Below the pieces are notes generated by a model. That model searched no databases. It worked only from the letters and a program-made list of their open reading frames with translations, and was not told the DNA's origin. Made by a program: the position numbers and the translations under genes. From positions 63,798,001 through 63,862,000 of the forward strand of contig CM034546.1 of the NCBI GenBank assembly GCA_020055645.1: a stretch of DNA of 64,000 nt, written 5' to 3'. Below, in pieces: positions 1 through 64,000 of this stretch. Origin of the DNA: Tomocerus qinae. Taxonomy: Eukaryota; Arthropoda; Collembola; Entomobryomorpha; Tomoceridae. The stretch's first letter is position 1, and each line of letters opens with the position of its first letter.

Positions 1-2981
1 TCTCTTCCTTAATTGTCGACGAATTGGAGTGTTTTGATTTGTCTTTAACCTTTTGCCCCTTTCAATTTAAATCGTTTCGCAAAATGCATGTACGAAATTG
101 TACATTTCGTATTATTGGGGACAGTGATGGGAAATGCAGTTGTAGCTTTTGTGTTGAGAATTTATTAAATGTTGGTCTAAGCGCTGCATATAATCATTCC
201 GAAATTTTAGGCAGTGCTGCAAATAGCACATTAATTACAGACCAAAATAATGACTATACAATCAAAACTGAAGAAATCGTTACTAGTAACACCTTATTTC
301 TAGATACAAAGAATAATCAAGAAGTCAGTATAAATCTATTTCTGATTATGTGTACTAACCTTAAAGTTTTAAAGATATTCGACTGTAAGAACCATCCAGT
401 TGACTTGCTAGGTTTGGACTTTATTGAAGAAATTCATATTAGAAAGACAAAAGTTCAAGGTGGCAGGTTAGCTGTGAATAGATCAAATGCCATTAATAGG
501 CAGTTGTCTAAAACATGCAAGAAACTAACTCTTGTGGACGTTACTTTTGTTGATGTTGGGGGGAATAAAGTAGAATCGTCAGATTTCACTTCCTTAATTG
601 TCGACGAATTGGAGTGTTTTGATATGTCTCTAACGTTTTGCCCATTTCAATTTAAATCTTTTCGCAAAATGTATATACAAAATTGTACATTTCGTATTAG
701 TAGGGGCAGTGATGGGAAATGCTGTTGCACTTTTTGTGTTGAGAATTTACTAAACTGTGGTCAAAACGTTGGGGATAATCATTCTGAAATTAAAGACACT
801 CTTGTACACATGAAAATGATTACAGACCAAAACAATGACTATACATCTATTATTGAGGATCTGGCAATTAGTGGAAGCTCATTTCTAGATGCAAAGAATA
901 ATGAAGAAATCAGTATCAGTCTATTTTTGTTTATGTTTAGTAACCTTAAAGTGTTGAACATATTTGACTGTCAGAGCCAACCACTTGACTTGCTAGGTTT
1001 GGACTTTATTGAAGAAATTAATATTAGAAAGACAAAAGTTCAAGGTGGCAGGTTAGCTTTGAATAGATCAAATGCCATTAATAGGCAGTTGTCTAAAACA
1101 TGCAAGAAACTAACTCTTGTGGATGTTACTTTTGTTGATGTTGGGGGGAATAAAGTAGAATCGATAGATTTCTCTTCCTTAATTGTCGAAGAATTGGAGT
1201 GTTTTGATTTGTCTTTAACCTTTTGCCCCTTTCAATTTAAATCGTTTCGCAAAATGCATGTACGAAATTGTACAATTCGTATTAGTACGCACAGTGATGG
1301 GAAATGCAGTTGTAGCTTTTGTGTTGAGAATTTATTAAACTTTGGTCTAAGCGCTGCATATAATCATTCCGAAATTTTAGGCAGTGCTGTAAATAGCACA
1401 TTAATTACAGACCAAAATAATGACTATACATTCAAAACTGAGGAAATCGTAATTAGTAACACCTTATTTGTAGATACAAAGAATAATAAAGAAGTCGGTA
1501 TAAATCTATTTCTGTTTATGTTTAGTAACCTTAAAGTGTTACACATATTCGACTCTCAGAGCCAACCACTTGACTTGTTAGGTTTGGGCTTTATTGAAGA
1601 AATTTACCTTGAAAATACAAAAGTTCTAGGTGGCAGGTTAGCTGTGAGCAGAACAACTGACATTAATAGGCAGTTGGTCGCAAGTCGCAAGAAACTCATT
1701 CTTGACAACGTTACTTTTGTTGATGTTGGAGGGAATGAAGTAGAATCGATAGATTTCTCTTCCTTAATCGTCGACGAATTGGAGTGTTTTGATTTGTCTC
1801 TAACGTTTTGCCCATTTCAATTTAAATCTTTTCGTAAAATGCATATACAAAATTGCACAATTCGTATTAATAGTAACAGTGATGGGAAATGTAACTGTAG
1901 CTTTTGTGTTGACAATTTACTAAACTTTGGTCTAAACGCTGCAGATAATCAATCTGAAATTTTAGGCAGTGCTGTAAATAGCACATTAATTACAGATCAA
2001 AATAATGACTATACAATCAAAACTGAAGAAATCGTAATTAGTAACACCTTATTTTTAGATACAAAGAGTAATGAAGAAATCAGTATAAATCTATTTTTCA
2101 TTATGTTCAATAACCTCAAAGCTGTGGAGATATACGACTGCAACTGTCAATCAATTGACTTGTTAGGTTTAGACTTTGTTGAAGAAATTTACATTGAAAA
2201 CACAAAAGTTTTAGGTGGTAGGTTAGCTGTGAGCAGAAAAAGTGACAATATTAGGCAGTTGTCCACAAGATGCAGGAAACTCATTCTTAACAACGTTACT
2301 CTTGTTGATGTCGGGGGGAATGAAGTAGAATCAATAGATTTCTCTTCCTTAATTGTAGACGAATTGGAGTGTTTTGATTTGTCTTTAACCTTTTGCCCCT
2401 TTCAATTTAAATCTTTTCGCAAAATGTATGTACGACATTGTACATTTCGTATTAGTAGGGACAGTGATGGGAAATGCAGTTGTAACTTTTGCGTTGAGAA
2501 TAGACACCTTGGTCTAAGCGTTGGGTATAATCATTCTGAAATTATAGACAGTCCTGTAAATATGAAAATGATTAAAGACCAAAATAATGTCTGTACGTCC
2601 AATATTGAGGAAATTGTAATTATTAATAGCTCATTTAAAGATGCAAAGAGTAATGAAGAAATCAGTATAAATCTATTTCTACATATGTGTAATAACCTTA
2701 AAGTTTTAAAGATGTACGACTGTAAGAGCAATCCAATTGACGTGTATGGTTTGCCCTTTATTGAAGAAATTTACATCGAAAATACTAAAGTACAAGGTGG
2801 CAGGGTAGCTGTGAATGGAAGAAGTGACATTAATGGACAGTTGTGTACAAGATGCAAGAAGTTAACTCTTTTAAACGTTACTCCTGTTTATTGTGAAGGG
2901 ATAGAAGCTGAACCTATAGACTTCTCCTCCCTTAATGTTGATTACAGCTGGCTGTTGAGCTCACTAATGACCCCTTATTGA
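1..2981 (+). CDS. Leucine-rich protein of 195-residue tandem repeats, 5' partial
   Basis: The reading frame is already open at base 3, so the start lies upstream of the window; it ends at TAA 2979-2981. The visible ~990 residues consist of five copies of one unit. The marker GAATTGGAGTGTTTTGA occurs at 21, 606, 1191, 1776 and 2361, an exact 585-bp (195-codon) spacing; only the fifth unit has lost one codon. Each unit has irregular leucine-rich strands (such as LKVLKIFDC and LTLVDVTFVDVG) and a cysteine cluster of the type DGKCSCSFCVENLL. I do not recognise a named family. The pattern resembles LRR solenoids at the C-terminus of STAND/NLR-type proteins, and two such genes lie in this window, but no nucleotide-binding part is visible here. 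The tail diverges (YSWLLSSLMTPY). Indels in multiples of three and no stops argue for a functional coding region. Confidence 0.75.
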   Translation, partial: SSLIVDELECFDLSLTFCPFQFKSFRKMHVRNCTFRIIGDSDGKCSCSFCVENLLNVGLSAAYNHSEILGSAANSTLITDQNNDYTIKTEEIVTSNTLFLDTKNNQEVSINLFLIMCTNLKVLKIFDCKNHPVDLLGLDFIEEIHIRKTKVQGGRLAVNRSNAINRQLSKTCKKLTLVDVTFVDVGGNKVESSDFTSLIVDELECFDMSLTFCPFQFKSFRKMYIQNCTFRISRGSDGKCCCTFCVENLLNCGQNVGDNHSEIKDTLVHMKMITDQNNDYTSIIEDLAISGSSFLDAKNNEEISISLFLFMFSNLKVLNIFDCQSQPLDLLGLDFIEEINIRKTKVQGGRLALNRSNAINRQLSKTCKKLTLVDVTFVDVGGNKVESIDFSSLIVEELECFDLSLTFCPFQFKSFRKMHVRNCTIRISTHSDGKCSCSFCVENLLNFGLSAAYNHSEILGSAVNSTLITDQNNDYTFKTEEIVISNTLFVDTKNNKEVGINLFLFMFSNLKVLHIFDSQSQPLDLLGLGFIEEIYLENTKVLGGRLAVSRTTDINRQLVASRKKLILDNVTFVDVGGNEVESIDFSSLIVDELECFDLSLTFCPFQFKSFRKMHIQNCTIRINSNSDGKCNCSFCVDNLLNFGLNAADNQSEILGSAVNSTLITDQNNDYTIKTEEIVISNTLFLDTKSNEEISINLFFIMFNNLKAVEIYDCNCQSIDLLGLDFVEEIYIENTKVLGGRLAVSRKSDNIRQLSTRCRKLILNNVTLVDVGGNEVESIDFSSLIVDELECFDLSLTFCPFQFKSFRKMYVRHCTFRISRDSDGKCSCNFCVENRHLGLSVGYNHSEIIDSPVNMKMIKDQNNVCTSNIEEIVIINSSFKDAKSNEEISINLFLHMCNNLKVLKMYDCKSNPIDVYGLPFIEEIYIENTKVQGGRVAVNGRSDINGQLCTRCKKLTLLNVTPVYCEGIEAEPIDFSSLNVDYSWLLSSLMTPY

Positions 2982-3299
2982 ACAGGCTCTTTTTTAACGA
3001 GATCTTAATGGACAAAGGTCGAGCCTTTAAAGAGCCTTATCGAGCTTTGGACGGCTGCAACCACAATGTCATTTCGCTTGCGATAATGAAACTTAGTATT
3101 TTATACTCATATTGGAACTCATAATGAGACTCATATTGGAACCAAAGCAGTCAATAAACTAAACTTTTTTTTCACATGTATAATTGAAATTTATTATTTA
3201 GGCATCTTATTGCATATTAAGCACAATAAAACGACCAAATTATGTCTATGATACCACATCGGTATTAAAGGGCTTAATCTACGTTATTTGCCTGTCTTA
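2982..3299. other. Spacer after the leucine-rich gene
   Basis: This is AT-rich sequence that probably includes the 3' UTR of the preceding gene, with AATAAA-like words near 3152 and 3225. No coding or RNA feature was seen. Confidence 0.5.
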
Positions 3300-3735
3300 T
3301 ATCATTGCTTTAATTTCATTGCTTTAATTTAATTTCATTGCTTTAATTTAATTTCATTGCTTTAATTTAATTTCATTTAATTTCATTGCTTTAATTTAAT
3401 TTCATTTAATTTCATTGCTTTAATTTAATTTCATTTAATTTCATTGCTTTAATTTAATTTCATTTAATTTCATTGCTTTAATTTAATTTCATTTAATTTC
3501 ATTGCTTTAATTTAATTTCATTTAATTTCATTGCTTTAATTTAATTTAATTTAATTTCATTGCTTTAATTTAATTTAATTTAATTTCATTGCTTTAATTT
3601 AATTTAATTTAATTTATTTGCTTTAATTTAATTTCATTTAATTTCATTGCTTTAATTTAATTTCATTTAATTTCATTGCTTTAATTTAATTTCATTTAAT
3701 TTCATTGCTTTCATTTAATTTCATTGCTTTAATGA
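3300..3735. repeat. Minisatellite, ~29-bp TTTAATTTCA-type unit
   Basis: Tandem copies of a unit built from TTGCTTTAATTTAATTTCA plus TTTAATTTCA, about 29 bp in full length. Shorter and longer variants arise by loss or gain of the 10-bp module. It contains almost no G on this strand and has no coding potential. Confidence 0.9.
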
Positions 3736-4426
3736 AATCTTTTCCATTTTACTAATCACAATAAAATGACGACTTTAGGTCTATGATTTCATTTTGTCCT
3801 TTTTGGTCATGAAATTAACCACCTTTTTAAAACGAAGGGGTTTGTTAAAACGACGGCGTTATTTAAAATGACGGGGTTGTTTAAAACGACGTGGGTGATT
3901 TAAAATTATATATTATGTCAAAATAATATTAATGATAATATAATGAAAACATTTACTTTAATTTCGGTGTTTAGTTAAAGATGTTGAATTTGGTTCACTA
4001 TTATTATGTTGATTCGATAAGCATTGTATTTGTTCCACGTCCGTAGGATGTTGTAGCAATACAACAAGCAAATTTTTAAACATTTTATGTATGTTAATTT
4101 TCATACTTGTTTAAATGCATAATGCAAATTCATACTCATGATCTACTGTCCCCATTAAGGGGTTACCCACTTCCCGTTTGGAGAACAGGCCTATTACTAG
4201 TGCAATTATATTCTTAAATATTAAATATCATTAATGCAAGTGAAAAGGCAAGCAAGTAATGTGTATTGACCACTTTGATACCAACTTATAGTAGTGCTTA
4301 ACAGGCCTAACAGGCAAGACCACTAACAGGCCTGGCCGTTATCAGGCCTTGCTGTTATCAGGTCGGCCTGATAACGGCCTTTTAGGGATGTCCAGGACTA
4401 AACCGCATATAACATTGGAAACTCAA
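3736..4426. other. Non-coding spacer between minisatellites
   Basis: AT-rich sequence with a short run of TTTAAAACGACG-like words near 3820-3905 and an inverted repeat at 4334-4379 listed separately. No gene was seen. Confidence 0.5.
4334..4379. repeat. Perfect 15-bp inverted repeat (hairpin)
   Basis: GGCCGTTATCAGGCC at 4334-4348 is exactly reverse-complementary to GGCCTGATAACGGCC at 4365-4379, with a 16-base loop. Further AACAGGCCT words flank it, so it is probably a relic of a palindromic repeat or transposon end. Confidence 0.75.
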
Positions 4427-4745
4427 TCATAGAAACTCATTTAATTCATAGCAACTGATTTTAATCATAGCAACTAATTTTAATCATAGCAACTGATTTT
4501 AATCATAGCAACTGATTTTAATCATAGCAACTGATTTTAATCATAGCAACTCATATTAATCATAGCAACTCAATTTAATCATAGCAACTCATTTTAACTA
4601 TAGCAACTCATTTTAACTATAGCAACTCATTTTAGTCATAGCAGCTCATTTTAATCATAGCAGCTCATATTAATCATGGCAGCTCATTTTAATCATAGAA
4701 ACTCATTTTAATCATAGAAACTCATTTTAATCATAGAAAATAATT
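4427..4745. repeat. Minisatellite, ~19-bp AATCATAGCAACTCATTTT unit
   Basis: About sixteen head-to-tail copies of a 19-bp unit with single-base variants (AACTGA, AACTCA, CAGCTC, GAAACTC). It is non-coding. The next 345 bases, to about 5090, hold no recognisable feature. Confidence 0.88.
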
Positions 4746-5090
4746 TTAAAATGCTTATTTATATTGGATAAAAGAACTACGACTTAGACTTTTGTCCTAG
4801 TGGTGGGGAACCACTAGGACAATGTGGGAAACCTAGTTAATATGAATGGTCTACTCGCCGTCCTAAAAAGGAAAATTGCTCACGTAATCACCCAATTACT
4901 AATTTTGCTATTAAATTTAGTTTTAAAACATTTTTACACGTGCCATTTAAAATCGTGTTAAAACAAGAATCTAACAGTTGTTAAAAACTATCGCTGAGTA
5001 AAATTATTTTTGCCGTCAAATGAATAAATTGTTATCATCCTAATTATCACATGCATGGTGAAATGAATGCTACCTAATAAGCCGGAAATG

Positions 5091-6690
5091 AGCTTATGTT
5101 GGTCATTATGTAAATCCTTATGTAGGACCATAGCATGGTCTTTATGTTGGTCTTTATTTAAATAATTATGTAGGACCATATCATGGCCTTTATGTAAATC
5201 CTTAAGTAGACTACAGCATAGTCTTTATGTAAATCCTTATGTAGGTCCACAGCATGGTCCTTATCTAGGTCCATAGCAATGTCCTTATGTAGGCCCATAG
5301 CATGGTCCTTATCTAGGTCCATAGCAATGTCCTTGTGTAGGCCCATATAGCATGGTTTTTATGTAAGTCCATAGCATGGTCCTTATGTATGTCCATAGCA
5401 TGGTCCTTATATAGGTCCATAGCATGGTCCTTATATAGGTCCATAGCATGGTCCTTATATAGGTCCATAGCATGGTCCTTATATAGGTCCATAGCATGGT
5501 CCATATGTAGGTCCATAGCATGGTCCTTATGTAGGTCCATAACATCGTATTTCTGTAGGTCCATAGCATGGTACTTATGTAGGTCCATAACATGGTATTT
5601 ATGTAGGTCCATAGCATGGTCCATATGTAGGTCCATAACATGGTATATATGTAGGTCCATAACATGGTATATATGTAGGTCCATAACATGGTATATATGT
5701 AGGTCCATAACATGGTATATATGTAAGTCCATAGCATGGTCCTTATGTAGGTCTATAGCAAGGTCCTTATGTAGGTACATAGCATGGTACTTATGTAGGT
5801 ACATAGCATGGTCCTTATGTAGGTACATAGCATGGTACTTATGTAGGTCTTTATGTATGTTCCTATGTAGGTTCCTATGTAGGTCTTTATGTAGGTTTTT
5901 ATGTAGGTCTTTATGTAGGTTCCTATGTAGGTCTTTATGTAGGTCTTTATGTATGTTCCTATGTAGATTCCTATGTAGGTCTTTATGTAGGTTCCTATGT
6001 AGGTCTTTATGTAGGTTCCTATGTAGGTCTTTATGTAGGTTCCTATGTAGGTCTTTATGTAGATTCCTATGTAGGTCTTTATGTAGGTTCCTATGTAGGT
6101 CTTTATGTAGGTTCCTATGTAGGTCTTTATGTAGATTCCTGTGTAGGTCTTTATGTAGGTTCCTATGTAGGTCTTTATGTAGGTTCCTATGTAGGTCTTT
6201 ATGTAGGTTCCTATGTAGGTCTTTATGTAGGTTCCTATGTAGGTCTTTATGTAGGTTCCTATGTAGGTCTTTATGTAGGTTCCTATGTAGGTCTTTATGT
6301 AGGTTCCTATGTAGGTCTTTATGTAGGTTCCTATGTAGGTCTTTATGTAGGTTCCTATGTAGGTCTTTATGTAGGTCTTTATGTAGGTTCCTATGTAGGT
6401 CTTTATGTAGGTTCCTATGTAGGTCTTTATGTAGGTTTCTATGTAGGTCTTTATGTAGGTTCCTATGTAGGTCTTTATGTAGGTTCCTATGTAGGTCTTT
6501 ATGTAGGTTCCTATGTAGGTCTTTATGTAGGTTCCTATGTAGGTCTTTATGTAGGTTCCTATGTAGGTCTTTATGTAGGTTCCTATGTAGGTTCCTATGT
6601 AGGTGTTTATGTAGGTCCATAGCATAGTCCTTATGTAGGTCTTTATGTAGGTTCCTATGTAGGTCTTTATATAGGTCCTTAGGGTAGCCA
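5091..6690. repeat. 1.6-kb minisatellite, 24-bp units made of 12-bp half-repeats
   Basis: The array consists of 24-bp units, each two diverged 12-mers of the form AGGTYYNTATGT. From about 5091 to 5850 the dominant unit is AGGTCCATAGCATGGTCCTT plus ATGT. From about 5840 it switches to AGGTTCCTATGT joined to AGGTCTTTATGT, which is highly homogeneous. Because the period is a multiple of three and lacks stops, long open frames appear on both strands. They are by-products of the period, not evidence of protein. Confidence 0.93.
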
Positions 6691-7851
6691 AATGATTCCT
6701 TTTCAAAATTTAAAGTGATTCTCAAATATGAAAATATCCATTGTTGGCGTACTGATATAATTTCCAACCTACTGATGTGAATAATTGAAATTGGGACTTA
6801 GATATGTAATTTAAGTTTTCCACTCATTTGCTCCATTTTTCATTCAATACATAGATAATAGCATCATCCCACCCCCAACGCCACTTCTCCAGATATCTGT
6901 AATTATCCAAGTATAATGTAGGCACTGCAGCAGACACAAGCCTATGTTAAAAATCGGTACTATAATGCCTGATGCAATACTTGCATCAGATAATCCAATT
7001 TTAACAAACATGACCTTTGACCTCTGAAATAGGTAATTATTAGGCACTTGCCATATCTTTGGCTTGCAAAAGTTACTTTACATGGACATTTTTCGACGAA
7101 AAATAATATTTGCCCTCTGACATCTCGTAGAGGTCAACAATTTGGAAATATATTATTCCTCTATAAAGCACAACTTTATAAGGGTTTTAATTTTAATTGG
7201 ACAGACTTTTGATGAAATAATCCTTTATTTGAATAACTGCCTATTTCAAAATTTATTCGTAATTTTGAAAGGGAAGACATTGGAATTTTTCACAAATTCA
7301 AAAAAGACCCCGAGATACAGCAAATTGTTGACTTCTGTTCCAAGTTTCATGCAAATCGGTCCGGTAGTTTCGGAGTTGTTTCATATTCCGATTTTATGGT
7401 ACATTATTTCACATAGGCTCTGAAATACTGAAGAATTTTTGTGACCTAAGATGGTAAATCATAATAATAAAGTGCACAGTAAAACAAAGCTAAAAATGTC
7501 CTCTGAAGATCTTATTGTTTTCATTTTCCTATATTTAATAATTTCTGTCTATAGTATTTAATTTACTATGTATATTATACACACAAACCCAAAATCAAAT
7601 AATCACAAGAAAAAATAAATAATATTACATAAATAGTAATTTCCCTTGCATCGAAGTAAAATAGCTATAGATAGATGCAATGTAAAAACAGAAATAAATT
7701 CAAATTACCAGTACATATTACAGGGAGGGGAGTTAGCTCCACTTTTAATAAGTGAGATAGAGAACTTATTATTAAAGTAATCTTCAATGTTGAAGAGATT
7801 CAGTGTAGGTAATGAAAAGTCCTTGAATCATAGACATGCTAATGGTTAAGC
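6691..7851. other. Non-coding spacer
   Basis: AT-rich sequence without a convincing exon. A 93-codon open frame at 7142-7423 has no splice context, signal peptide or recognisable motif and was not accepted as a gene. Confidence 0.5.
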
Positions 7852-8088
7852 TCAGGCTTGAAATTTTCTTGACAAAATGTCTTTAAGTTCACTATAATTT
7901 TCAACAGGAAATTATTCTTGAGGGAAAAATCTGGTGACCATTCCCTCAATTTGTGTACAGTCAGGATTGTCAATTAGGACTTTGACGTCAACTCTTCCGG
8001 GTCGAGTTTTTCCACGTGGTTACTAGTCATAAATACAATTCTGCCTTCCATAGAACTAATTCCGTCTAAGGCGTTGAGAAGTCCTCGG
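7852..8088 (-). pseudogene. BCS1-type AAA+ ATPase fragment
   Basis: Read on the minus strand from 8088, the sequence encodes [20 protein letters not shown], then SNHVEKLDP. This matches the part of mitochondrial BCS1-like AAA+ ATPases around the Walker-B/sensor region (family pattern LNALDG..s.e.RIVFMTTN...LDP). The frame then slips, losing the usual 'ALIRP', and the homology resumes in another frame with [19 protein letters not shown], an in-frame stop, and FPVENYSELKDILSRKFQA. BCS1 family members thread and insert the Rieske protein in the mitochondrial inner membrane. Only about 80 codons remain, with one frameshift and one stop. The 5' side is cut off exactly at the inverted-repeat element beginning at 8089. 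Confidence 0.72.
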
Positions 8089-10325
8089 CAGGGCGGCCCC
8101 GAGGCATGGGCAAGCAGGGCAGCCACCCAGGGCGGCAAATGTTTGGGAGCGGCAAAATACTAAGTATCCAAACAAGTATCCAGAAGGGGGCGCAGCGCCC
8201 CCTAAATCTGAGTAAAGAGAGGGCCAAAAAGTCTAAATCGTAGTTCATCTACCAAAATAGATGTCGCATCGATGTCTCTTCGTTTATGCGTACCTAAAAA
8301 CAGGCTTACTAGAATATTATTAACTCCGATTTTCAATGACAAACAGTTAGTTTACTTGCGTGAGTTATGTTTGCAATTTTTTTCTGCTATTTTTAAAACC
8401 TTAATTTTACTTTTGCCCACTAGCCACCTGACATTTTGCCCGCCCACTAGCCACTTTTACCCCCTAGCCATCTGTCCACTACCCACCGGCTAGTTGAACT
8501 CTGGGAAGAATCACTATATAATATAAACGTTTATTCCTATGTCGCATGTATCAATGTATCCATGTCTCTTGGACTTTTTGTTGCAATGCATAACAATGAA
8601 CCCACCGCGGGTTAAAATTATTTATCGAAATGGAGTTATTCATGCTGGAGGCTACTAGTTTCAAATAATAAGACGGACGTCATATTCCAAATAATTCGTC
8701 CTTGTCTTCCTTGTCCACAATTTGATAGTTATCGCAAATCCAAATTAAGTGATGGTCTTAGGTCTTAGGGAGCAAAAGTATGACATAACTCCAAACGGAT
8801 TTGTCAGTGCTATTGCATTGATAATTCAAGGGCTTAAATATACTTATTCATTTTACCGGTTATAATTAATTACCAATTCATTATTTGACACATTTTTACT
8901 TTAATAATGGTGTTGCGAATCACAAGTAAACAAGACAGAAATGTAGATGTGAATACTTTGAGTGTTAGCGGCAAGTATAGCATGTTTTGTGAGCGGCAGG
9001 TATGAGTGTATGAGAATTTTCGGATGGAGGCTTGGGCACATTTAGCCATTTGAACTAAAGGCTAACTAAAGGTTTGCCTGAGAAATTTCTGATGGAGGCT
9101 TGGGTGCGTTTAGCCATTTGAACTAATGTCTTAATTAAACGCTAAATAAAATTTCGGTTAAAAATATAGGTTAAATAGAAAGTAGGAAATAATTTTATGT
9201 AAAATTGAATTGTAGATGTCATGTGATTAATCTTAGGAAAAATGTCATGTGAGTGAATTGTAAATGTCATGTGAGTGAATTGTAAATGTCATGTGAGTGA
9301 ATTGTAAATGTCATGTGGTTAAGTTTAAGAAAAATTGAATTGTTAAAATGTGATTGAATTTTTTATGTTATATTATTGCATTGTAAAAGTGGGGTAGTAG
9401 GGCGGTTGCTAGCACGTCGGCACCGACCCCTTATGTATAATTGAATGTGTTGAGTGTGTGTAACTAGAGTAGTTGACCCCTGTGCTTGAACGTCCGCACT
9501 TGGGGTATAAGTATGAGCTCCTTGTGAAGCGGAGCTCAGTCTCGTTCTGCAATCGCTCGCTGAAGTTCCTCTCTGAAGTCTCTCTCTCAGTAGTTCTGGT
9601 GGAGGCATTGGTACGTTTTAGTCAATTTGAAACGACTAACTAAATTCTTACTAAAGTTTTTACTTAAAATTCCTGGTGGAGGAGTGGACGCGTTTAGTCA
9701 TTTGGAATTGACTAACTAAACGCTAACTAAAAATTTTACAAAAAATTTTCGGTGGAGACTTTGGTACGTTTAGTCATTTTGAAATGGCTAACTAAAAGCT
9801 AGCTAAGGATTTGACTAAAAGTATTTTTGTGAAGTTCTTCGTACCATTTTGGATAAATGGTTGATTGAAGTTTTAGCAGATAGAACTTGCTAATTTTGTA
9901 AAAGGTGGGGAACTCAGGAGCGAAAAAGAAGAGGCTGAGATCTGGGACAAGTGTACCTAGTTGATAAGATTCTTGTGAATTGATTAATTGTGAATTTGTG
10001 TGGAATAAAGTGTAACTGATTTTGTGTGAATGAAGATCACGGAATTAGTGCATTTTCGATTATTGAGTAGAAAAGCATTGTGAGAACGAAAAATCCTTAG
10101 GTAGAGTCGGTATCTATTTAAGGTTTGTCCTTCGAGTAATTTTGAGACGACTCTCTATCTTAGCAATATGTTGTGTTGTGTTGCAAGGTAGCGTGCATTT
10201 ACAGGCAAGAAGTGACTTTGAAACTTCTCTGTAATAAATGGTAATAATAAAAATGGACTTTAAAATGTATCTCAAAGGCGGCATTTTTTATTTTGCCCGG
10301 GGTGACAACCCTCGGGGCAGCCCTG
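8089..10325. mobile_element. Candidate non-autonomous DNA transposon with TIRs
   Basis: The left end reads CAGGGCGGCCCCGAGG and the right end, reverse-complemented, reads CAGGGCTGCCCCGAGG, so 15 of 16 bases match. Just inside, both ends carry GGGCAA- and GCCGCC-type words. The interior has no transposase frame. It holds a short minisatellite near 9230-9320, several GTTTAGTCATTTGAA / CTAACTAAA direct repeats (9040-9800) and a GC-richer block at 9400-9600 containing GGGGTATAAGTATGAGCTCC. The CAGGG start resembles hAT-type ends, but I see no 8-bp target duplication, so either the borders are imprecise or this is a composite. It interrupts the BCS1-like fragment at its left edge. Confidence 0.55.
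9235..9320. repeat. Short tandem repeat, ~20-bp ATGTCATGTGAGTGAATTGT unit
   Basis: Four imperfect head-to-tail copies of AATGTCATGTGAGTGAATTG lie within the larger inverted-repeat element. Confidence 0.8.
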
Positions 10326-11411
10326 ACCCTTTTATTAGTTGTCTGTGATTTCAACAATCCTTATATTGACCCAAATTGTACATAATGAATGAACACAAAT
10401 GATATTTATTTTAATTGGGTTTACACCAGAACACCGTTATCTTACTTTACCCAATGATTTTAGTTTGAATTAATTTGTTTGCAACGGCAGTAAAAGTTTG
10501 ATAGGGATCGGTGAAAAACTGGAGGATTAATATAATATGTTATTACTCTTATTACGTAGATGGGTATACAGTGTATATATTATTATGAATGAATAAGATA
10601 TGAATATATACACACTTATTATGTTATCTCGAATGTAATTGCCTGTGCATGCTAAACATATCTGGATCTGGATGTCTGTTATCAAAAGTCCAATGCCATA
10701 TTACTTATATACTCTTGGTATTGCTTATCATTATCTCTTTTGCCAAATGGTTGGCAAAGTCCATGGGTTTTTGAACATTTATTTAGCTTAGTATTTAGGG
10801 GTTAAGTACTCATGTTTAAAAAGCTGTAATCTACTGGTTTCCAGTTCGTAATGTTAGTGTTCTAGTTGAAAAATAATTATTTTGCCCATATTTACCTTTA
10901 AAATACAAGCGTTTGTAGTGAATCCTGTAAATGAAATTAGTCCGGATTTTTACGAAAAAGTATCAAAATCTGAAACCTTTGTTTATCTATGAATTTCACT
11001 ATTCAGTAAGTCAGTAGTGGAGTTAATATTATTATACAAGGACGGTCACACCTAAAATAAATACACTACCTATATCGACTGCATGTGCACTCATAAAATG
11101 TTTTATGCTTGTACTTCCTGTTCTAATGAATGCACGACATGTTGGGGAATTAAGCGAACATTTAGTTGAGAATTAGGTATTACTTTTCAAATATTCAACT
11201 TGTCAAAGATGACAGTTTTCCCAGAGAAACTCCTAATTTTAAGATTCCCATGGTTTCATTTTTAAAACCATTTTGTCAGTATTTGCCTAACTTCAAGAAT
11301 TGTAATCACTTGTATATGAATTTTAATCACGCACACGTATAAGACTAAGACTGTGAATACATTTTAAATAGTTATTAGCAGCTTTTATTTTAAATTGTTA
11401 ATAATTTACAA
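10326..11411. other. Non-coding spacer
   Basis: AT-rich sequence. No open frame, splice-bounded exon or RNA gene could be supported on either strand. Confidence 0.45.
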
Positions 11412-11734
11412 TAGCACCCTTCAACGCAAGTAGCTAAAATCGATTAAAAAGCTAAAAACGCTAATAAAATTCTTATCTCCTTATTGTGCATGCGAAACGG
11501 ATAGATTTTTGTGGCGCGAAAGGCTAATCTATCGTCGAAACTTTATCCACTCCAACGTGGATAAAAAGGATAAAGTTTTTATTTGCCTTCTTGATAAATG
11601 TGAGAAACCATGGTAACCAATTAATACTTGTTGGATACAGCTAAAATACAAACGACCCTTCAACGACCTAGCTAAATAATCTGTTATATCCAATAAGCTA
11701 AAATAGCTGTTGCCCTGATACTGAAGGGTGCTAA
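11412..11734. mobile_element. TA-flanked MITE, TIR GCACCCTTCA
   Basis: The element begins TA-GCACCCTTCAACG and ends ACTGAAGGGTGC-TA, giving a 10-bp perfect terminal inverted repeat flanked by the TA dinucleotide on both sides, as expected for a Tc1/mariner-superfamily target duplication. Internal subterminal words also pair (TAGCTAAAAT near the left, CTAAAATAGC near the right). At about 320 bp it has no coding capacity and is a miniature element. Confidence 0.75.
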
Positions 11735-12714
11735 TGTCATGAACCAGAAGAACGTTGAACGTCTATGACATGTTCAAACAAATAAGTATGCTTAATTTAG
11801 GTGGGTAATTATGCATATGGGAATAGTCTTGATTGCAGACTAGGGTAAATATATAACTTGGTTATCAGTAAATATACAAAGGTATGCACAATTTATTATT
11901 TACCTATCCAATTATTCATTAATTCGGTTTAATTTACTACCTGAACTTTCAGAGAAAATTCCATCGCCTTACAGCCATCGCCCCTACTGATGGGTGTAGG
12001 TATTATTAATATTAAATGGACTTTTCATACCAATTCAAAGAAACACATGTATTTGTAGAAACTAGTTGAGCAACGGATATTGCGACAATTCATTAGCGGA
12101 TTGTATTCTTTTTTCAATATGTCGAGTACTATATCGTAATGAAGAAATAAAGGTAATGTTAAAGTTGAAACATTTTGAAGAGTACAGACAGTACAGAATG
12201 GAATTCATTTATTTTTACACATAATATTAGTTTCCCTACCTTAAATTGTAAATGTAATTAATTGACAACTCTAAATGGGAATTACAATCATATTTTTTAA
12301 GATAATTTATAATGTATCTAACAATCTTTTATAACCAAGCACGTATGCAGAACTGAGTTTCGGAGGGGGCTAGATTTCCAATAGATATTTTAAGTATATA
12401 TATTCGCGCGTAGCGCGAAAATTTTTGGCATTTTTTGAAGGAAATGAGTCAAAAATGGCCTAAAAATGGCAAATAATCGCGCGGAGCGCGAAATTTTTTG
12501 CTATTTTGAGAAAAAAATTCCCCTTTTCTTGGATTTCGGGGGGGGCTTCAGCCCGTAAAGCCCATCCCTAAATACGTCCTTGTTTATAACACATTTCCCT
12601 GAAAACAGCAAAATTTGACGCTGAGATCTCTGGTACACGTTATAGCAATTTAGAATCCATAATTTCTTTTTCCAGCCAAACAAATTTGTCTTTCCTCATT
12701 TTGTCAATGAAGGT
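11735..12714. other. Spacer with paired GC-palindrome repeat
   Basis: Mostly AT-rich and non-coding. Two copies of CGCGCG(T/G)AGCGCGAAA followed by TTTTTG lie at about 12412 and 12477, linked by AAAATGGC-type words; this looks like a small dispersed repeat. A 60-codon open frame at 12501-12683 on the minus strand overlaps it and was not accepted. Confidence 0.5.
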
Positions 12715-13681
12715 TCATTGCCTTGTCGTAGATTCCGAATTATTATTGTCCATGTCGATATTTTCAGAAATCCCTAACTTCTTGATTTTGAAATAATTCA
12801 CTTGATATTGAAGAGCAGCAGCGCAAACCTTCCAGAAAGACAATTCATCACGAAGCCACGAAACATCCACAAAGCAAAGAACGCTTTCTGCACTCTGCCA
12901 AAGAAGAAAATCGCTAAGTCAGGACTCTCCAGACGTTCGAACCAATAAATCTAAAGGTCGACTTGGAATAATATCCAAGGATTGGCGAAATAAATCTTGG
13001 TTGATGTCTTCCGGTAACAAATCTCCACTTTCTACTCACCGATGAAGCAATTCCACTCCCCGGGCCATTTCATTACGAGAAGTGTATCCGAAGGCAAAGT
13101 TAATTTTCATTTTGGTGTTATAAAGGGTAAGTGTCATTAGGGTAAAGATCGGTTTTCTTAATTTTGGGGGAATGAGCGACCAGTCTCCTATACACTGAAC
13201 GCAAATCCCATTCTGCATTAAACTTTCTTTGTTTTCCATAAAACTCGAGAATTTTTCCTCCGCCAAATCCATTAAACCGTCAACTTCTTCTTTACTCCGT
13301 TTGAAATTTTCAATACTGAATACATATGCTGTAACTTCCTTTATACCGAAATCCATACCCCATTGTAACACTCGATCGAATTTCAGTGGACTAAAATTTC
13401 AATTTCAATATAAATCCATCTGTGCCTATAAGTAACGGTTTAAAAAGTTTTTACAACAACAATTTAAACGGCTTGAATCTCTAAAATGGAAAAATATTTC
13501 AAAAAACGAAAAATCACCCTTTTCGATGTCCTTCGATAGTCTTTAGTCCAGATTTTCGTGCATAGCGTCTATTTCCGTCCAAAATAAGCCCAACATGTTG
13601 AGGTACCGGTCCTTGGCACAAAATATTCGTACATAGTTTTTGAAGCAATGTCCGGTCATCTTCTAATATCCAAGATTTCAT
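12715..13681 (-). pseudogene. Dehydrodolichyl diphosphate synthase (DHDDS) homolog with two stops
   Basis: Exon 1 (13681 to about 13508) encodes MKSWILEDD, then HVGLILDGNRRYARKSG, the cis-prenyltransferase signature with the catalytic Asp of the DGNRR motif. An intron with GTGATT donor and TTTTAG acceptor is spliced in frame to exon 2: FDRVLQWGMDFGIKEVTAYV, SIENFKRSKEEVDGLMDLAE and INFAFGYTSRNE. The frame continues to RTSGE..LSDFLLWQ and ends at TGA 12715. It is broken by TGA at 13036-13038, where relatives have Trp or similar before VE, and TGA at 12919-12921, where relatives have Arg between RTSGE and LSDFLLWQ. Functional DHDDS with NgBR makes the dolichol precursor at the ER. The retained intron shows this was a genomic copy rather than a retrocopy. 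Both stops are single-base changes, so recent decay or assembly error are both possible. Confidence 0.82.
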
Positions 13682-14515
13682 TTTCGTAGTTAAATGAAAC
13701 AAATATATTATTTCCTTTCAAATTATTTTGGTAGTACTTAAACTGATGTACAATTTAATCTGGTTACATAAAGTTGGAATTAAAAATATTAAAAATTAAG
13801 TCACAAAATTTTATATGGCCGTTTGGGAATTTGGGATCTTATTAAACCGATAGCGTAGTAACAAATGCAAAACGTTCACAACCTGCTTGCATTTATATCA
13901 ACTCGTAATAAATTATATATATAAAAAATGTAATGGCTTTTCCAAAGGATATAATTACGAAGAGTAACAAATAATGGTTACTTGTGTTTTTACAATGTGC
14001 TAGCCATCAGTTTATCTGTTAATTAGGCATAATTTATCACAAGCCACTATTTACCATGCTTGTTTGTGATGATGGACTGATGGCGTGTGTATGGAATATA
14101 TTTCTCGTGAGAATTTCCCATTTCAATACACGAACAACCTTTGGATGAATGACAAAAATTCAGGCTTAATGTTTATATGGTCAAAAATCAAAATAGCAAA
14201 TTTTGGCTACTGCGAAATGGGATGGTATGTTAATAATGGTTTCTGATCTCCGAGATTATTTCGAAGAGAGGATAAATAAATAAAAATGGAAAATTAGTAG
14301 ATAAAAGATTTGAATGGTCACAAGTTATAAATGTTATGTAAGTTTAAAAGTTTATTGAGTATTAGATATTTACTGTTGTAATTATGTATTTAGGTGGAAT
14401 TGAAATGCAAATAGAAAATATGACTCTAGGTCTGGTTTACAGATTTTATTCAAATATTATTTATTGACAACATAAAAAATGGGTTTATAATAAATGAATA
14501 TATGTTAACTTCTGT
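13682..14515. other. Non-coding spacer
   Basis: AT-rich sequence between the DHDDS relic and the first receptor exons. Nothing further could be supported. Confidence 0.45.
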
Positions 14516-15760
14516 CTATTGGATATTAAATAGATGTAATGCTATTTCACAAAATAAAACTGCAAAGCTAGCTGCAAATAAAGTTAGAAAAATGACAAAT
14601 GCTGTGAATGTATCACTCAGTCCCAATATTTCGTGTCGGTTGTTAGGTTTGGGTAAACATGACATTGTGTTTGAATTTTTGTATACTCTTTTTATCCTAT
14701 ATAAAACTCCATTTTCCAACATCCATAGAACTCTAAAAGCATTTAAAAAATTTAGTTTCATTTTTTCGACTGAATATAAAAGTATGTACAATTATATCAT
14801 TTACATACTTTCTATTGAATAATTCCTTTAAAGGGGAATGCTTTCTCACAATCATAGAAGCACTGAAATGCGAATGTTCTAAGAATATTTTGCTTAATTT
14901 TGAACAAAGAAAACTACCCGAATGGTAATTTAGCATTTGAGGTGATAATCTGGATGCATCAAACTCTCTTCTTCGAAGAAATATGCTTTCCATTCTTAAC
15001 GATGCAGATGGAGCTTCCTTTGTGAATATAGAGTCGAGTGAATATTTTAACCTATACACTCTCCGGGCACTTGCAAAGGCTGGTATATCTTCGGATATTT
15101 TCTGTAGATTTCCAACAAGCATTTAGTGGTACCCATTTAACTCAATTAATTTTATTAAGATATAGTTTACTGTATTCTAGCCGCATGTTCAATTAAGTTG
15201 CAAATTTTTTACGTTAATTCATAAAATATGAAATAGGAAATATAAAATAGGTTTCATTTTTACCTTTAAATAAACTTCTGTATTAGGGCTTGGAGTAGAA
15301 CTAGTAAAAATTAAAAACTTGGCTGTCATCATATCATTTAAATTTTTGATTGGAAAGAAATCTGACGACAGTAGACAAACTAATGCAGCTGAATACATAT
15401 AGTAAATAACGACTGCTGTTAATGCTCCACAATATAGCGATATTTTTAATGAGGTTGATTTCGCATGTACAACATTTCCATCTATAACATGAGTACAAAA
15501 TTTCAAATGCTTAGGAACTCGTAAATATTAATAAAAATACCGAAATCTATTATTAAATGACTGATTACCGGTTTGACAGATAATTCCCACAGCCCAAACC
15601 AAAATGTCTTGTAAAGAAGTGTTTTCCAAATCCTTTCTTACAAATTTTTTAATTCCTATGAGAATTATATAAATACAGATAAATAGAATTATCCATATAC
15701 AGGTTGTCGCTATCCACAGCTCCAATCGAAAAGCATTTAAATAGATATCTTTTGTAGGTA
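14516..15760 (-). pseudogene. Ionotropic-receptor exons e3'-e6, 5'-truncated copy
   Basis: Four exons in the order M1/pore, M3, ligand-binding S2 and M4. e3' (about 15760-15571) starts mid-domain at LPTKDIYLNAFRLELWIATT with a stop just upstream and no acceptor. It then gives the first membrane segment and the re-entrant DILVWAVGIICQTG. e4' (15481-15264) has the M3 equivalent YSAALVCLLS (like SYTANLAAFL of iGluRs) and DFFPIKNLNDMM. e5' (15101-14809) is S2. e6 (14732-14516) is the last membrane helix TFTAFVIFLTLFAASF. Splice phases match the homologous complete gene at 18.5-20.4 kb. IRs are ligand-gated cation channels of chemosensory neurons. This copy lacks its N-terminal exons. It either belongs to the gene at 15.8-17.7 kb as a duplicated exon cassette or is a truncated duplicate. 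Confidence 0.68.
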
Positions 15761-15822
15761 GTTACTTTTACTTCATTTTTTTCCAACAAACCATTGTACA
15801 TACATTATCTATGCATACTTAC

Positions 15823-17720
15823 TTTCTATTGAAGGACTCTTTAAAGGGGGAATGTTTTCTCGCAATCATAGAGGTACTAAAAGTGGAATGTTCCAGGAAT
15901 ATTTTGAATAATTTTGAACAGAGAAAACCACCTGAATGATAGTTTAACGATTGAGGGGACATTCTAGAAGTATCGAATTCTCTTCTTTGAACAGAGATAC
16001 TTTCCATTCTCAACGATACTGAAGGGGCTTCCTTATTGAATATAGATTCAAGGGAATATTTTGATTTTGCCAATCTTCGGGAACCAGCAAAAGAAGGCCT
16101 ATCTTCTGACATTTTCTATAGATTTTTTAAGTAATACCAGTAAATTGGCAATAACAAATTGATTTAAATATGATATTGAAGCAAAGCATAGGCTAATAAT
16201 AAAACTGTGTGGTTTTAATGTGCATAAATATTGTACGAAATATTCGTTATTTATAATTGTAACATAATATTCCAAACATTTGTAATAATTATTAGTCTGA
16301 TTAATTTCAATTTACCTGTATAAAAATTTCTGTATTAGGACTTGGAGTAGAACTGGTGAAAAATAAAAATTTCGCCGTCATCATATCATTTAAATTCTTG
16401 ATTGGTACAAAATCTGACGACAGTAGAGAAACCAATGCTGCTGAATACATACAAAAGGTAACGATCCCCGTTAGTGCTCCACAGAACAGCGATATTTTTA
16501 AAGACGTTGATCTCGCGTTCACAATATTTCCGTCTATAACACGAGTGTATACACCAATGGTTATAGTTAGCAGTTAGTAGTAGGTTGTATTATTAAAATT
16601 ACTTGAAAAATTCACTCAATTACCAGTTTGACAGATAATTCCAACACCCCAAATAAAGATGTCGTGTAAAGAAGTGTTTTCCAAATCCTTCTTTACAAAT
16701 TTTTTAACTCCTGTGCGTATGATATAAATACTGAAAAGTAAAATTATCCATATACAGGTCGTCGATATCCATAATTCCAATCGAAAAGCATTTAAGTAGA
16801 TATCTCTTGTAGGACTTGTAGAAAGTTGTAAAAAATATCCAACCATTCTGCAAAAAGATAAAAAATTAAATGGGAGTAAAAGCCAAGTTATTCTATTTTT
16901 TTTTAAATATTAGCATTCATTATTTTGCATTATTTGTTTATTATTTGTTTTTTTATTTTAATAATTTTTTGTTTTTTTTATTTTAATAATTTGTTTTTGT
17001 TTTTTTTCAATTTTAATATTTCGTATTTAATACTTTTTGTAATGGAATGTGATTTTAGTTACCGATAATCAATGTAGGGATGTAAAAATGTGAATTTTGA
17101 TGCTCGATATTCACTGAACTCGTGCATTGATGCACAGATATCTACTTCGTTATTTAAAAGCATTTCCCCAACATTCGTTAGTGAAGTTGAGTTTTGTGAT
17201 TTGTGCCTGTGTCAGCCCAATTAACAGCGTCGAAGGCAACATATTCCAATTGATACGATGTGAGAATAAAGCTAATTACTTCAAAATAAAGTCCTCGTGT
17301 AAATCGCAGGGAACCATTCTGGAATGTGTGACTTATTTCGATATTTCCCAACTGAAATAATTTAAAACTGTCAGATTAAATTTAGTTTGATCTTTAAATT
17401 TTAATAGTTATTTTTATTTAAATAATGAACTTAACAATTGCTGCGATTCTGATCACGTCGCCTTGTTGTATTTTAGGAATATTGACGATTTCTTTAGATA
17501 TATTGCAAAAACTGTTTTTTATTATGTCTTCACAAAAGGTACCGGTGTTTTCTGTTTGCAGAAGTTGCAATAAACCTTGGCACAATTCGTTGACCTTTTC
17601 TTGTTTAAAATTTATTAGATAATTTTCACCTTTTTTATCGCTACTGTAAGTTGAAGGTATTGTCTCAGTATCTGAGCCACAACAGCGTGTAATTATAATT
17701 AATATCAATATTAATGACAT
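15823..17720 (-). pseudogene. Ionotropic receptor exons e1-e5, no terminal exon, one frameshift
   Basis: e1 (17720-17436) starts MSLILILIIITRCCG, a signal peptide. e2 (17351-17063) matches the ligand-binding S1 exon of the 20-kb paralog (HTFQNGSLRFTRGLYF, FTFLHPYIDYR) but shifts frame around 17180-17205, after VNWADTG. e3 (16847-16624) has NAFRLELWISTTCIWIILLF and the pore. e4 (16533-16316) has YSAALVSLLSSDFVPIKN. e5 (16115-15823) is S2. All joins preserve phase. No M4 exon follows before the next e3-like exon at 15760, but e5 ends in the same phase as e5' and could splice to the e6 at 14732. So the locus may be one gene with the e3-e5 cassette duplicated. The e2 frameshift suggests a pseudogene, an indel allele or an assembly error. 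Confidence 0.68.
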
Positions 17721-18466
17721 TATTAAAATTGATATGCATATAACTATTTAGAAAATATTATACAGTGGCTAATTTATAACCAAACACTCATAAACAAATC
17801 ATTTTGTGAAACGTTTACTGTTTGTCCCTATATTCAATAATATAATTTCTAAATGCTTGCTTCCAATCCCATTAGTCGTTTATGCCACTTTTATTATCTT
17901 CTAAATCCACATTGTGAACCGCTTTCAAGTTCATAGAATGTATTAAGTAAGCTATAAATGTAGATAGCTACGTAAAATGATTATATAAATGTTAAGAAAT
18001 GACATTATGTGGTATACTAATCAATTTATTGGATAAATAAGTAGATTAATATGTTAGCACTTAACTTATCATTAGAGATTCAAATGCTACAATATCAATG
18101 AGAAATTAAACAATTTTATTTGCAAAGCGCACCAAAGTATGATTTCTGAATAAATAAAGCAGGAATTGCAAGTTATGTTCGGACAGACAAATTGATGAAT
18201 GATTACTTAAATTGACGCCTTACGACAAAATGCAGATAAACAAAGAAAAATAGTCTGCATTGTACGGAAATAATGCAATTAAATGCAAATACCTGTGTAT
18301 AATAAAAATTATTCTGCAAATGCGTATAAAATATCAAAATCCTGATAGAACCTTCTAATAGAAGTTTATAAATTGTTCACAAAATATGTTTAACATGACC
18401 ATCCACACAGGAGAATTCCAAATTGTCTGGATTTTACTTTTCTGTGTCAAATGATTTACCAATTAC
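17721..18466. other. Intergenic spacer between receptor genes
   Basis: AT-rich sequence that probably holds the promoter of the minus-strand receptor starting at 17720 and the 3' UTR of the next one. No specific element was recognised. Confidence 0.4.
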
Positions 18467-20353
18467 TTAATATGAAAATATTTCTCGTAGTATACTCCTC
18501 TGAAAATTGCAAAAATGCAACGCAATTTCAAAAATCAAGACAATGATGCTGGTTGCAAGTAAACTTGGGAAAATTATAAATGCTGTGAATGTATCAGCCA
18601 ATCCCAATATTTCATGTCGATTAAGTGATTTGGGTAAACATGACATGGTCGTCTTTTGCTTGTACACATTTTTCATTCGATACAAAAGACCGTTTTCCAA
18701 CATCCAAAGTATTCTAGGTAATAATCATTTAACATAAATCCTTTTGACTACTAAAAATGAATTTTTAAAATATATTTATATATAGCAGATTTTTAAACCG
18801 ATAAAATTGCATACTTTATGTTGAACATTTCCTTCATAGGGGAGTTTTTTCTTACAATCATCGCAGCACTGTGATGTGCATTCCCCACGAGGACTTTAAA
18901 TAATTTTTGACAGAAGAAATTGTCAGAATACTTTTGGCGTGTCTGTGCAGTTAATCTGGATATGTCATACTCTCTTCTCAGTACGCTGACACTTTCCATT
19001 CTTAATGACACGCTAGGAGTTTGTGGATCAAATATATGTTCAAGAGGATATTTGGCACCAGTCACTCTGACAATTTTGGCTATAGCAGGTTGATCTTCCA
19101 TTAGCTTCTACTTTCATATATAAGTTAGCAAAAAATCAATACACAATTTTTGGTAGTTCAACTTTAAAAGCCAACATTTTAAGATTTAAATTTTACCTTC
19201 TTAAGTAGTTCTGTATTAGGGCTTGGAGATGATTTCACATACAATAGGAACTTAGCTCTTATAACATCATTTAAATCTTTAATCGGTACAAAATCCAATG
19301 ACAAGAGGGAAACTAATGCAGCTGAGTACATCCAATAAGAAATAACGCCAAACACTACTCCACAAAATATTGCAATTTTTAAAGATGTCGATTTTGTATG
19401 AATAACACTTCCATCTGAATTTACAATTGAGTCCTAATTGTAGTTTCTGAGTTTTAAGAATGTGAATAAGGTATAAGATTTTTTAAAAATATTTTACCAT
19501 TTTGGCAGATAATCCCAACAGCCCAAACGAAAATATCGTAAACATAAATTTTGTCATCATTATCTGCTATAAATTGATTAATGTAGATCAGAATAAAAAT
19601 ACTGAGTAATATAATTGCCCATATACACACCACGGCTGTCCACAGTTCCAATCGAAAGGCATTCAGGTAGATATCTCTCGTAAAACTTGCTGGAGGTTGA
19701 AGAAAATAGCCAACCGTTCTGTACAAGTGACAATAATAACAATGCATGAATTTTTTCCCATTAGAAAAAACTTTTTTCCAAAACTTAGAAATATTTTGTC
19801 TGATTTTTGCGAGAGGAAAAGAACCTGGAAAATAAATTGACTGATTTCAAAAGATTTCTTTTCATACCTATGATACACATAAGGATGCAAAAATGTGAAG
19901 TTTTTTAGTCGAATTTCGCTGAATTCATGAATAGTTACAGAAACATCAACTTCTCCCTTTAAAATCATTTGCCCTATATCCGTTGTATTTAAAGTTGTGT
20001 TTATCAAGCCTATTCCTGTATTAGCCCATACAAATCCATCAGAAGCAACGTAAGTGAGATTGTAGGAATCCAGAATGAACTTGAAAACTGTGAAATACAA
20101 TCCTCCCGTAAATTCAAGATGGCCATTTTGGAATGTGTGATTTAGTTCGTTTTCAAATCCTAACTGTATTCAAAGAAATTCAAATTAGTCAGTGTACTTA
20201 CTATAAACATTAGAAAAGCGTAATAAAACATCCAGTTAGACTTAACAATGCCTGCGGCTTTAATAACACGTTGATTTATTGCCAGTTTGAAAAAAATATC
20301 TTCAGTGATTTCGTACAGATTTAAGCTCCTGTTTATCCAAGTGTGTCTTACTT
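18467..20353 (-). CDS. Multi-exon ionotropic receptor (IR), 5' end uncertain
   Basis: Phase-consistent exons: 20163-19868 (S1 lobe; HTFQNGHLEFTGGLYF, VSVTIHEFSEIRLKNFTFLH), 19718-19498 (M1 LELWTAVVCIWAIILLSIFI and pore DIFVWAVGIICQN), 19414-19197 (M3 MYSAALVSLLSLDFVPIKDL), 19111-18815 (S2) and 18713-18467 (M4 ADTFTAFIIFPSLLATSI, stop TAA). An upstream exon from about 20353 to 20202 (RHTWINRSLNLYEITEDIFF to NWMFYYAFLMFI, GTAAGT donor) joins in frame. The first exon with a signal peptide was not found. The domain order S1-M1-P-M3-S2-M4 is that of the iGluR/IR family of chemosensory ligand-gated channels. No disruption is visible from 20202 to the stop, so this is the only apparently intact member of the minus-strand cluster. 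The ligand is unknown. Confidence 0.72.
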
Positions 20354-21942
20354 GATATCAAAAATCTTTCAAATGCTTTAACCTGCAGGGCTTGCATTTG
20401 CCCACAATGCAGTCAAGTAAATAGTATTTGTGTATCTGAATCTCTATCTGCTGGTGCCCTTACTAAAATCCAGGGAATTCGAATGGTTTCTACAAAACTG
20501 TCTTTGGTGTTAATTTCATGGAAATCAAACGCAATTGGTCATTAATTTTATTTCCCCAAGGGAATAAATAAAAGAGAAAATTAAGTAGACTACAACGTAC
20601 TAATTCACTTTATGTTACAAAACGAATTTATTTGAATATTATGAAAAGTATTAATCATGTCTTCATATTGTATTATTATCTGAATTCTGAATTCCATACT
20701 ATTTATTTAGCGTCGTTATTATTAGTCCTTTTCTAATAGAGTTTTTGTTAGCTACGTATTACAAAATGTACATAGGAGTAGTTAATAAGTCAAGCAAATA
20801 TTATTGAACACGTAAAATAAATAAAAAATATTTATGATTCGGTATGTATTGCTCTTAATTCTGATCGAAATGGGTACTAACAATAAGGCATCACTTTAAG
20901 TAATTAAGTAATTCATCAGCTAAATGCCATGACATTAAGGTACACACATTTATTACTATTAGGAAGTATGGTACACAGCATTTTAATACTTACAGCGAAT
21001 GTAAATAACTAACAATGGGTAAAAAATGAATTGTATACTTTACAAATATAAAGGTTATTCTAAGCTATACTAATATTTGCGGTACCCGGAAAATCCTAGA
21101 AACCATTAAATTATCTACAGTAGCAGAAAACACTGTTGATGATATTTTCACTAAATTCTAATAAAATTAGGTACATCAAATTGTAATATAATATTATATA
21201 TTATATATATATATTATTTATATATATATATTTATATATTTATATATATATTATTATATATATATTATATATGTATATTATATATTATATATATGATGTT
21301 GTGCATAATAATCACTATCACAAAATTTAAGTTCGTAAGTTGCAATATAAAACAGTACCAAAAAATTTGTTTTTAAAATTATTGTACAATAATATTGTTT
21401 TAGAATATAATGATAATTATATTATACCAAACTGACGAGGGTTTTGCTTACGATAAACATAATTATCTATCTATAACCATAAGCATTTACCACAATTGGA
21501 TTATTTGGTTTTGGTTAAAACTGAGAGCTCAAAGTGGTCTAATACACTATTCTATTATATTGTATTATACTGTGCTATACTATATTATACTAAGACCTTG
21601 ATTACTATAATTAGCATTGCAGTAATTTTCACATGTCATCACGCGGTAGCCAATAATTGTTAACATTAAATTTTTTCATGTTAGTTAACAGTATGATATT
21701 TTGACATAAATTAATCTTTCGTCATATCATTGTATGATAAACATTTATTTAGTGATTGGGATATTTACCTTTCAGTTCATAGATTTTTAGTTCTTGAATT
21801 TATCATGCTAATGAAAATGAAAATGAAATTTGGTTGCGTTGTACTATTTAATTTGGCATAATAAGTAATTTGAGTAAAATGGTCGGTGTTTTGTTCCCCT
21901 GATGCCTACTTTGCCTACCTAATATGGTCTGAGAATTTAAAT
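20354..21942. other. Spacer with a coding-like relic at its edge
   Basis: On the minus strand about 20500-20360 reads FVETIRIPWILVRAPADRDS and, after one stop, LHCGQMQALQVKAFERFLIS. This looks like a decayed exon, possibly from the receptor's N-terminal domain. The rest is AT-rich and non-coding. Confidence 0.35.
21185..21300. repeat. (TA)n-rich microsatellite
   Basis: This is a run of almost pure TATATA/TTATATAT sequence. It has no coding content and is prone to assembly error. Confidence 0.85.
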
Positions 21943-21950
21943 AGTGCTAT

Positions 21951-22317
21951 CAAGGAACAAAAAAGGACCTTTTATTGCTTTTTCCTTTTTTTGCTTTTTT
22001 GTAAAAAAGGTAAGTGCAAAATTGTAAAAAAGGTTACCTTTTTGCTTTTTTGCTTTTTTACGTTCCTAAAAGTTGCAATAAAAAATAAATAAAATGTCTT
22101 ATTTTGTAGTCCGATATTTCTAGATTAGTGTTCTATTGATTTAAAACACTATTTCACACTACAAATGTTTTATATTTGATTGGTTTGCGTAGTAGTTTTA
22201 GACTGACTACGTCTTCATGCATAGGTAAAAAAGCAAAAAAGGTAAAATAGGTACCTTTTTTAAAAAAGGTATCTTTTTACATTTTAAGTAAAAAAGGCAT
22301 TGCTTTTTTGTTCCTTG
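21951..22317. mobile_element. hAT-type MITE with 8-bp target duplication
   Basis: The terminal inverted repeat CAAGGAACAAAAAAG is perfect over 15 bp at both ends (left 21951-21965, right ending CTTTTTTGTTCCTTG at 22317). It is flanked by the identical octamer AGTGCTAT at 21943-21950 and 22318-22325. An 8-bp duplication is the signature of the hAT superfamily. The 367-bp interior is a set of poly-A/poly-T tracts with GGTACCTTTTT-like words and no frame, so it needs a transposase in trans. It lies about 90 bp beyond the stop codon of the large minus-strand gene. Confidence 0.9.
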
Positions 22318-22412
22318 AGTGCTATACAATGCAGTTATTTTATGTGTAGATATGATTGCACTATGAACTTTGAACCTTTTAGATTCCTTTGTGGTACAAT
22401 ACTTTGTGTACT

Positions 22413-25400
22413 TTAACAACAGCATGAACGTTTGGATCTGTGAGGGGTCTCTAAAAGCGTATGGGCCTGTGGAGTTATTCCTTTTGCACACATGTAGGGC
22501 TGACCCTGGTCAATAAATTGTTGTTTTTCTATTGCTCTTCCCTTTGAATTTTCAAACTGATAAAATTCAGATTTGGAATCAACGCGTTTAGCAAAAGATT
22601 GCTTAAAATAAGCATCACTTTTCCAGTAGAAGCTTCCAATAGACACTGTCTTCTTTGGTTTCTGCAAATATTTGAGTACTGCCAATAAATCTTGTTTGTT
22701 CTGGCATTGACATTCAATTTTTAGCAAAGTTGTACATTTTTTGAATAGGGCCAAACAAGTAGTACTTGTTTCCTCGACATTTAAATATTTTAAGTTGGTA
22801 AGACTAAATGTTTTAAGTGTCGATTTTATTTTTGTTTTTTGACCAAATGTAATTTTTTCTACACTCTTCGGTATTGCAATAAGATCTATAAGAACAGGTT
22901 GATCCACAGATCCATGTATTTCAATTTCTTTGATGGTCGTTAGAATTTGTGATGTGAAAGGGAATTTGTAGAAACTGAATTTGTTTACATTCCATTTAAC
23001 TTTTTCTAAATCGATTATATTTGGTTCCCACAAGGTAACTGAGTCCATGTGGATATCGTCAGACATATCAACACAAATATCTTTATCGTTAACAAAGAGT
23101 TTGTAGATATTTTTGAAATCGACAAACTCTTTTAAATGTACATCTGATGCAATGTCATTATATCTTTTGAATTTCACTTCTTCTACGTGAAGTTCTTTTG
23201 GGCAGACTCGATGGCCATGTCTCAGAATAACAGAACATTGGCTTAAGTAGAGGTATTCAACGGAAGGGATTTCTTCAATTTGTACGGTAAATTGGGATGA
23301 CGGGGTAGAACTAGAACTTCTAATTTCATTTACAGCCGTTCGCTGATTGTTGTCAAATATTAACTCTTTTTTGTTGCCCATCCCGCTAAGTTTAAGTTTC
23401 CGGATGTCAGTAAAATTGAAAAATTCATTTAGATACAATTCTACATCAGCTTCTGCATTTTTGTCAATTCGAATAAAATTAACGTTTTGCAAGCCAAGTT
23501 CCCTGGGGGTGATTTTACTAAATTTTTTATCCACCAGAACTGTACAACCGTTTAAGTAAAGATATCGAAGACTGGCCATATCTTCTAATGAGACAATAAT
23601 GTCCGTATAGCAGTTCAATTGCAAGTAATGCATCTTTGTACTAACAATTTCTGAAGACAATCTAGATATTTGTGAAATACCAGCCCTTTGGTCAAGAAAC
23701 CAAACCCGATTTAAAACAAATCGTTCCAAATCGCTTGGAAATTCAGTTTTTTGAATACAACAATCACAAAGTTCCATCGTTTTTGTGTCGCCGTTTAATT
23801 GTAAACTGACAATTCCGTTTATGTAAGTAAAGCAATATCCCTGTACTTCTAATACTTTGAGGACGTTAACCAAATACGTCAAATTGATGATGTCTAAGCG
23901 TTGATTTTCTTTCCTAAATTTAACTAGCTCATAAATACCTTCGAATGCTTCTATTGCTAAATCGTATTTTAATGCTATAAGCTGCAGAAAAAATATTTGA
24001 GTTTTAACCATCAATTTGTCAACAGAGCGACTTAGGGCCAAAAGGATATCAAATTCTACATTTTCGGGTATTTGAATAGGTTTTTCAACTTGTGGGTAAA
24101 GATTTTGTAATAAATCTAATGCCTCTTCTAGTTTACCACATTTGCTAAGGCATATTGCATAGTTGACAGTTGCTGTTGAAAATTGGAGCTCGCTGCTCAA
24201 ATACTTTGCTGGTGTAAGACTTTCATGAAACTTTTTGTCATTAAATAATTTATGAAGTTGATTTGTGTAGATCGAAATTATTTTATGCCATACGGTAGAC
24301 TTTGTGAGCTTTTCGTTGAGATCCATAAGATCAAAAGCATTTTCTTCATTGAATTTGAGCTCAGACTCGTCTTCCTTCTTTAGCTCCAAGAGGAGATTAT
24401 TTAATATTTCCAATGCTTCTTTCGTTTCGCCAAATTTCTCCAGACAAACGGCATAGTTGTACAACGATGCAGAAGATTGACTCTCTTGTGAAATGAATTT
24501 TGCCAAATCGACCGCTTTAACGAAGTTTCCAGAGACAATTAATTTTTCCAATTGCATCTGATCAATCAACTTGGCTCCAATACTTCGAAATTCTCTCTTC
24601 AGTTTTTCATCTGCATATGTATAAGGCTGCATTTTGTATTCCAAGTAGCCCTCGCATTGCAAAATCTTCTTCAATACTTTTCTTTCGTTATCTTTTCCAT
24701 TGATTCTGATCGTTTGCTGTAAAAGTCGATGCATGCTTAATAAATCAACATCAACACTTTGCCTTTTGGAACGAACTTTGTTCCAGAAACTGTCATTGTG
24801 GGTCAACTTTGTATCTGTTCCAGTTTTCGTTACTAGCGAGTATTTCTCTAATAATTCAACAGCTTCCATCAAATCGGGTTTTTTGACATTCCCAACACGT
24901 CGTAGAAATTCCGCATCCACATCATCTGAACGAACGTAGCCAAAAACTGTGAGTAAATCGAATGCCATTTTTCCTTTCGGTTCCTTTTGAATTAAATCTA
25001 AAGAAATCTGCATGTTTTTATTTATTGTTTTCTCATAGTCATCAAATTTCTCGTTAAAAATGTTGGCTGAAGAGTCGACTTTGCTTATCATGTCCTTGAT
25101 ATCTAGTTTTCCATTATTAAGGGTGGCTACTGTTAGTTGGAGTGCTAAAGGCAAATTCCCCAGCATATCACAAAGTGTTTTTAATTCACTGTCTTTGAAT
25201 TGTATGTCAGGATTCAATGCATTCTTAACAAATTCGTAGCTTTCGTTAATTCCAAATACATCCATTTGAAAATCGGTGATTCCATGTCCAGTTTTGTTTC
25301 CCCAATCAGTACATCTTGAAGTAATGATACAGTGAAAATTTAAATCATTTTGAGGGAGTACATCCTTAATTCCAAGTTCTCCTTGATATCTTTCTGCATT

Positions 25401-28400
25401 GTCAAATACCCACAAGCATTTAAATTTCCACATTTTCTCAAAACATTTTCTCGCTAAATTTTTCAAATCCAGTTCGTGGCGAAAATTAATTTTTAAATCC
25501 ATGGCTAAATCTTTGAATGATTTCAGTAAACTTTCTTCTCCACTGTCAATCCAAAAAATATGTTGGTACACTCTAAAAAAAATTCAGCACAAGCAGTTGA
25601 GTAAACTGCTTTTTGATCAACCTTGTCTAAAATTTTGACAACTGTTGTTTAAATCTAACTCAATGAGTTGGAATGTGCAACTGTTGTATAATATTTTAGC
25701 AATGGATGAGTAAATTGCTGTCATCGTCAACGATTAAATAAAATTTACTCAACCATTGCTGATTATTAAATCATTGTTGTATAAATTTTTAGCAATGGTT
25801 AATTAAACTGTTGGTATCGTCAACGGTTAGATATAATTTACTCAACCATTGCTAATTGATTAGTCAATGATCGGACTAATAATACTCAAAATGTTGAGCA
25901 TTTCCCAGAAAGGAATAAGTACAGGCTATTCCTTCCATTATGACAACAAGTAAATGTAGGTATGTGGTAATGTGCCTCGATAGAACAGAGCAGGAGCAAG
26001 GCTTCGGTACCCGCATCGGGTTATACTTTTTGCTCATGTTTACTCTGGCATTGAGTAAAAACTTAAATCAAGAGTTGAGGAATACGTTTATACACCATGT
26101 TGAGTAAACTGAACTCAATATGTCAGTCGGCGCATTTTTAACTCAGTTGTTGAGTTCAGTTTACTCAAATTTGACTGAAAATTTCTTAGAGTGTAGTCCT
26201 CTTGGTAATGATTTGCAAACCATTTGGCTGTACTGGTCTTTCCAATCCCACCTAAACCCGAAGCTTTAGCCTTTTGAGTAATTACTACCATTTTATTGTT
26301 TGCTCCCAGCAATAATTCCATTATGTGCTCAATAATTGTTTTTCCATCTAATTTTCGTTCGTAAAAAGCGTTTACTAGAGCTTTTCTCTCTGGCCACCAT
26401 TTCGGGATTAGTTTCTCTTCCTTTTGTACCTCTTCCTTGACTTGACGATCAAGCTTATCACCAATTAGGTTCATATGCTCACAAATATGTCGGAGTAGTT
26501 CATTATTTTCCTTTTGTAAATCGGACGAGTTTTTCCGATCAGTATCTTTAGGCTTAACAATAATTTGAATAAATTCTTGAATAGCATTTGGGATTTGTCT
26601 CCAATCGTTTTGCAATTGTAATGCACTCAGATGTTGTGACTCGACCTTCTTGTATCCTTTTAAAAGTTCGTTTTGGTTTTCAAACTCAAAGACGTATCTG
26701 AATTCGTTAAAGTTTTTCATTTCATCCACATCTTGCTTGATGTAGAATTTGCTAATTCCATCTTTAACTATGACAATTGCTTCTTCAAAAAGTTCTTGCG
26801 TACTTAATTTCTTCTCTTTTGATTCTATATCCAATCCTCGTTTTTTAACTAGGGGATGAAATGTTGAACGTCCCTTTAAAAATGCATCAAAGATCATTTC
26901 AGGTGAAAGCTGTTTACCTTCACTGGCATGTTCTGATAAATAGTTGAAAATTCGACGAGTTGTGTCATGGAAAAAGCTTAATTTATTGTCATCGTTGTTA
27001 GTGATGGTATTCAATAAATCTTTGTAAGCTATGCAAATGTAGGACATTCCTGTGCTGACAATGACTTCGAATTCCTTTTCGGCTTTGCTGTTTAACGTAT
27101 TTGTCCAACTTAAAAGATTTTTTCGTTTCCTTTCATCAAGATTTCCCAATACTACATTTCCCACCTTTTCCAAAACACTTCCAACTCCCACTCTTGTTAG
27201 TCCTCTAGTTATTACTCCTGCCAATGGCGCCATTGTTATTGCACCTGTCGCAGCACCTGCAGTTATACCTGCAGCCGCTCCAATTACTATTGTATTTTCT
27301 AGAACTTTTGATGCAAACGTTGTCTTTTGATATTTCCGATCTTCTCTTTGTATTGGAAGCTCCTTAGAAATTAACGAGTTGAAATTTTTTAAGAATACCA
27401 TTTTTCCTGAGCAAATCCAATCTTCTAAAAGTTGTTTCTCGTCTTCGTCAAAGACGAAAGCATTTTCACAATTACTGGCACTGTTAAACATTAGTTTTCC
27501 TTTAGACTATGTTTAGGAAAACGGACATAAAGAAGTTACATTAAATTAATTAGTAAAGTCACATACTTTTCATTGGTTCCAAATGCTGCGGGTGGGGACA
27601 GACCTGTTATCTTATGTGGGTCGATAGCTTCCGCTGTTGCTGCTGCCGCTGGAATGTTGGCGGACGAGTTTCCACTTTCTACATTTTCACACCTATTCAT
27701 TTAATAATATTATTTCAATTGATATCCATGACAATCATGATTTAAAATGACAATTCACTTTTTATAATCTTATTACTATAATATTAATAGTAAAATTTGG
27801 ACACGTTGAGGTTTAGTTTGAAGTTTGAAGAATGGAAAACCTTCTCTACGGAAATATATTGTAGTAATAACAAGATCTGGCAAAATACCTACCTACCATT
27901 CCATTGCAACAACATGGCCTGGTTGGGTCAGAGTCCATGCAATCATAAGTGCCATGATGTTTTGTTATTTACCTGTTCGATTTTACATCTTCAATGGACA
28001 AAGGAATTTTTTCACGAGTTAATATCTCACTCCAAAACTTAATTTGGTCTTTGAACTCTTCTCCAGTTACTGAACACCCTGTTGTGGTTTTCTTTAGTTT
28101 TATTTGTTGACGCATTAATTCAATAAATTGTTTCGAGTGCAGTGAGAATAAGGAGTCCAAATTATTCTCCTTAGAATACATAGCAAATGAGTTGCCTGGG
28201 TGAGGAAGCAAATAAACAGGTGCGCCTTCAAAGAATTGAGCCACTTTTTCTTGTTTGAATACATCGTTTATCTTGAATGGTTTTGAGCTATTTGTTTCTG
28301 ATTTGTTCATTTGTGTTGAGCAACCCTTGGGATCATAGTAGCCAAAATCATAGCCCGAGAAACTCCAGTCCCGAATCAACAACATCGAATTTTGATACAA

Positions 28401-30744
28401 ATTCTCGTTCTCGAATCTAATATACAAGTTGTAATTAATTACTTACAAGTGAAACAAAAGTAATCATGTTACTATTATTAAATACAAAAATATACATTAA
28501 CATAGCAAACCTATTATCGTCAGGCTTCAGTTGATATTGCAAGTAATCTTGAGATGCACGAAAGGATTGTAAAGCCTGTTGATCGATGCCTCTAATGCTG
28601 TTGTAGATGAAAACGGAGCTGAGAAGCCGACTCCAAGCAAAAACAGCGACGTTGTCTCTCCAAGTCGTTCCATCATCTTCAACTTGCAAAGTTTCATTAC
28701 AGTCAATGAGCAATATTGCAATCTTCTCTCCTTCGTGTTGAATGAATATCGGCTCAGACCAGATATTTATACCGCCTATACTCTGTGTTTGATTATTGCT
28801 TTGAAATGGTTTTTTTGACTTCAAAGATTTTTCAAACCAGCCTTTCTCTTCAGCCTTTTGTATGTAATAAAGGAATTTGTCTAAAAGAAAAGATTTTCCA
28901 GATTGTTTTGGACCATTGATTGAATAAATTGCAAAACGACAGGAGCCAATTTTCGTTAGTATTTCGAATAAAACATCAGTATCCAAATTAAATGATTTCT
29001 CCTTTGGACCCAGAATTTGGACAACTTTTCCATTCATGGTACCCTGTAAGAAAAATAATTATAGATTTTTTAGGCGATCACATAATATTATACAATCCTT
29101 GTTAGGTTGCTAATTTGAAAATTATAATTTCGAGGTTATTATTTCACAGCATTAAAATAATTACATAGGTTGGTTGGGTAGACATATTATAACATTGCAT
29201 GGATTTAATAATAATAATAATATAATATATCATTCATTATTACCCAACCAAATAATAACAATAATATTATATTACTTTTAATTAATCCTTTTTGACATAA
29301 CAGTTTTCATGTATGGTCCACAGTAATCTTAAAGACAGGCATATAGATTCAATTTAAATAATTTAACTATTTAGTAATGTGTATTAAATGCAGATAATAT
29401 TCCGAGTAGGTAGATGAAACATTATTGTAATGTTCATTGTAACATATGGTAAAGCAATGACATGGGTTGACCAGGTCTATAAATAACACCAGACTTAATC
29501 TTCAATTCAATTCACATTTATTTAAGTGCCAAAAAGTTCAAACCATACAAGATGATATTCCTATAAATCATATAAAATGTTATCATCCCACTTAGATATA
29601 AAGTACATTAAAGTTGTCGTAATTAATGTAATTATACAGACGGCATTTCATATTGTTCAGTAATACTAAGTAGTACAAGAGATTACTTGCAGTCGGATCA
29701 AATGTCGAGGAAATCTGAGCAACTGAAAGATGGCTCTTGTCATCTGTATGTAAATAATAATGTATAAAGATAAGATACTGAGCACAGCAGTTTTACAGAG
29801 ACAGAACTTTTGTCGAAGCAGTATTTCGTAATCTGGCTTTTCATTCCGAATGAAAAGCATGAATGAATCGTTCATTCATAACGTAAGAACGTGCACTTCT
29901 CAGGCAGAGTTTTTCTAAAATGTTGGTTCTATAACCTACTTTGTTCTTTTATACACAACAGGGATTTCCGTGATATTTAACTCATTTTCATTAATTGTAA
30001 AGCCAAATTGTCACCTTCCAACCCATTTAAAATATAACAGAATATAAAATAAGTATGGTGACAAAGATGAGACGAATTATATTATCATGACTCTATTAGC
30101 CAAGGGCCAGCGCAGAGAAGTAAGAAACAATAAAAAGTTAATTAGTATGATTAGAGGATTCACTCCCGAAAAAATAAAGTGCAAAATAAATTGTTAATGG
30201 TGATTATGAGAAATCTACCAAATTTATATTTGTAAAGACAAAAAAATTTTCTGCTTCAACGTTTTCGGTAAACATTTTCCTAGACTGCTGAAAACGTTGC
30301 CAATATATTAATTCTTATCCGAAAAAAAACATTCCGCAACTAACATTACTATATTACTGTAATAAAAAGACTAAATAAACAAATAGAAATCTACAGTATT
30401 AGTGCTATGAAAAACATTTTGAAGGAATGAGAAATGTTTTAACACATCAATTTATAAGCTAAGAATTTCAAAGTTTATATTATAATTTTGTATGACTAGG
30501 TAATAGGAAGATAGTCTCACCTGTTGATAACTGGGAGGTATTTAAATATAAGACGTTACAAGTAAATGGGAAGAACAGTTAGGTGAGTTTGTTAGTATGA
30601 GAACATAGAACTCACATTTCACGTTAGCAATGCACGTACACAAGTGGCATACTGAATGAAACTTACCAAGTTCAATTGCAGATTGTTTGACTCACTTTTC
30701 ACTTTGCGACAAACTCGGCAGTCCAGTGTTGCAAATTCTGCCAT
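22413..30744 (-). CDS. GB1/RHD3-type GTPase fused to NB-ARC, TPR-like and leucine-rich domains, with a MITE in its last exon
   Basis: Inferred exons: 30744-30667 (MAEFATLDCRVCRKVKSESN), 29043-28511, 28416-27973, 27692-27567 and 27480-22413. Every junction has GT..AG borders and keeps phase. If the MITE and one TA are disregarded, the coding length is 1874 codons. Residues ~70-77 are GPKQSGKS, with LIDCNET and an RDW motif in MLLIRDWSFSGYDFGYYD, then VYLLPHPG. These are atlastin/GBP (GB1/RHD3) GTPase motifs. Residues ~457-490 are Gly/Ala-rich and hydrophobic (VIGAAAGITAGAATGAITMA). NB-ARC follows: P-loop GLGGIGKTS at ~802, CLWVFDNAE, CIITSRCTDW and GNLPLALQLT. Then come TPR-like helices (~1175-1330) and irregular leucine-rich repeats to ~1820. 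NB-ARC proteins are STAND switches in immunity or apoptosis; a GTPase at the N-terminus is unusual. As written, the MITE stops the frame at 26115. The gene is therefore disrupted, spliced around, or polymorphic. The N-terminal exons could also form a separate gene. Confidence 0.7.
25569..26193. mobile_element. 625-bp TA-flanked MITE inserted in the NB-ARC exon
   Basis: Left end CACTCTAAAAAAAATTCAG and right end CTGAAAATTTCTTAGAGTG form an imperfect terminal inverted repeat, flanked by TA at 25567-25568 and 26194-26195 (Tc1/mariner-type target duplication). Removing the element plus one TA restores the host frame exactly, from ..NHYQEDY to QHIFWIDSGEE.. . The interior carries GAGTAAAC/ACTCAA words and two tandem copies (about 25681-25769 and 25775-25853) of a segment that begins TGTTGTATAA and has AGCAATGG pairing with CCATTGCT. 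No transposase is present. Confidence 0.88.
29038..30666 (-). other. First intron of the GTPase/NB-ARC gene
   Basis: Donor GTAAGT at 30661-30666 (minus strand) and acceptor TTTCTTACAG just before 29043 bound a ~1.6-kb intron. The interior is AT-rich with ATAATA-type simple sequence near 29190-29270. If the upstream exon is not used, translation could start at the ATG at 29037. Confidence 0.5.
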
Positions 30745-32605
30745 TCAGTTTTGCAAACACTTGCTGTAAATATTATGTGAGATACGAGATAAAGTATGTA
30801 TGTATTTTACAAAAAAAGTTTTAGATAAGCATTGTTTTAAATTTATCATTTATAGACATTACAATATTAATTCTATAGCTAAAATTCTAAGCAAAATTCA
30901 GTCACATTTTAAAATTCTAAGGACATTTATTTCTAGTCATGTACCTTATTTTTATTCCCTATTCTACAGTGCATAAACTTCCATCTCCAATGCCAACACT
31001 GTTGCTGTCGGGCTGGCTCCCCTTCGATCGATCAAACAGCTTTACTCCTTGCTTACCCATATAGTTCTCTTATACTATTGCAATTTACGCTACACACTGC
31101 TTGGTGTAGGAAAGGGAAGCGAAAGCATTCAGGAGACTCCACACATATGCCCAAGGCTTAGGTATGTATTGTTTCTGCAATACAACATTTCGCAACCAAC
31201 GTTGCTATAGTATTAATAATATAATATATACCTACCTATATGCAATAGTCCCGGAAAATGTAAGAACTGGGAAAACTTAGCCACCAGAAAAGTACGATAT
31301 AACCCAAGACGATTTTCTATTCCTTTTTTCTATATTTTTCTAACTTTTCATATACAGAATATATACAGCCCATCTTGAAACAGTTTCTTACCTGCTCTAA
31401 TTTAAGAAATTGACATAATAAATATAATAGGTTTATGAGAGGTTAACTTTTTACCAAATTAATTCCCTAGCCTTAATAGCTAAAATGTAATCTATGACTC
31501 AAAATTTATATTCAGTATTGCATTTATGTATGTCTATATGTATACTTATGTAAAGCATTTTTAAAATAACTAACCCTGTATTACTATCAAGATTATTATT
31601 TATAGGTAGTATAATAATATTAGGTGGAAAACAAAACCTTAATTTAACTTTATTTATTGAAAATGTGACCTAGAACCCCTAGAAAAAGATTTTTTTGTCA
31701 AAAAAGGGTAAAAATTGCTTTGCGCGAAAATTTTAAATTTTTACATATATTTTTTTATTTACGATATTAGCCAAATTTCGGAATAAATTCGTTGGCTATT
31801 ATGATATTGATTTAGTTTTAATTTCCACTGTAGATTAAAACCATTTCCAGTCCATTTTATCGGATTCTTGGAAAATGCGGTAAATATTTTCACTCCACAA
31901 TGTTGTGTGTAATCTTCTAATTCATAATCAAATACTTGAAAGGCATTTAAATAGTAAATTATATAAAGACGATATTATACTTATTTAGATTTCTCCTATC
32001 CAAAGTCAATAGAACGAATAAGCATCACACTAAGGACAATATTAAATACAACTATTAGGACAGATCTGATTTTTATTCATGTTCATCACTTTGTACCGCA
32101 CTGCCAATCGAGAGAGTAGAAATGTGGATAAGATGGATTTCCTTAATAATAAATGTAATTCAGCATTCTGTACGACGCTTGAGGATCGGCAACAGAAATA
32201 GAAAACTCCTTAATTAACCTGTTTGCTATACAGCTTTAAGAGTGTAGTGTATAATCGATGGTTATTTTTTAGCTTTAATGGTTGTATTAATAGTTAACTA
32301 GAGTAATTTGAATTTTGTGCCGATGAATCCGTAAACAGGCTCTAGATGGTACAGTTACAGCTCCCAACCTCCTCAACTAGAAAAAATAATCTCAGAGGGG
32401 ATGAAGGAACGCATCTCCTTTGTCTTTTAGCTGGAACAAAGAGAAAAAGATGGTAAACCCCCGAGGCTGAACAAAAATTTCAGAGAAGACAAAGAACTGG
32501 CAGAAGCGCATGCCCTATTAGCTGGTAAAAGTAGAAAGCAAGCAAGAGAGGTTAGATCTCCAGCCGGTTAAGGGGTTTGCATCCCCCAGCATGAGTCTCA
32601 GGGGG
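30745..32605. other. Intergenic region between divergent genes
   Basis: This lies between the minus-strand GTPase/NB-ARC gene and the plus-strand nanos gene. An acceptor-like TTTACAG precedes the 30744 start codon by about 19 bases, so another 5' non-coding exon may lie here. A GC-richer stretch at about 30960-31140 and a purine-rich stretch at 32380-32560 were not identifiable. Confidence 0.4.
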
Positions 32606-32613
32606 TATAAAAG
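32606..32613 (+). promoter_or_regulatory. TATA box of the nanos gene
   Basis: TATAAAAG follows a G-run (CAGGGGG). A pyrimidine-rich start region lies about 25-35 bases downstream (TTCCTCATTTCC), followed by a non-coding exon that ends at a GTAAGC donor at 32779. Spacing is that of a focused TATA-type core promoter. Confidence 0.7.
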
Positions 32614-32664
32614 GAGGCTTTTTTCTGAAATTTCCTCATTTCCACTCGTGGCGAGCTCTCAAAA

Positions 32665-33254
32665 GGACCTTCACTTCTCCAGCCTGCATTTGGAAGAAAG
32701 TCTCTTGAATTACAGCCTGCTTCACTGACGGTGCTTCTCTCTACAAGGACACATTGCGAGGAAAATCCTCTGTACAAAGTAAGCACAATTTCTATTTTCT
32801 CCATAAATAGTCCTATTTTTATTTGAAATAATACCCGCCGTTTTCCAATTACTTTGTGTTTAATTTATGAAAACGTATTAATTATTTGTCTTTCTTTCAG
32901 GATAATTGTTCCAGTCCCAGCTATAGTCGTCACACTGATCACTGGGGGGAACTTTTGAAGGTCCTTCACTTCTCCAGTCCGCATTTGGAAGAAAGTCTCT
33001 TGAGTTACAGCCTGCTTAACTAATTCCCTCGTCGGAGCACCTGCTTACAAGGACACATTGCGAGGAAAATCTTCTGAACAAAGTAAGCACAATTTATATT
33101 TTCTCCATAAATAATCCAATTTTTATTTGAAATAATACCCGCCCTTTTCCAATTACTTTGTGTTTATAAAAACATTAATTATTTGTCTTTCTTTCAGGAT
33201 AATTGTTGCAGTCCCAGTTATATTCGTCATACTGATTGCTGGGGGAAAATTTGA
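32665..33254 (+). repeat. Tandem ~295-bp duplication of 5' non-coding exon/intron
   Basis: The segment at 32665-32959 is repeated at 32960-33254 with high similarity, for example CTTCACTTCTCCAG(C/T)C and CACATTGCGAGGAAAATC. Each unit includes exon, GTAAGC donor, intron, TTTCTTTCAG acceptor and the start of the next exon. The predicted leader exons are about 32636-32778, 32901-33082 and 33198-33268, before the coding exon at 33386. Confidence 0.85.
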
Positions 33255-33392
33255 CATATTTCACACAGGTAATTATAATAATGTTTATTGTAGCAGCATA
33301 AGAAAGCAACGTATTCAATGGTGCTTATTTTGAGGGGAAAATTAACAGTGGCTAATGGATTTTTTTTATTACTTTGTGTCCCTAGCCTGAAA

Positions 33393-34640
33393 ATGTCGAT
33401 CACAATTAGCAAAAACGCAAGTTTGTTCCTGAGAGAGAAATGTGAAGCCTACTTGTCATCGCTGGGAGAAAACAACATTGGAAAACCAGAAGAAAGACAA
33501 ACAAGTGTTGAGACCTCTCCTCCTTCCCCTTCCCAAGAACGGAAATTCTCAAAACCCTTTTCTCGACCACCAGGACAAAAAGCTACAGTTCTTCACAAAT
33601 GGCCAGCCAATCCTGACAGCTGCGAAAACACGATCCTACCAACTATGATACTCAGATGTCCAACCAGCGAAAATTTGATCTCCATCTACAAGAAAGCAGA
33701 TTGCTCACCTTACTTTGTCATTTCTGTCTCCGGGCCAGCGGAAGGAGTTCCTATCATAGAAGACCCTAAGGAATTTCTGAAGAAAATAAGCCAAGAAGGA
33801 ACGTGTCATATTCAAGGCTGTGAAAACGCTTTCTCTTTATCGTCTACGGAGGATTATGAAGCCAGTAGCTCATCAGGAAGAAAATCCTCAACGTCATTGT
33901 CACCTCGACTTTCGACGGATGCCGAGAACAAAGGAAATGATGCTGCGGGGAATACTTCATCGTCATCTGCTTCATCGAAGGTGGATTCAAATTTAACTGA
34001 GGGGGATGCTGCATCTTCATCTGCTCAATGGACGACGAATTTCAAGAACACCGACACTTCATTTGGGGAAGATGCCGGAGCTGCTTCGTCTTCATCAGCC
34101 CAATACATGAATGTAGCTGTACAAAATTCATCTTTCTTACCGCCTACAACTCAGTATCCATTTTTCTATCCAGCGATGATTAATTACTATGAAGCTTGGA
34201 GACCGGAATTCGTCGAATGGAAACCGGATAATTTGAACAGCTGTAAGTAAATAATTCTCTTGCCAATGAATTGTCGTATTTAAAATGAAATGTGCTAATC
34301 ATTATTGTTTTGCTTTTACTTAGATGGAAATGCCACTGCGGAAAATCCAACTCCATTTGCCGTCCAGAAATTTCCAATCTTCAAAGGTTGCTCATTTTGC
34401 CGGACCAATGGGGAAACTGTGGAAGTTGTCAACAGCCATTGTCTGAAAACGAGTAATAATGAAGTCACCTGTCCTTATCTTAGCAAATACGTCTGTCCAG
34501 TGTGCAACGCAACAGGAAAGAAGGCTCACACCTTCAAATATTGTCCAAAACGTCCAAGACAAGAAAGGGAGAATGATATGGCCAATTTTCCACGCTCCGT
34601 CCGCAATGCAACTGGAGAATTAGTGTACATTAATTATTAA
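33393..34640 (+). CDS. nanos: Nanos, CCHC zinc-finger translational repressor
   Basis: Two coding exons, 33393-34242 and 34324-34640 (donor GTAAGT, acceptor TTTTACTTAG, phase preserved), encode 388 residues. The C-terminal exon carries the full nanos zinc finger at about residues 306-359: CSFCRTNGE, then H and C, then C, CPVC, H and KYCP, two CCHC knuckles in the family spacing. The N-terminal part is low-complexity and Ser-rich (SSSSAS, AASSSSAQ), as usual for the poorly conserved nanos N-terminus. Nanos acts with Pumilio in the cytoplasm to repress and deadenylate target mRNAs in germline and posterior patterning. The start is the first ATG after the CCCTAG acceptor at 33385; the in-frame ATG at 33318 lies in the preceding intron. 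The gene has a TATA promoter and duplicated 5' leader exons. No disruption is visible. Confidence 0.93.
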
Positions 34641-35058
34641 CCTTTATTAATCAATTACACTTGAAATGTTTTATACTGAGTTGCTATGTCTAAATTTTCC
34701 ATGTATAGTTTGGTAGAGTAGATCGAAAGACTTTTTAGAAATAGAATAGTCCATTTAAAGCTGATTATAATATTATGTATTTAATTAATTTTATTCTAGA
34801 TCATCTTTATTATCGGGTATATTAGGATATATTTTTCGAGTTGATTTTCTAGACAAACTTAAGTAGGTATCGAAATGCGCAGTGAGTAAATTGGAAAACT
34901 ATGTTATTTAAGTTTAGTGATTAGTAAGTAGCAATTAAAATTTATTTATACATTTGGCAATTTCTACTATATTATAATGTTATTATCCTTAGTATTATAC
35001 GAATATTCACAACTACAATTTTACTTCGCAGTTTAGGTTTAAGGGACGTTGTTAAATG

Positions 35059-35064
35059 AATAAA
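35059..35064 (+). promoter_or_regulatory. Candidate poly(A) signal downstream of nanos
   Basis: AATAAA occurs about 420 bases after the nanos stop and would give a 3' UTR of ordinary length for an mRNA controlled through its 3' UTR. It could not be confirmed as the one used. Confidence 0.4.
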
Positions 35065-36317
35065 GTAGCTATTAGTAGAATTTGGTTGGTCGGTTTGTAT
35101 TCATCTTATTTTACACTGTAGACGTATAATTATTTATATCCTTTCGTCGGTTCAAAGAAATGGTAGGCTTATATCAGCAATATTAACAAAATTCAAATCA
35201 CTTTTTAATTATATGGTTCCAAGTTTAAGAAATGCAATTATCATAGGCATTAAGGTCAAATGAAATACGATCATGAACATTTATGAATATTATGATATTT
35301 TTCGTGTATCTCATATGACAACCCGCAAAGCAGACCATCTATATTATTAAGTCGGTGCATTTGACATACTTAGGTTTGTAATATGGCATTTAATGTATAG
35401 GTAATATCTAAAAGCGAAAACATATTTTCTTGAAATTACAAGAGAGGGTCGCATTTTCATAACTTCGTAATAATACGTAATATAAGACTTTCTTATATTA
35501 CACCTAAATCATTAAATATCGATTAAATTTTATATATTATCCCATGATTTATTAATTATTTATTAATTTTGCAAGATTTTCTTTACGACGTGTTTTATTT
35601 ACGATACTATGCTAGATGATTTAAATTTCGGACAATATATTAAGGTCGATGGTTGTTATAGTAGTTTAAATTGGTAAGCCTTTCCCAAATACTAAAGGCA
35701 AAACATTTATTTACCTAGAGCAAATATTTAGTGTTTTACTGACCATAATACCAAGACACAACATTATGTTATATTATAATCTATTATATCATGATGGAGA
35801 AGAACAAACCAGGATAGGTGCCACTTCAGATTAGTGTATAATTGTTATTGATTTAAAACGCATAGACATTTCCTCCCTACATAGAAATAGTAATATCATA
35901 TTACTGAAAGGTGCAATTTATATATGGCATCTGTTATCAATGTCAGCTTTTTACATACATGTCGTAATTGATATTTACGTGCGGAATAAGCTATTATTAA
36001 TATAGCTATTATTAATATGAACATGTCCGTAAACATATTTCAGCGCAGTCATAGTCAAATATATTTTAATATAGTATATAATGTCACAGTCAAGTATCAG
36101 CACGTGAACAGAGTTGCATTATCTATAATAACAACTTCAAGGACGTCCCGCAACAAGATATGCATTTTAATTCATAACATACATTTATTCAAGCATGATT
36201 TGAGTACTGAGTAGTACAGATAATACATCTCTTCCGTACTTCTTTGCAAAATAACACAAATCCTCTTTATTTCGATTAAATTTTCAGACATTAGGGGCAT
36301 TATTTCAAGTATTAGAG
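35065..36317. other. Intergenic region
   Basis: AT-rich sequence. The last ~60 bases before 36318 include an acceptor-like TTTTCAG, so the kinase gene may have an upstream non-coding exon. Nothing else was supported. Confidence 0.4.
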
Positions 36318-38282
36318 ATGGAGGAGAGTCAATTTGAGGAAATAATTTCTCACGAATTCCTGGAGAATGCTCTTGGAAGAAAAGTGGACAAATATGTGAT
36401 TACAAGTGGCTCAAAGGCGGGCGACAATTACTCCAGTACAATGTACTCCATCGAAGTGCATTTCTCAAAAACTGACTCTGTCCACAATAATTCAAACAAA
36501 GATACAACAGAGGCAGTCTATTTAATTTCCAAGTGCTACCCCAACCATCCAGTCCGGCAAGAATTACTCATCGATTTGAATTTATTTCACAATGAGCTCT
36601 CGTTCTATAAAACGTATGTTCCAGCATTGATGCAGATGCAAATCGATTTACAACTCGAAAATGTTATCCAGCTCAATTTTCCAACTTTAGTTGCTGGGCA
36701 TGCAATCAATTTTGATGAAGGTATAAATATGTTTAAAAACAAGCGACTTTAAATACCAATAAACTGAATATGAAAAGTTTTACATTATAATTCAGTCTCG
36801 TCATGCAATACGTTATGCATTCATTGCGATTTGTGTATTTATAAGTAAGTGTTCAAGGCTACCATATAAATTAGATAATATATGTTTGATTCTTGTTATA
36901 GGATGGAGACAATATAATAATAACTGTTTGTGGTGTGATAATATTACATTATATAAACATAAAAGGGCTTCATAATAAAACGATCACATGACATTGAGCC
37001 ATGCCTGAACTAATTTAAAGACATATTAGTGTTATAAATTCAAGTCTCTCAATTTAAAACGTATGGATAAATGGTTGACAATATTATACTTAAAATTAAT
37101 TGAAATGTAAAACATAATTAATGTTTTAGTTTGAGATTAATCAAATTCATGTATGGAATGATTTACTTTATGCCAAAATGTAATTTCAGAAAAGCCGAAA
37201 GCCGGACAGGTGTACAAGCCATTCGATAATTACATAATGATGGTGGATCTAAGAAAGACATCCGGATACCAACTTGCCGGTCGTCTGAACAGTTTTAACT
37301 TGGCTCATTGTAAGCTAGTTGTAGATGCAATTGCTAAAATTCACGCTCTCAGTTGGGCTTATAAGCAAAAGCATAATATCTTGAAAATTAATTCAAAATT
37401 TTCTTTCATCAACAATGAATCCTGGGTCAGAAAAATGGGCAATTTTATTGCCGGTATATTGGCCAAAACTGGAAAGGTGTCTTATGACATTATCAAGTCG
37501 GAATTTGACGAAACGTCTCCATTGGCAACGGGAGTCAAGAAATTCTGGGACAACGGAGCAGAATACTTAAAGATTGCATACGAAGGTCACAGCTTTTATG
37601 AATATGAAAAGCACATGAGGATAACCCCAGAGAATACAGAATCAAACAATAAAAACCGTAATTATTTTTTAAAAAGATTACTGCTACTTAACAAATTGCT
37701 TTTGAAAGATAATCCTAAAGCTTATTATGCGAAAATTTTAAAAATATGTTTCCTTGTTTAGAAGTTCCATGGAAAGTCGTGATTCATGGTGACTGTTGGA
37801 CTAACAACATGCTTTTCCGTTATAACGAAGTTACAGGCGAACCTGAAGATGTAATTCTAGTTGACTTGCAATGTTTTCGTGAAGCGTGTCCAACTTCAGA
37901 TTTGGCGTTTATGATTTACTTAGGCACAAATTCTGAATTCCGTAAGCAGCATCTGGACAGCGTGCTTGATCTGTATGCTGAAAAATTCAGTCATTACTGT
38001 CAAGTATTAAAAACGGAACCACTTCCTGGATTCTGCCCTCAGGAATTGAAAAGACGATTTCACCAATCAAAATTTTATGCTTTATGCATCGCAATGTTAG
38101 GACTGCCTACTATTTTGTCAGAAAATGAGATTGACCCAAAAGATTTAGAGACAATAGAAGAAGGGAAAACTATTACAGATGTATTGTCTTCCTTTGCTTC
38201 TGCCCCTGAGAAGAAAGATTCTCTGTTGAAGCGAGGAATTGTCGGATTATGCCAAGAAATGTATGACGATGGTATAATATAA
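36318..38282 (+). CDS. EcKinase / CHK-like small-molecule kinase
   Basis: Three exons, 36318-36720, 37190-37657 and 37762-38282, join in phase to 463 residues. The C-terminal exon has the catalytic motif VIHGDCWTNNMLF (HGDxWxxN, about residue 299) and ILVDLQ as the metal-binding DxQ equivalent. Both are diagnostic of the ecdysteroid 22-kinase-like (EcKL/DUF1679/CHK) family of aminoglycoside-phosphotransferase-fold kinases. Exon 2 supplies the hinge and helical region (IMMVDLRKTSGYQL, KIHALSWAY). Exon 1 has the N-lobe with a candidate ATP Lys in VYLISKCYP. Family members phosphorylate ecdysteroids or xenobiotics in the cytosol; substrate here is unknown. Length is typical and no break is seen. 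Neighbours are unrelated, so there is no gene cluster of this family within the window. Confidence 0.88.
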
Positions 38283-40093
38283 TTATTTTAATATTACGAA
38301 AGTTCAATTAGTCAATTTCTAATTCCAACTGGCCTGGGGCGAATTGATTTTTCCTTCCAAGATGTTTGTCTGTATTAAGATACTTAAAAATAACAAATTA
38401 AATCTACTTTGCGTTGCATTAGAAACCATTTACAATTTACACATCTCATAATTTTAGGTAATCTCAGTCCAGTTACGTTGTTACCTACTTTATAAGCCTT
38501 ATTAAGTGTTTAAGAAATGTATTGTAGTGTATGAAGCGGTCGCACTTGGCAAATAATATGTCTCACAAAGAAATGTTGCAATTAGTAGTAGAAATCTATT
38601 TTTGTACTAAGTAAGGAGCAATTTCATCCTGAAGTATCTCTCATTTTTTTGCTATGAGTATTCTTTCTCTTTCATCCGTTTGTCTTTTCCTGTAACATAA
38701 ATGATTGATGGTAGTTGATTGTAGAGATAGACTATTATTGAAAATTGCAGTAACAGTAGGACTCATCGCCACCCGCTCTTGATTGTTCATGAAAAGTTTC
38801 TACTATAGATCGATATTTGTAATCACAGATTCTACAGTATTCTTCATACGTACGGCGGTTGCAAAAAGAAATTTCTCTTGTGTAAAAAAATTCAATGTCA
38901 TTGAGAAATAACCAAGTTGTTATTATGAAGCTTGAGACAATGATAAAACAATCTGATCACAGAAAATGCTAAGCACAATAAATTATTCATATTTTAATTA
39001 AAATATAATATTCTAATTTTTGCCCTTCCATTAATTTAAAAGTTTTTCATGCTCACTGAAGAACAGTAAAGTACTATGACGCAAATAACTGCCAAGAAAT
39101 ATCCTTAACATGAGTCAATTTTCCCACCAGCTATTCATGTGAAAACTCTTGTGGTGTCAAAGCAAAGGTACCATGCGGTATCTGGGAGATATATATAAAA
39201 AGTAACTTAACTGCACATCAGAAAGTCAGTTTTTCAAATATAAATCAGATAATTATATAGCATGAAATTAAATTGAATGACACCAAGAGATTAACTCTTG
39301 ACAATGAAATCGTAGCTAACTAAATCTTAGGTTATTACTTCCATGAATTGTTTTTTGCTAGTTTCATAGAAGAAATCATTTTCTTTGTGCTGAATGTAAA
39401 AGTTTCAGCAATTTCCAATAGTTGGAGGAAATCATTGAATAGCATTAGGTACTTGACAATGGACTAAGTTAGGATTTTTATCGATTCTCAATTACTCGAG
39501 CTTGCTCAACCACAAAGTGACTACCTAATACTTAATACTAAAACTGACCAGACTTTTATCCAAGCTTCTTCCGTGAAGTGTTTGTCCACTCTCGTGTCAT
39601 CTCAGATTAGCACTCTCTGTTTTCATGGGTAGCTATGGAAATCTTCGAGGGTAGTGAAAGTCAACTCAGAACTCATTTCCGTATACCATTAAATCTTCTA
39701 TAGAAGTCATTAACTATCTCCACTTCTACTTTAACAGATAAGAGCTCATAGCCTTAATTACCTCCGAACTTTTCTTTAGATCCACATAAAACATGCTGCA
39801 ACCCAAGCAGAGAATCCCTCAGTTTGTATTCATCGGTGGCCTAGAGTACAACAAAAGGATTAATTCTCGTCTGGAAGTATAGTTACTAAAATCTATTCTG
39901 TTTTACAAGGAGAAAGTGCTATAATAAAATTCGCTAACATAAAATATCATATTATACTTGTTTAATTAAATATCGTTCTGAGACTCTTTATTCTTTTGGT
40001 GCTATTATTGAGTTTACAATAATCGTTTCAAAAGTAGGTGAGAAAATAAATTTGCTTTGTGTGAGAACCCAATAATTGTGTACGTTGTCGGAA
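38283..40093. other. Intergenic region
   Basis: AT-rich. A TATATATAAAAAG word at about 39190, followed by an ACATCAGAAAGTCAG start-like sequence, could be a core promoter, but no convincing coding exon follows. The last ~100 bases are the 5' flank of the dynein-docking gene. Confidence 0.35.
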
Positions 40094-42165
40094 ATGGCAA
40101 GCACGAAACTATTCAGTAAAAGAAGTCGGAATCAAAAGAAAAGCGTGAAAGTAGTGGAGACGAAGGAAAAAACTGGAAACACCGGGAGAGCGACAAAATC
40201 AAATATTCTCTTTGATGTAGGAAAATTGCAATTCGGGACAATGGGAATGGCCACTCTGGGAGAACTAGATGAGACCACTGAGTCCAGTGAAAGTGAAGAC
40301 GACGAAGACTATTTCCAAATGCAATCACTGTCGCCACCTCTTCCTATCCAAAAACCTATGACTATCAGTCGACTTCTTGTTCTTCTCGCAGAAACTCCTC
40401 TGTCCGTTGAAACTGAAAATAGGAATCTGCAAATTACTTCCGCTACCGAAATCACCGAATTTTCAACTAACTCACGTCCTAACTCTCAAAGCGTTAGAAA
40501 AGTTGAGTTTTCTCCAGGCGTATCTATGCACGCTTCGCGAGATAATAAAAAGTCCCCTCCGGGTGAAATCGTTAAGAAAAATACAGCCACACGGAACAGT
40601 CGTAAGTACAATTTTCTGTACTGTTACTCATAATCATAATAATATGGGAGATTAAATACTATGACGTAGACTAAAGTTCAATTAAAATATTTAATGGAGC
40701 ACCTTGAGACATTATTGAAAGAAATAATTGACAATTATTTTTAAATTTACTTTTTATACTATGTTACACTTCATAATTAAGTTGACAAAATATTATTGTT
40801 ATGTAGGGTCGCCAACCGAGAGTAGAATATCCAGAAATGTTCAGCCAGTTCAACGACTACGATCACGTTCTAGGAGTGGAAGTCTGTTGAACGAGATTCG
40901 GGAAATGTCTTTGGAGTCTCAGGACGCCCAAGAAGCAAAGAAAAAGAAAAAAGCGTACACGGATAATGACCCATTTAAAAAACGACGAAAACGGCGTAAG
41001 AAGCGAGAAGATGATTACACAGACATGACTCGGGCAGCAGCTCTCACTCAAGGGTCACGCGATTTGAAACAATCGTTGAAGGCAAAGAAAAAGCGGGACA
41101 GGAAAATGCATGTCGAAATTGATTTATTGACGAAAGAAGAATTCTTTTCTGCTATGTTGGTCGTCGAAGCTACTTTTCATATGAAAGTCAAAAAACAGAC
41201 GAATATTGCTCTCAAAACACTTAATAAGGTTTCCGAAAATTGTTTATTTATATTTGACTATTATTGACTATATTGTTAACAAGTAATTACTATTAATTAT
41301 TTTTAGGCTTTGAAGCTGCAACCTTCCCACAAAGCAGCTCTAGTTGCACGGAGCCAATGTCATTTAAATTTAGGCGATGCAGCATCTGCATTAAAAGATG
41401 CTCAGACATCATTTGACTCGAATGAATTGTATATTCAAGGACTTCTCCTATTTGCCGAAGCTTTGTATCAGCTAGGCCAATTTGAAAAGGCTCTGATTGC
41501 CTACCATCAAGGGAATAGGCTAAGGAAGGATATGGAATGCTTTCGGCTGGGTATACAAAAATCTCAAGAAGCCATTAAGAAAGCCATCGGAAGTAAATAA
41601 ATTTGGCATTACAGTACAAATATTAATATAGGAATGCCGTAATAGAAGAATTTTATTTTTGAAGGTCGATCAGCCACTCACATTGGAAATCTAGATGAAA
41701 TTTTACCTGTTATTAACGAAATGGAAACATCGAGCAAAAGTAAAAATGTTTTGTTATATAAGCAGAAAACTAATGTTTGGGAATTTAAAAGAATATAATA
41801 ATAATGTTATTATGAATAGATTCCATTCATAAAAGTGATGGGAAATCCTCAAAGTCAAGTGCAAGAGCCCGTTGGATCGCCAGAGAAGTTTTAGGGCAAA
41901 TGTATTGCGATAAAGACTATCTTGTTAAATTTTTGGAAAGACCTGGTTAGACTTGCAACAATTTTATATTTCTATAATATGAATGTTTGTTATCTATTTA
42001 AATATGTTTTTAGGTGTGAAAATTGGTGACTGTGGCTCTAATGCCCTTCGTGATAGTGCTGTAGAAGCTTTGAAGTATTTAGAAATCAGAGAACAGTTTT
42101 GGAGACAACAAAATCCAATTTATTCAAGGAAAACCAATATTCCACTAAAATTGAAGAAGAATTGA
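40094..42165 (+). CDS. Outer dynein arm docking complex subunit 4-like (TTC25), short form
   Basis: Six exons (40094-40601, 40807-41228, 41307-41592, 41665-41739, 41820-41945, 42014-42165) join in phase to 522 residues. Residues 1-170 are low-complexity and probably disordered. A basic stretch follows (KKKKK.., FKKRRKRRKKRE). The next part matches TTC25/ODAD4: TPR helices ALKLQPSHKAALVARSQCHL..ALKDAQ and QLGQFEKALIAYHQGN, then FRLGIQKSQEAIKKAIGS. After that come LGQMYCDKDYLVKFLE and REQFWRQQNPIYSRK. ODAD4 docks outer dynein arms on ciliary or sperm axonemes. Vertebrate homologs have several more TPRs after the FWRQQ.PIYAR motif; here the frame stops 13 residues later with LKKN. It may be a lineage-specific short form, or the downstream exons may have been lost or not recognised. 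Confidence 0.85.
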
Positions 42166-42949
42166 GGATACAATCAATTTTAAGCTGGTTTCCCATTTAG
42201 GCTGTTATATGAAATAATTGTTGCCACACGAATGATACGAATAAATGTTTGATTACAACTTCAGCAATGTAATCACTAATCCCTATTCGATATTTCACGA
42301 AACAATCTATCTTGTGATGTTGGGACTTAATCGCTATTTCATTTGCCAATATTTTACAGCACCTATAAGATCTTTTTATAATTAATAATCAATAGGAGTG
42401 AGAAATATAGTAAGAAAAGAGTTTGAAGTTAAAGAAAACATTTTTAAAAATAAAATAAAAAGAAGATATCAATGCCATCCTGACATCATTAAAAGATTAA
42501 ATAGAAAAGGAAAAGTGGCATTGAAGGCTGTTGGTAGAAAAAATCACTATAAAGTATAATGAGCCAATATAATAATAATAATAACTGTTGTCTCATCTCG
42601 ACCAAACTGACGTTATCATCAAATATGTTTAGCACTGAAATGAGATACACGTAAATGAGTGGGTCATTTTCATATTACCCCTGAACCGAGTATATTTCCC
42701 TGAAAGTTGTTTGCTCCTAATCTTAAGCTAAAACCACCCCACATTAATTTAAATTATAAAAGCACTTAGGAGGCCCTGAAAAAGATCATATTTACTTGTT
42801 TATCAAATAAAAAGTAGTTAGCTTTTAACTTTACTGATTCACAAAAGTAAATACATGATTGAAATAATTATTTATTTATATTTATAATTAGCATTCTTTT
42901 ATTCGGTAAATAATTTATTCTTGTTCCACCGTTTACAGTAGATATTGTC
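42166..42949. other. Spacer with a possible orphan exon
   Basis: Around 42400-42559 an acceptor-like CAATAG is followed by an open frame ending RRYQCHPDIIKRLNRKGKVA, then ..AVGRKNHYKV and a TAA. It is basic and could be a terminal exon, but no join to a neighbour could be shown. The rest is AT-rich. Confidence 0.3.
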
Positions 42950-43581
42950 CTATTAAATCTAGTTTCTGCTGGATGCATGTAGTAACACACTACCAATTTA
43001 GGTTTAGCATGTCAGTCTTCTTCATCATTTTCGTTTGAATTGCCTTGAATTTAACTTGTTGTAAATGCCAATAATATAGGTATAATATTATGCAGTGTAG
43101 TGCATGTTCATCCCAATGAAACTGAGACAACGCGAATTGCCAGAGTACGCACCAAGGACATCAGACTCCCCTGCTATTATTTTTCCATCCCGCCTTATTA
43201 AATCTAGTTTCTGCTGGATGTATGTAGTAACACACTACCAGTTTAGGTTTAGCATGTCAATCGTCTTCATCATTTTCGTTTGATTTGCCTTGAACTTGAC
43301 TTGTTGTTGCTGTCTATTATGCATTGCGTGCAAATACTGCAAATACGGTCTATATCCCATCCCAATGAAATAGAGACAGCATTATAATAGTATGAGACGG
43401 GAACATCAGACTCCCCTGCTATTATTTTTCCATCCCGCAATGTTTTATCTTTTGCTTGAATCACCTTGAACTTGACTTGTTGTTGCTGTCTATTATGCAT
43501 TGCGTGCAAATACTGCAAATACGGTCTATATCCCATCCCAATGAAATAGAGACAGCATTATAATAGTATGAGACGGGAACA
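42950..43581. repeat. Nested direct repeats (245-bp and 176-bp periods)
   Basis: A block beginning TATTAAATCTAGTTTCTGCT at 42951 recurs at 43196. A second block from about 43288 (CCTTGAACTTGACTTGTTGT) recurs at about 43464 with near identity through CATTATAATAGTATGAGACG. On the minus strand the repeats keep an 88-codon frame open at 43270-43536 (RDGKIIAGESDVPVSYYYNA, QYLHAMHNRQQQQVKFKVIQ), so they may derive from a duplicated exon. No gene could be assembled. Confidence 0.75.
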
Positions 43582-43890
43582 CATACATCATACATAATGT
43601 TATAGCGTCAGTGCAAATCCTAAAAGTATGTTTATGACGTATGTGTGCTACCAGCTAAGTTAAACGTTGTACACAAAGTAACACCAAATACCATAATATT
43701 ATGTACCTTTAATAGTGTCTGTGCTTGCCAACTCCTATTTCCACGTATTGCATGACGCATACTTACTCTGAAGTCAGAGAAGACTTACAGGTTTCGCACA
43801 ATGCAAACGTAAATATGGGATGCGTTGCATCATATAGAAATCTTATATATACTGTCAACGTTCGGAGGTTAGGTTTTCATTCTCAAACTT
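43582..43890. other. 5' flank of the NACHT-LRR gene
   Basis: Non-coding sequence immediately upstream of the proposed start codon. No TATA box at a convincing distance was recognised. Confidence 0.35.
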
Positions 43891-46800
43891 ATGTTTGGAC
43901 AGAAAACAAATATTGTAGAAGATACTGTTTCGATAGACGAAATATTTATTGATAACTTTAAGAAATTAAATAATTCATTATCTAGTGTGAATAATCATCG
44001 TGGAACAAACAATTTAAAAGAAGTTTTATCAAGTAAGACTTCGAGAATTAATATTTTAATCCTTAAGTAATATTTTTGGTTAACTATAATTATTATACAT
44101 TTCACTCTCAAATATTTAGGTATAAATTACACTTTCTTTACCTACCACAGTAATATTTTGATTTTGAATCTTTGTATAGGAGAAGATTTCACAATGTCTT
44201 CAAAAAAGGTTTTGAGACAAAATGAGAAGTCTATTCAGAAAATCGTATCTCAAAATTTTAACAGCGATTTGGACTTGTCACTCAAAGATACCTACTTTGT
44301 GAATCTGAAAATTGTCAATACAAGTAAGGGAAGTGCTGAAAATGAAATAGAAAATGTTGAACATAAAGAAAGACAAAAAATTCAGGAAATTCAAAAATTC
44401 CGTGCGAGCAGAGCCAATCAGGAATGCAGTGAAAATTATTTGGCAACCACAATAGCCCAGTTGAGCAGAAGAGACCAGGTTCCAGGAAATAATGATTCGT
44501 GCGGAAGTTTCACAGAGGTAAATCCAATACTGAATAAAACTATTAACAGAGTACTTATTTACGGAAGTCCAGGTACTGGAAAAACGACTTTGTGCAAGAA
44601 AATAGTTCATGATTTTTACAACAAAGACTTGTGGAATCATTTGGACGAAGTTATATGGATTCCCTTGAGACAATTAAAAGATTCCAGATTCGACCAAGAT
44701 GAGATGAACGAGGAGAAATTGTTGAAAATCTTTTTGAACGAAGAAAATCTGAATCTTAATCTGGATAATGTTCTGTTCATTCTGGACGGTTGGGATGAAA
44801 TTCAAGATTTACTCTCCGACCCAAAGAAAGTTAAATTGGTTGAAAGTATTAACAAAATCAAGGCACGAAAGAATTTAATTTTGACGTCTCGTCCATATGT
44901 TCAGTTGAACTTTGCAGATTATCAAAGAGTTTTAGAAATCACGGGATTCAGCGATAAAAATGTTAGGGATTACATCAAAACGATTTTACACCAAAACAAT
45001 CGTTTATCCGATCAAGAAAAAATCTTGGAGTACATCGGAAACAATTTGCTATCGGATTTGGTGACAATTCCTATCATCTTAGAAATTTTTCTATTCGCCT
45101 GGGAAGAAATTTCAACCATGGACAAAAATGAAATCACAACAACTAAACTATACCAAACTTTCATTCTAAAGTTATCAAAGAATTTCTTGATCAAGACGGG
45201 AAAAGACGTAAGCAGAGATATTACTCTAATTGACTTAATAAATGGTCCTCTTTTGAAGGAATTCAAAATGTTGAGGGAAATGGCAATTAAATGGTTGGAA
45301 AATGGATCTTTGCAATTTGTTTATGCAGACTTTGAAAACTCAAATGAAAAATTACAAGAAAAACTCCCCTTTCTAAATTCTCCGTCTATTGGAGATTGGA
45401 AAACCGAGAGGAGTGAATTTATTCATCTCACATTTTTGGAATTCTTTGCCGCTTTTGAGCTAATCAACAGAGAAGAGGAAGATTTTCGTCGTTTTGTTGC
45501 AGAAAACAAATTCAATCCAAAATATTTTGTTGTGTTTACTTTCGTTGCCGGACTTATTGATGCAAACCTTCATAATTTGAAAGAATTTAGCAAATTACCT
45601 TATCGGTATTCCAAGGAAGAAAAATTGGATCTTTATTTTGACTATTTACAAAGTGATCCTGTAGATTTGTCTGGAAAGTATATTTATATGCTGCTCATGG
45701 ATTGTATGCACGAATGTCAACTGCCAAAATCAAGAGAAACTTCAATCTATCAGGAAATCACAGCATTCGCTTGCAAGCAAAGTTATTATACCGCAATTGA
45801 TGGTAGGAAAGTTCTTGAATGTCTCCGGCGATTTCCATTGGGTTTGATGGAAGAATATTTGAAATATGGAGATGCAGATCTACACCAACTGTATAATTAT
45901 AGTTATACATATCCTCAATTCACTGATAGCCAGGTTGAAAAAATTTTCAAAACTAACATGTCAGAACTTACTAAGCTGGAGGTTTTATGCAAGCAATGCT
46001 CATTCAGTTCTTACAGTTCTGAAGTGATTAAAAAGTTGCTAAGCTTTAAATCTCTACGCAGTTATTGTCAACTCACATATTCAAACTTGCCGTTTCCCGT
46101 ATTGGAAAAAGTTGTTAAGCTAATGATTAACAAAGACCTTTTCGAAACTGAAACTGATAAGAAGGAATACATTAAATATAAAGGAATTTCAAGTGCAGAT
46201 GCAATTAAGCTCTGCGGTCAGCTGGTAAATATTGAAAATGGTGAATCAATTCGAGATATAATCGTTAAATTGATCCTTTCCAAAGTAGACGAGGAAATAT
46301 TATTCTTCTTGGAGAATGTGTACGAATTTGCTGAAGAAATGCCCGGGGTTTTGCTTGGAATTTTAAATAACGTAGAATTCAGTCATGACTTGGTCCTTTA
46401 CAAACGAGTGATGAAATTGATTAGACTATTCGATGTGAAATCACAAGCTTTGGTTGAAAAACTAATTCAAATTTTGGATACGAACGAAAAACTAAAATAC
46501 CAAGCTTTAAAAACCATCGCTTACATATTCAACAAAGAGGAAATGCCCCCTAAAGTTGCTGTTTGTGTATTGAACAATTTTGAGTCGATTATGGATTCGG
46601 AAAAGGAACGAGTGGCCATACAAAAGCGGTTAATGAAAAATTACTTGGAGTCCACGGATCGAAAATCTATCATGAATGGGTTTACTTATAACTGGAGATT
46701 CAATGAACGTACTTACTCGATGAAAGAATTTATAAATATTATTACATACCGTTGCAATTCAAGTGTACTTCAGCCGTTGATTGACCTTTTCCTTGGAACT

Positions 46801-48930
46801 CCAGTAACGGAGCTTGCTTTGGAACTTTTACCAAAGGAAGACCAATTTGTATTCAAAATATTCCCTTTTATTGTAGAAACCAAAACTCAAGATGGAAATT
46901 TACACATCACGAAAGCAATTTCCAACATTATCAATTCGAAAGAAAATTGTTTGAGAGAAATGATGTATACAATTGATTCGGATTTGATCTGCGAGACAAT
47001 TAAGGAAATGTTGAAAGATATAGCTGGAAAGGAACGAAAAGTCGATTGGAAATGGACTGTGAAAAGAATCTTCTACACTTTAACAGAAGTTCAGAGGTAT
47101 AGTGAAAGATGCTCCACCCTACAAAAATGTGCTCCTAAGTACGGAGATGAAAAATGCGTTTACCATGCACATCTGATGAATTCAGAAGTACTACAAGAAC
47201 TATTTGAAAGTGAAGGAATCAATCTAAACAGATCAATAGAATCCGCAGTAGATTCTGAAGAGTGTCTATTGGAAACGATAATGTATCTTTGCTATGAACA
47301 GAATGATAATGATTTATTATGGGCACAATTGCTGAACTGCGGCGTTGAAGATTCTGAATACCAAGAAAAAGCAACCAAACACATGCTAAGACTTTTTTGC
47401 CAAGACATTGAAGTTGAATTGAGGGCCGAACTTTTACATTATTTATCTAAACGAGTTCATCGGATGACGAAAGAACAACTCACTCTGGTGTTAAGGTACG
47501 AAGGTAGTGAAAAAGACTTCGAATTAGGAGAAAATTCTAACGAAGACAGAAGCTATTTATCTAGCATTACAAGCCAAGCAGAAAATGCTCTACTTTCAAA
47601 TCACAAGTTCATTAAGGATTGTGAATACTTTTCAGAAGACGAACAATCTTCATTGAGACAATTAAATCCTTCGTACGACAGATTTTGTAGGGAAGAATCT
47701 GATTTAGAAATTCTTCAGCAGATAGAAGAATTAAGCACCCACATACATGAGGTTCTGAATTCTCCAACCACAAAGGAAATCTTGAATGCCATTTCACAGT
47801 GCTTGAAAGATTCTGATTATTCCAAATTCGATTCAAAAATCAGAAATATTTGTCAAGAAATGTATGGATATGGAATTGAAAGGTATTCATCGATTGCTAA
47901 TACTTTCTTCCCTGACGCTTATACTAAGCAATTTATTATTGCAAGATATATCTTAGATCAGACCAGAAATACCGAATTTGAAAAATTATATAAAAAATGT
48001 AGAAAGTTGGCCAGGAAGACTTTTTCATTCCAGATCATTCATAAAATTTATGAAAAGTTGGATGATGAAATTCTGGGGCCATATTTCTTGACTGTTTTGG
48101 AAGAAAACTACGACCCAAACATAATATCGATGATCAAGTGCATAAATGATTCTTCAACTGAGAGGCAAAAATGTTATATGTCTTACGCATTGGTGCAAAG
48201 TGTCAATTGTTTAAATGACAACATTCCAGTATATATTTTCAACAATCATCTGTACATGGGATTGAGCGTTTCTGACAAACCATCTCTTCCTAATTTGAAT
48301 CAATGTCAACGGGAAATCATTTTCAATGCAAAGTCAATAGCAAATTCTAATGGATTTAATATCCAACTGTGTGGAATTGCTCCAAATGTTGAAAGTTTTA
48401 AGATCTGCACAGAAAAATGCACAGTGATGGATTTAAGCGAAAAAGAGGAACATCTCAAGAATAACAAACATTTGGACTTAAGCAATCAAAATGTTAAAGA
48501 CAAAAAAGAGATCGAAAAGATTTTGAAATTTGCTAAAAAGTACCCTGTTGAAACCCTGATACTTTCCAATAATCAAATCAATGGAGAAATGTTTGAGATT
48601 CTCATTCGGAATGCCAATGAAACTCGTCTTAAGTATTTAATTCTTGACAGTAATCTTATTGAGTTGGACAATTTTAACTTTGGAAATATTTTTGGAGATG
48701 AAGATTCGTATGTCAATCAAAACCATTCTTTACTACTACTAGATATTTCCAATAATCCCACTTCCATTAGCTGGCTGAAAAAATTTGAGGAGTTTCAGGA
48801 TGCTGGAATATTTAACCGGAAAGATGCAGAAGGAAAAATCCAGGTTCATGGCTACAATTTGAACAACACTAATATCATTTTGTACCGCAGTACTTTAACT
48901 CGGGGCGATAGTGGTTGTCAAGTTATCTAA
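43891..48930 (+). CDS. NACHT ATPase with C-terminal leucine-rich repeats (NLR-like)
   Basis: Exon 1 (43891-44032, MFGQKTNIVEDTVSIDEIFI..) ends at a GTAAGA donor and joins in phase to exon 2 at 44180 (acceptor TTTGTATAG), giving 1630 residues. If exon 1 is not used, the next ATG is 44194. NACHT motifs: Walker A LIYGSPGTGKTTL at about 176, Walker B LFILDGWDEI at about 247, sensor NLILTSRP. A winged-helix/HD region follows, with FIHLTFLEFFAAFEL. The ~1000-residue middle is helical and unassigned. The last ~150 residues are LRR-like: VETLILSNNQINGEMFEILI, LKYLILDSNLIE and LLLLDISNNPTS. No death-fold domain was recognised at the N-terminus. NLRs are cytosolic STAND immune sensors that oligomerise on ligand binding; that role here is by homology only. 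No break is visible. A poly(A) signal follows at 48943, and a 146-bp copy of its coding sequence lies at 58682. Confidence 0.88.
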
Positions 48931-48942
48931 ATTATTTAAGCC

Positions 48943-48948
48943 AATAAA
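48943..48948 (+). promoter_or_regulatory. Candidate poly(A) signal of the NACHT-LRR gene
   Basis: AATAAA starts 13 bases after the stop codon, giving a very short 3' UTR if used. Confidence 0.5.
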
Positions 48949-51239
48949 TTAAAATTATATAGGAATTTTGTATTTAGGTTTTGACAGATTTTATGTTAAT
49001 AGTAATAATAGCTGTACTGGGGAATGCTTTAAAAAATAAAAAATCACGTAGCTAATATAATTTACAGTAATGAAAGCCTGTTATAAACAAATTATTGTTA
49101 CAAAAGTCACTAAGTACCAAATAAAATCAAAAACAATGAAAACCAGAAAAACCATTCATAGTTAAGCATTAAAATGGTTAAATCATTTATCAGCAATTAG
49201 CAACAATCCGTGTCTATTCGTAAGCTTATATAGTAGACAAAAATTCAGATATAGTTTGAATGTGTGCATTAATTTGTAGATTTGTTATTGATTTATTCAT
49301 GAAACATTGTCTGACACGTTTGACTAACATTATAATGTAACATACAATTAATGAAGATTTCTATGATGGGACAAGCCATTTCCTCATTACGAGTCTACAG
49401 TACCATTTTATAGACAGAACGAAAAGGTAAAGTTTAATATAATATTGGACGAAATTGAGAGTTTTGTGCTGGCCCCGCTGAACATTGGTGTATGTGCCTA
49501 AAATGCCTTTAAGTACAATTACATTCTAGCAGTAAGTTTATAAAAGCTGTCCTACGAATTCAAGAAAGTAGATGTATACTTAATAAAGGGATATGGCATG
49601 GTAATGTTATTTAAACTTAAACGGTCGAAATAAAGAAAATAATTATTTAGGTAGAAAATTTTGTTATCGGTTTCATCTTCTATCAGCGCTTATGCTGTAT
49701 GAAAACATGTTCACATTTTATTCATCCCTATTTTCCACTTATCTCATGACACGATTGATTTTTAGCACCTCAAAAAAGAAAGATATTGATGTTTGCAAGA
49801 TTTTCAAGCAATCATACTATGAATAAAAAGTAATGAAAAATTGCTTAAAACCTCGATCGATGCTTTACATAAGATTAGCCTTCCTCAGTTACTTGAAAGT
49901 CATGAAAACTATACCTTTAGCTTCGCACATAAATAAAAGAATATTTCTTTTATCGATTAATAGGTGGAATATTAACTAATATTTTTATCTAGCTATTATA
50001 TTCTTCTTGTTTAAATGCTAGTATTACATTGTGTTAATACGCAATACAAATGTTTTTCACGCTTTACTATGGACATTTGAGTAAATAAAAAAGTGGATAC
50101 GGGTGGCATACTATTTTTTAGTTTCTATAATTTGTATTGAAATCCAGTTTGTTTTAAAACACACTGGACTGTATCGGAATGATGACTTTAATTTAGAATT
50201 TAATTGTTACATAATATTATGATCAACGAAACTATTTTCTGATATAATTTAAAGTGCAGAATTTTTAAAAAGATTAGTGCAAATGCAAACAATACACATT
50301 ATAAAATTTGAAAATGCTAACAAACAAACAACTAAACCGATTGTTCATATTTTCTCCATAATAATTTGATTTTCAAGTCAAATTTCATGCCAATGCTTTC
50401 TGATACTTTAAACCCTTAATATCTACCATTGTCTAAAAATGTTTGCATCAAATTTATGAATTTGCTATTAAAGTCTTTGTGCTATCTATATGGCGTACAG
50501 AAGGACGGTTAGAAACAAACGGGGACATCCTATGTAGTAGATTGCTTAAAGTTTTACCACGTAAGGCAACATAGCAACATTCTAATTTAACTTTACTTAT
50601 AAAACAACTTTTAAACACTTACACTAAACAAGTACAAGCAAGTATGTTAAATTGTAATTGCGAATCTGCCTGTTTAGTAAAAACTTTCATTTAATTTTCT
50701 AATAAAAAATTGAGGACTTTTTCAGTTGAAAAAATTACCTCTAGGAACAGCAATAATCTTCTCTCACTATATATTGAATATTGTGATTAAATTATGATTC
50801 AATTTTACTAGAAAAAAAGTTTCAAATAAAATTGGCGTAATTTTCACAAATATCGGCGTTATAGTCAACAATAGAGCAAAAAAATCATAGAAGTTAGGCA
50901 AGAGAAATCACTAAAATGGGGAAAAAATTTATTTTTCAAGCAAAAGCTTTACAAATTTTATAATCAAAGAGTGTAAATTGAAATCTTAAGGTCATTTGTC
51001 ATCGTTTTACTCGAGTTTAAGAATTTTAAATGAAGTTGAAGTAATTTTCATAAATAGTGCATATCGGCGCCATAGTCAACAATAAAGCATAGAAATTAGG
51101 AAAGAGAAATCTTTAAAGTTGGAAAATCTTAAAAAAGAGGCATTAGTTGTAACTCAAGAGTGTAAATTGAATTGGAAAGGTCAATTGTTGTTCAGAAAAC
51201 AAAATTAGTGGCAAGAGGATACCAAAAACTTATTTCACA
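48949..51239. other. Intergenic spacer, part of a duplicated block
   Basis: Non-coding. About 49690-51239 is similar to 58830-59460 and to 63240-64000. Shared words include TATCGATTAATAGGTGGAAT and AAGTAATGAAAAATTGCTT. It is the 5' flank of the receptor gene at 51240 and must carry its promoter, but I could not identify a core element. Confidence 0.6.
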
Positions 51240-53705
51240 ATGGTTATTAGAAGACGAAATGCAGTGATTTTTCTGCTATCTCTCTCTATTTTTTGTACAA
51301 ATTTCGTTTTGACTGGAAAATTAGAAAACTTGTTTTCGTTGGAGAAAGATTGTTACATAAACCTAATATATTACGGAATGTACTCCACACAAACTACGGA
51401 AATATTGGAGGAGCTACTCCTAATAAAAACTCCGTATTCTCTGACAAATGTGGATTCCATGAAGAAGATTCTAGCTCAGAGATATCCAAATATGACACAA
51501 CAGGAAAGGGAATCACAAATGAATCAAAAAGTAAGTAAATCTCTTACTACTATTAGACTGTGCTTCCGGGGAACCGACAAACCAGGTCCGATGTATTTGA
51601 GTAACCGATTCAGATGTATTGTGCATGTTTCTGTGGATTTGAATTCAAGCAAGTCGATTGACCTGGCGTTGACAAAATATGTAACTCATTACGTAGGACT
51701 TCAGTTCACGTTTAATAAATACAATGAGAGTAAAAAACCTTATTTGTCATTAGAGCGTACCTGCTACCACACTTTCCAGCATTACAATTTCCAAGATTAC
51801 ACAAGTGTTTATTTTCTCATTCGAAATGAAATTTTTAGAGATATGGCGAACCAAAGAAAATTTTTAAATGGCATTAAAATGGAGTTTTCGGGGTTGGAAG
51901 GACACTATTTTGTGCAATTATTGGGAAAAGAAGACAGCAGAATATTTTTCATTTGCGGAAAATGCCAACAAAGAATGATGAAAGAAAAGTCCAAAATATC
52001 AAATGAATTTATGGACAGTTTAGTTTTCTTACACAATGGTACTTCAGAGGGCAACAATCTTGACCGGAAACTTTTGAGGAAAATTCGAGCAGACGTGACG
52101 TTGAAGAGTAATTTTTTAAAAGAAAAAATGTTTACAAGTGTTTATCGTTACCCAGCTCCGAGGCACTTTTATTGTGGGCCTACTTTAAAGAAAGAATCGT
52201 TTTTACGAGCTTTCTTAGAAAACGAGGTCGATGTGGCAATTATTTTGTCTTCGATTGCCTTCTACAGTTTTCCTAATATAACAATTAGTACACAATATTT
52301 GTGTGAAGAGACAATGTGGGGTAGACAGATACCGTCATTGGAAATACAAATAAAATTAGAATATTCAATGGAACAAAAACTTTTTGAAGCTACAGGCAAC
52401 TATATTGTAACTGGATCAGACAGCTACAGTTATATATCGTGCGTGGTTCTGGAGGATGAGAGTCTGTCGTTCTACGGCTACATCCGTCCATTTGATCTCT
52501 CTGCTTGGATTGGAATTCTGTTGACAATATTACTTGTCACAATATTCTTCCAACTGACTTTATATCTGAAGCACAACGAAATCTACCAGTTCATCTTCAC
52601 TTGTTATGCTTATGCACTCTGCAACAATTGCGGATTCCCGAAAAAGATGGAGAAATATTTCTGGTTCAAAATTGTTCTAGGTCTATATCTACTGATGTTC
52701 ATCGTTCTCACCTACGGCTATGCAGGCATCGTCATCACTGATTTAACTGAACCCAGACCTGTAAGACGAATCGAGTCTTTTGAAGAAATTGCAAAATTGG
52801 ACCACATTTTAGTTGTCAGTTCACTTATTGGACTGTATCCATATCCTTACGAGCCATGGTTAATACCAGTAGGTGCCCAAAATTGGATGATGTTTCATTA
52901 CAACTGTTATTTACATTTGAAGAAAATAAACAGCAGTGGAATAAATACTAGATATACTGATAAATGTAATCATGTTATTAGCACTTCTACAACATTTCAA
53001 GATGTATCAATCGAAACAGTGAAGTCAGCATTGGATTACTCTACTCGACCTGGTGGTGATGAAAATTTTATTTTGGCTTGGGATTCAAAATATTACCCTA
53101 ACTTTGGTCAAAAATTGAACGCAATTAACAAAAAGGTCCGTTACCCACCGATTTCCCCAAAATTATCTTTTCAACATTGGATCTCCCAATGCAACAGAGA
53201 AGTGTTTGTGGATAGACAGAGCCAAATTCATCGATTTTTAAATGATTTTCATTGGCATGCTGCAGGAATCAAGCCTAAAAGAAAATTGTACATTGGAGTT
53301 CCAGATAATAATACTTTAACATTTGGAATGTCAGTCAAGAGCAAATTTATCTTTTTTCGGGAATACTTTAGAGGAAATCTTTTAATTCTGTCCGAATCTG
53401 GGATTTACTCGCAATGGATGGATGTCTTTAACCATTTTAATTTCACACAATGTCGACATTGTCTCGATAGAGAACAACCACGCCCGTTAACCTTTTATAA
53501 TTCAAACATTTTTACCATTTTTGCTATTTATTTGGGATGCTTAATTTTTGACCTTTTGGCATTTGTTTGGGAAACAAAACATGTCTTGTTTCATTTACTT
53601 ATTGATTTAATTTCCAAGTTAAAGAGAGCTTTTTGGAATTTGCGATCAAAATTCACGAATTTCAACAGTTTAAAGATTTTTGTTGCTTCCCGTAAACGTA
53701 AGTAA
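51240..53705 (+). CDS. Single-exon divergent ionotropic receptor
   Basis: An uninterrupted 821-codon frame begins MVIRRRNAVIFLLSLSIFCT, a signal peptide. A long extracellular domain follows (KDCYINLIYYGMYSTQTTEI..). The channel part starts after VVLEDESLSFYGYIRPFDLS (~402). M1 is AWIGILLTILLVTIFFQLTL at ~420-442, then the pore region CNNCGFPKKMEKYFW. M3 (FKIVLGLYLLMFIVLTYGYA, ~474-499) runs into GIVITDLTEPRPV. S2 contains RQSQIHRFLNDFHW and FREYFRGNLLILSESGIYSQ. M4 is NIFTIFAIYLGCLIFDLLAF at ~755-779. This is the divergent arthropod IR layout, intronless, unlike the multi-exon IRs at 14-20 kb. It is probably a chemosensory cation channel in sensory dendrites; the ligand is unknown. It is the only uninterrupted copy of its subfamily in the window. 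Confidence 0.85.
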   Translation: MVIRRRNAVIFLLSLSIFCTNFVLTGKLENLFSLEKDCYINLIYYGMYSTQTTEILEELLLIKTPYSLTNVDSMKKILAQRYPNMTQQERESQMNQKVSKSLTTIRLCFRGTDKPGPMYLSNRFRCIVHVSVDLNSSKSIDLALTKYVTHYVGLQFTFNKYNESKKPYLSLERTCYHTFQHYNFQDYTSVYFLIRNEIFRDMANQRKFLNGIKMEFSGLEGHYFVQLLGKEDSRIFFICGKCQQRMMKEKSKISNEFMDSLVFLHNGTSEGNNLDRKLLRKIRADVTLKSNFLKEKMFTSVYRYPAPRHFYCGPTLKKESFLRAFLENEVDVAIILSSIAFYSFPNITISTQYLCEETMWGRQIPSLEIQIKLEYSMEQKLFEATGNYIVTGSDSYSYISCVVLEDESLSFYGYIRPFDLSAWIGILLTILLVTIFFQLTLYLKHNEIYQFIFTCYAYALCNNCGFPKKMEKYFWFKIVLGLYLLMFIVLTYGYAGIVITDLTEPRPVRRIESFEEIAKLDHILVVSSLIGLYPYPYEPWLIPVGAQNWMMFHYNCYLHLKKINSSGINTRYTDKCNHVISTSTTFQDVSIETVKSALDYSTRPGGDENFILAWDSKYYPNFGQKLNAINKKVRYPPISPKLSFQHWISQCNREVFVDRQSQIHRFLNDFHWHAAGIKPKRKLYIGVPDNNTLTFGMSVKSKFIFFREYFRGNLLILSESGIYSQWMDVFNHFNFTQCRHCLDREQPRPLTFYNSNIFTIFAIYLGCLIFDLLAFVWETKHVLFHLLIDLISKLKRAFWNLRSKFTNFNSLKIFVASRKRK

Positions 53706-54156
53706 ATATGCATATTAAAGGCAACATTGTTCTATGTCTCCTTGTATGTATATTTATACACTATTTAATGTACATATTATGCATAATCATGCTAATACCA
53801 TGTACTGCACTTGAAATATATGCTCTGGAGAAGTTTTGCTGCCTAGGTAGTATCCTATATTAAATACTTGTTAGTAGTAGTTAGTAAATAACAATAATAA
53901 TAAACGATGTCACACAATGTATAATAACTATCACAAGATGTACAAATAAAATTTTCAAATGTATGGCAATTAAACTTTCTTTTAATAAGTGAGATATCCC
54001 AATTCCAAAGAGTATTTACTGTGTGTAATCGGTTGGAATTGAATATGGTCTAAATAAGGCATAGACGACAAGTTATTTTATTCTTTTAAATCGCATTTCT
54101 AGCATCTATTTTTATTATTATTAAGGTTAAATACAAACAACGAAATCTAGAGCATA

Positions 54157-54240
54157 TCGTCCCTAAGGGAACGAATTAGGCTCAATGCACTTTTCGTTTT
54201 GTTTACGAAATAGCCTTATTGCACTTCTTGTTTGATGATA
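54157..54240. mobile_element. Fragment of the palindromic ATATCGTCCC MITE family
   Basis: The stretch ATATCGTCCCTAAGGGAAC, followed by CACTTTTCGTTTTGT and ACGAAATAGCC, matches one arm of the palindromic element at 61964-62249. Only one arm is recognisable, so it is a truncated or diverged copy. Confidence 0.6.
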
Positions 54241-54868
54241 GATCTCTTCGCTTCACATTTGAGATATTCAAGTGTTTGGTATTAATTTCCCATGAAGTTG
54301 TCATTTGGTCGGCAAAGTCGGTATGTAGTGAAAAGGCAATATCATTTGTATTTTCTGTATGTAAAATTGTAAAACCTTCCATATTTTATGGGATATGGCT
54401 CGCAAGGAAGCATGAAGGATAAACGTAAACTGGCTCATGCGCATTGAATGATGTTTGTATGTAGGTATGTTTGCCTGTACTCATGAGCACAATGAGCAGG
54501 CACGCATCCACCAATTTGGTCAAGGAGGGACGCGCTGGGCTGGGAGCAGAAATTAATGCAAAAGTTTAACAGAATTTTGACGATGTTTGGCCCTTTTAGA
54601 TTGCGAATAATATTACTAAACCGCCGTACCGCTATTGAATTTCAACGTTATTCTAGCACTAAGTGCTAGGTTTTCAGCTAGTATTAAATAATTTCAATTC
54701 AACTATAATTTTACAAATAGTGACGATTAAAATATAATTTGAGAAGTTTGAAATATTAAAATAAAATGGATATCTAAATAAAATGGAAAACAAAGTAATA
54801 AATTATGTTGTTTAAATCATTCGTTTGTGTATTTACCAATTAATGTTTACAAATTATCATTTTTACTA

Positions 54869-55111
54869 TCAAGCGAAGCTCATGATAACTATGTTTACAT
54901 TTGGGACTGCAAAAATCCCAATAACGCGGTAAATTTTGTAATACTCATCCAATACAACCGGAAATGTCGGAGGAAGCCAGTTCTTTTTAGGTAATTCTGC
55001 TTTCTTCTCCGCGGTCAACGATTCGAGACCTGGACCACACACACGTTTGTCGATCGCCGAGCAAAAAGTAATTAAAAAAGCATTCGGCCTCATACAACAC
55101 AAAATATCCAA
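54869..55111 (-). pseudogene. Possible coding relic, unidentified
   Basis: An 80-codon frame, visibly richer in GC than its surroundings, reads LTAEKKAELPKKNWLPPTFP then VVLDEYYKIYRVIGIFAVPN. The composition and codon usage look protein-derived, but there is no start context, splice border or family I can name. It may be an exon of a lost gene or a shadow frame. Confidence 0.3.
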
Positions 55112-55459
55112 TTAAGGCTCTCATGGCTAATATTCTTTTGTGTAGTATTGCACTGTGAATTGTTAAGAAGGTAAGGTTGGCATAAATATGTCAGATTTGC
55201 CCTTATTTTAAATTGCTGTCCAATCTCTTCACGTCATTCAGTTGTTGTTGAATAAATAATGGCAACTGAAATAGTTTTCAAGCCTACTCATTCATGGAAT
55301 AAGGACAAGTGATTGTTTCTTCAGGGGAAAATAACAGTGGAGGAACTATCTTCTCTAACCTACCCTAAAAAAACTTTGAGCCCGACCGTAATGATTTAAT
55401 TCATTTAATTTCACAATATTCCATTATTCTTTTCTACTGTTCGAAGTATTTTTGAAAGT

Positions 55460-57930
55460 ATGAAATTCTATATTCTGATAGCAAATCTCTTATTTATCTT
55501 TGATTTTTCTCGAGGATGGAATTTAAAGGACGTGATTAACCTCGAGAAAGACTGCTATATTAATCTTCTGTTACCCCACAAATATCATTCTAGTCCTGCT
55601 CATGATTTGTTACAAAGGCAGCTGCTTGAAATTATTGTTCCATTTGCAATTACAAAGCCAAAATTCAACACTGACGAAATTGAATGCAATCTAACAGAAT
55701 TTCTCCATAGAAAAAATTTGGCTTTGGAGACCTTTATTAAGCGCTGTACCAATTCCATAAAAGACAAGCAAATGAGAATTGCATCGCCAAGTCCAGTGTC
55801 TCGTTTTGTGTGTGTGGCCAACATCGTCGTTAATTTCAATCCCAGCCAATTAACTGATTTTATGTTTGTTGAATACGTCAGTGGAAGTTTATCCACAGAA
55901 ACTGTTAACACTAATATATTCAAACATAAAAGCCAGTACAATTTTGCTCAGCATTCTTCGGTTTACATTCTGGTTGATAAGAACTTGCAGTTAAACTTTA
56001 CTAAGTCAAAACCCCTTTTTGACTTGCCAGAAAACGGAAATCAAATTTTGAATATCGAAGTTTTGTTTTTGAGAAAGACGTGGTTTGTATTATCGCTTTC
56101 CAACGAAAGTGACAAATCAGTGTATTTCCTGTGTCCAAAAGTCAAGACTGATTTAAGATTGCAGAAATTTAAACACTTTAATTTAGAATTTAATTCTGGT
56201 AAACATTTCCGTGGAATAGCTATGAAAATCTTCAAAAGAAAAGCAATTTAGTAAAGGAAGTTGCGCTACGGATACGCGAAGAAAATTCTAGGATGCTCAA
56301 TAATGAAAAAAGATTTTATTGTGGACATCCACTACGTAATTCTTATTTCACAAATGCGTTTGATGACGGAGAAAATAGAATTTCCATTGCAATTGCTTCG
56401 ACGATTTTGGAAAAACTACCAAACTCTACTATAACATTCTCCGGTAATGACTGTCCCAAGAGATTGCGAGCTCCTAGTACTATTGACTTTTATTACCAAA
56501 AGGCAGAAGTTTATGACCGCAAGTCTGGACCCTATCGAATCCATCTACCTACTAAAGAGGATGACTTCAGCTTTATTTCTTTTGTCGTTTTGGAAGATGA
56601 AAGTCTCTCTTTCTATGGATATCTTCTTCCCTATCAATTCCACTCCTGGTTGGCCATCATTGTTACCACCAGTTTCGTAACTGGTTTTGTTCACGGAATG
56701 ATTTACTGCAAAAATGACCAACCCGTTCCATTTCTTTTGATCTGCTGTGCATATTTATTGGAAGTTAGTTACTCACTCTCAGGCAAAGTCGGAAAAACAC
56801 TTTGGATAAGATTAGTGATAGGACCTTTGTTGCTCATGTTTATCGTATTGACTAATGGGTACAAGGGAATTGTCATCAGGGATTTGGTTGAGCCACGTCC
56901 AGTGAAAATAATCGAAACTTTGGAAGATATCGCGAATATGCCCGAAATTGCATTACTTACTTTATTTAAAGGTACTACAGAGTTCAATCCTTTTCATGTG
57001 TCTAAAGAGACTCAAAAAAAGGTGATACGTGATTACTACTGTCCGAAGGATCCCGGAGGTCGCTATTTACATAATAAGTCACACGACGACATAAAATGCC
57101 GAAATTTTTACTACGCCAACCTCACTTTTGAAAATCAAAACCAAAGTGAAGTTCAAGCAGCATTTCAAGACTTAAATACAAATAAAGGCCCTAACTTTAA
57201 ACTAGTTTTTGATTTGATGAATTGGATTGAACTACAATCCTCCCAACAAAAAGAAGCAGGACAAGTTGCAAAGGCTAATATTCTAAACAACTTGTCCAAA
57301 GCCTTTGCATTTCCTCCTGGGTTTCCTTATATAAGTTCTCAACAATGGATTTCTCAATGCAACAACTCCGCGATCATTCTACCAACGTCTCGTCTCCATC
57401 GACTGCTGAATGATTCTTACTGGAATCCTGAGAGTGGGGGATTTGCACCAAAAAGAGAATTATATCATCGGAAAGATCAAAATTCATTGCTATCGCTATC
57501 TCTAAATATTGGTTTCGACAGTAACAGCATTCCACTTCTTACACCTTTCCTTCGAGAGAAATTGTACTTTCTTAGCCAGTCGGGAATTTTTAATGCATGG
57601 TTGGATTACTTCAAGGGTCACAATTTTACGAAATGCAAAACATGTTGGCTTCGAAATCCTATTCGACCTCTGTCATTCGTTAATTCAAATATTGGCTCGA
57701 TATTTCACATCATTTTGGTAGGGTCTTTCTTATATTTTGCAGTTTTTCTTTGGGAATGTCGCCTAGTCTTAAAATGTCTACTGGCTGTATATTTAAATGT
57801 TAGTAAGGCATGGGTGAAAGACAATGTATCAAGAATAATATGTTATATGTTAGGTAATTCGTTTCAACTGAACTGTTCTAGATTTCGCCAAATCCGAAAA
57901 CCTGTAATTCCACTAGAAAGTCAAATTTAA
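55460..57930 (+). pseudogene. Single-exon ionotropic receptor with one frameshift
   Basis: Starts MKFYILIANLLFIFDFSRGW (signal peptide), NLEKDCYINLLLPH, paralogous to the receptor at 51240. The first frame ends at TAG 56249-56251. The homology continues without loss in another frame from about 56215 (NSYENLQKKSNLVKEVALRI, then RFYCGHPLRNSYF), so a single indel lies around 56205-56225. The rest is complete: VVLEDESLSFYGYLLPYQFH, M1, the pore, M3 (GPLLLMFIVLTNGYKGIVIR), DLVEPRPVK, S2 with SRLHRLLNDSYW, and M4 (HIILVGSFLYFAVFLWE), ending at 57930. The overall span equals ~823 codons, like the intact paralog. It is diverged from the other two copies, so it is an older duplicate. The lesion may be a real pseudogenising change or an assembly error. 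Confidence 0.82.
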
Positions 57931-58059
57931 GTTAGATAATAATATTATTGTATTATTGATTTAATATAATTGTCATACTCTACTGCATGGTTGATATATT
58001 TTAGAATACGTGAGCAGCAATAAATAATTCGTCACATGTGAAAATGTCGCTCATTGCTT

Positions 58060-58571
58060 TAGATTCAATAGCATTCAATGGAAGAAAGATACTTTGGTGT
58101 TACAGGAAACTTAATTGTAACTCATTCAGACTGTTACAATTATACATCAAACCAAATCGAGAATTGTACATTGGAGTTCCAGATGACAATATTACTCTAA
58201 AATTTGGAATATCAGTCAAGAGCAAATTTGTCTTCTTTAGAGAATACATTAAAGGAAATGCCGAATGTTGGATCTACGCAAAATGGATGAAAGTCTTTAA
58301 CCATTTTGATTTCACGCAATGTCGAAACTGTCTCGATAGGTAATAACCACATCCATTGACATTATATAATTCAAATATTTTCACCATTTATGCTATTTCT
58401 CTGGGTTTAATACTTTTGGGCTTTTTAGCGTTTGTTTGGGAAGCAAAATGTCTTGTTTTATTTAATTATGGATTTAATTTCCAAGTTAAAAATAGTTTTA
58501 TGGAATTAGGAATCCAAATTCAAGAATTTCAACAGATTAATAATTTTGCTGCTTTTTATAAACGTAATTAA
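58060..58571 (+). pseudogene. Internally deleted receptor remnant
   Basis: The first ~85 bases match the pre-M1 region of the receptor at 59461 (ACTCATTCAGA.TGTTACAA). They are joined directly to the S2 region: IKPNRELYIGVPDDN, FREYIKGNAECWIYAKWMKV and HFDFTQCRNCLDR. A stop precedes PLTLYNSNIFTIYAISLGLI and the M4 helix, with the end at 58571. The whole M1-pore-M3 segment and part of S2 are deleted, along with the N-terminal half. This is clearly a non-functional fragment of the same subfamily. Confidence 0.82.
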
Positions 58572-58681
58572 ATATGCATATTATATTGATAAGGCTGAAC
58601 TGGATTATTTAACTTTCAATGTATACTGTCTTAATGTCCATTATTACATACTCTACTAGTAATTTAAATTACATGCGTAAT

Positions 58682-58827
58682 AAATGTGCTCCTGAGTACG
58701 GAGATGAAAAATGTGTTCACCATGCACATCTGATGAATTCAGAAGCTCTACAAGACCTATTTGAAAGTGAAGGAATCAATCTAAACAGATCAATAGAATC
58801 AGCAGTAGATTCTGAAGAGTGTCTATT
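58682..58827 (+). pseudogene. 146-bp relic of the NACHT-LRR gene
   Basis: Matches 47125-47270 of the NACHT-LRR coding sequence over 146 bases without gaps and with about seven mismatches (CAPEYGDEKCVHHAHLMNSE, GINLNRSIESAVDSEECL). Beyond each edge the similarity stops abruptly. It is followed directly by sequence resembling the spacer near 49950. It therefore marks the edge of a duplicated block that originally ran from the NACHT gene to the receptor. Confidence 0.88.
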
Positions 58828-59460
58828 TATATATAGAGTATTTATTTTATCGATTAATAGGTGGAATACCTTTTATTTATCTACCTATTCCCCTTGTTTT
58901 ATTACATGATCAATACGCTTACTTAAATAGATTACTTAAAGTTTTGGCCTTGGCACGTAACGCAACATAGCAACATTTTACTTACACTAAACTTTACTTA
59001 TAAAAATACTCTTAAACAACTCTATTAAACAAATTTCTTAAGAACTATGTACAGTCAATGTGGTTAAATTGTAATTGTAAATGTGCTTGTTCAGTAACAA
59101 GTTTTAATTTAATTCTATAAATAAAATTTGAGGACTTAAGTCATCTCCTCTCACTGTGATTAAATTTAGATTTAATTTTACTCAAGTTTGAAAATTTTAA
59201 ATGACGTTGAAGTACTTTTTATAAATATCGGTGCTATAGTCAATAGTCAACAATAGAGTACATGAAAACCATAGAAATCAGGACAAATAAATGGTTAAAA
59301 TTGGGAAAATACAAAACTGTTTTTGTTAAGTTGTGAAGAAATCTGAGGCTTTACAAATTTTTATTCCAAGAAGAGAGTAAATTGAAAATTGAGTTGTGGT
59401 GGTTTGTCATCATTCAGAAAACAAATTAGTGGCAAAAGTATAACAAAAACTTATTTGACA
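58828..59460. other. Duplicated 5' flank of the third receptor copy
   Basis: Non-coding and collinear with parts of 49950-51239, but shortened by deletions. Shared words include AACGCAACATAGCAACATT-like sequence near 58958, matching near 50563. Confidence 0.65.
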
Positions 59461-61914
59461 ATGGTTATTTGGAGAGGACGAAATTCAGTGATTTTTCTGC
59501 CTTTTGTCTCTATTCTTTGTACGCCAAGTTTCGTGTCGACTGGAAAATTAGAAAACTTGTTTTCGTTGGAGAAAGATTGTTACATAAACGTAATATATTA
59601 TGGAATGTACTCCACACAAACTACAGAAATATTGGAAGAGCTATTCCAAATAAAAACTCCATATTCTCTGACGAATGTGGATTCCATGAAGAGGATTCTA
59701 GCTCAGGGATATCCAAATATGACAGAACAGGAAAGAGAATCTCAAATGTGTCAAAAACTAAGGAAATCTTTTGCTAGATGCTTCGAGGGAAACTACAAAC
59801 CAAATTCGCCATATTTGAATAGCCGATTCAGATGTATCGTGCATTTTTCTGTGGATTTAAATTCAAGTAAGTTAATTGACCTTACTTTGACAAAATAGAT
59901 ATCTCAATATGGACTTCAGTTCACGTTTAACGAAGTCAATGAGAGGAAAAAACCTTATCTGTCATGGGAATATATCTGCTACTACGACGATATCCAGCAA
60001 TACAGTTTCCAAGATTACACAAGTGTTTATTTTCTCGTTCAAAACGAAATTTTCGGTAGTTGGAAAAATCAAACTAAATTTTTAAATGGTATTAAAATGC
60101 GATTTTCGGGATTAGAAGGACATTATTTTGTGCAATCATTGAGAAAAGAAGACAGCAGAATATTCTTCATTTGCGGGAAATGTCAATTTAGAATGATGAA
60201 AAAGAAGCCTACAACGTCATATAAATTTATAGACAGTTTGGTCTTCTTACCTAACGGTACTTCAGAGGGAAATAGTTCTAATCGTAATTTTTTGAGGAAG
60301 ATCCGTGCAGACTTGTCGTTGAAGAATAATATATTAAAAGAAAACATTTATTCAAATGTTTTTCGGTACCCAGCTCCGAGGCACTTTTATTGCGGGCCTG
60401 CTATAAAGAAAGAATCATTTTCACCAGCTTTCCTAGGAAACAAGATTGATGTGACAGTCATTTTGTCTTCCATTGCCTTCTACACTTTTCCTAATATAAC
60501 AATTGGTACCCATATCGAATGCGAAAAAATAATATCAGTTAGAAGGATAAGGCTCGTGCATTTATTTTACGACTACTCAATGGACCAACAATACTTTAAA
60601 GCTACAGAAAACTATGTTGTAACTCATTCAGATAGTTACAACTACATATCTTGTGTGGTTCTGGAGGATGAGAGTCTGTCGTTCTACGGCTACATCCGTC
60701 CATTTGATCTCTCAGCTTGGATTGGGATTCTGTTGACAATATTACTTGTCACAATATTCTTCCAACTTACATTGTATTTGAAGCACAATGAAATCTACCA
60801 GTTCATCTTCACTTGTTGTGCTTATGAGGTCTGCAACAATTGCGGATTTCCCAAAAAGATGGAGAAATATTTCTGGTTTAAAATAGTTCTGGGTCTATAT
60901 CTACTGATGTTCATCGTTCTCACCTACGGCTATGCAGGCATCGTCATCACGGATTTAACTGAACCCAGAGCTGTAAAACAAATAGACTCTTTTGAAGAAA
61001 TTGCAACTTTAGACAATATTTTAGTTGTCAGTTCACTTATTATTGCAGACCATCCTTATGTACCATGGCTAATTACAACTGGTACACAAAAATGGATGAT
61101 GGCTCATTACAACTGTTATATTTATTTGAAGAAAGTATTAAACATTAGTAAAGCAGAAAACGGATTCAGTACTAAATGCAATAATGTTATTAACATTTCT
61201 ATCTCCTTTCAAGATGTAACACTCGAAACCGTGAAGTTAGCATTAAATTACTCTACTCGACCTGGTGGTGATGCAAATTTTATGCTAACTGGGGATTCAA
61301 AACATTACCGTAACTTTGGTCAAAAACTTACTGCAATTAACAAAAAGGTTCGCTTCCCACCGATTTCCCCGAAATTATCTTTTCAACATTGGATCTCTCA
61401 ATGTAACAAAGAAGTGTTTGTGGATAGACAGAGCCAAATTCATCGGTTTTTGAACGACTCTCATTGGGATGTTGGGATCAAGCCAAAACGAAAATTGTAC
61501 AATGGAGTTCCAGATAATAATACCATCACTTTTGGGATTGTAATCAAGAGCAAATATGTCTTCTTTCAGGAATATATTAAACGAAATCTTTTTATTTTGT
61601 CCGAATCTGGGATCTACGCGAAATGGATGGATGTCGTCAACCATTTTGATTTCACGCAATGTCGAAACTGCCTCGATAAAGAACAACCACGTCCGTTGAC
61701 CTTTTATAATTCAAATATTTTTACCATTTTTGCTATTTATTTGGGTTTAATACTTTTGGACTTATTTGCATTTGTCTGGGAAACAAAATATGTCTTGTTT
61801 CATTTAATTATTGATTTAATTTCCAAGTTAAAGAGAGCACTTTGGAATTTGCAACCAAAATTCACGAATTTCAACAGTTTAAAGATTTTTATTGCTTCCC
61901 GTAAACGTAAGTAA
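59461..61914 (+). pseudogene. Single-exon ionotropic receptor with one in-frame stop
   Basis: An 818-codon frame from ATG 59461 (MVIWRGRNSVIFLPFVSILC, signal peptide) to TAA 61912-61914, close to the intact receptor at 51240 throughout. The channel region VVLEDESLSFYGYIRPFDLS through GYAGIVITDLTEP is nearly identical. The only lesion is TAG at 59896-59898, where the paralog has TAT in LTKYVTHY. The frame is the same on both sides (ISQYGLQFTFNEVN..), and no other stop or frameshift occurs in the remaining ~670 codons. If the stop terminates translation, only ~145 residues are made. Readthrough of such stops is documented for Drosophila Ir75a, so a functional product cannot be excluded. A sequencing error is also possible. 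Confidence 0.82.
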
Positions 61915-61963
61915 ATATGCATATTGAATACAACAATGTTCTATGCCACCTTATGTGTATAAT

Positions 61964-62249
61964 ATCTTCCCTTAAGGAACCAAATAGCCTATCTCCACTT
62001 TTCGTTCTGTGCACGAAATAGCCTAAATCCATTTATCATTTTGTGGACGAAATAGCCTATCTCCATTTTTCGTTTTGTGGACGAAATAGCCTAAATGCCA
62101 TGTAGCCTAAATGCTGCGCCATGTATGTACAGAGTGTCTAGGCTATGGAGATAGGCTATTTCGTCCACAAAACGAAAAATAGAATTAGGCTATTTCGTAC
62201 ACAAAACGAAAAGTGGAGATAGGCTACTTGGTTCCTTAAGGGACGATAT
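61964..62249. mobile_element. Palindromic MITE with long inverted arms
   Basis: The left end (ATATCTTCCCTTAAGGAACC) and right end (reverse complement ATATCGTCCCTTAAGGAACC) continue as long imperfect arms. These are built from repeats of GGACGAAATAGCCTA and its variants, with CACTTTTCGTT words. The arms meet around 62100-62130, so most of the 286 bp can fold back on itself. The paralogous 3' flank at about 53740-53775 lacks it: TGTATATTTATACACTATTT is continuous there. This provides an empty site. Confidence 0.82.
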
Positions 62250-64000
62250 ACTATTTAATGTCCATATTTTATTATGCATAATCCTGGTACTGCCCTTGAA
62301 ATATATGCTTTGGAGAAGTTTTGCTGCCTAGGTAGTATCCTATAATATTACGTACATGTTAGTAGTAGTTAGTACTAATAACAATAAAGGATGTCACTCA
62401 ATGCAGTATTATAACTATCACAAGATGTACTAATAAAATTTTCAAATGTATGGCATTTAAACTTTCTTTTAATAAGTGAGATATCCCAATCCCAAAGAGT
62501 ATTCATTGTGTATTGTGTTCAGTTACAATGGGAAAAATCTATGTCGTCGTCTATTCCCATTTTCTGAAGGAAACTTAACCTTTACTTCATAAAATTGAAA
62601 CTTTTCCGAAATAAGTAGCATTATTGTGCGTTGGTAGCCGAAACATAGTTGGATATGTTGACAAATATACCTAATAATTGGAAATGCGTATCGCCAGAGG
62701 CAGAAGAAGCATCCATGGACAGCTATTAGGGAAAATTGTTTCCTATTATTGCTTCGCATTTATTCCTAATATACGTAAAAGCATTCAAGTCTTAATTCTA
62801 CCTTTTAACGCAAAAATGTAGAAATATTTTATTTTTAATTTATTTATTCTGGACCAGTAAGAGCAGTCCATATAGTAGATCTACAATTTTGTTACCACCA
62901 CATTCCCATAATCCATTAACATCAATCAATAAATCAGAATCAGATAGTTTCCAGTCCAGAGAAGTATATTATTAGTATTTTATGGAGAGCCAAAGTTTCG
63001 TGGATATCAATATGATTTTATAACAAACGCCACCAACTTACTGTGCGATGAAAATATCATTACATATTCTTGACTACAACACGCTATGGCGTCCTGTGAA
63101 AATAATCGAAACTTATGATATGGCTAATGTATACGCAAATTGTCTAGGAAAATTACTACATTTAAGGACGACACAGTATTCTACCATTTTATATTTAGAC
63201 TCCTTTATATATTATACTGTGTTTTCTTAATTAATATTTTTGCTGCATGAAAACATATAAACTCTTTTATTTATAACTATTGTCCACTTCAACTCAAGAA
63301 ACTATTTTTTGTTTTTTAGGACAACCTCATGACAAGAGATGTAGACTTTTGCAAGCATTTTAAGCAATCATATGATTAACAAGTAATGAAAAATTGCTTT
63401 AAACATCGCTCTTTGCTTTGGATTCGTAGGTAAAAAATTGGCTTGACTAAATTTATTGTATTTTAATACTTGAAAGTCATGAAAACTACCTTCTAGGTCG
63501 CTTATGAATAAAAGAGTATTTATTGTATCGATTGATATTTATACGTAGAATAACGAGTAGACACTGTCTAGCTATTCTCCTTGTTTAAATGTTAGTATTA
63601 CATGGTATCAATACGCTTTCAAATGTAAGCTAAATAATGTTTTGCACGCTTTTGCCACAGACATATATTTAAGCCTACAACAAGGTATAAAATAAATGTC
63701 ATAATAAGTAGAACATTATTTGTTGCGAGTTTATATACTTTCAATTGAAAAATAGTTTGTTTTGAAACACACTTGACTGTATCGAAAAAATGACTTTCAA
63801 TTTGGAAGCATTAATTGTTACATAATATTATGGGCAATATGGCCGTTTTCTGATGTAATTCAAATTGCACAATTTTAAAAATAGATTAAAAGATTAAGCA
63901 ATAAAATTACATACATAAATTTGAATAATGCCTAAAAACAACGAAAGCGATTGTTCATATTTTCTGCCAATTTGGAATTGAAAATATTCAAGTCAGACTT
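62250..64000. other. 3' flank of receptor copy and start of a further duplicated block
   Basis: 62250-62520 resembles the 3' flank of the 51240 receptor. From about 63240 the sequence resembles 49690 onward, the 5' flank of that receptor. No complete gene lies in this stretch. Confidence 0.6.
63085..63146 (+). pseudogene. Tiny ionotropic-receptor relic
   Basis: CGTCCTGTGAAAATAATCGA and the following bases encode RPVKIIETYDMAN. This resembles RPVKIIETLEDIANM just after M3 in the receptor at 55460. Only ~20 codons are recognisable. Confidence 0.45.

Follow-up and report, generated by a model that had tools for sequence, protein, structure and literature searches.

A degenerate GBP-type domain is probably encoded together with an NB-ARC/TPR module in a four-locus gene family of the springtail Tomocerus qinae

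Introduction

A locus in the springtail Tomocerus qinae raises the question of whether one animal gene can encode both a GBP/atlastin-type GTPase domain and an NB-ARC switch. Most of what is known of the NB-ARC class comes from plants, fungi and bacteria, and the N-terminal domain of Apaf-1, CED-4 and NLR-type proteins is a CARD, CC or TIR. A first-pass annotation had linked the two domains through five putative exons, followed by TPR-like helices and leucine-rich repeats (LRRs). Here, the window (the whole stretch of DNA analysed, 64,000 nucleotides) was compared with other loci of the same genome; W denotes the window copy and L0xx the other loci. The neighbours of the gene in the window are arthropod-type (EcKL matches of 2.8e-10 and 1.8e-11, and a weak ligand-gated channel match). 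We favour, with some reserve, the reading that a degenerate GBP and an NB-ARC/TPR STAND module are encoded as one polypeptide of ~1850 aa, an NLR-type switch with a candidate membrane effector. A single transcript would then span the GBP and NB-ARC exons.

Gene model of the window copy

The motifs on which the annotation was built are all present on the minus strand, with GT..AG borders and fitting phases. The supported translation start is the ATG at 29037 (MNGKVVQ...), in coding exon A (28511..29037, minus strand). This exon encodes the start Met and the 5' half of the GBP/atlastin-type LG domain, with the P-loop GPKQSGKS, switch I SIGGINIW and a degenerate G3, LIDCNE (28710-28693); it is conserved in L027 and L028, and its stop-to-stop frame alone is recognised by Pfam as GBP (3.9e-20). 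Coding exon B (27973..28416, minus strand) contributes the 3' half of the LG domain (LLIRDW, LLPHPG) and then a helix-like stretch, and ends at the donor GTAAAT. Linker exon C (27567..27692, minus strand, phase 2-2) is 126 nt long in W and 123 nt in L028; in L027 the linker is split into exons of 150 and 123 nt, both open and phase 2-2. The first part of exon D (26194..27480, minus strand) encodes a helical domain that includes a hydrophobic stretch rich in Gly and Ala (27198-27293), as well as the P-loop of the NB-ARC, GLGGIGKTS (26232-26258). Its second part (22413..25566, minus strand) holds the remaining NB-ARC (CLWVFDNAE, GNLPLAL, SMHRLLQ), TPR-like helices, an irregular LRR-like C-terminal region and the stop. 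W terminates in SKRSCCC, of which CCC is shared with L028, and L027 in QQFIAY.

An additional coding exon had been placed upstream, at 30667..30744 (minus strand, start at 30744), and was rejected. The alignable stretch of L027 (68% identical) has no ATG there and carries an in-frame TAA (by eye), and the 5' homology of L028 to W stops at window position 29657. This segment could at most be promoter sequence or an untranslated 5' exon.

The joined W frame comprises 1845 aa. As the annotation had anticipated, both domains are recognised in it by Pfam, GBP at residues 14-280 (1.6e-25) and NB-ARC at residues 772-983 (2.4e-7), and TPR_19 follows at residues 1140-1192 (2.6e-6). NB-ARC is likewise recognised in L028 (1.9e-7) and L027 (3.5e-10). 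The four NB-ARC motifs quoted above we take to be, in order, Walker A, Walker B, GxP and the xHR form of xHD-xHR, and G-L-G-G-I-G-K-T, D493, P577-L578 and H717 are invariant over six aligned proteins. The AF2 block over NB-ARC reaches a pLDDT of 63-87, the model being poor elsewhere, and Foldseek matched it to structures of Apaf-1, CED-4, NRC2 and a STAND-TPR protein (1z6t at 1.3e-11, 8jo0, 8rfh and 6mfv).

The TPR-like helices of the annotation found support, and its LRRs remain putative: LRR_4 (0.0047) and LRR_8 (0.13) both fell below the Pfam cut-offs. The C-terminal 729 aa gave a poor AF2 model (mean pLDDT 46.7), with which the fold search returned none at E 0.001 and a list headed by TPR-type proteins. 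The domain between linker and NB-ARC, here called the mid domain, gave nothing above the Pfam cut-off and an AF2 block pLDDT of 23-47; its mean hydropathy over 19 residues peaks at 1.64 in W, 1.66 in L027 and 1.02 in L029. Judged by this composition, its Gly-rich helices are a candidate membrane effector. Along the joined frame, the parts run from a degenerate LG domain through a short fast-evolving linker, a helical domain with the Gly/Ala-rich stretch and an NB-ARC ATPase to the TPR and the irregular repeats of the C-terminus. By architecture, the joined frames have the tripartite layout of N-terminal domain, central NB-ARC and C-terminal repeats.

Four loci, and purifying selection on the compared copies

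Four members of the family were found in the genome: L028 and L027 are uninterrupted, W is interrupted by a mobile element, and L030 is decayed. Both L028 (98% protein identity to W, ~50 kb from it) and L027 (76%) read through with no stops, and L030 survives in pieces of 57-74% identity. GBP matches of more than 50% identity were found only at these loci, in all four cases upstream of an NB-ARC-type part. It is on the two uninterrupted copies and the decayed one that the claim of GBP and NB-ARC/TPR in one gene survives, stripped of its LRRs and its upstream coding exon.

The mid domain was matched at eight loci, four of which have NB-ARC and no GBP match. In L029 and L031, the two of these whose upstream side was inspected, tblastn found no GBP upstream of the mid domain, and an in-frame Met stands just before it. 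The four GBP-less relatives suggest that the GBP was probably a later graft onto a pre-existing NB-ARC gene.

Purifying selection acts on both the GBP and the NB-ARC ends. Between W and L027, dN/dS (NG86) is 0.23 for GBP, 0.14 for the mid domain and 0.09 for NB-ARC; YN00 and NG86 agree in direction. Between W and L028, none of 410 NB-ARC residues has changed at a dS of 0.22 (by NG86, there being no amino-acid change). W and L028 form a mosaic, with no differences over residues 401-600, 1.2% in intron 4, 12.4% in intron 3 and 2.8-2.9% in the flanks; flank divergence was therefore not used as a neutral clock.

A mobile element in the window copy

The last exon had been drawn as open, which proved wrong for W. 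Read straight from 27480 to 22413, it runs into 14 stops, every one of them between 26117 and 25586 and inside a mobile element of 625 bp (25569..26193) that the annotation had overlooked; the element has terminal inverted repeats (CACTCTAA...) and a TA target duplication. The element separates Walker A from Walker B of the NB-ARC, and its omission restores EDYQHIFWID, as in L028, the empty site. Its family is young, with 28 other near-full-length places in the genome at 92-99% identity.

There is an even chance that W is a fresh pseudogene, its NB-ARC destroyed by the element and its function carried by L028; this concerns W only and is compatible with the fusion. The insertion with its stops, the youth of the element family and the uninterrupted L028 nearby all fit such a loss. 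Yet the W branch has accumulated 63 synonymous and only 4 nonsynonymous changes, the insertion could be polymorphic, and in-frame GT..AG pairs inside the element would permit its removal by splicing (donor 26175 and acceptor 25573, for one, would add 6 residues). Given the intact coding constraint on the W branch, W would either have been disabled recently or have the element spliced out.

One gene or two neighbours

We further considered whether the locus holds two genes duplicated together as a block: a short degenerate GBP whose end lies just past exon B, and a separate NB-ARC gene that starts in intron 4. Unspliced, exon B runs straight into an in-frame TAA. An in-frame ATG precedes the NB-ARC exon at 27491 in W and L028 (with its next codon 27486..27491, minus strand, within intron 4) and could initiate translation of a separate NB-ARC gene; a Met also stands at the corresponding place in the GBP-less L029 and L031. 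Two adjacent genes are possible on this ground. Linker exon C, in addition, differs between W and L028 by 13.0%, much like intron 3 at 12.4%, which points to little constraint.

However, the separate start, which the first-pass annotation had itself raised, is available in W and L028 but not in L027, whose NB-ARC exon lacks an in-frame ATG. In all three copies the linker exons are open and phase-matched, and their G+C exceeds that of introns 3 and 4 (0.45-0.50 versus 0.26-0.30 in W and L028; 0.34-0.37 versus 0.19-0.24 in L027). GBP and NB-ARC co-occur at 4/4 loci, and it would be unusual for a stand-alone GBP to end with its LG domain. We therefore regard two genes as unlikely and retain the single fused gene as the preferred reading.

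State of the GBP part

Exons A and B together match atlastin-1 at 4.2e-23, and the G1 and G4 motifs are kept (GPKQSGKS and LLIRDW in W and L028; GPRRSGKS and LLLRDW in L027). The G2 and G3 residues are not. All three fused copies read DCNE at the G3 DxxG and lack the switch-I threonine of G2 (SIGG in W and L028, SKGG in L027), whereas the comparison rows of the same genome have DTQG and T-x-G in 7/7 (readable rows, L001, L002 and L006 being left out) and atlastin-1 has TTG. The genes of L001 and L002 are also covered by L009 and L010, which have DTQG, and L006 has DTEG; DxxG is present in L006 and L032-L037. Moreover, the GBP alignment of the fused frame breaks off shortly past the LG domain, a point beyond which L037, the closest stand-alone GBP (tree, 84/88, not a starred branch), continues; the helical middle domain or stalk is thus missing. 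The L037 match is broken at the point where exon A gives way to exon B (query 172/177, as read from the alignment).

The annotation had seen two nucleotide switches and a dynamin-like effector end, a view undercut by the lost G2 and G3 residues and the missing helical body. With the G2 threonine and the DxxG glycine gone, the GBP part is probably hydrolysis-poor rather than a second active switch. That it is nonetheless an active dynamin-like GTPase and the true effector could draw on the retained P-loop GKS and G4 RD, the P-loop arginine of L027 and the purifying selection on this part, but the residue losses in 3/3 copies, the LG domain without a helical body behind it and the length of the stem leading to the fused GBPs in the tree (1.52 changes per column) make this quite improbable.

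An assembly or annotation artefact (collapsed haplotypes or a chimeric join), as the similarity and proximity of W and L028 might suggest, is very hard to reconcile with an identical order at four places of one 140-Mb contig, the very different divergences of the copies and the clean target duplication of the element.

Genome-wide, the GBP profile gave 72 matches, counted by exon and with URGCP-type GTPases included, and matched in 0/14 control genomes. The same genome contains single-exon GBP-HSP70 and GBP-ApoL reading frames, which point to physical partnerships hard-wired by evolution. NB-ARC matches number at least 126 (126 of 253 candidates scored); the NB-ARC profile matched in 6/14 control genomes (in 3 of them above the cut-off), which is no surprise for a family that prokaryotes also have.

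Proposed mechanism

From its layout, the fused protein may function as an NLR/Apaf-1-type switch. The C-terminal repeats would hold the NB-ARC in the ADP state, and a ligand would permit ATP exchange and ring assembly, clustering the N-termini, so that the Gly-rich helices, as candidate effector, would act on the membrane. The hydrolysis-poor GBP part would be a later addition that serves in targeting or dimerisation or as a bait. Doubtful, though conceivable, is the further idea that the family is an integrated-decoy NLR of an animal: a hydrolysis-dead GBP, still under selection, would have been placed before the NB-ARC, such that microbes attacking or binding the GBPs of the host would trip the switch. 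Taken with the GBP-HSP70 and GBP-ApoL frames, this would make GBP domains a general plug-in of cell-autonomous immunity in arthropods. The loss of G2 and G3 residues in the sequence fits the loss of own activity of a decoy domain. If the transcript is real, nature would have supplied a Rosetta stone for the coupling of GBPs and NLRs, and the decoy idea would become testable in an animal.

Relation to known systems

As the first-pass annotation had supposed, no description of a GBP-NB-ARC fusion or of a protein with this domain order was found in the literature searched; there, 'guanylate-binding' and 'NB-ARC' were co-mentioned in an Aegilops GWAS only, and 'NB-ARC' and 'Collembola' nowhere. 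PF02263 was absent from 8/8 and 27/27 NB-ARC matches (the latter from 7985 scored candidates sharing most words), and the GBP part was found in 0/2392 long candidate proteins at E 0.01 by a word-based method that may miss distant ones. With no database relative bearing both domains, conservation of the fusion is known within this genome alone.

Among atlastins and the stand-alone GBP frames L032-L037, the likeness is the LG domain, including the L037 interruption; L032-L037 keep DTQG or DCQG, the switch-I threonine and a helical or coiled-coil body, which the fused GBPs lack. The closest named NB-ARC sequences in a set of 5.8 billion proteins are Wolbachia NB-ARC-TPR/ANK and caddisfly and springtail proteins (P0001, P0009, P0010, P0003, P0012), the only named animals being Orchesella dallaii (Collembola) and a caddisfly. 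The strongest matches reach 24-30% identity; they share the NB-ARC and, by eye, weak similarity to part of the mid domain, but unlike the fused family have no PF02263. With Apaf-1, CED-4, plant NRC-type NLRs and STAND-TPR proteins, the family shares the NB-ARC fold and the order P-loop, Walker B, GxP, xHR; it differs in its N-terminal GBP and its C-terminal TPR and irregular repeats.

Zebrafish Gbp4 is a GBP with a C-terminal CARD that keeps its GTPase and helical body (PMC4932187, PMC9005921). It thus resembles the fused family in joining a GBP LG domain and an inflammasome-type module in one protein, whereas here the LG domain is cut short and without G2/G3 residues, and a complete NB-ARC switch stands in place of the CARD. 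In plant NLRs with integrated decoys (PMC4246468), the receptor has acquired a further domain, which may no longer be active in its own right; the present family is animal, its graft is an N-terminal GBP, and its bait function is putative. Vertebrate GBPs coat pathogens and feed inflammasomes via separate proteins, and human GBP1 enables the bactericidal activity of APOL3 (PMC12091997). Here, in an arthropod whose NB-ARC family is large, the GBP and NLR sides appear to be united in a single gene.

Gene model and domains of the window copy

The first-pass annotation had proposed a five-exon gene linking a GBP/atlastin-type GTPase to an NB-ARC module, TPR-like helices and leucine-rich repeats. 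Its minus-strand frame is present in the sequence and its coding exons were partly kept; exon borders were corrected, and the last exon proved to be split by a mobile element. In the revised model of the window copy (W), all on the minus strand, coding exons A (29037-28511) and B (28416-27973) hold the GBP LG domain and coding exon C (27692-27567) is a linker. Exon D, a single exon in two parts (27480-26194 and 25566-22413), carries a helical domain with a Gly/Ala-rich hydrophobic stretch (mid domain), the NB-ARC and C-terminal repeats. Pfam searches of the joined 1845-aa product bore out GBP (1.6e-25), NB-ARC (2.4e-7) and the TPR-like helices (TPR_19, 2.6e-6); LRR matches fell below cut-off, and the leucine-rich repeats were not upheld. 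By sequence, the nearest solved structure to the GBP part was atlastin-1 (4.2e-23), and matches of the NB-ARC part to solved structures were weak (e.g. Roq1, 0.078).

The mobile element (625 bp, 25569-26193) lies between Walker A and Walker B, flanked by a TA duplication; its ends are inverted repeats of 21 nt, TA included, with 86% complementarity. The nearby paralog L028 represents the empty site, with window positions 25568 and 26193 aligning to L028 5096 and 5094. Searching the T. qinae genome with the element gave at least 48 matches (40 of 65 candidates scored). At least 29 of these, the window copy counted, span nearly the whole element (618-635 bp) with 92-100% identity, so the TA-flanked ~625-bp family is young and mobile. 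Outside 25569-26193 the genome holds at least 40 strong places, 28 near full length at 92-99% and 12 at 80-93% or partial. At least 18 candidate GT..AG pairs are predicted to remove the element with the frame open; one example, 26175/25573, would add six residues.

The GBP and NB-ARC parts probably form one gene

Across the 334-Mb genome (115 contigs) the GBP profile had 72 matches (83 of 83 candidates scored), and it matched in 0 of 14 control genomes. Fused-type GBP sequences (>50% identity) occur at four loci; the remaining GBP matches are at most 42% identical. The mid domain was found at eight loci (11 matches from 13 candidates, all scored). These include all four fused-type GBP loci, where the order of the parts is the same; the fourth locus, L030, is decayed. 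At the other four, profile and similarity searches of the genome found no GBP match nearby, and for two of them, L029 and L031, tblastn found none within ~5 kb and ~4 kb upstream, respectively. Two further copies share the domain order of W with 0 stops: L028, ~50 kb from W (98.4% amino-acid identity), and L027 at C1:65.40 Mb (75.9%).

It is possible that the GBP and NB-ARC parts are instead two genes. The first-pass annotation had named a separate start at 27491 as a sign of this; an in-frame ATG is present there in W and L028, a Met occupies the corresponding place in the GBP-less L029 and L031, and the linker has diverged as much as intron 3. However, the NB-ARC exon of L027 lacks an in-frame ATG as far upstream as the stop, and the fused-type GBP and mid-domain loci keep one order throughout. 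The linker exons are also open, intron phases are 2-2 throughout in W, L028 and L027, and linker G+C exceeds that of introns 3 and 4 (0.45-0.50 vs 0.26-0.30 in W/L028; 0.34-0.37 vs 0.19-0.24 in L027). Lastly, the nearest stand-alone GBP frame, L037 (41%), which a tree places as sister of the fused GBPs at 84/88 on a branch not starred, is interrupted at the same place as the fused GBP but runs on as a coiled-coil-like body past its end. Taken together, a single gene is the likely reading.

Selection and exchange between paralogs

For W vs L027, NG86 dN/dS was 0.23 (GBP), 0.42 (linker), 0.14 (mid domain), 0.09 (NB-ARC), 0.17 (TPR) and 0.20 (C-terminal). Overall dN/dS for W vs L028 was 0.045 (NG86) or 0.063 (YN00), with 0 of 410 NB-ARC residues changed. 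Polarised changes numbered 63 synonymous and 4 nonsynonymous in W, and 41 and 5 in L028; another 46 synonymous and 21 nonsynonymous changes could not be assigned to either copy. W and L028 are a mosaic. A tract resembling gene conversion, comprising residues 401-600 and intron 4, shows no coding differences; adjoining parts hold many synonymous differences.

A degenerate GBP part

In all three fused copies, switch I is SIGG or SKGG, and DCNE stands at the DxxG position. The switch I threonine and the DxxG residues have well-established roles in GBPs and atlastins. Seven of seven readable comparison rows (L003, L004, L005, L007, L008, L013 and L015; L001, L002 and L006 left out) show T-x-G at switch I and DTQG at DxxG. 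Among stand-alone GBPs, L032-L035 read DCQG and L036 and L037 DTQG. We infer that the fused GBP part is a hydrolysis-poor, possibly nucleotide-binding module. The five GBP motifs are set out in excerpts of PMC9005921. The stand-alone frame L036:444-1889 (plus) ends in CVIA, a possible CaaX box; vertebrate GBP1/2/5 carry a CaaX box (PMC12091997, in part).

The NB-ARC part and a possible mechanism

An AF2 model reached block pLDDT values of 63-87 over the NB-ARC (model residues 371-680) and was mostly poor beyond it (mean 46.7). Foldseek with this NB-ARC returned 88 matches at E up to 0.001, including Apaf-1 (1.3e-11), CED-4, NRC2, STAND-TPR 6mfv and the maltose-system entry 8bob. The nearest named sequences, among the matches listed, were Wolbachia NB-ARC-TPR/ANK, caddisfly and the springtail Orchesella dallaii; PF02263 occurred in 0 of 8 and 0 of 27 matches in two protein-database searches. 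NACHT and TPR genes have been exchanged between Wolbachia phage WO and arthropods (PMC5062602, excerpts of which name NB-ARC once). An O. dallaii NB-ARC protein (P0012) has a sub-threshold N-terminal CARD match (15.1 bits vs a cut-off of 23.9) and is perhaps an Apaf-1-like CARD-NB-ARC. At least 126 NB-ARC matches were counted in the T. qinae genome on scoring 126 of 253 candidates, a plant-like expansion for an arthropod; 6 of 14 control genomes had matches. Many of these matches sit in open frames of 900-1400 aa.

The protein would act as an NLR-type ADP/ATP switch in which the TPR and irregular repeats serve as the sensor. Assembly into a ring would cluster the N-terminal Gly-rich helices and the GBP part. 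The helices, hydrophobic in W and L027 and less so in L029, may be the older effector, because they also occur in that GBP-less relative; the GBP part would be a younger graft that provides targeting or acts as bait. W and L028 end in CCC after basic residues, a possible lipidation site that is missing from L027.

Other genes in the window

A second STAND gene (44071-48930, plus) has NACHT (3.5e-13) in a 1619-aa frame; its end looks LRR-like by eye, absent from the Pfam list, and its C-terminal CQVI is a possible prenylation box. Three tandem ionotropic-receptor-like genes (51171-53705, 55409-57930 and 59386-61914, plus) are alike by eye; the first, the one scanned, matched Lig_chan below cut-off (0.0056). 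A long minisatellite of 24/48-bp units (5234-6641) yields open frames on either strand, the longest of 494 aa; these are probably not genes.

Other GBP fusions and the nearest described system

GBP and HSP70 are combined in all four single-exon frames of this kind scanned: L010:2597-8089 (minus; GBP 1e-52 and HSP70 9.4e-181 in 1831 aa), L012:2179-6648, and, with partial GBP, L016:3358-7602 and L024:2685-6737 (both minus). By alignment, L009, L011 and L013 are GBP-HSP70 frames too. No description of this fusion was found among the matches listed in the literature searched. A 548-aa single-exon frame, L006:757-2400 (minus), is a GBP-ApoL fusion, matching GBP at 2e-41 and apolipoprotein L at 3.4e-9 (37.0 bits against a cut-off of 25.9). 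It is of note given that APOL3 depends on GBP1 for its antibacterial activity in humans (excerpts of PMC12091997). Large single-exon URGCP/VLIG-type GTPase frames were seen at L017, L019, L021 and L023 (URGCP_GTPase 6.6e-38 to 1.2e-65, four of four scanned).

No description of a GBP-NB-ARC fusion was found among the matches listed in the literature searched, with thin coverage of subscription journals and bioRxiv preprints. There, 'guanylate-binding' and 'NB-ARC' occurred together only in an Aegilops GWAS, and 'NB-ARC' and 'Collembola' were not found together. The nearest described GBP-inflammasome fusion in that literature is zebrafish Gbp4-CARD (PMC4932187).
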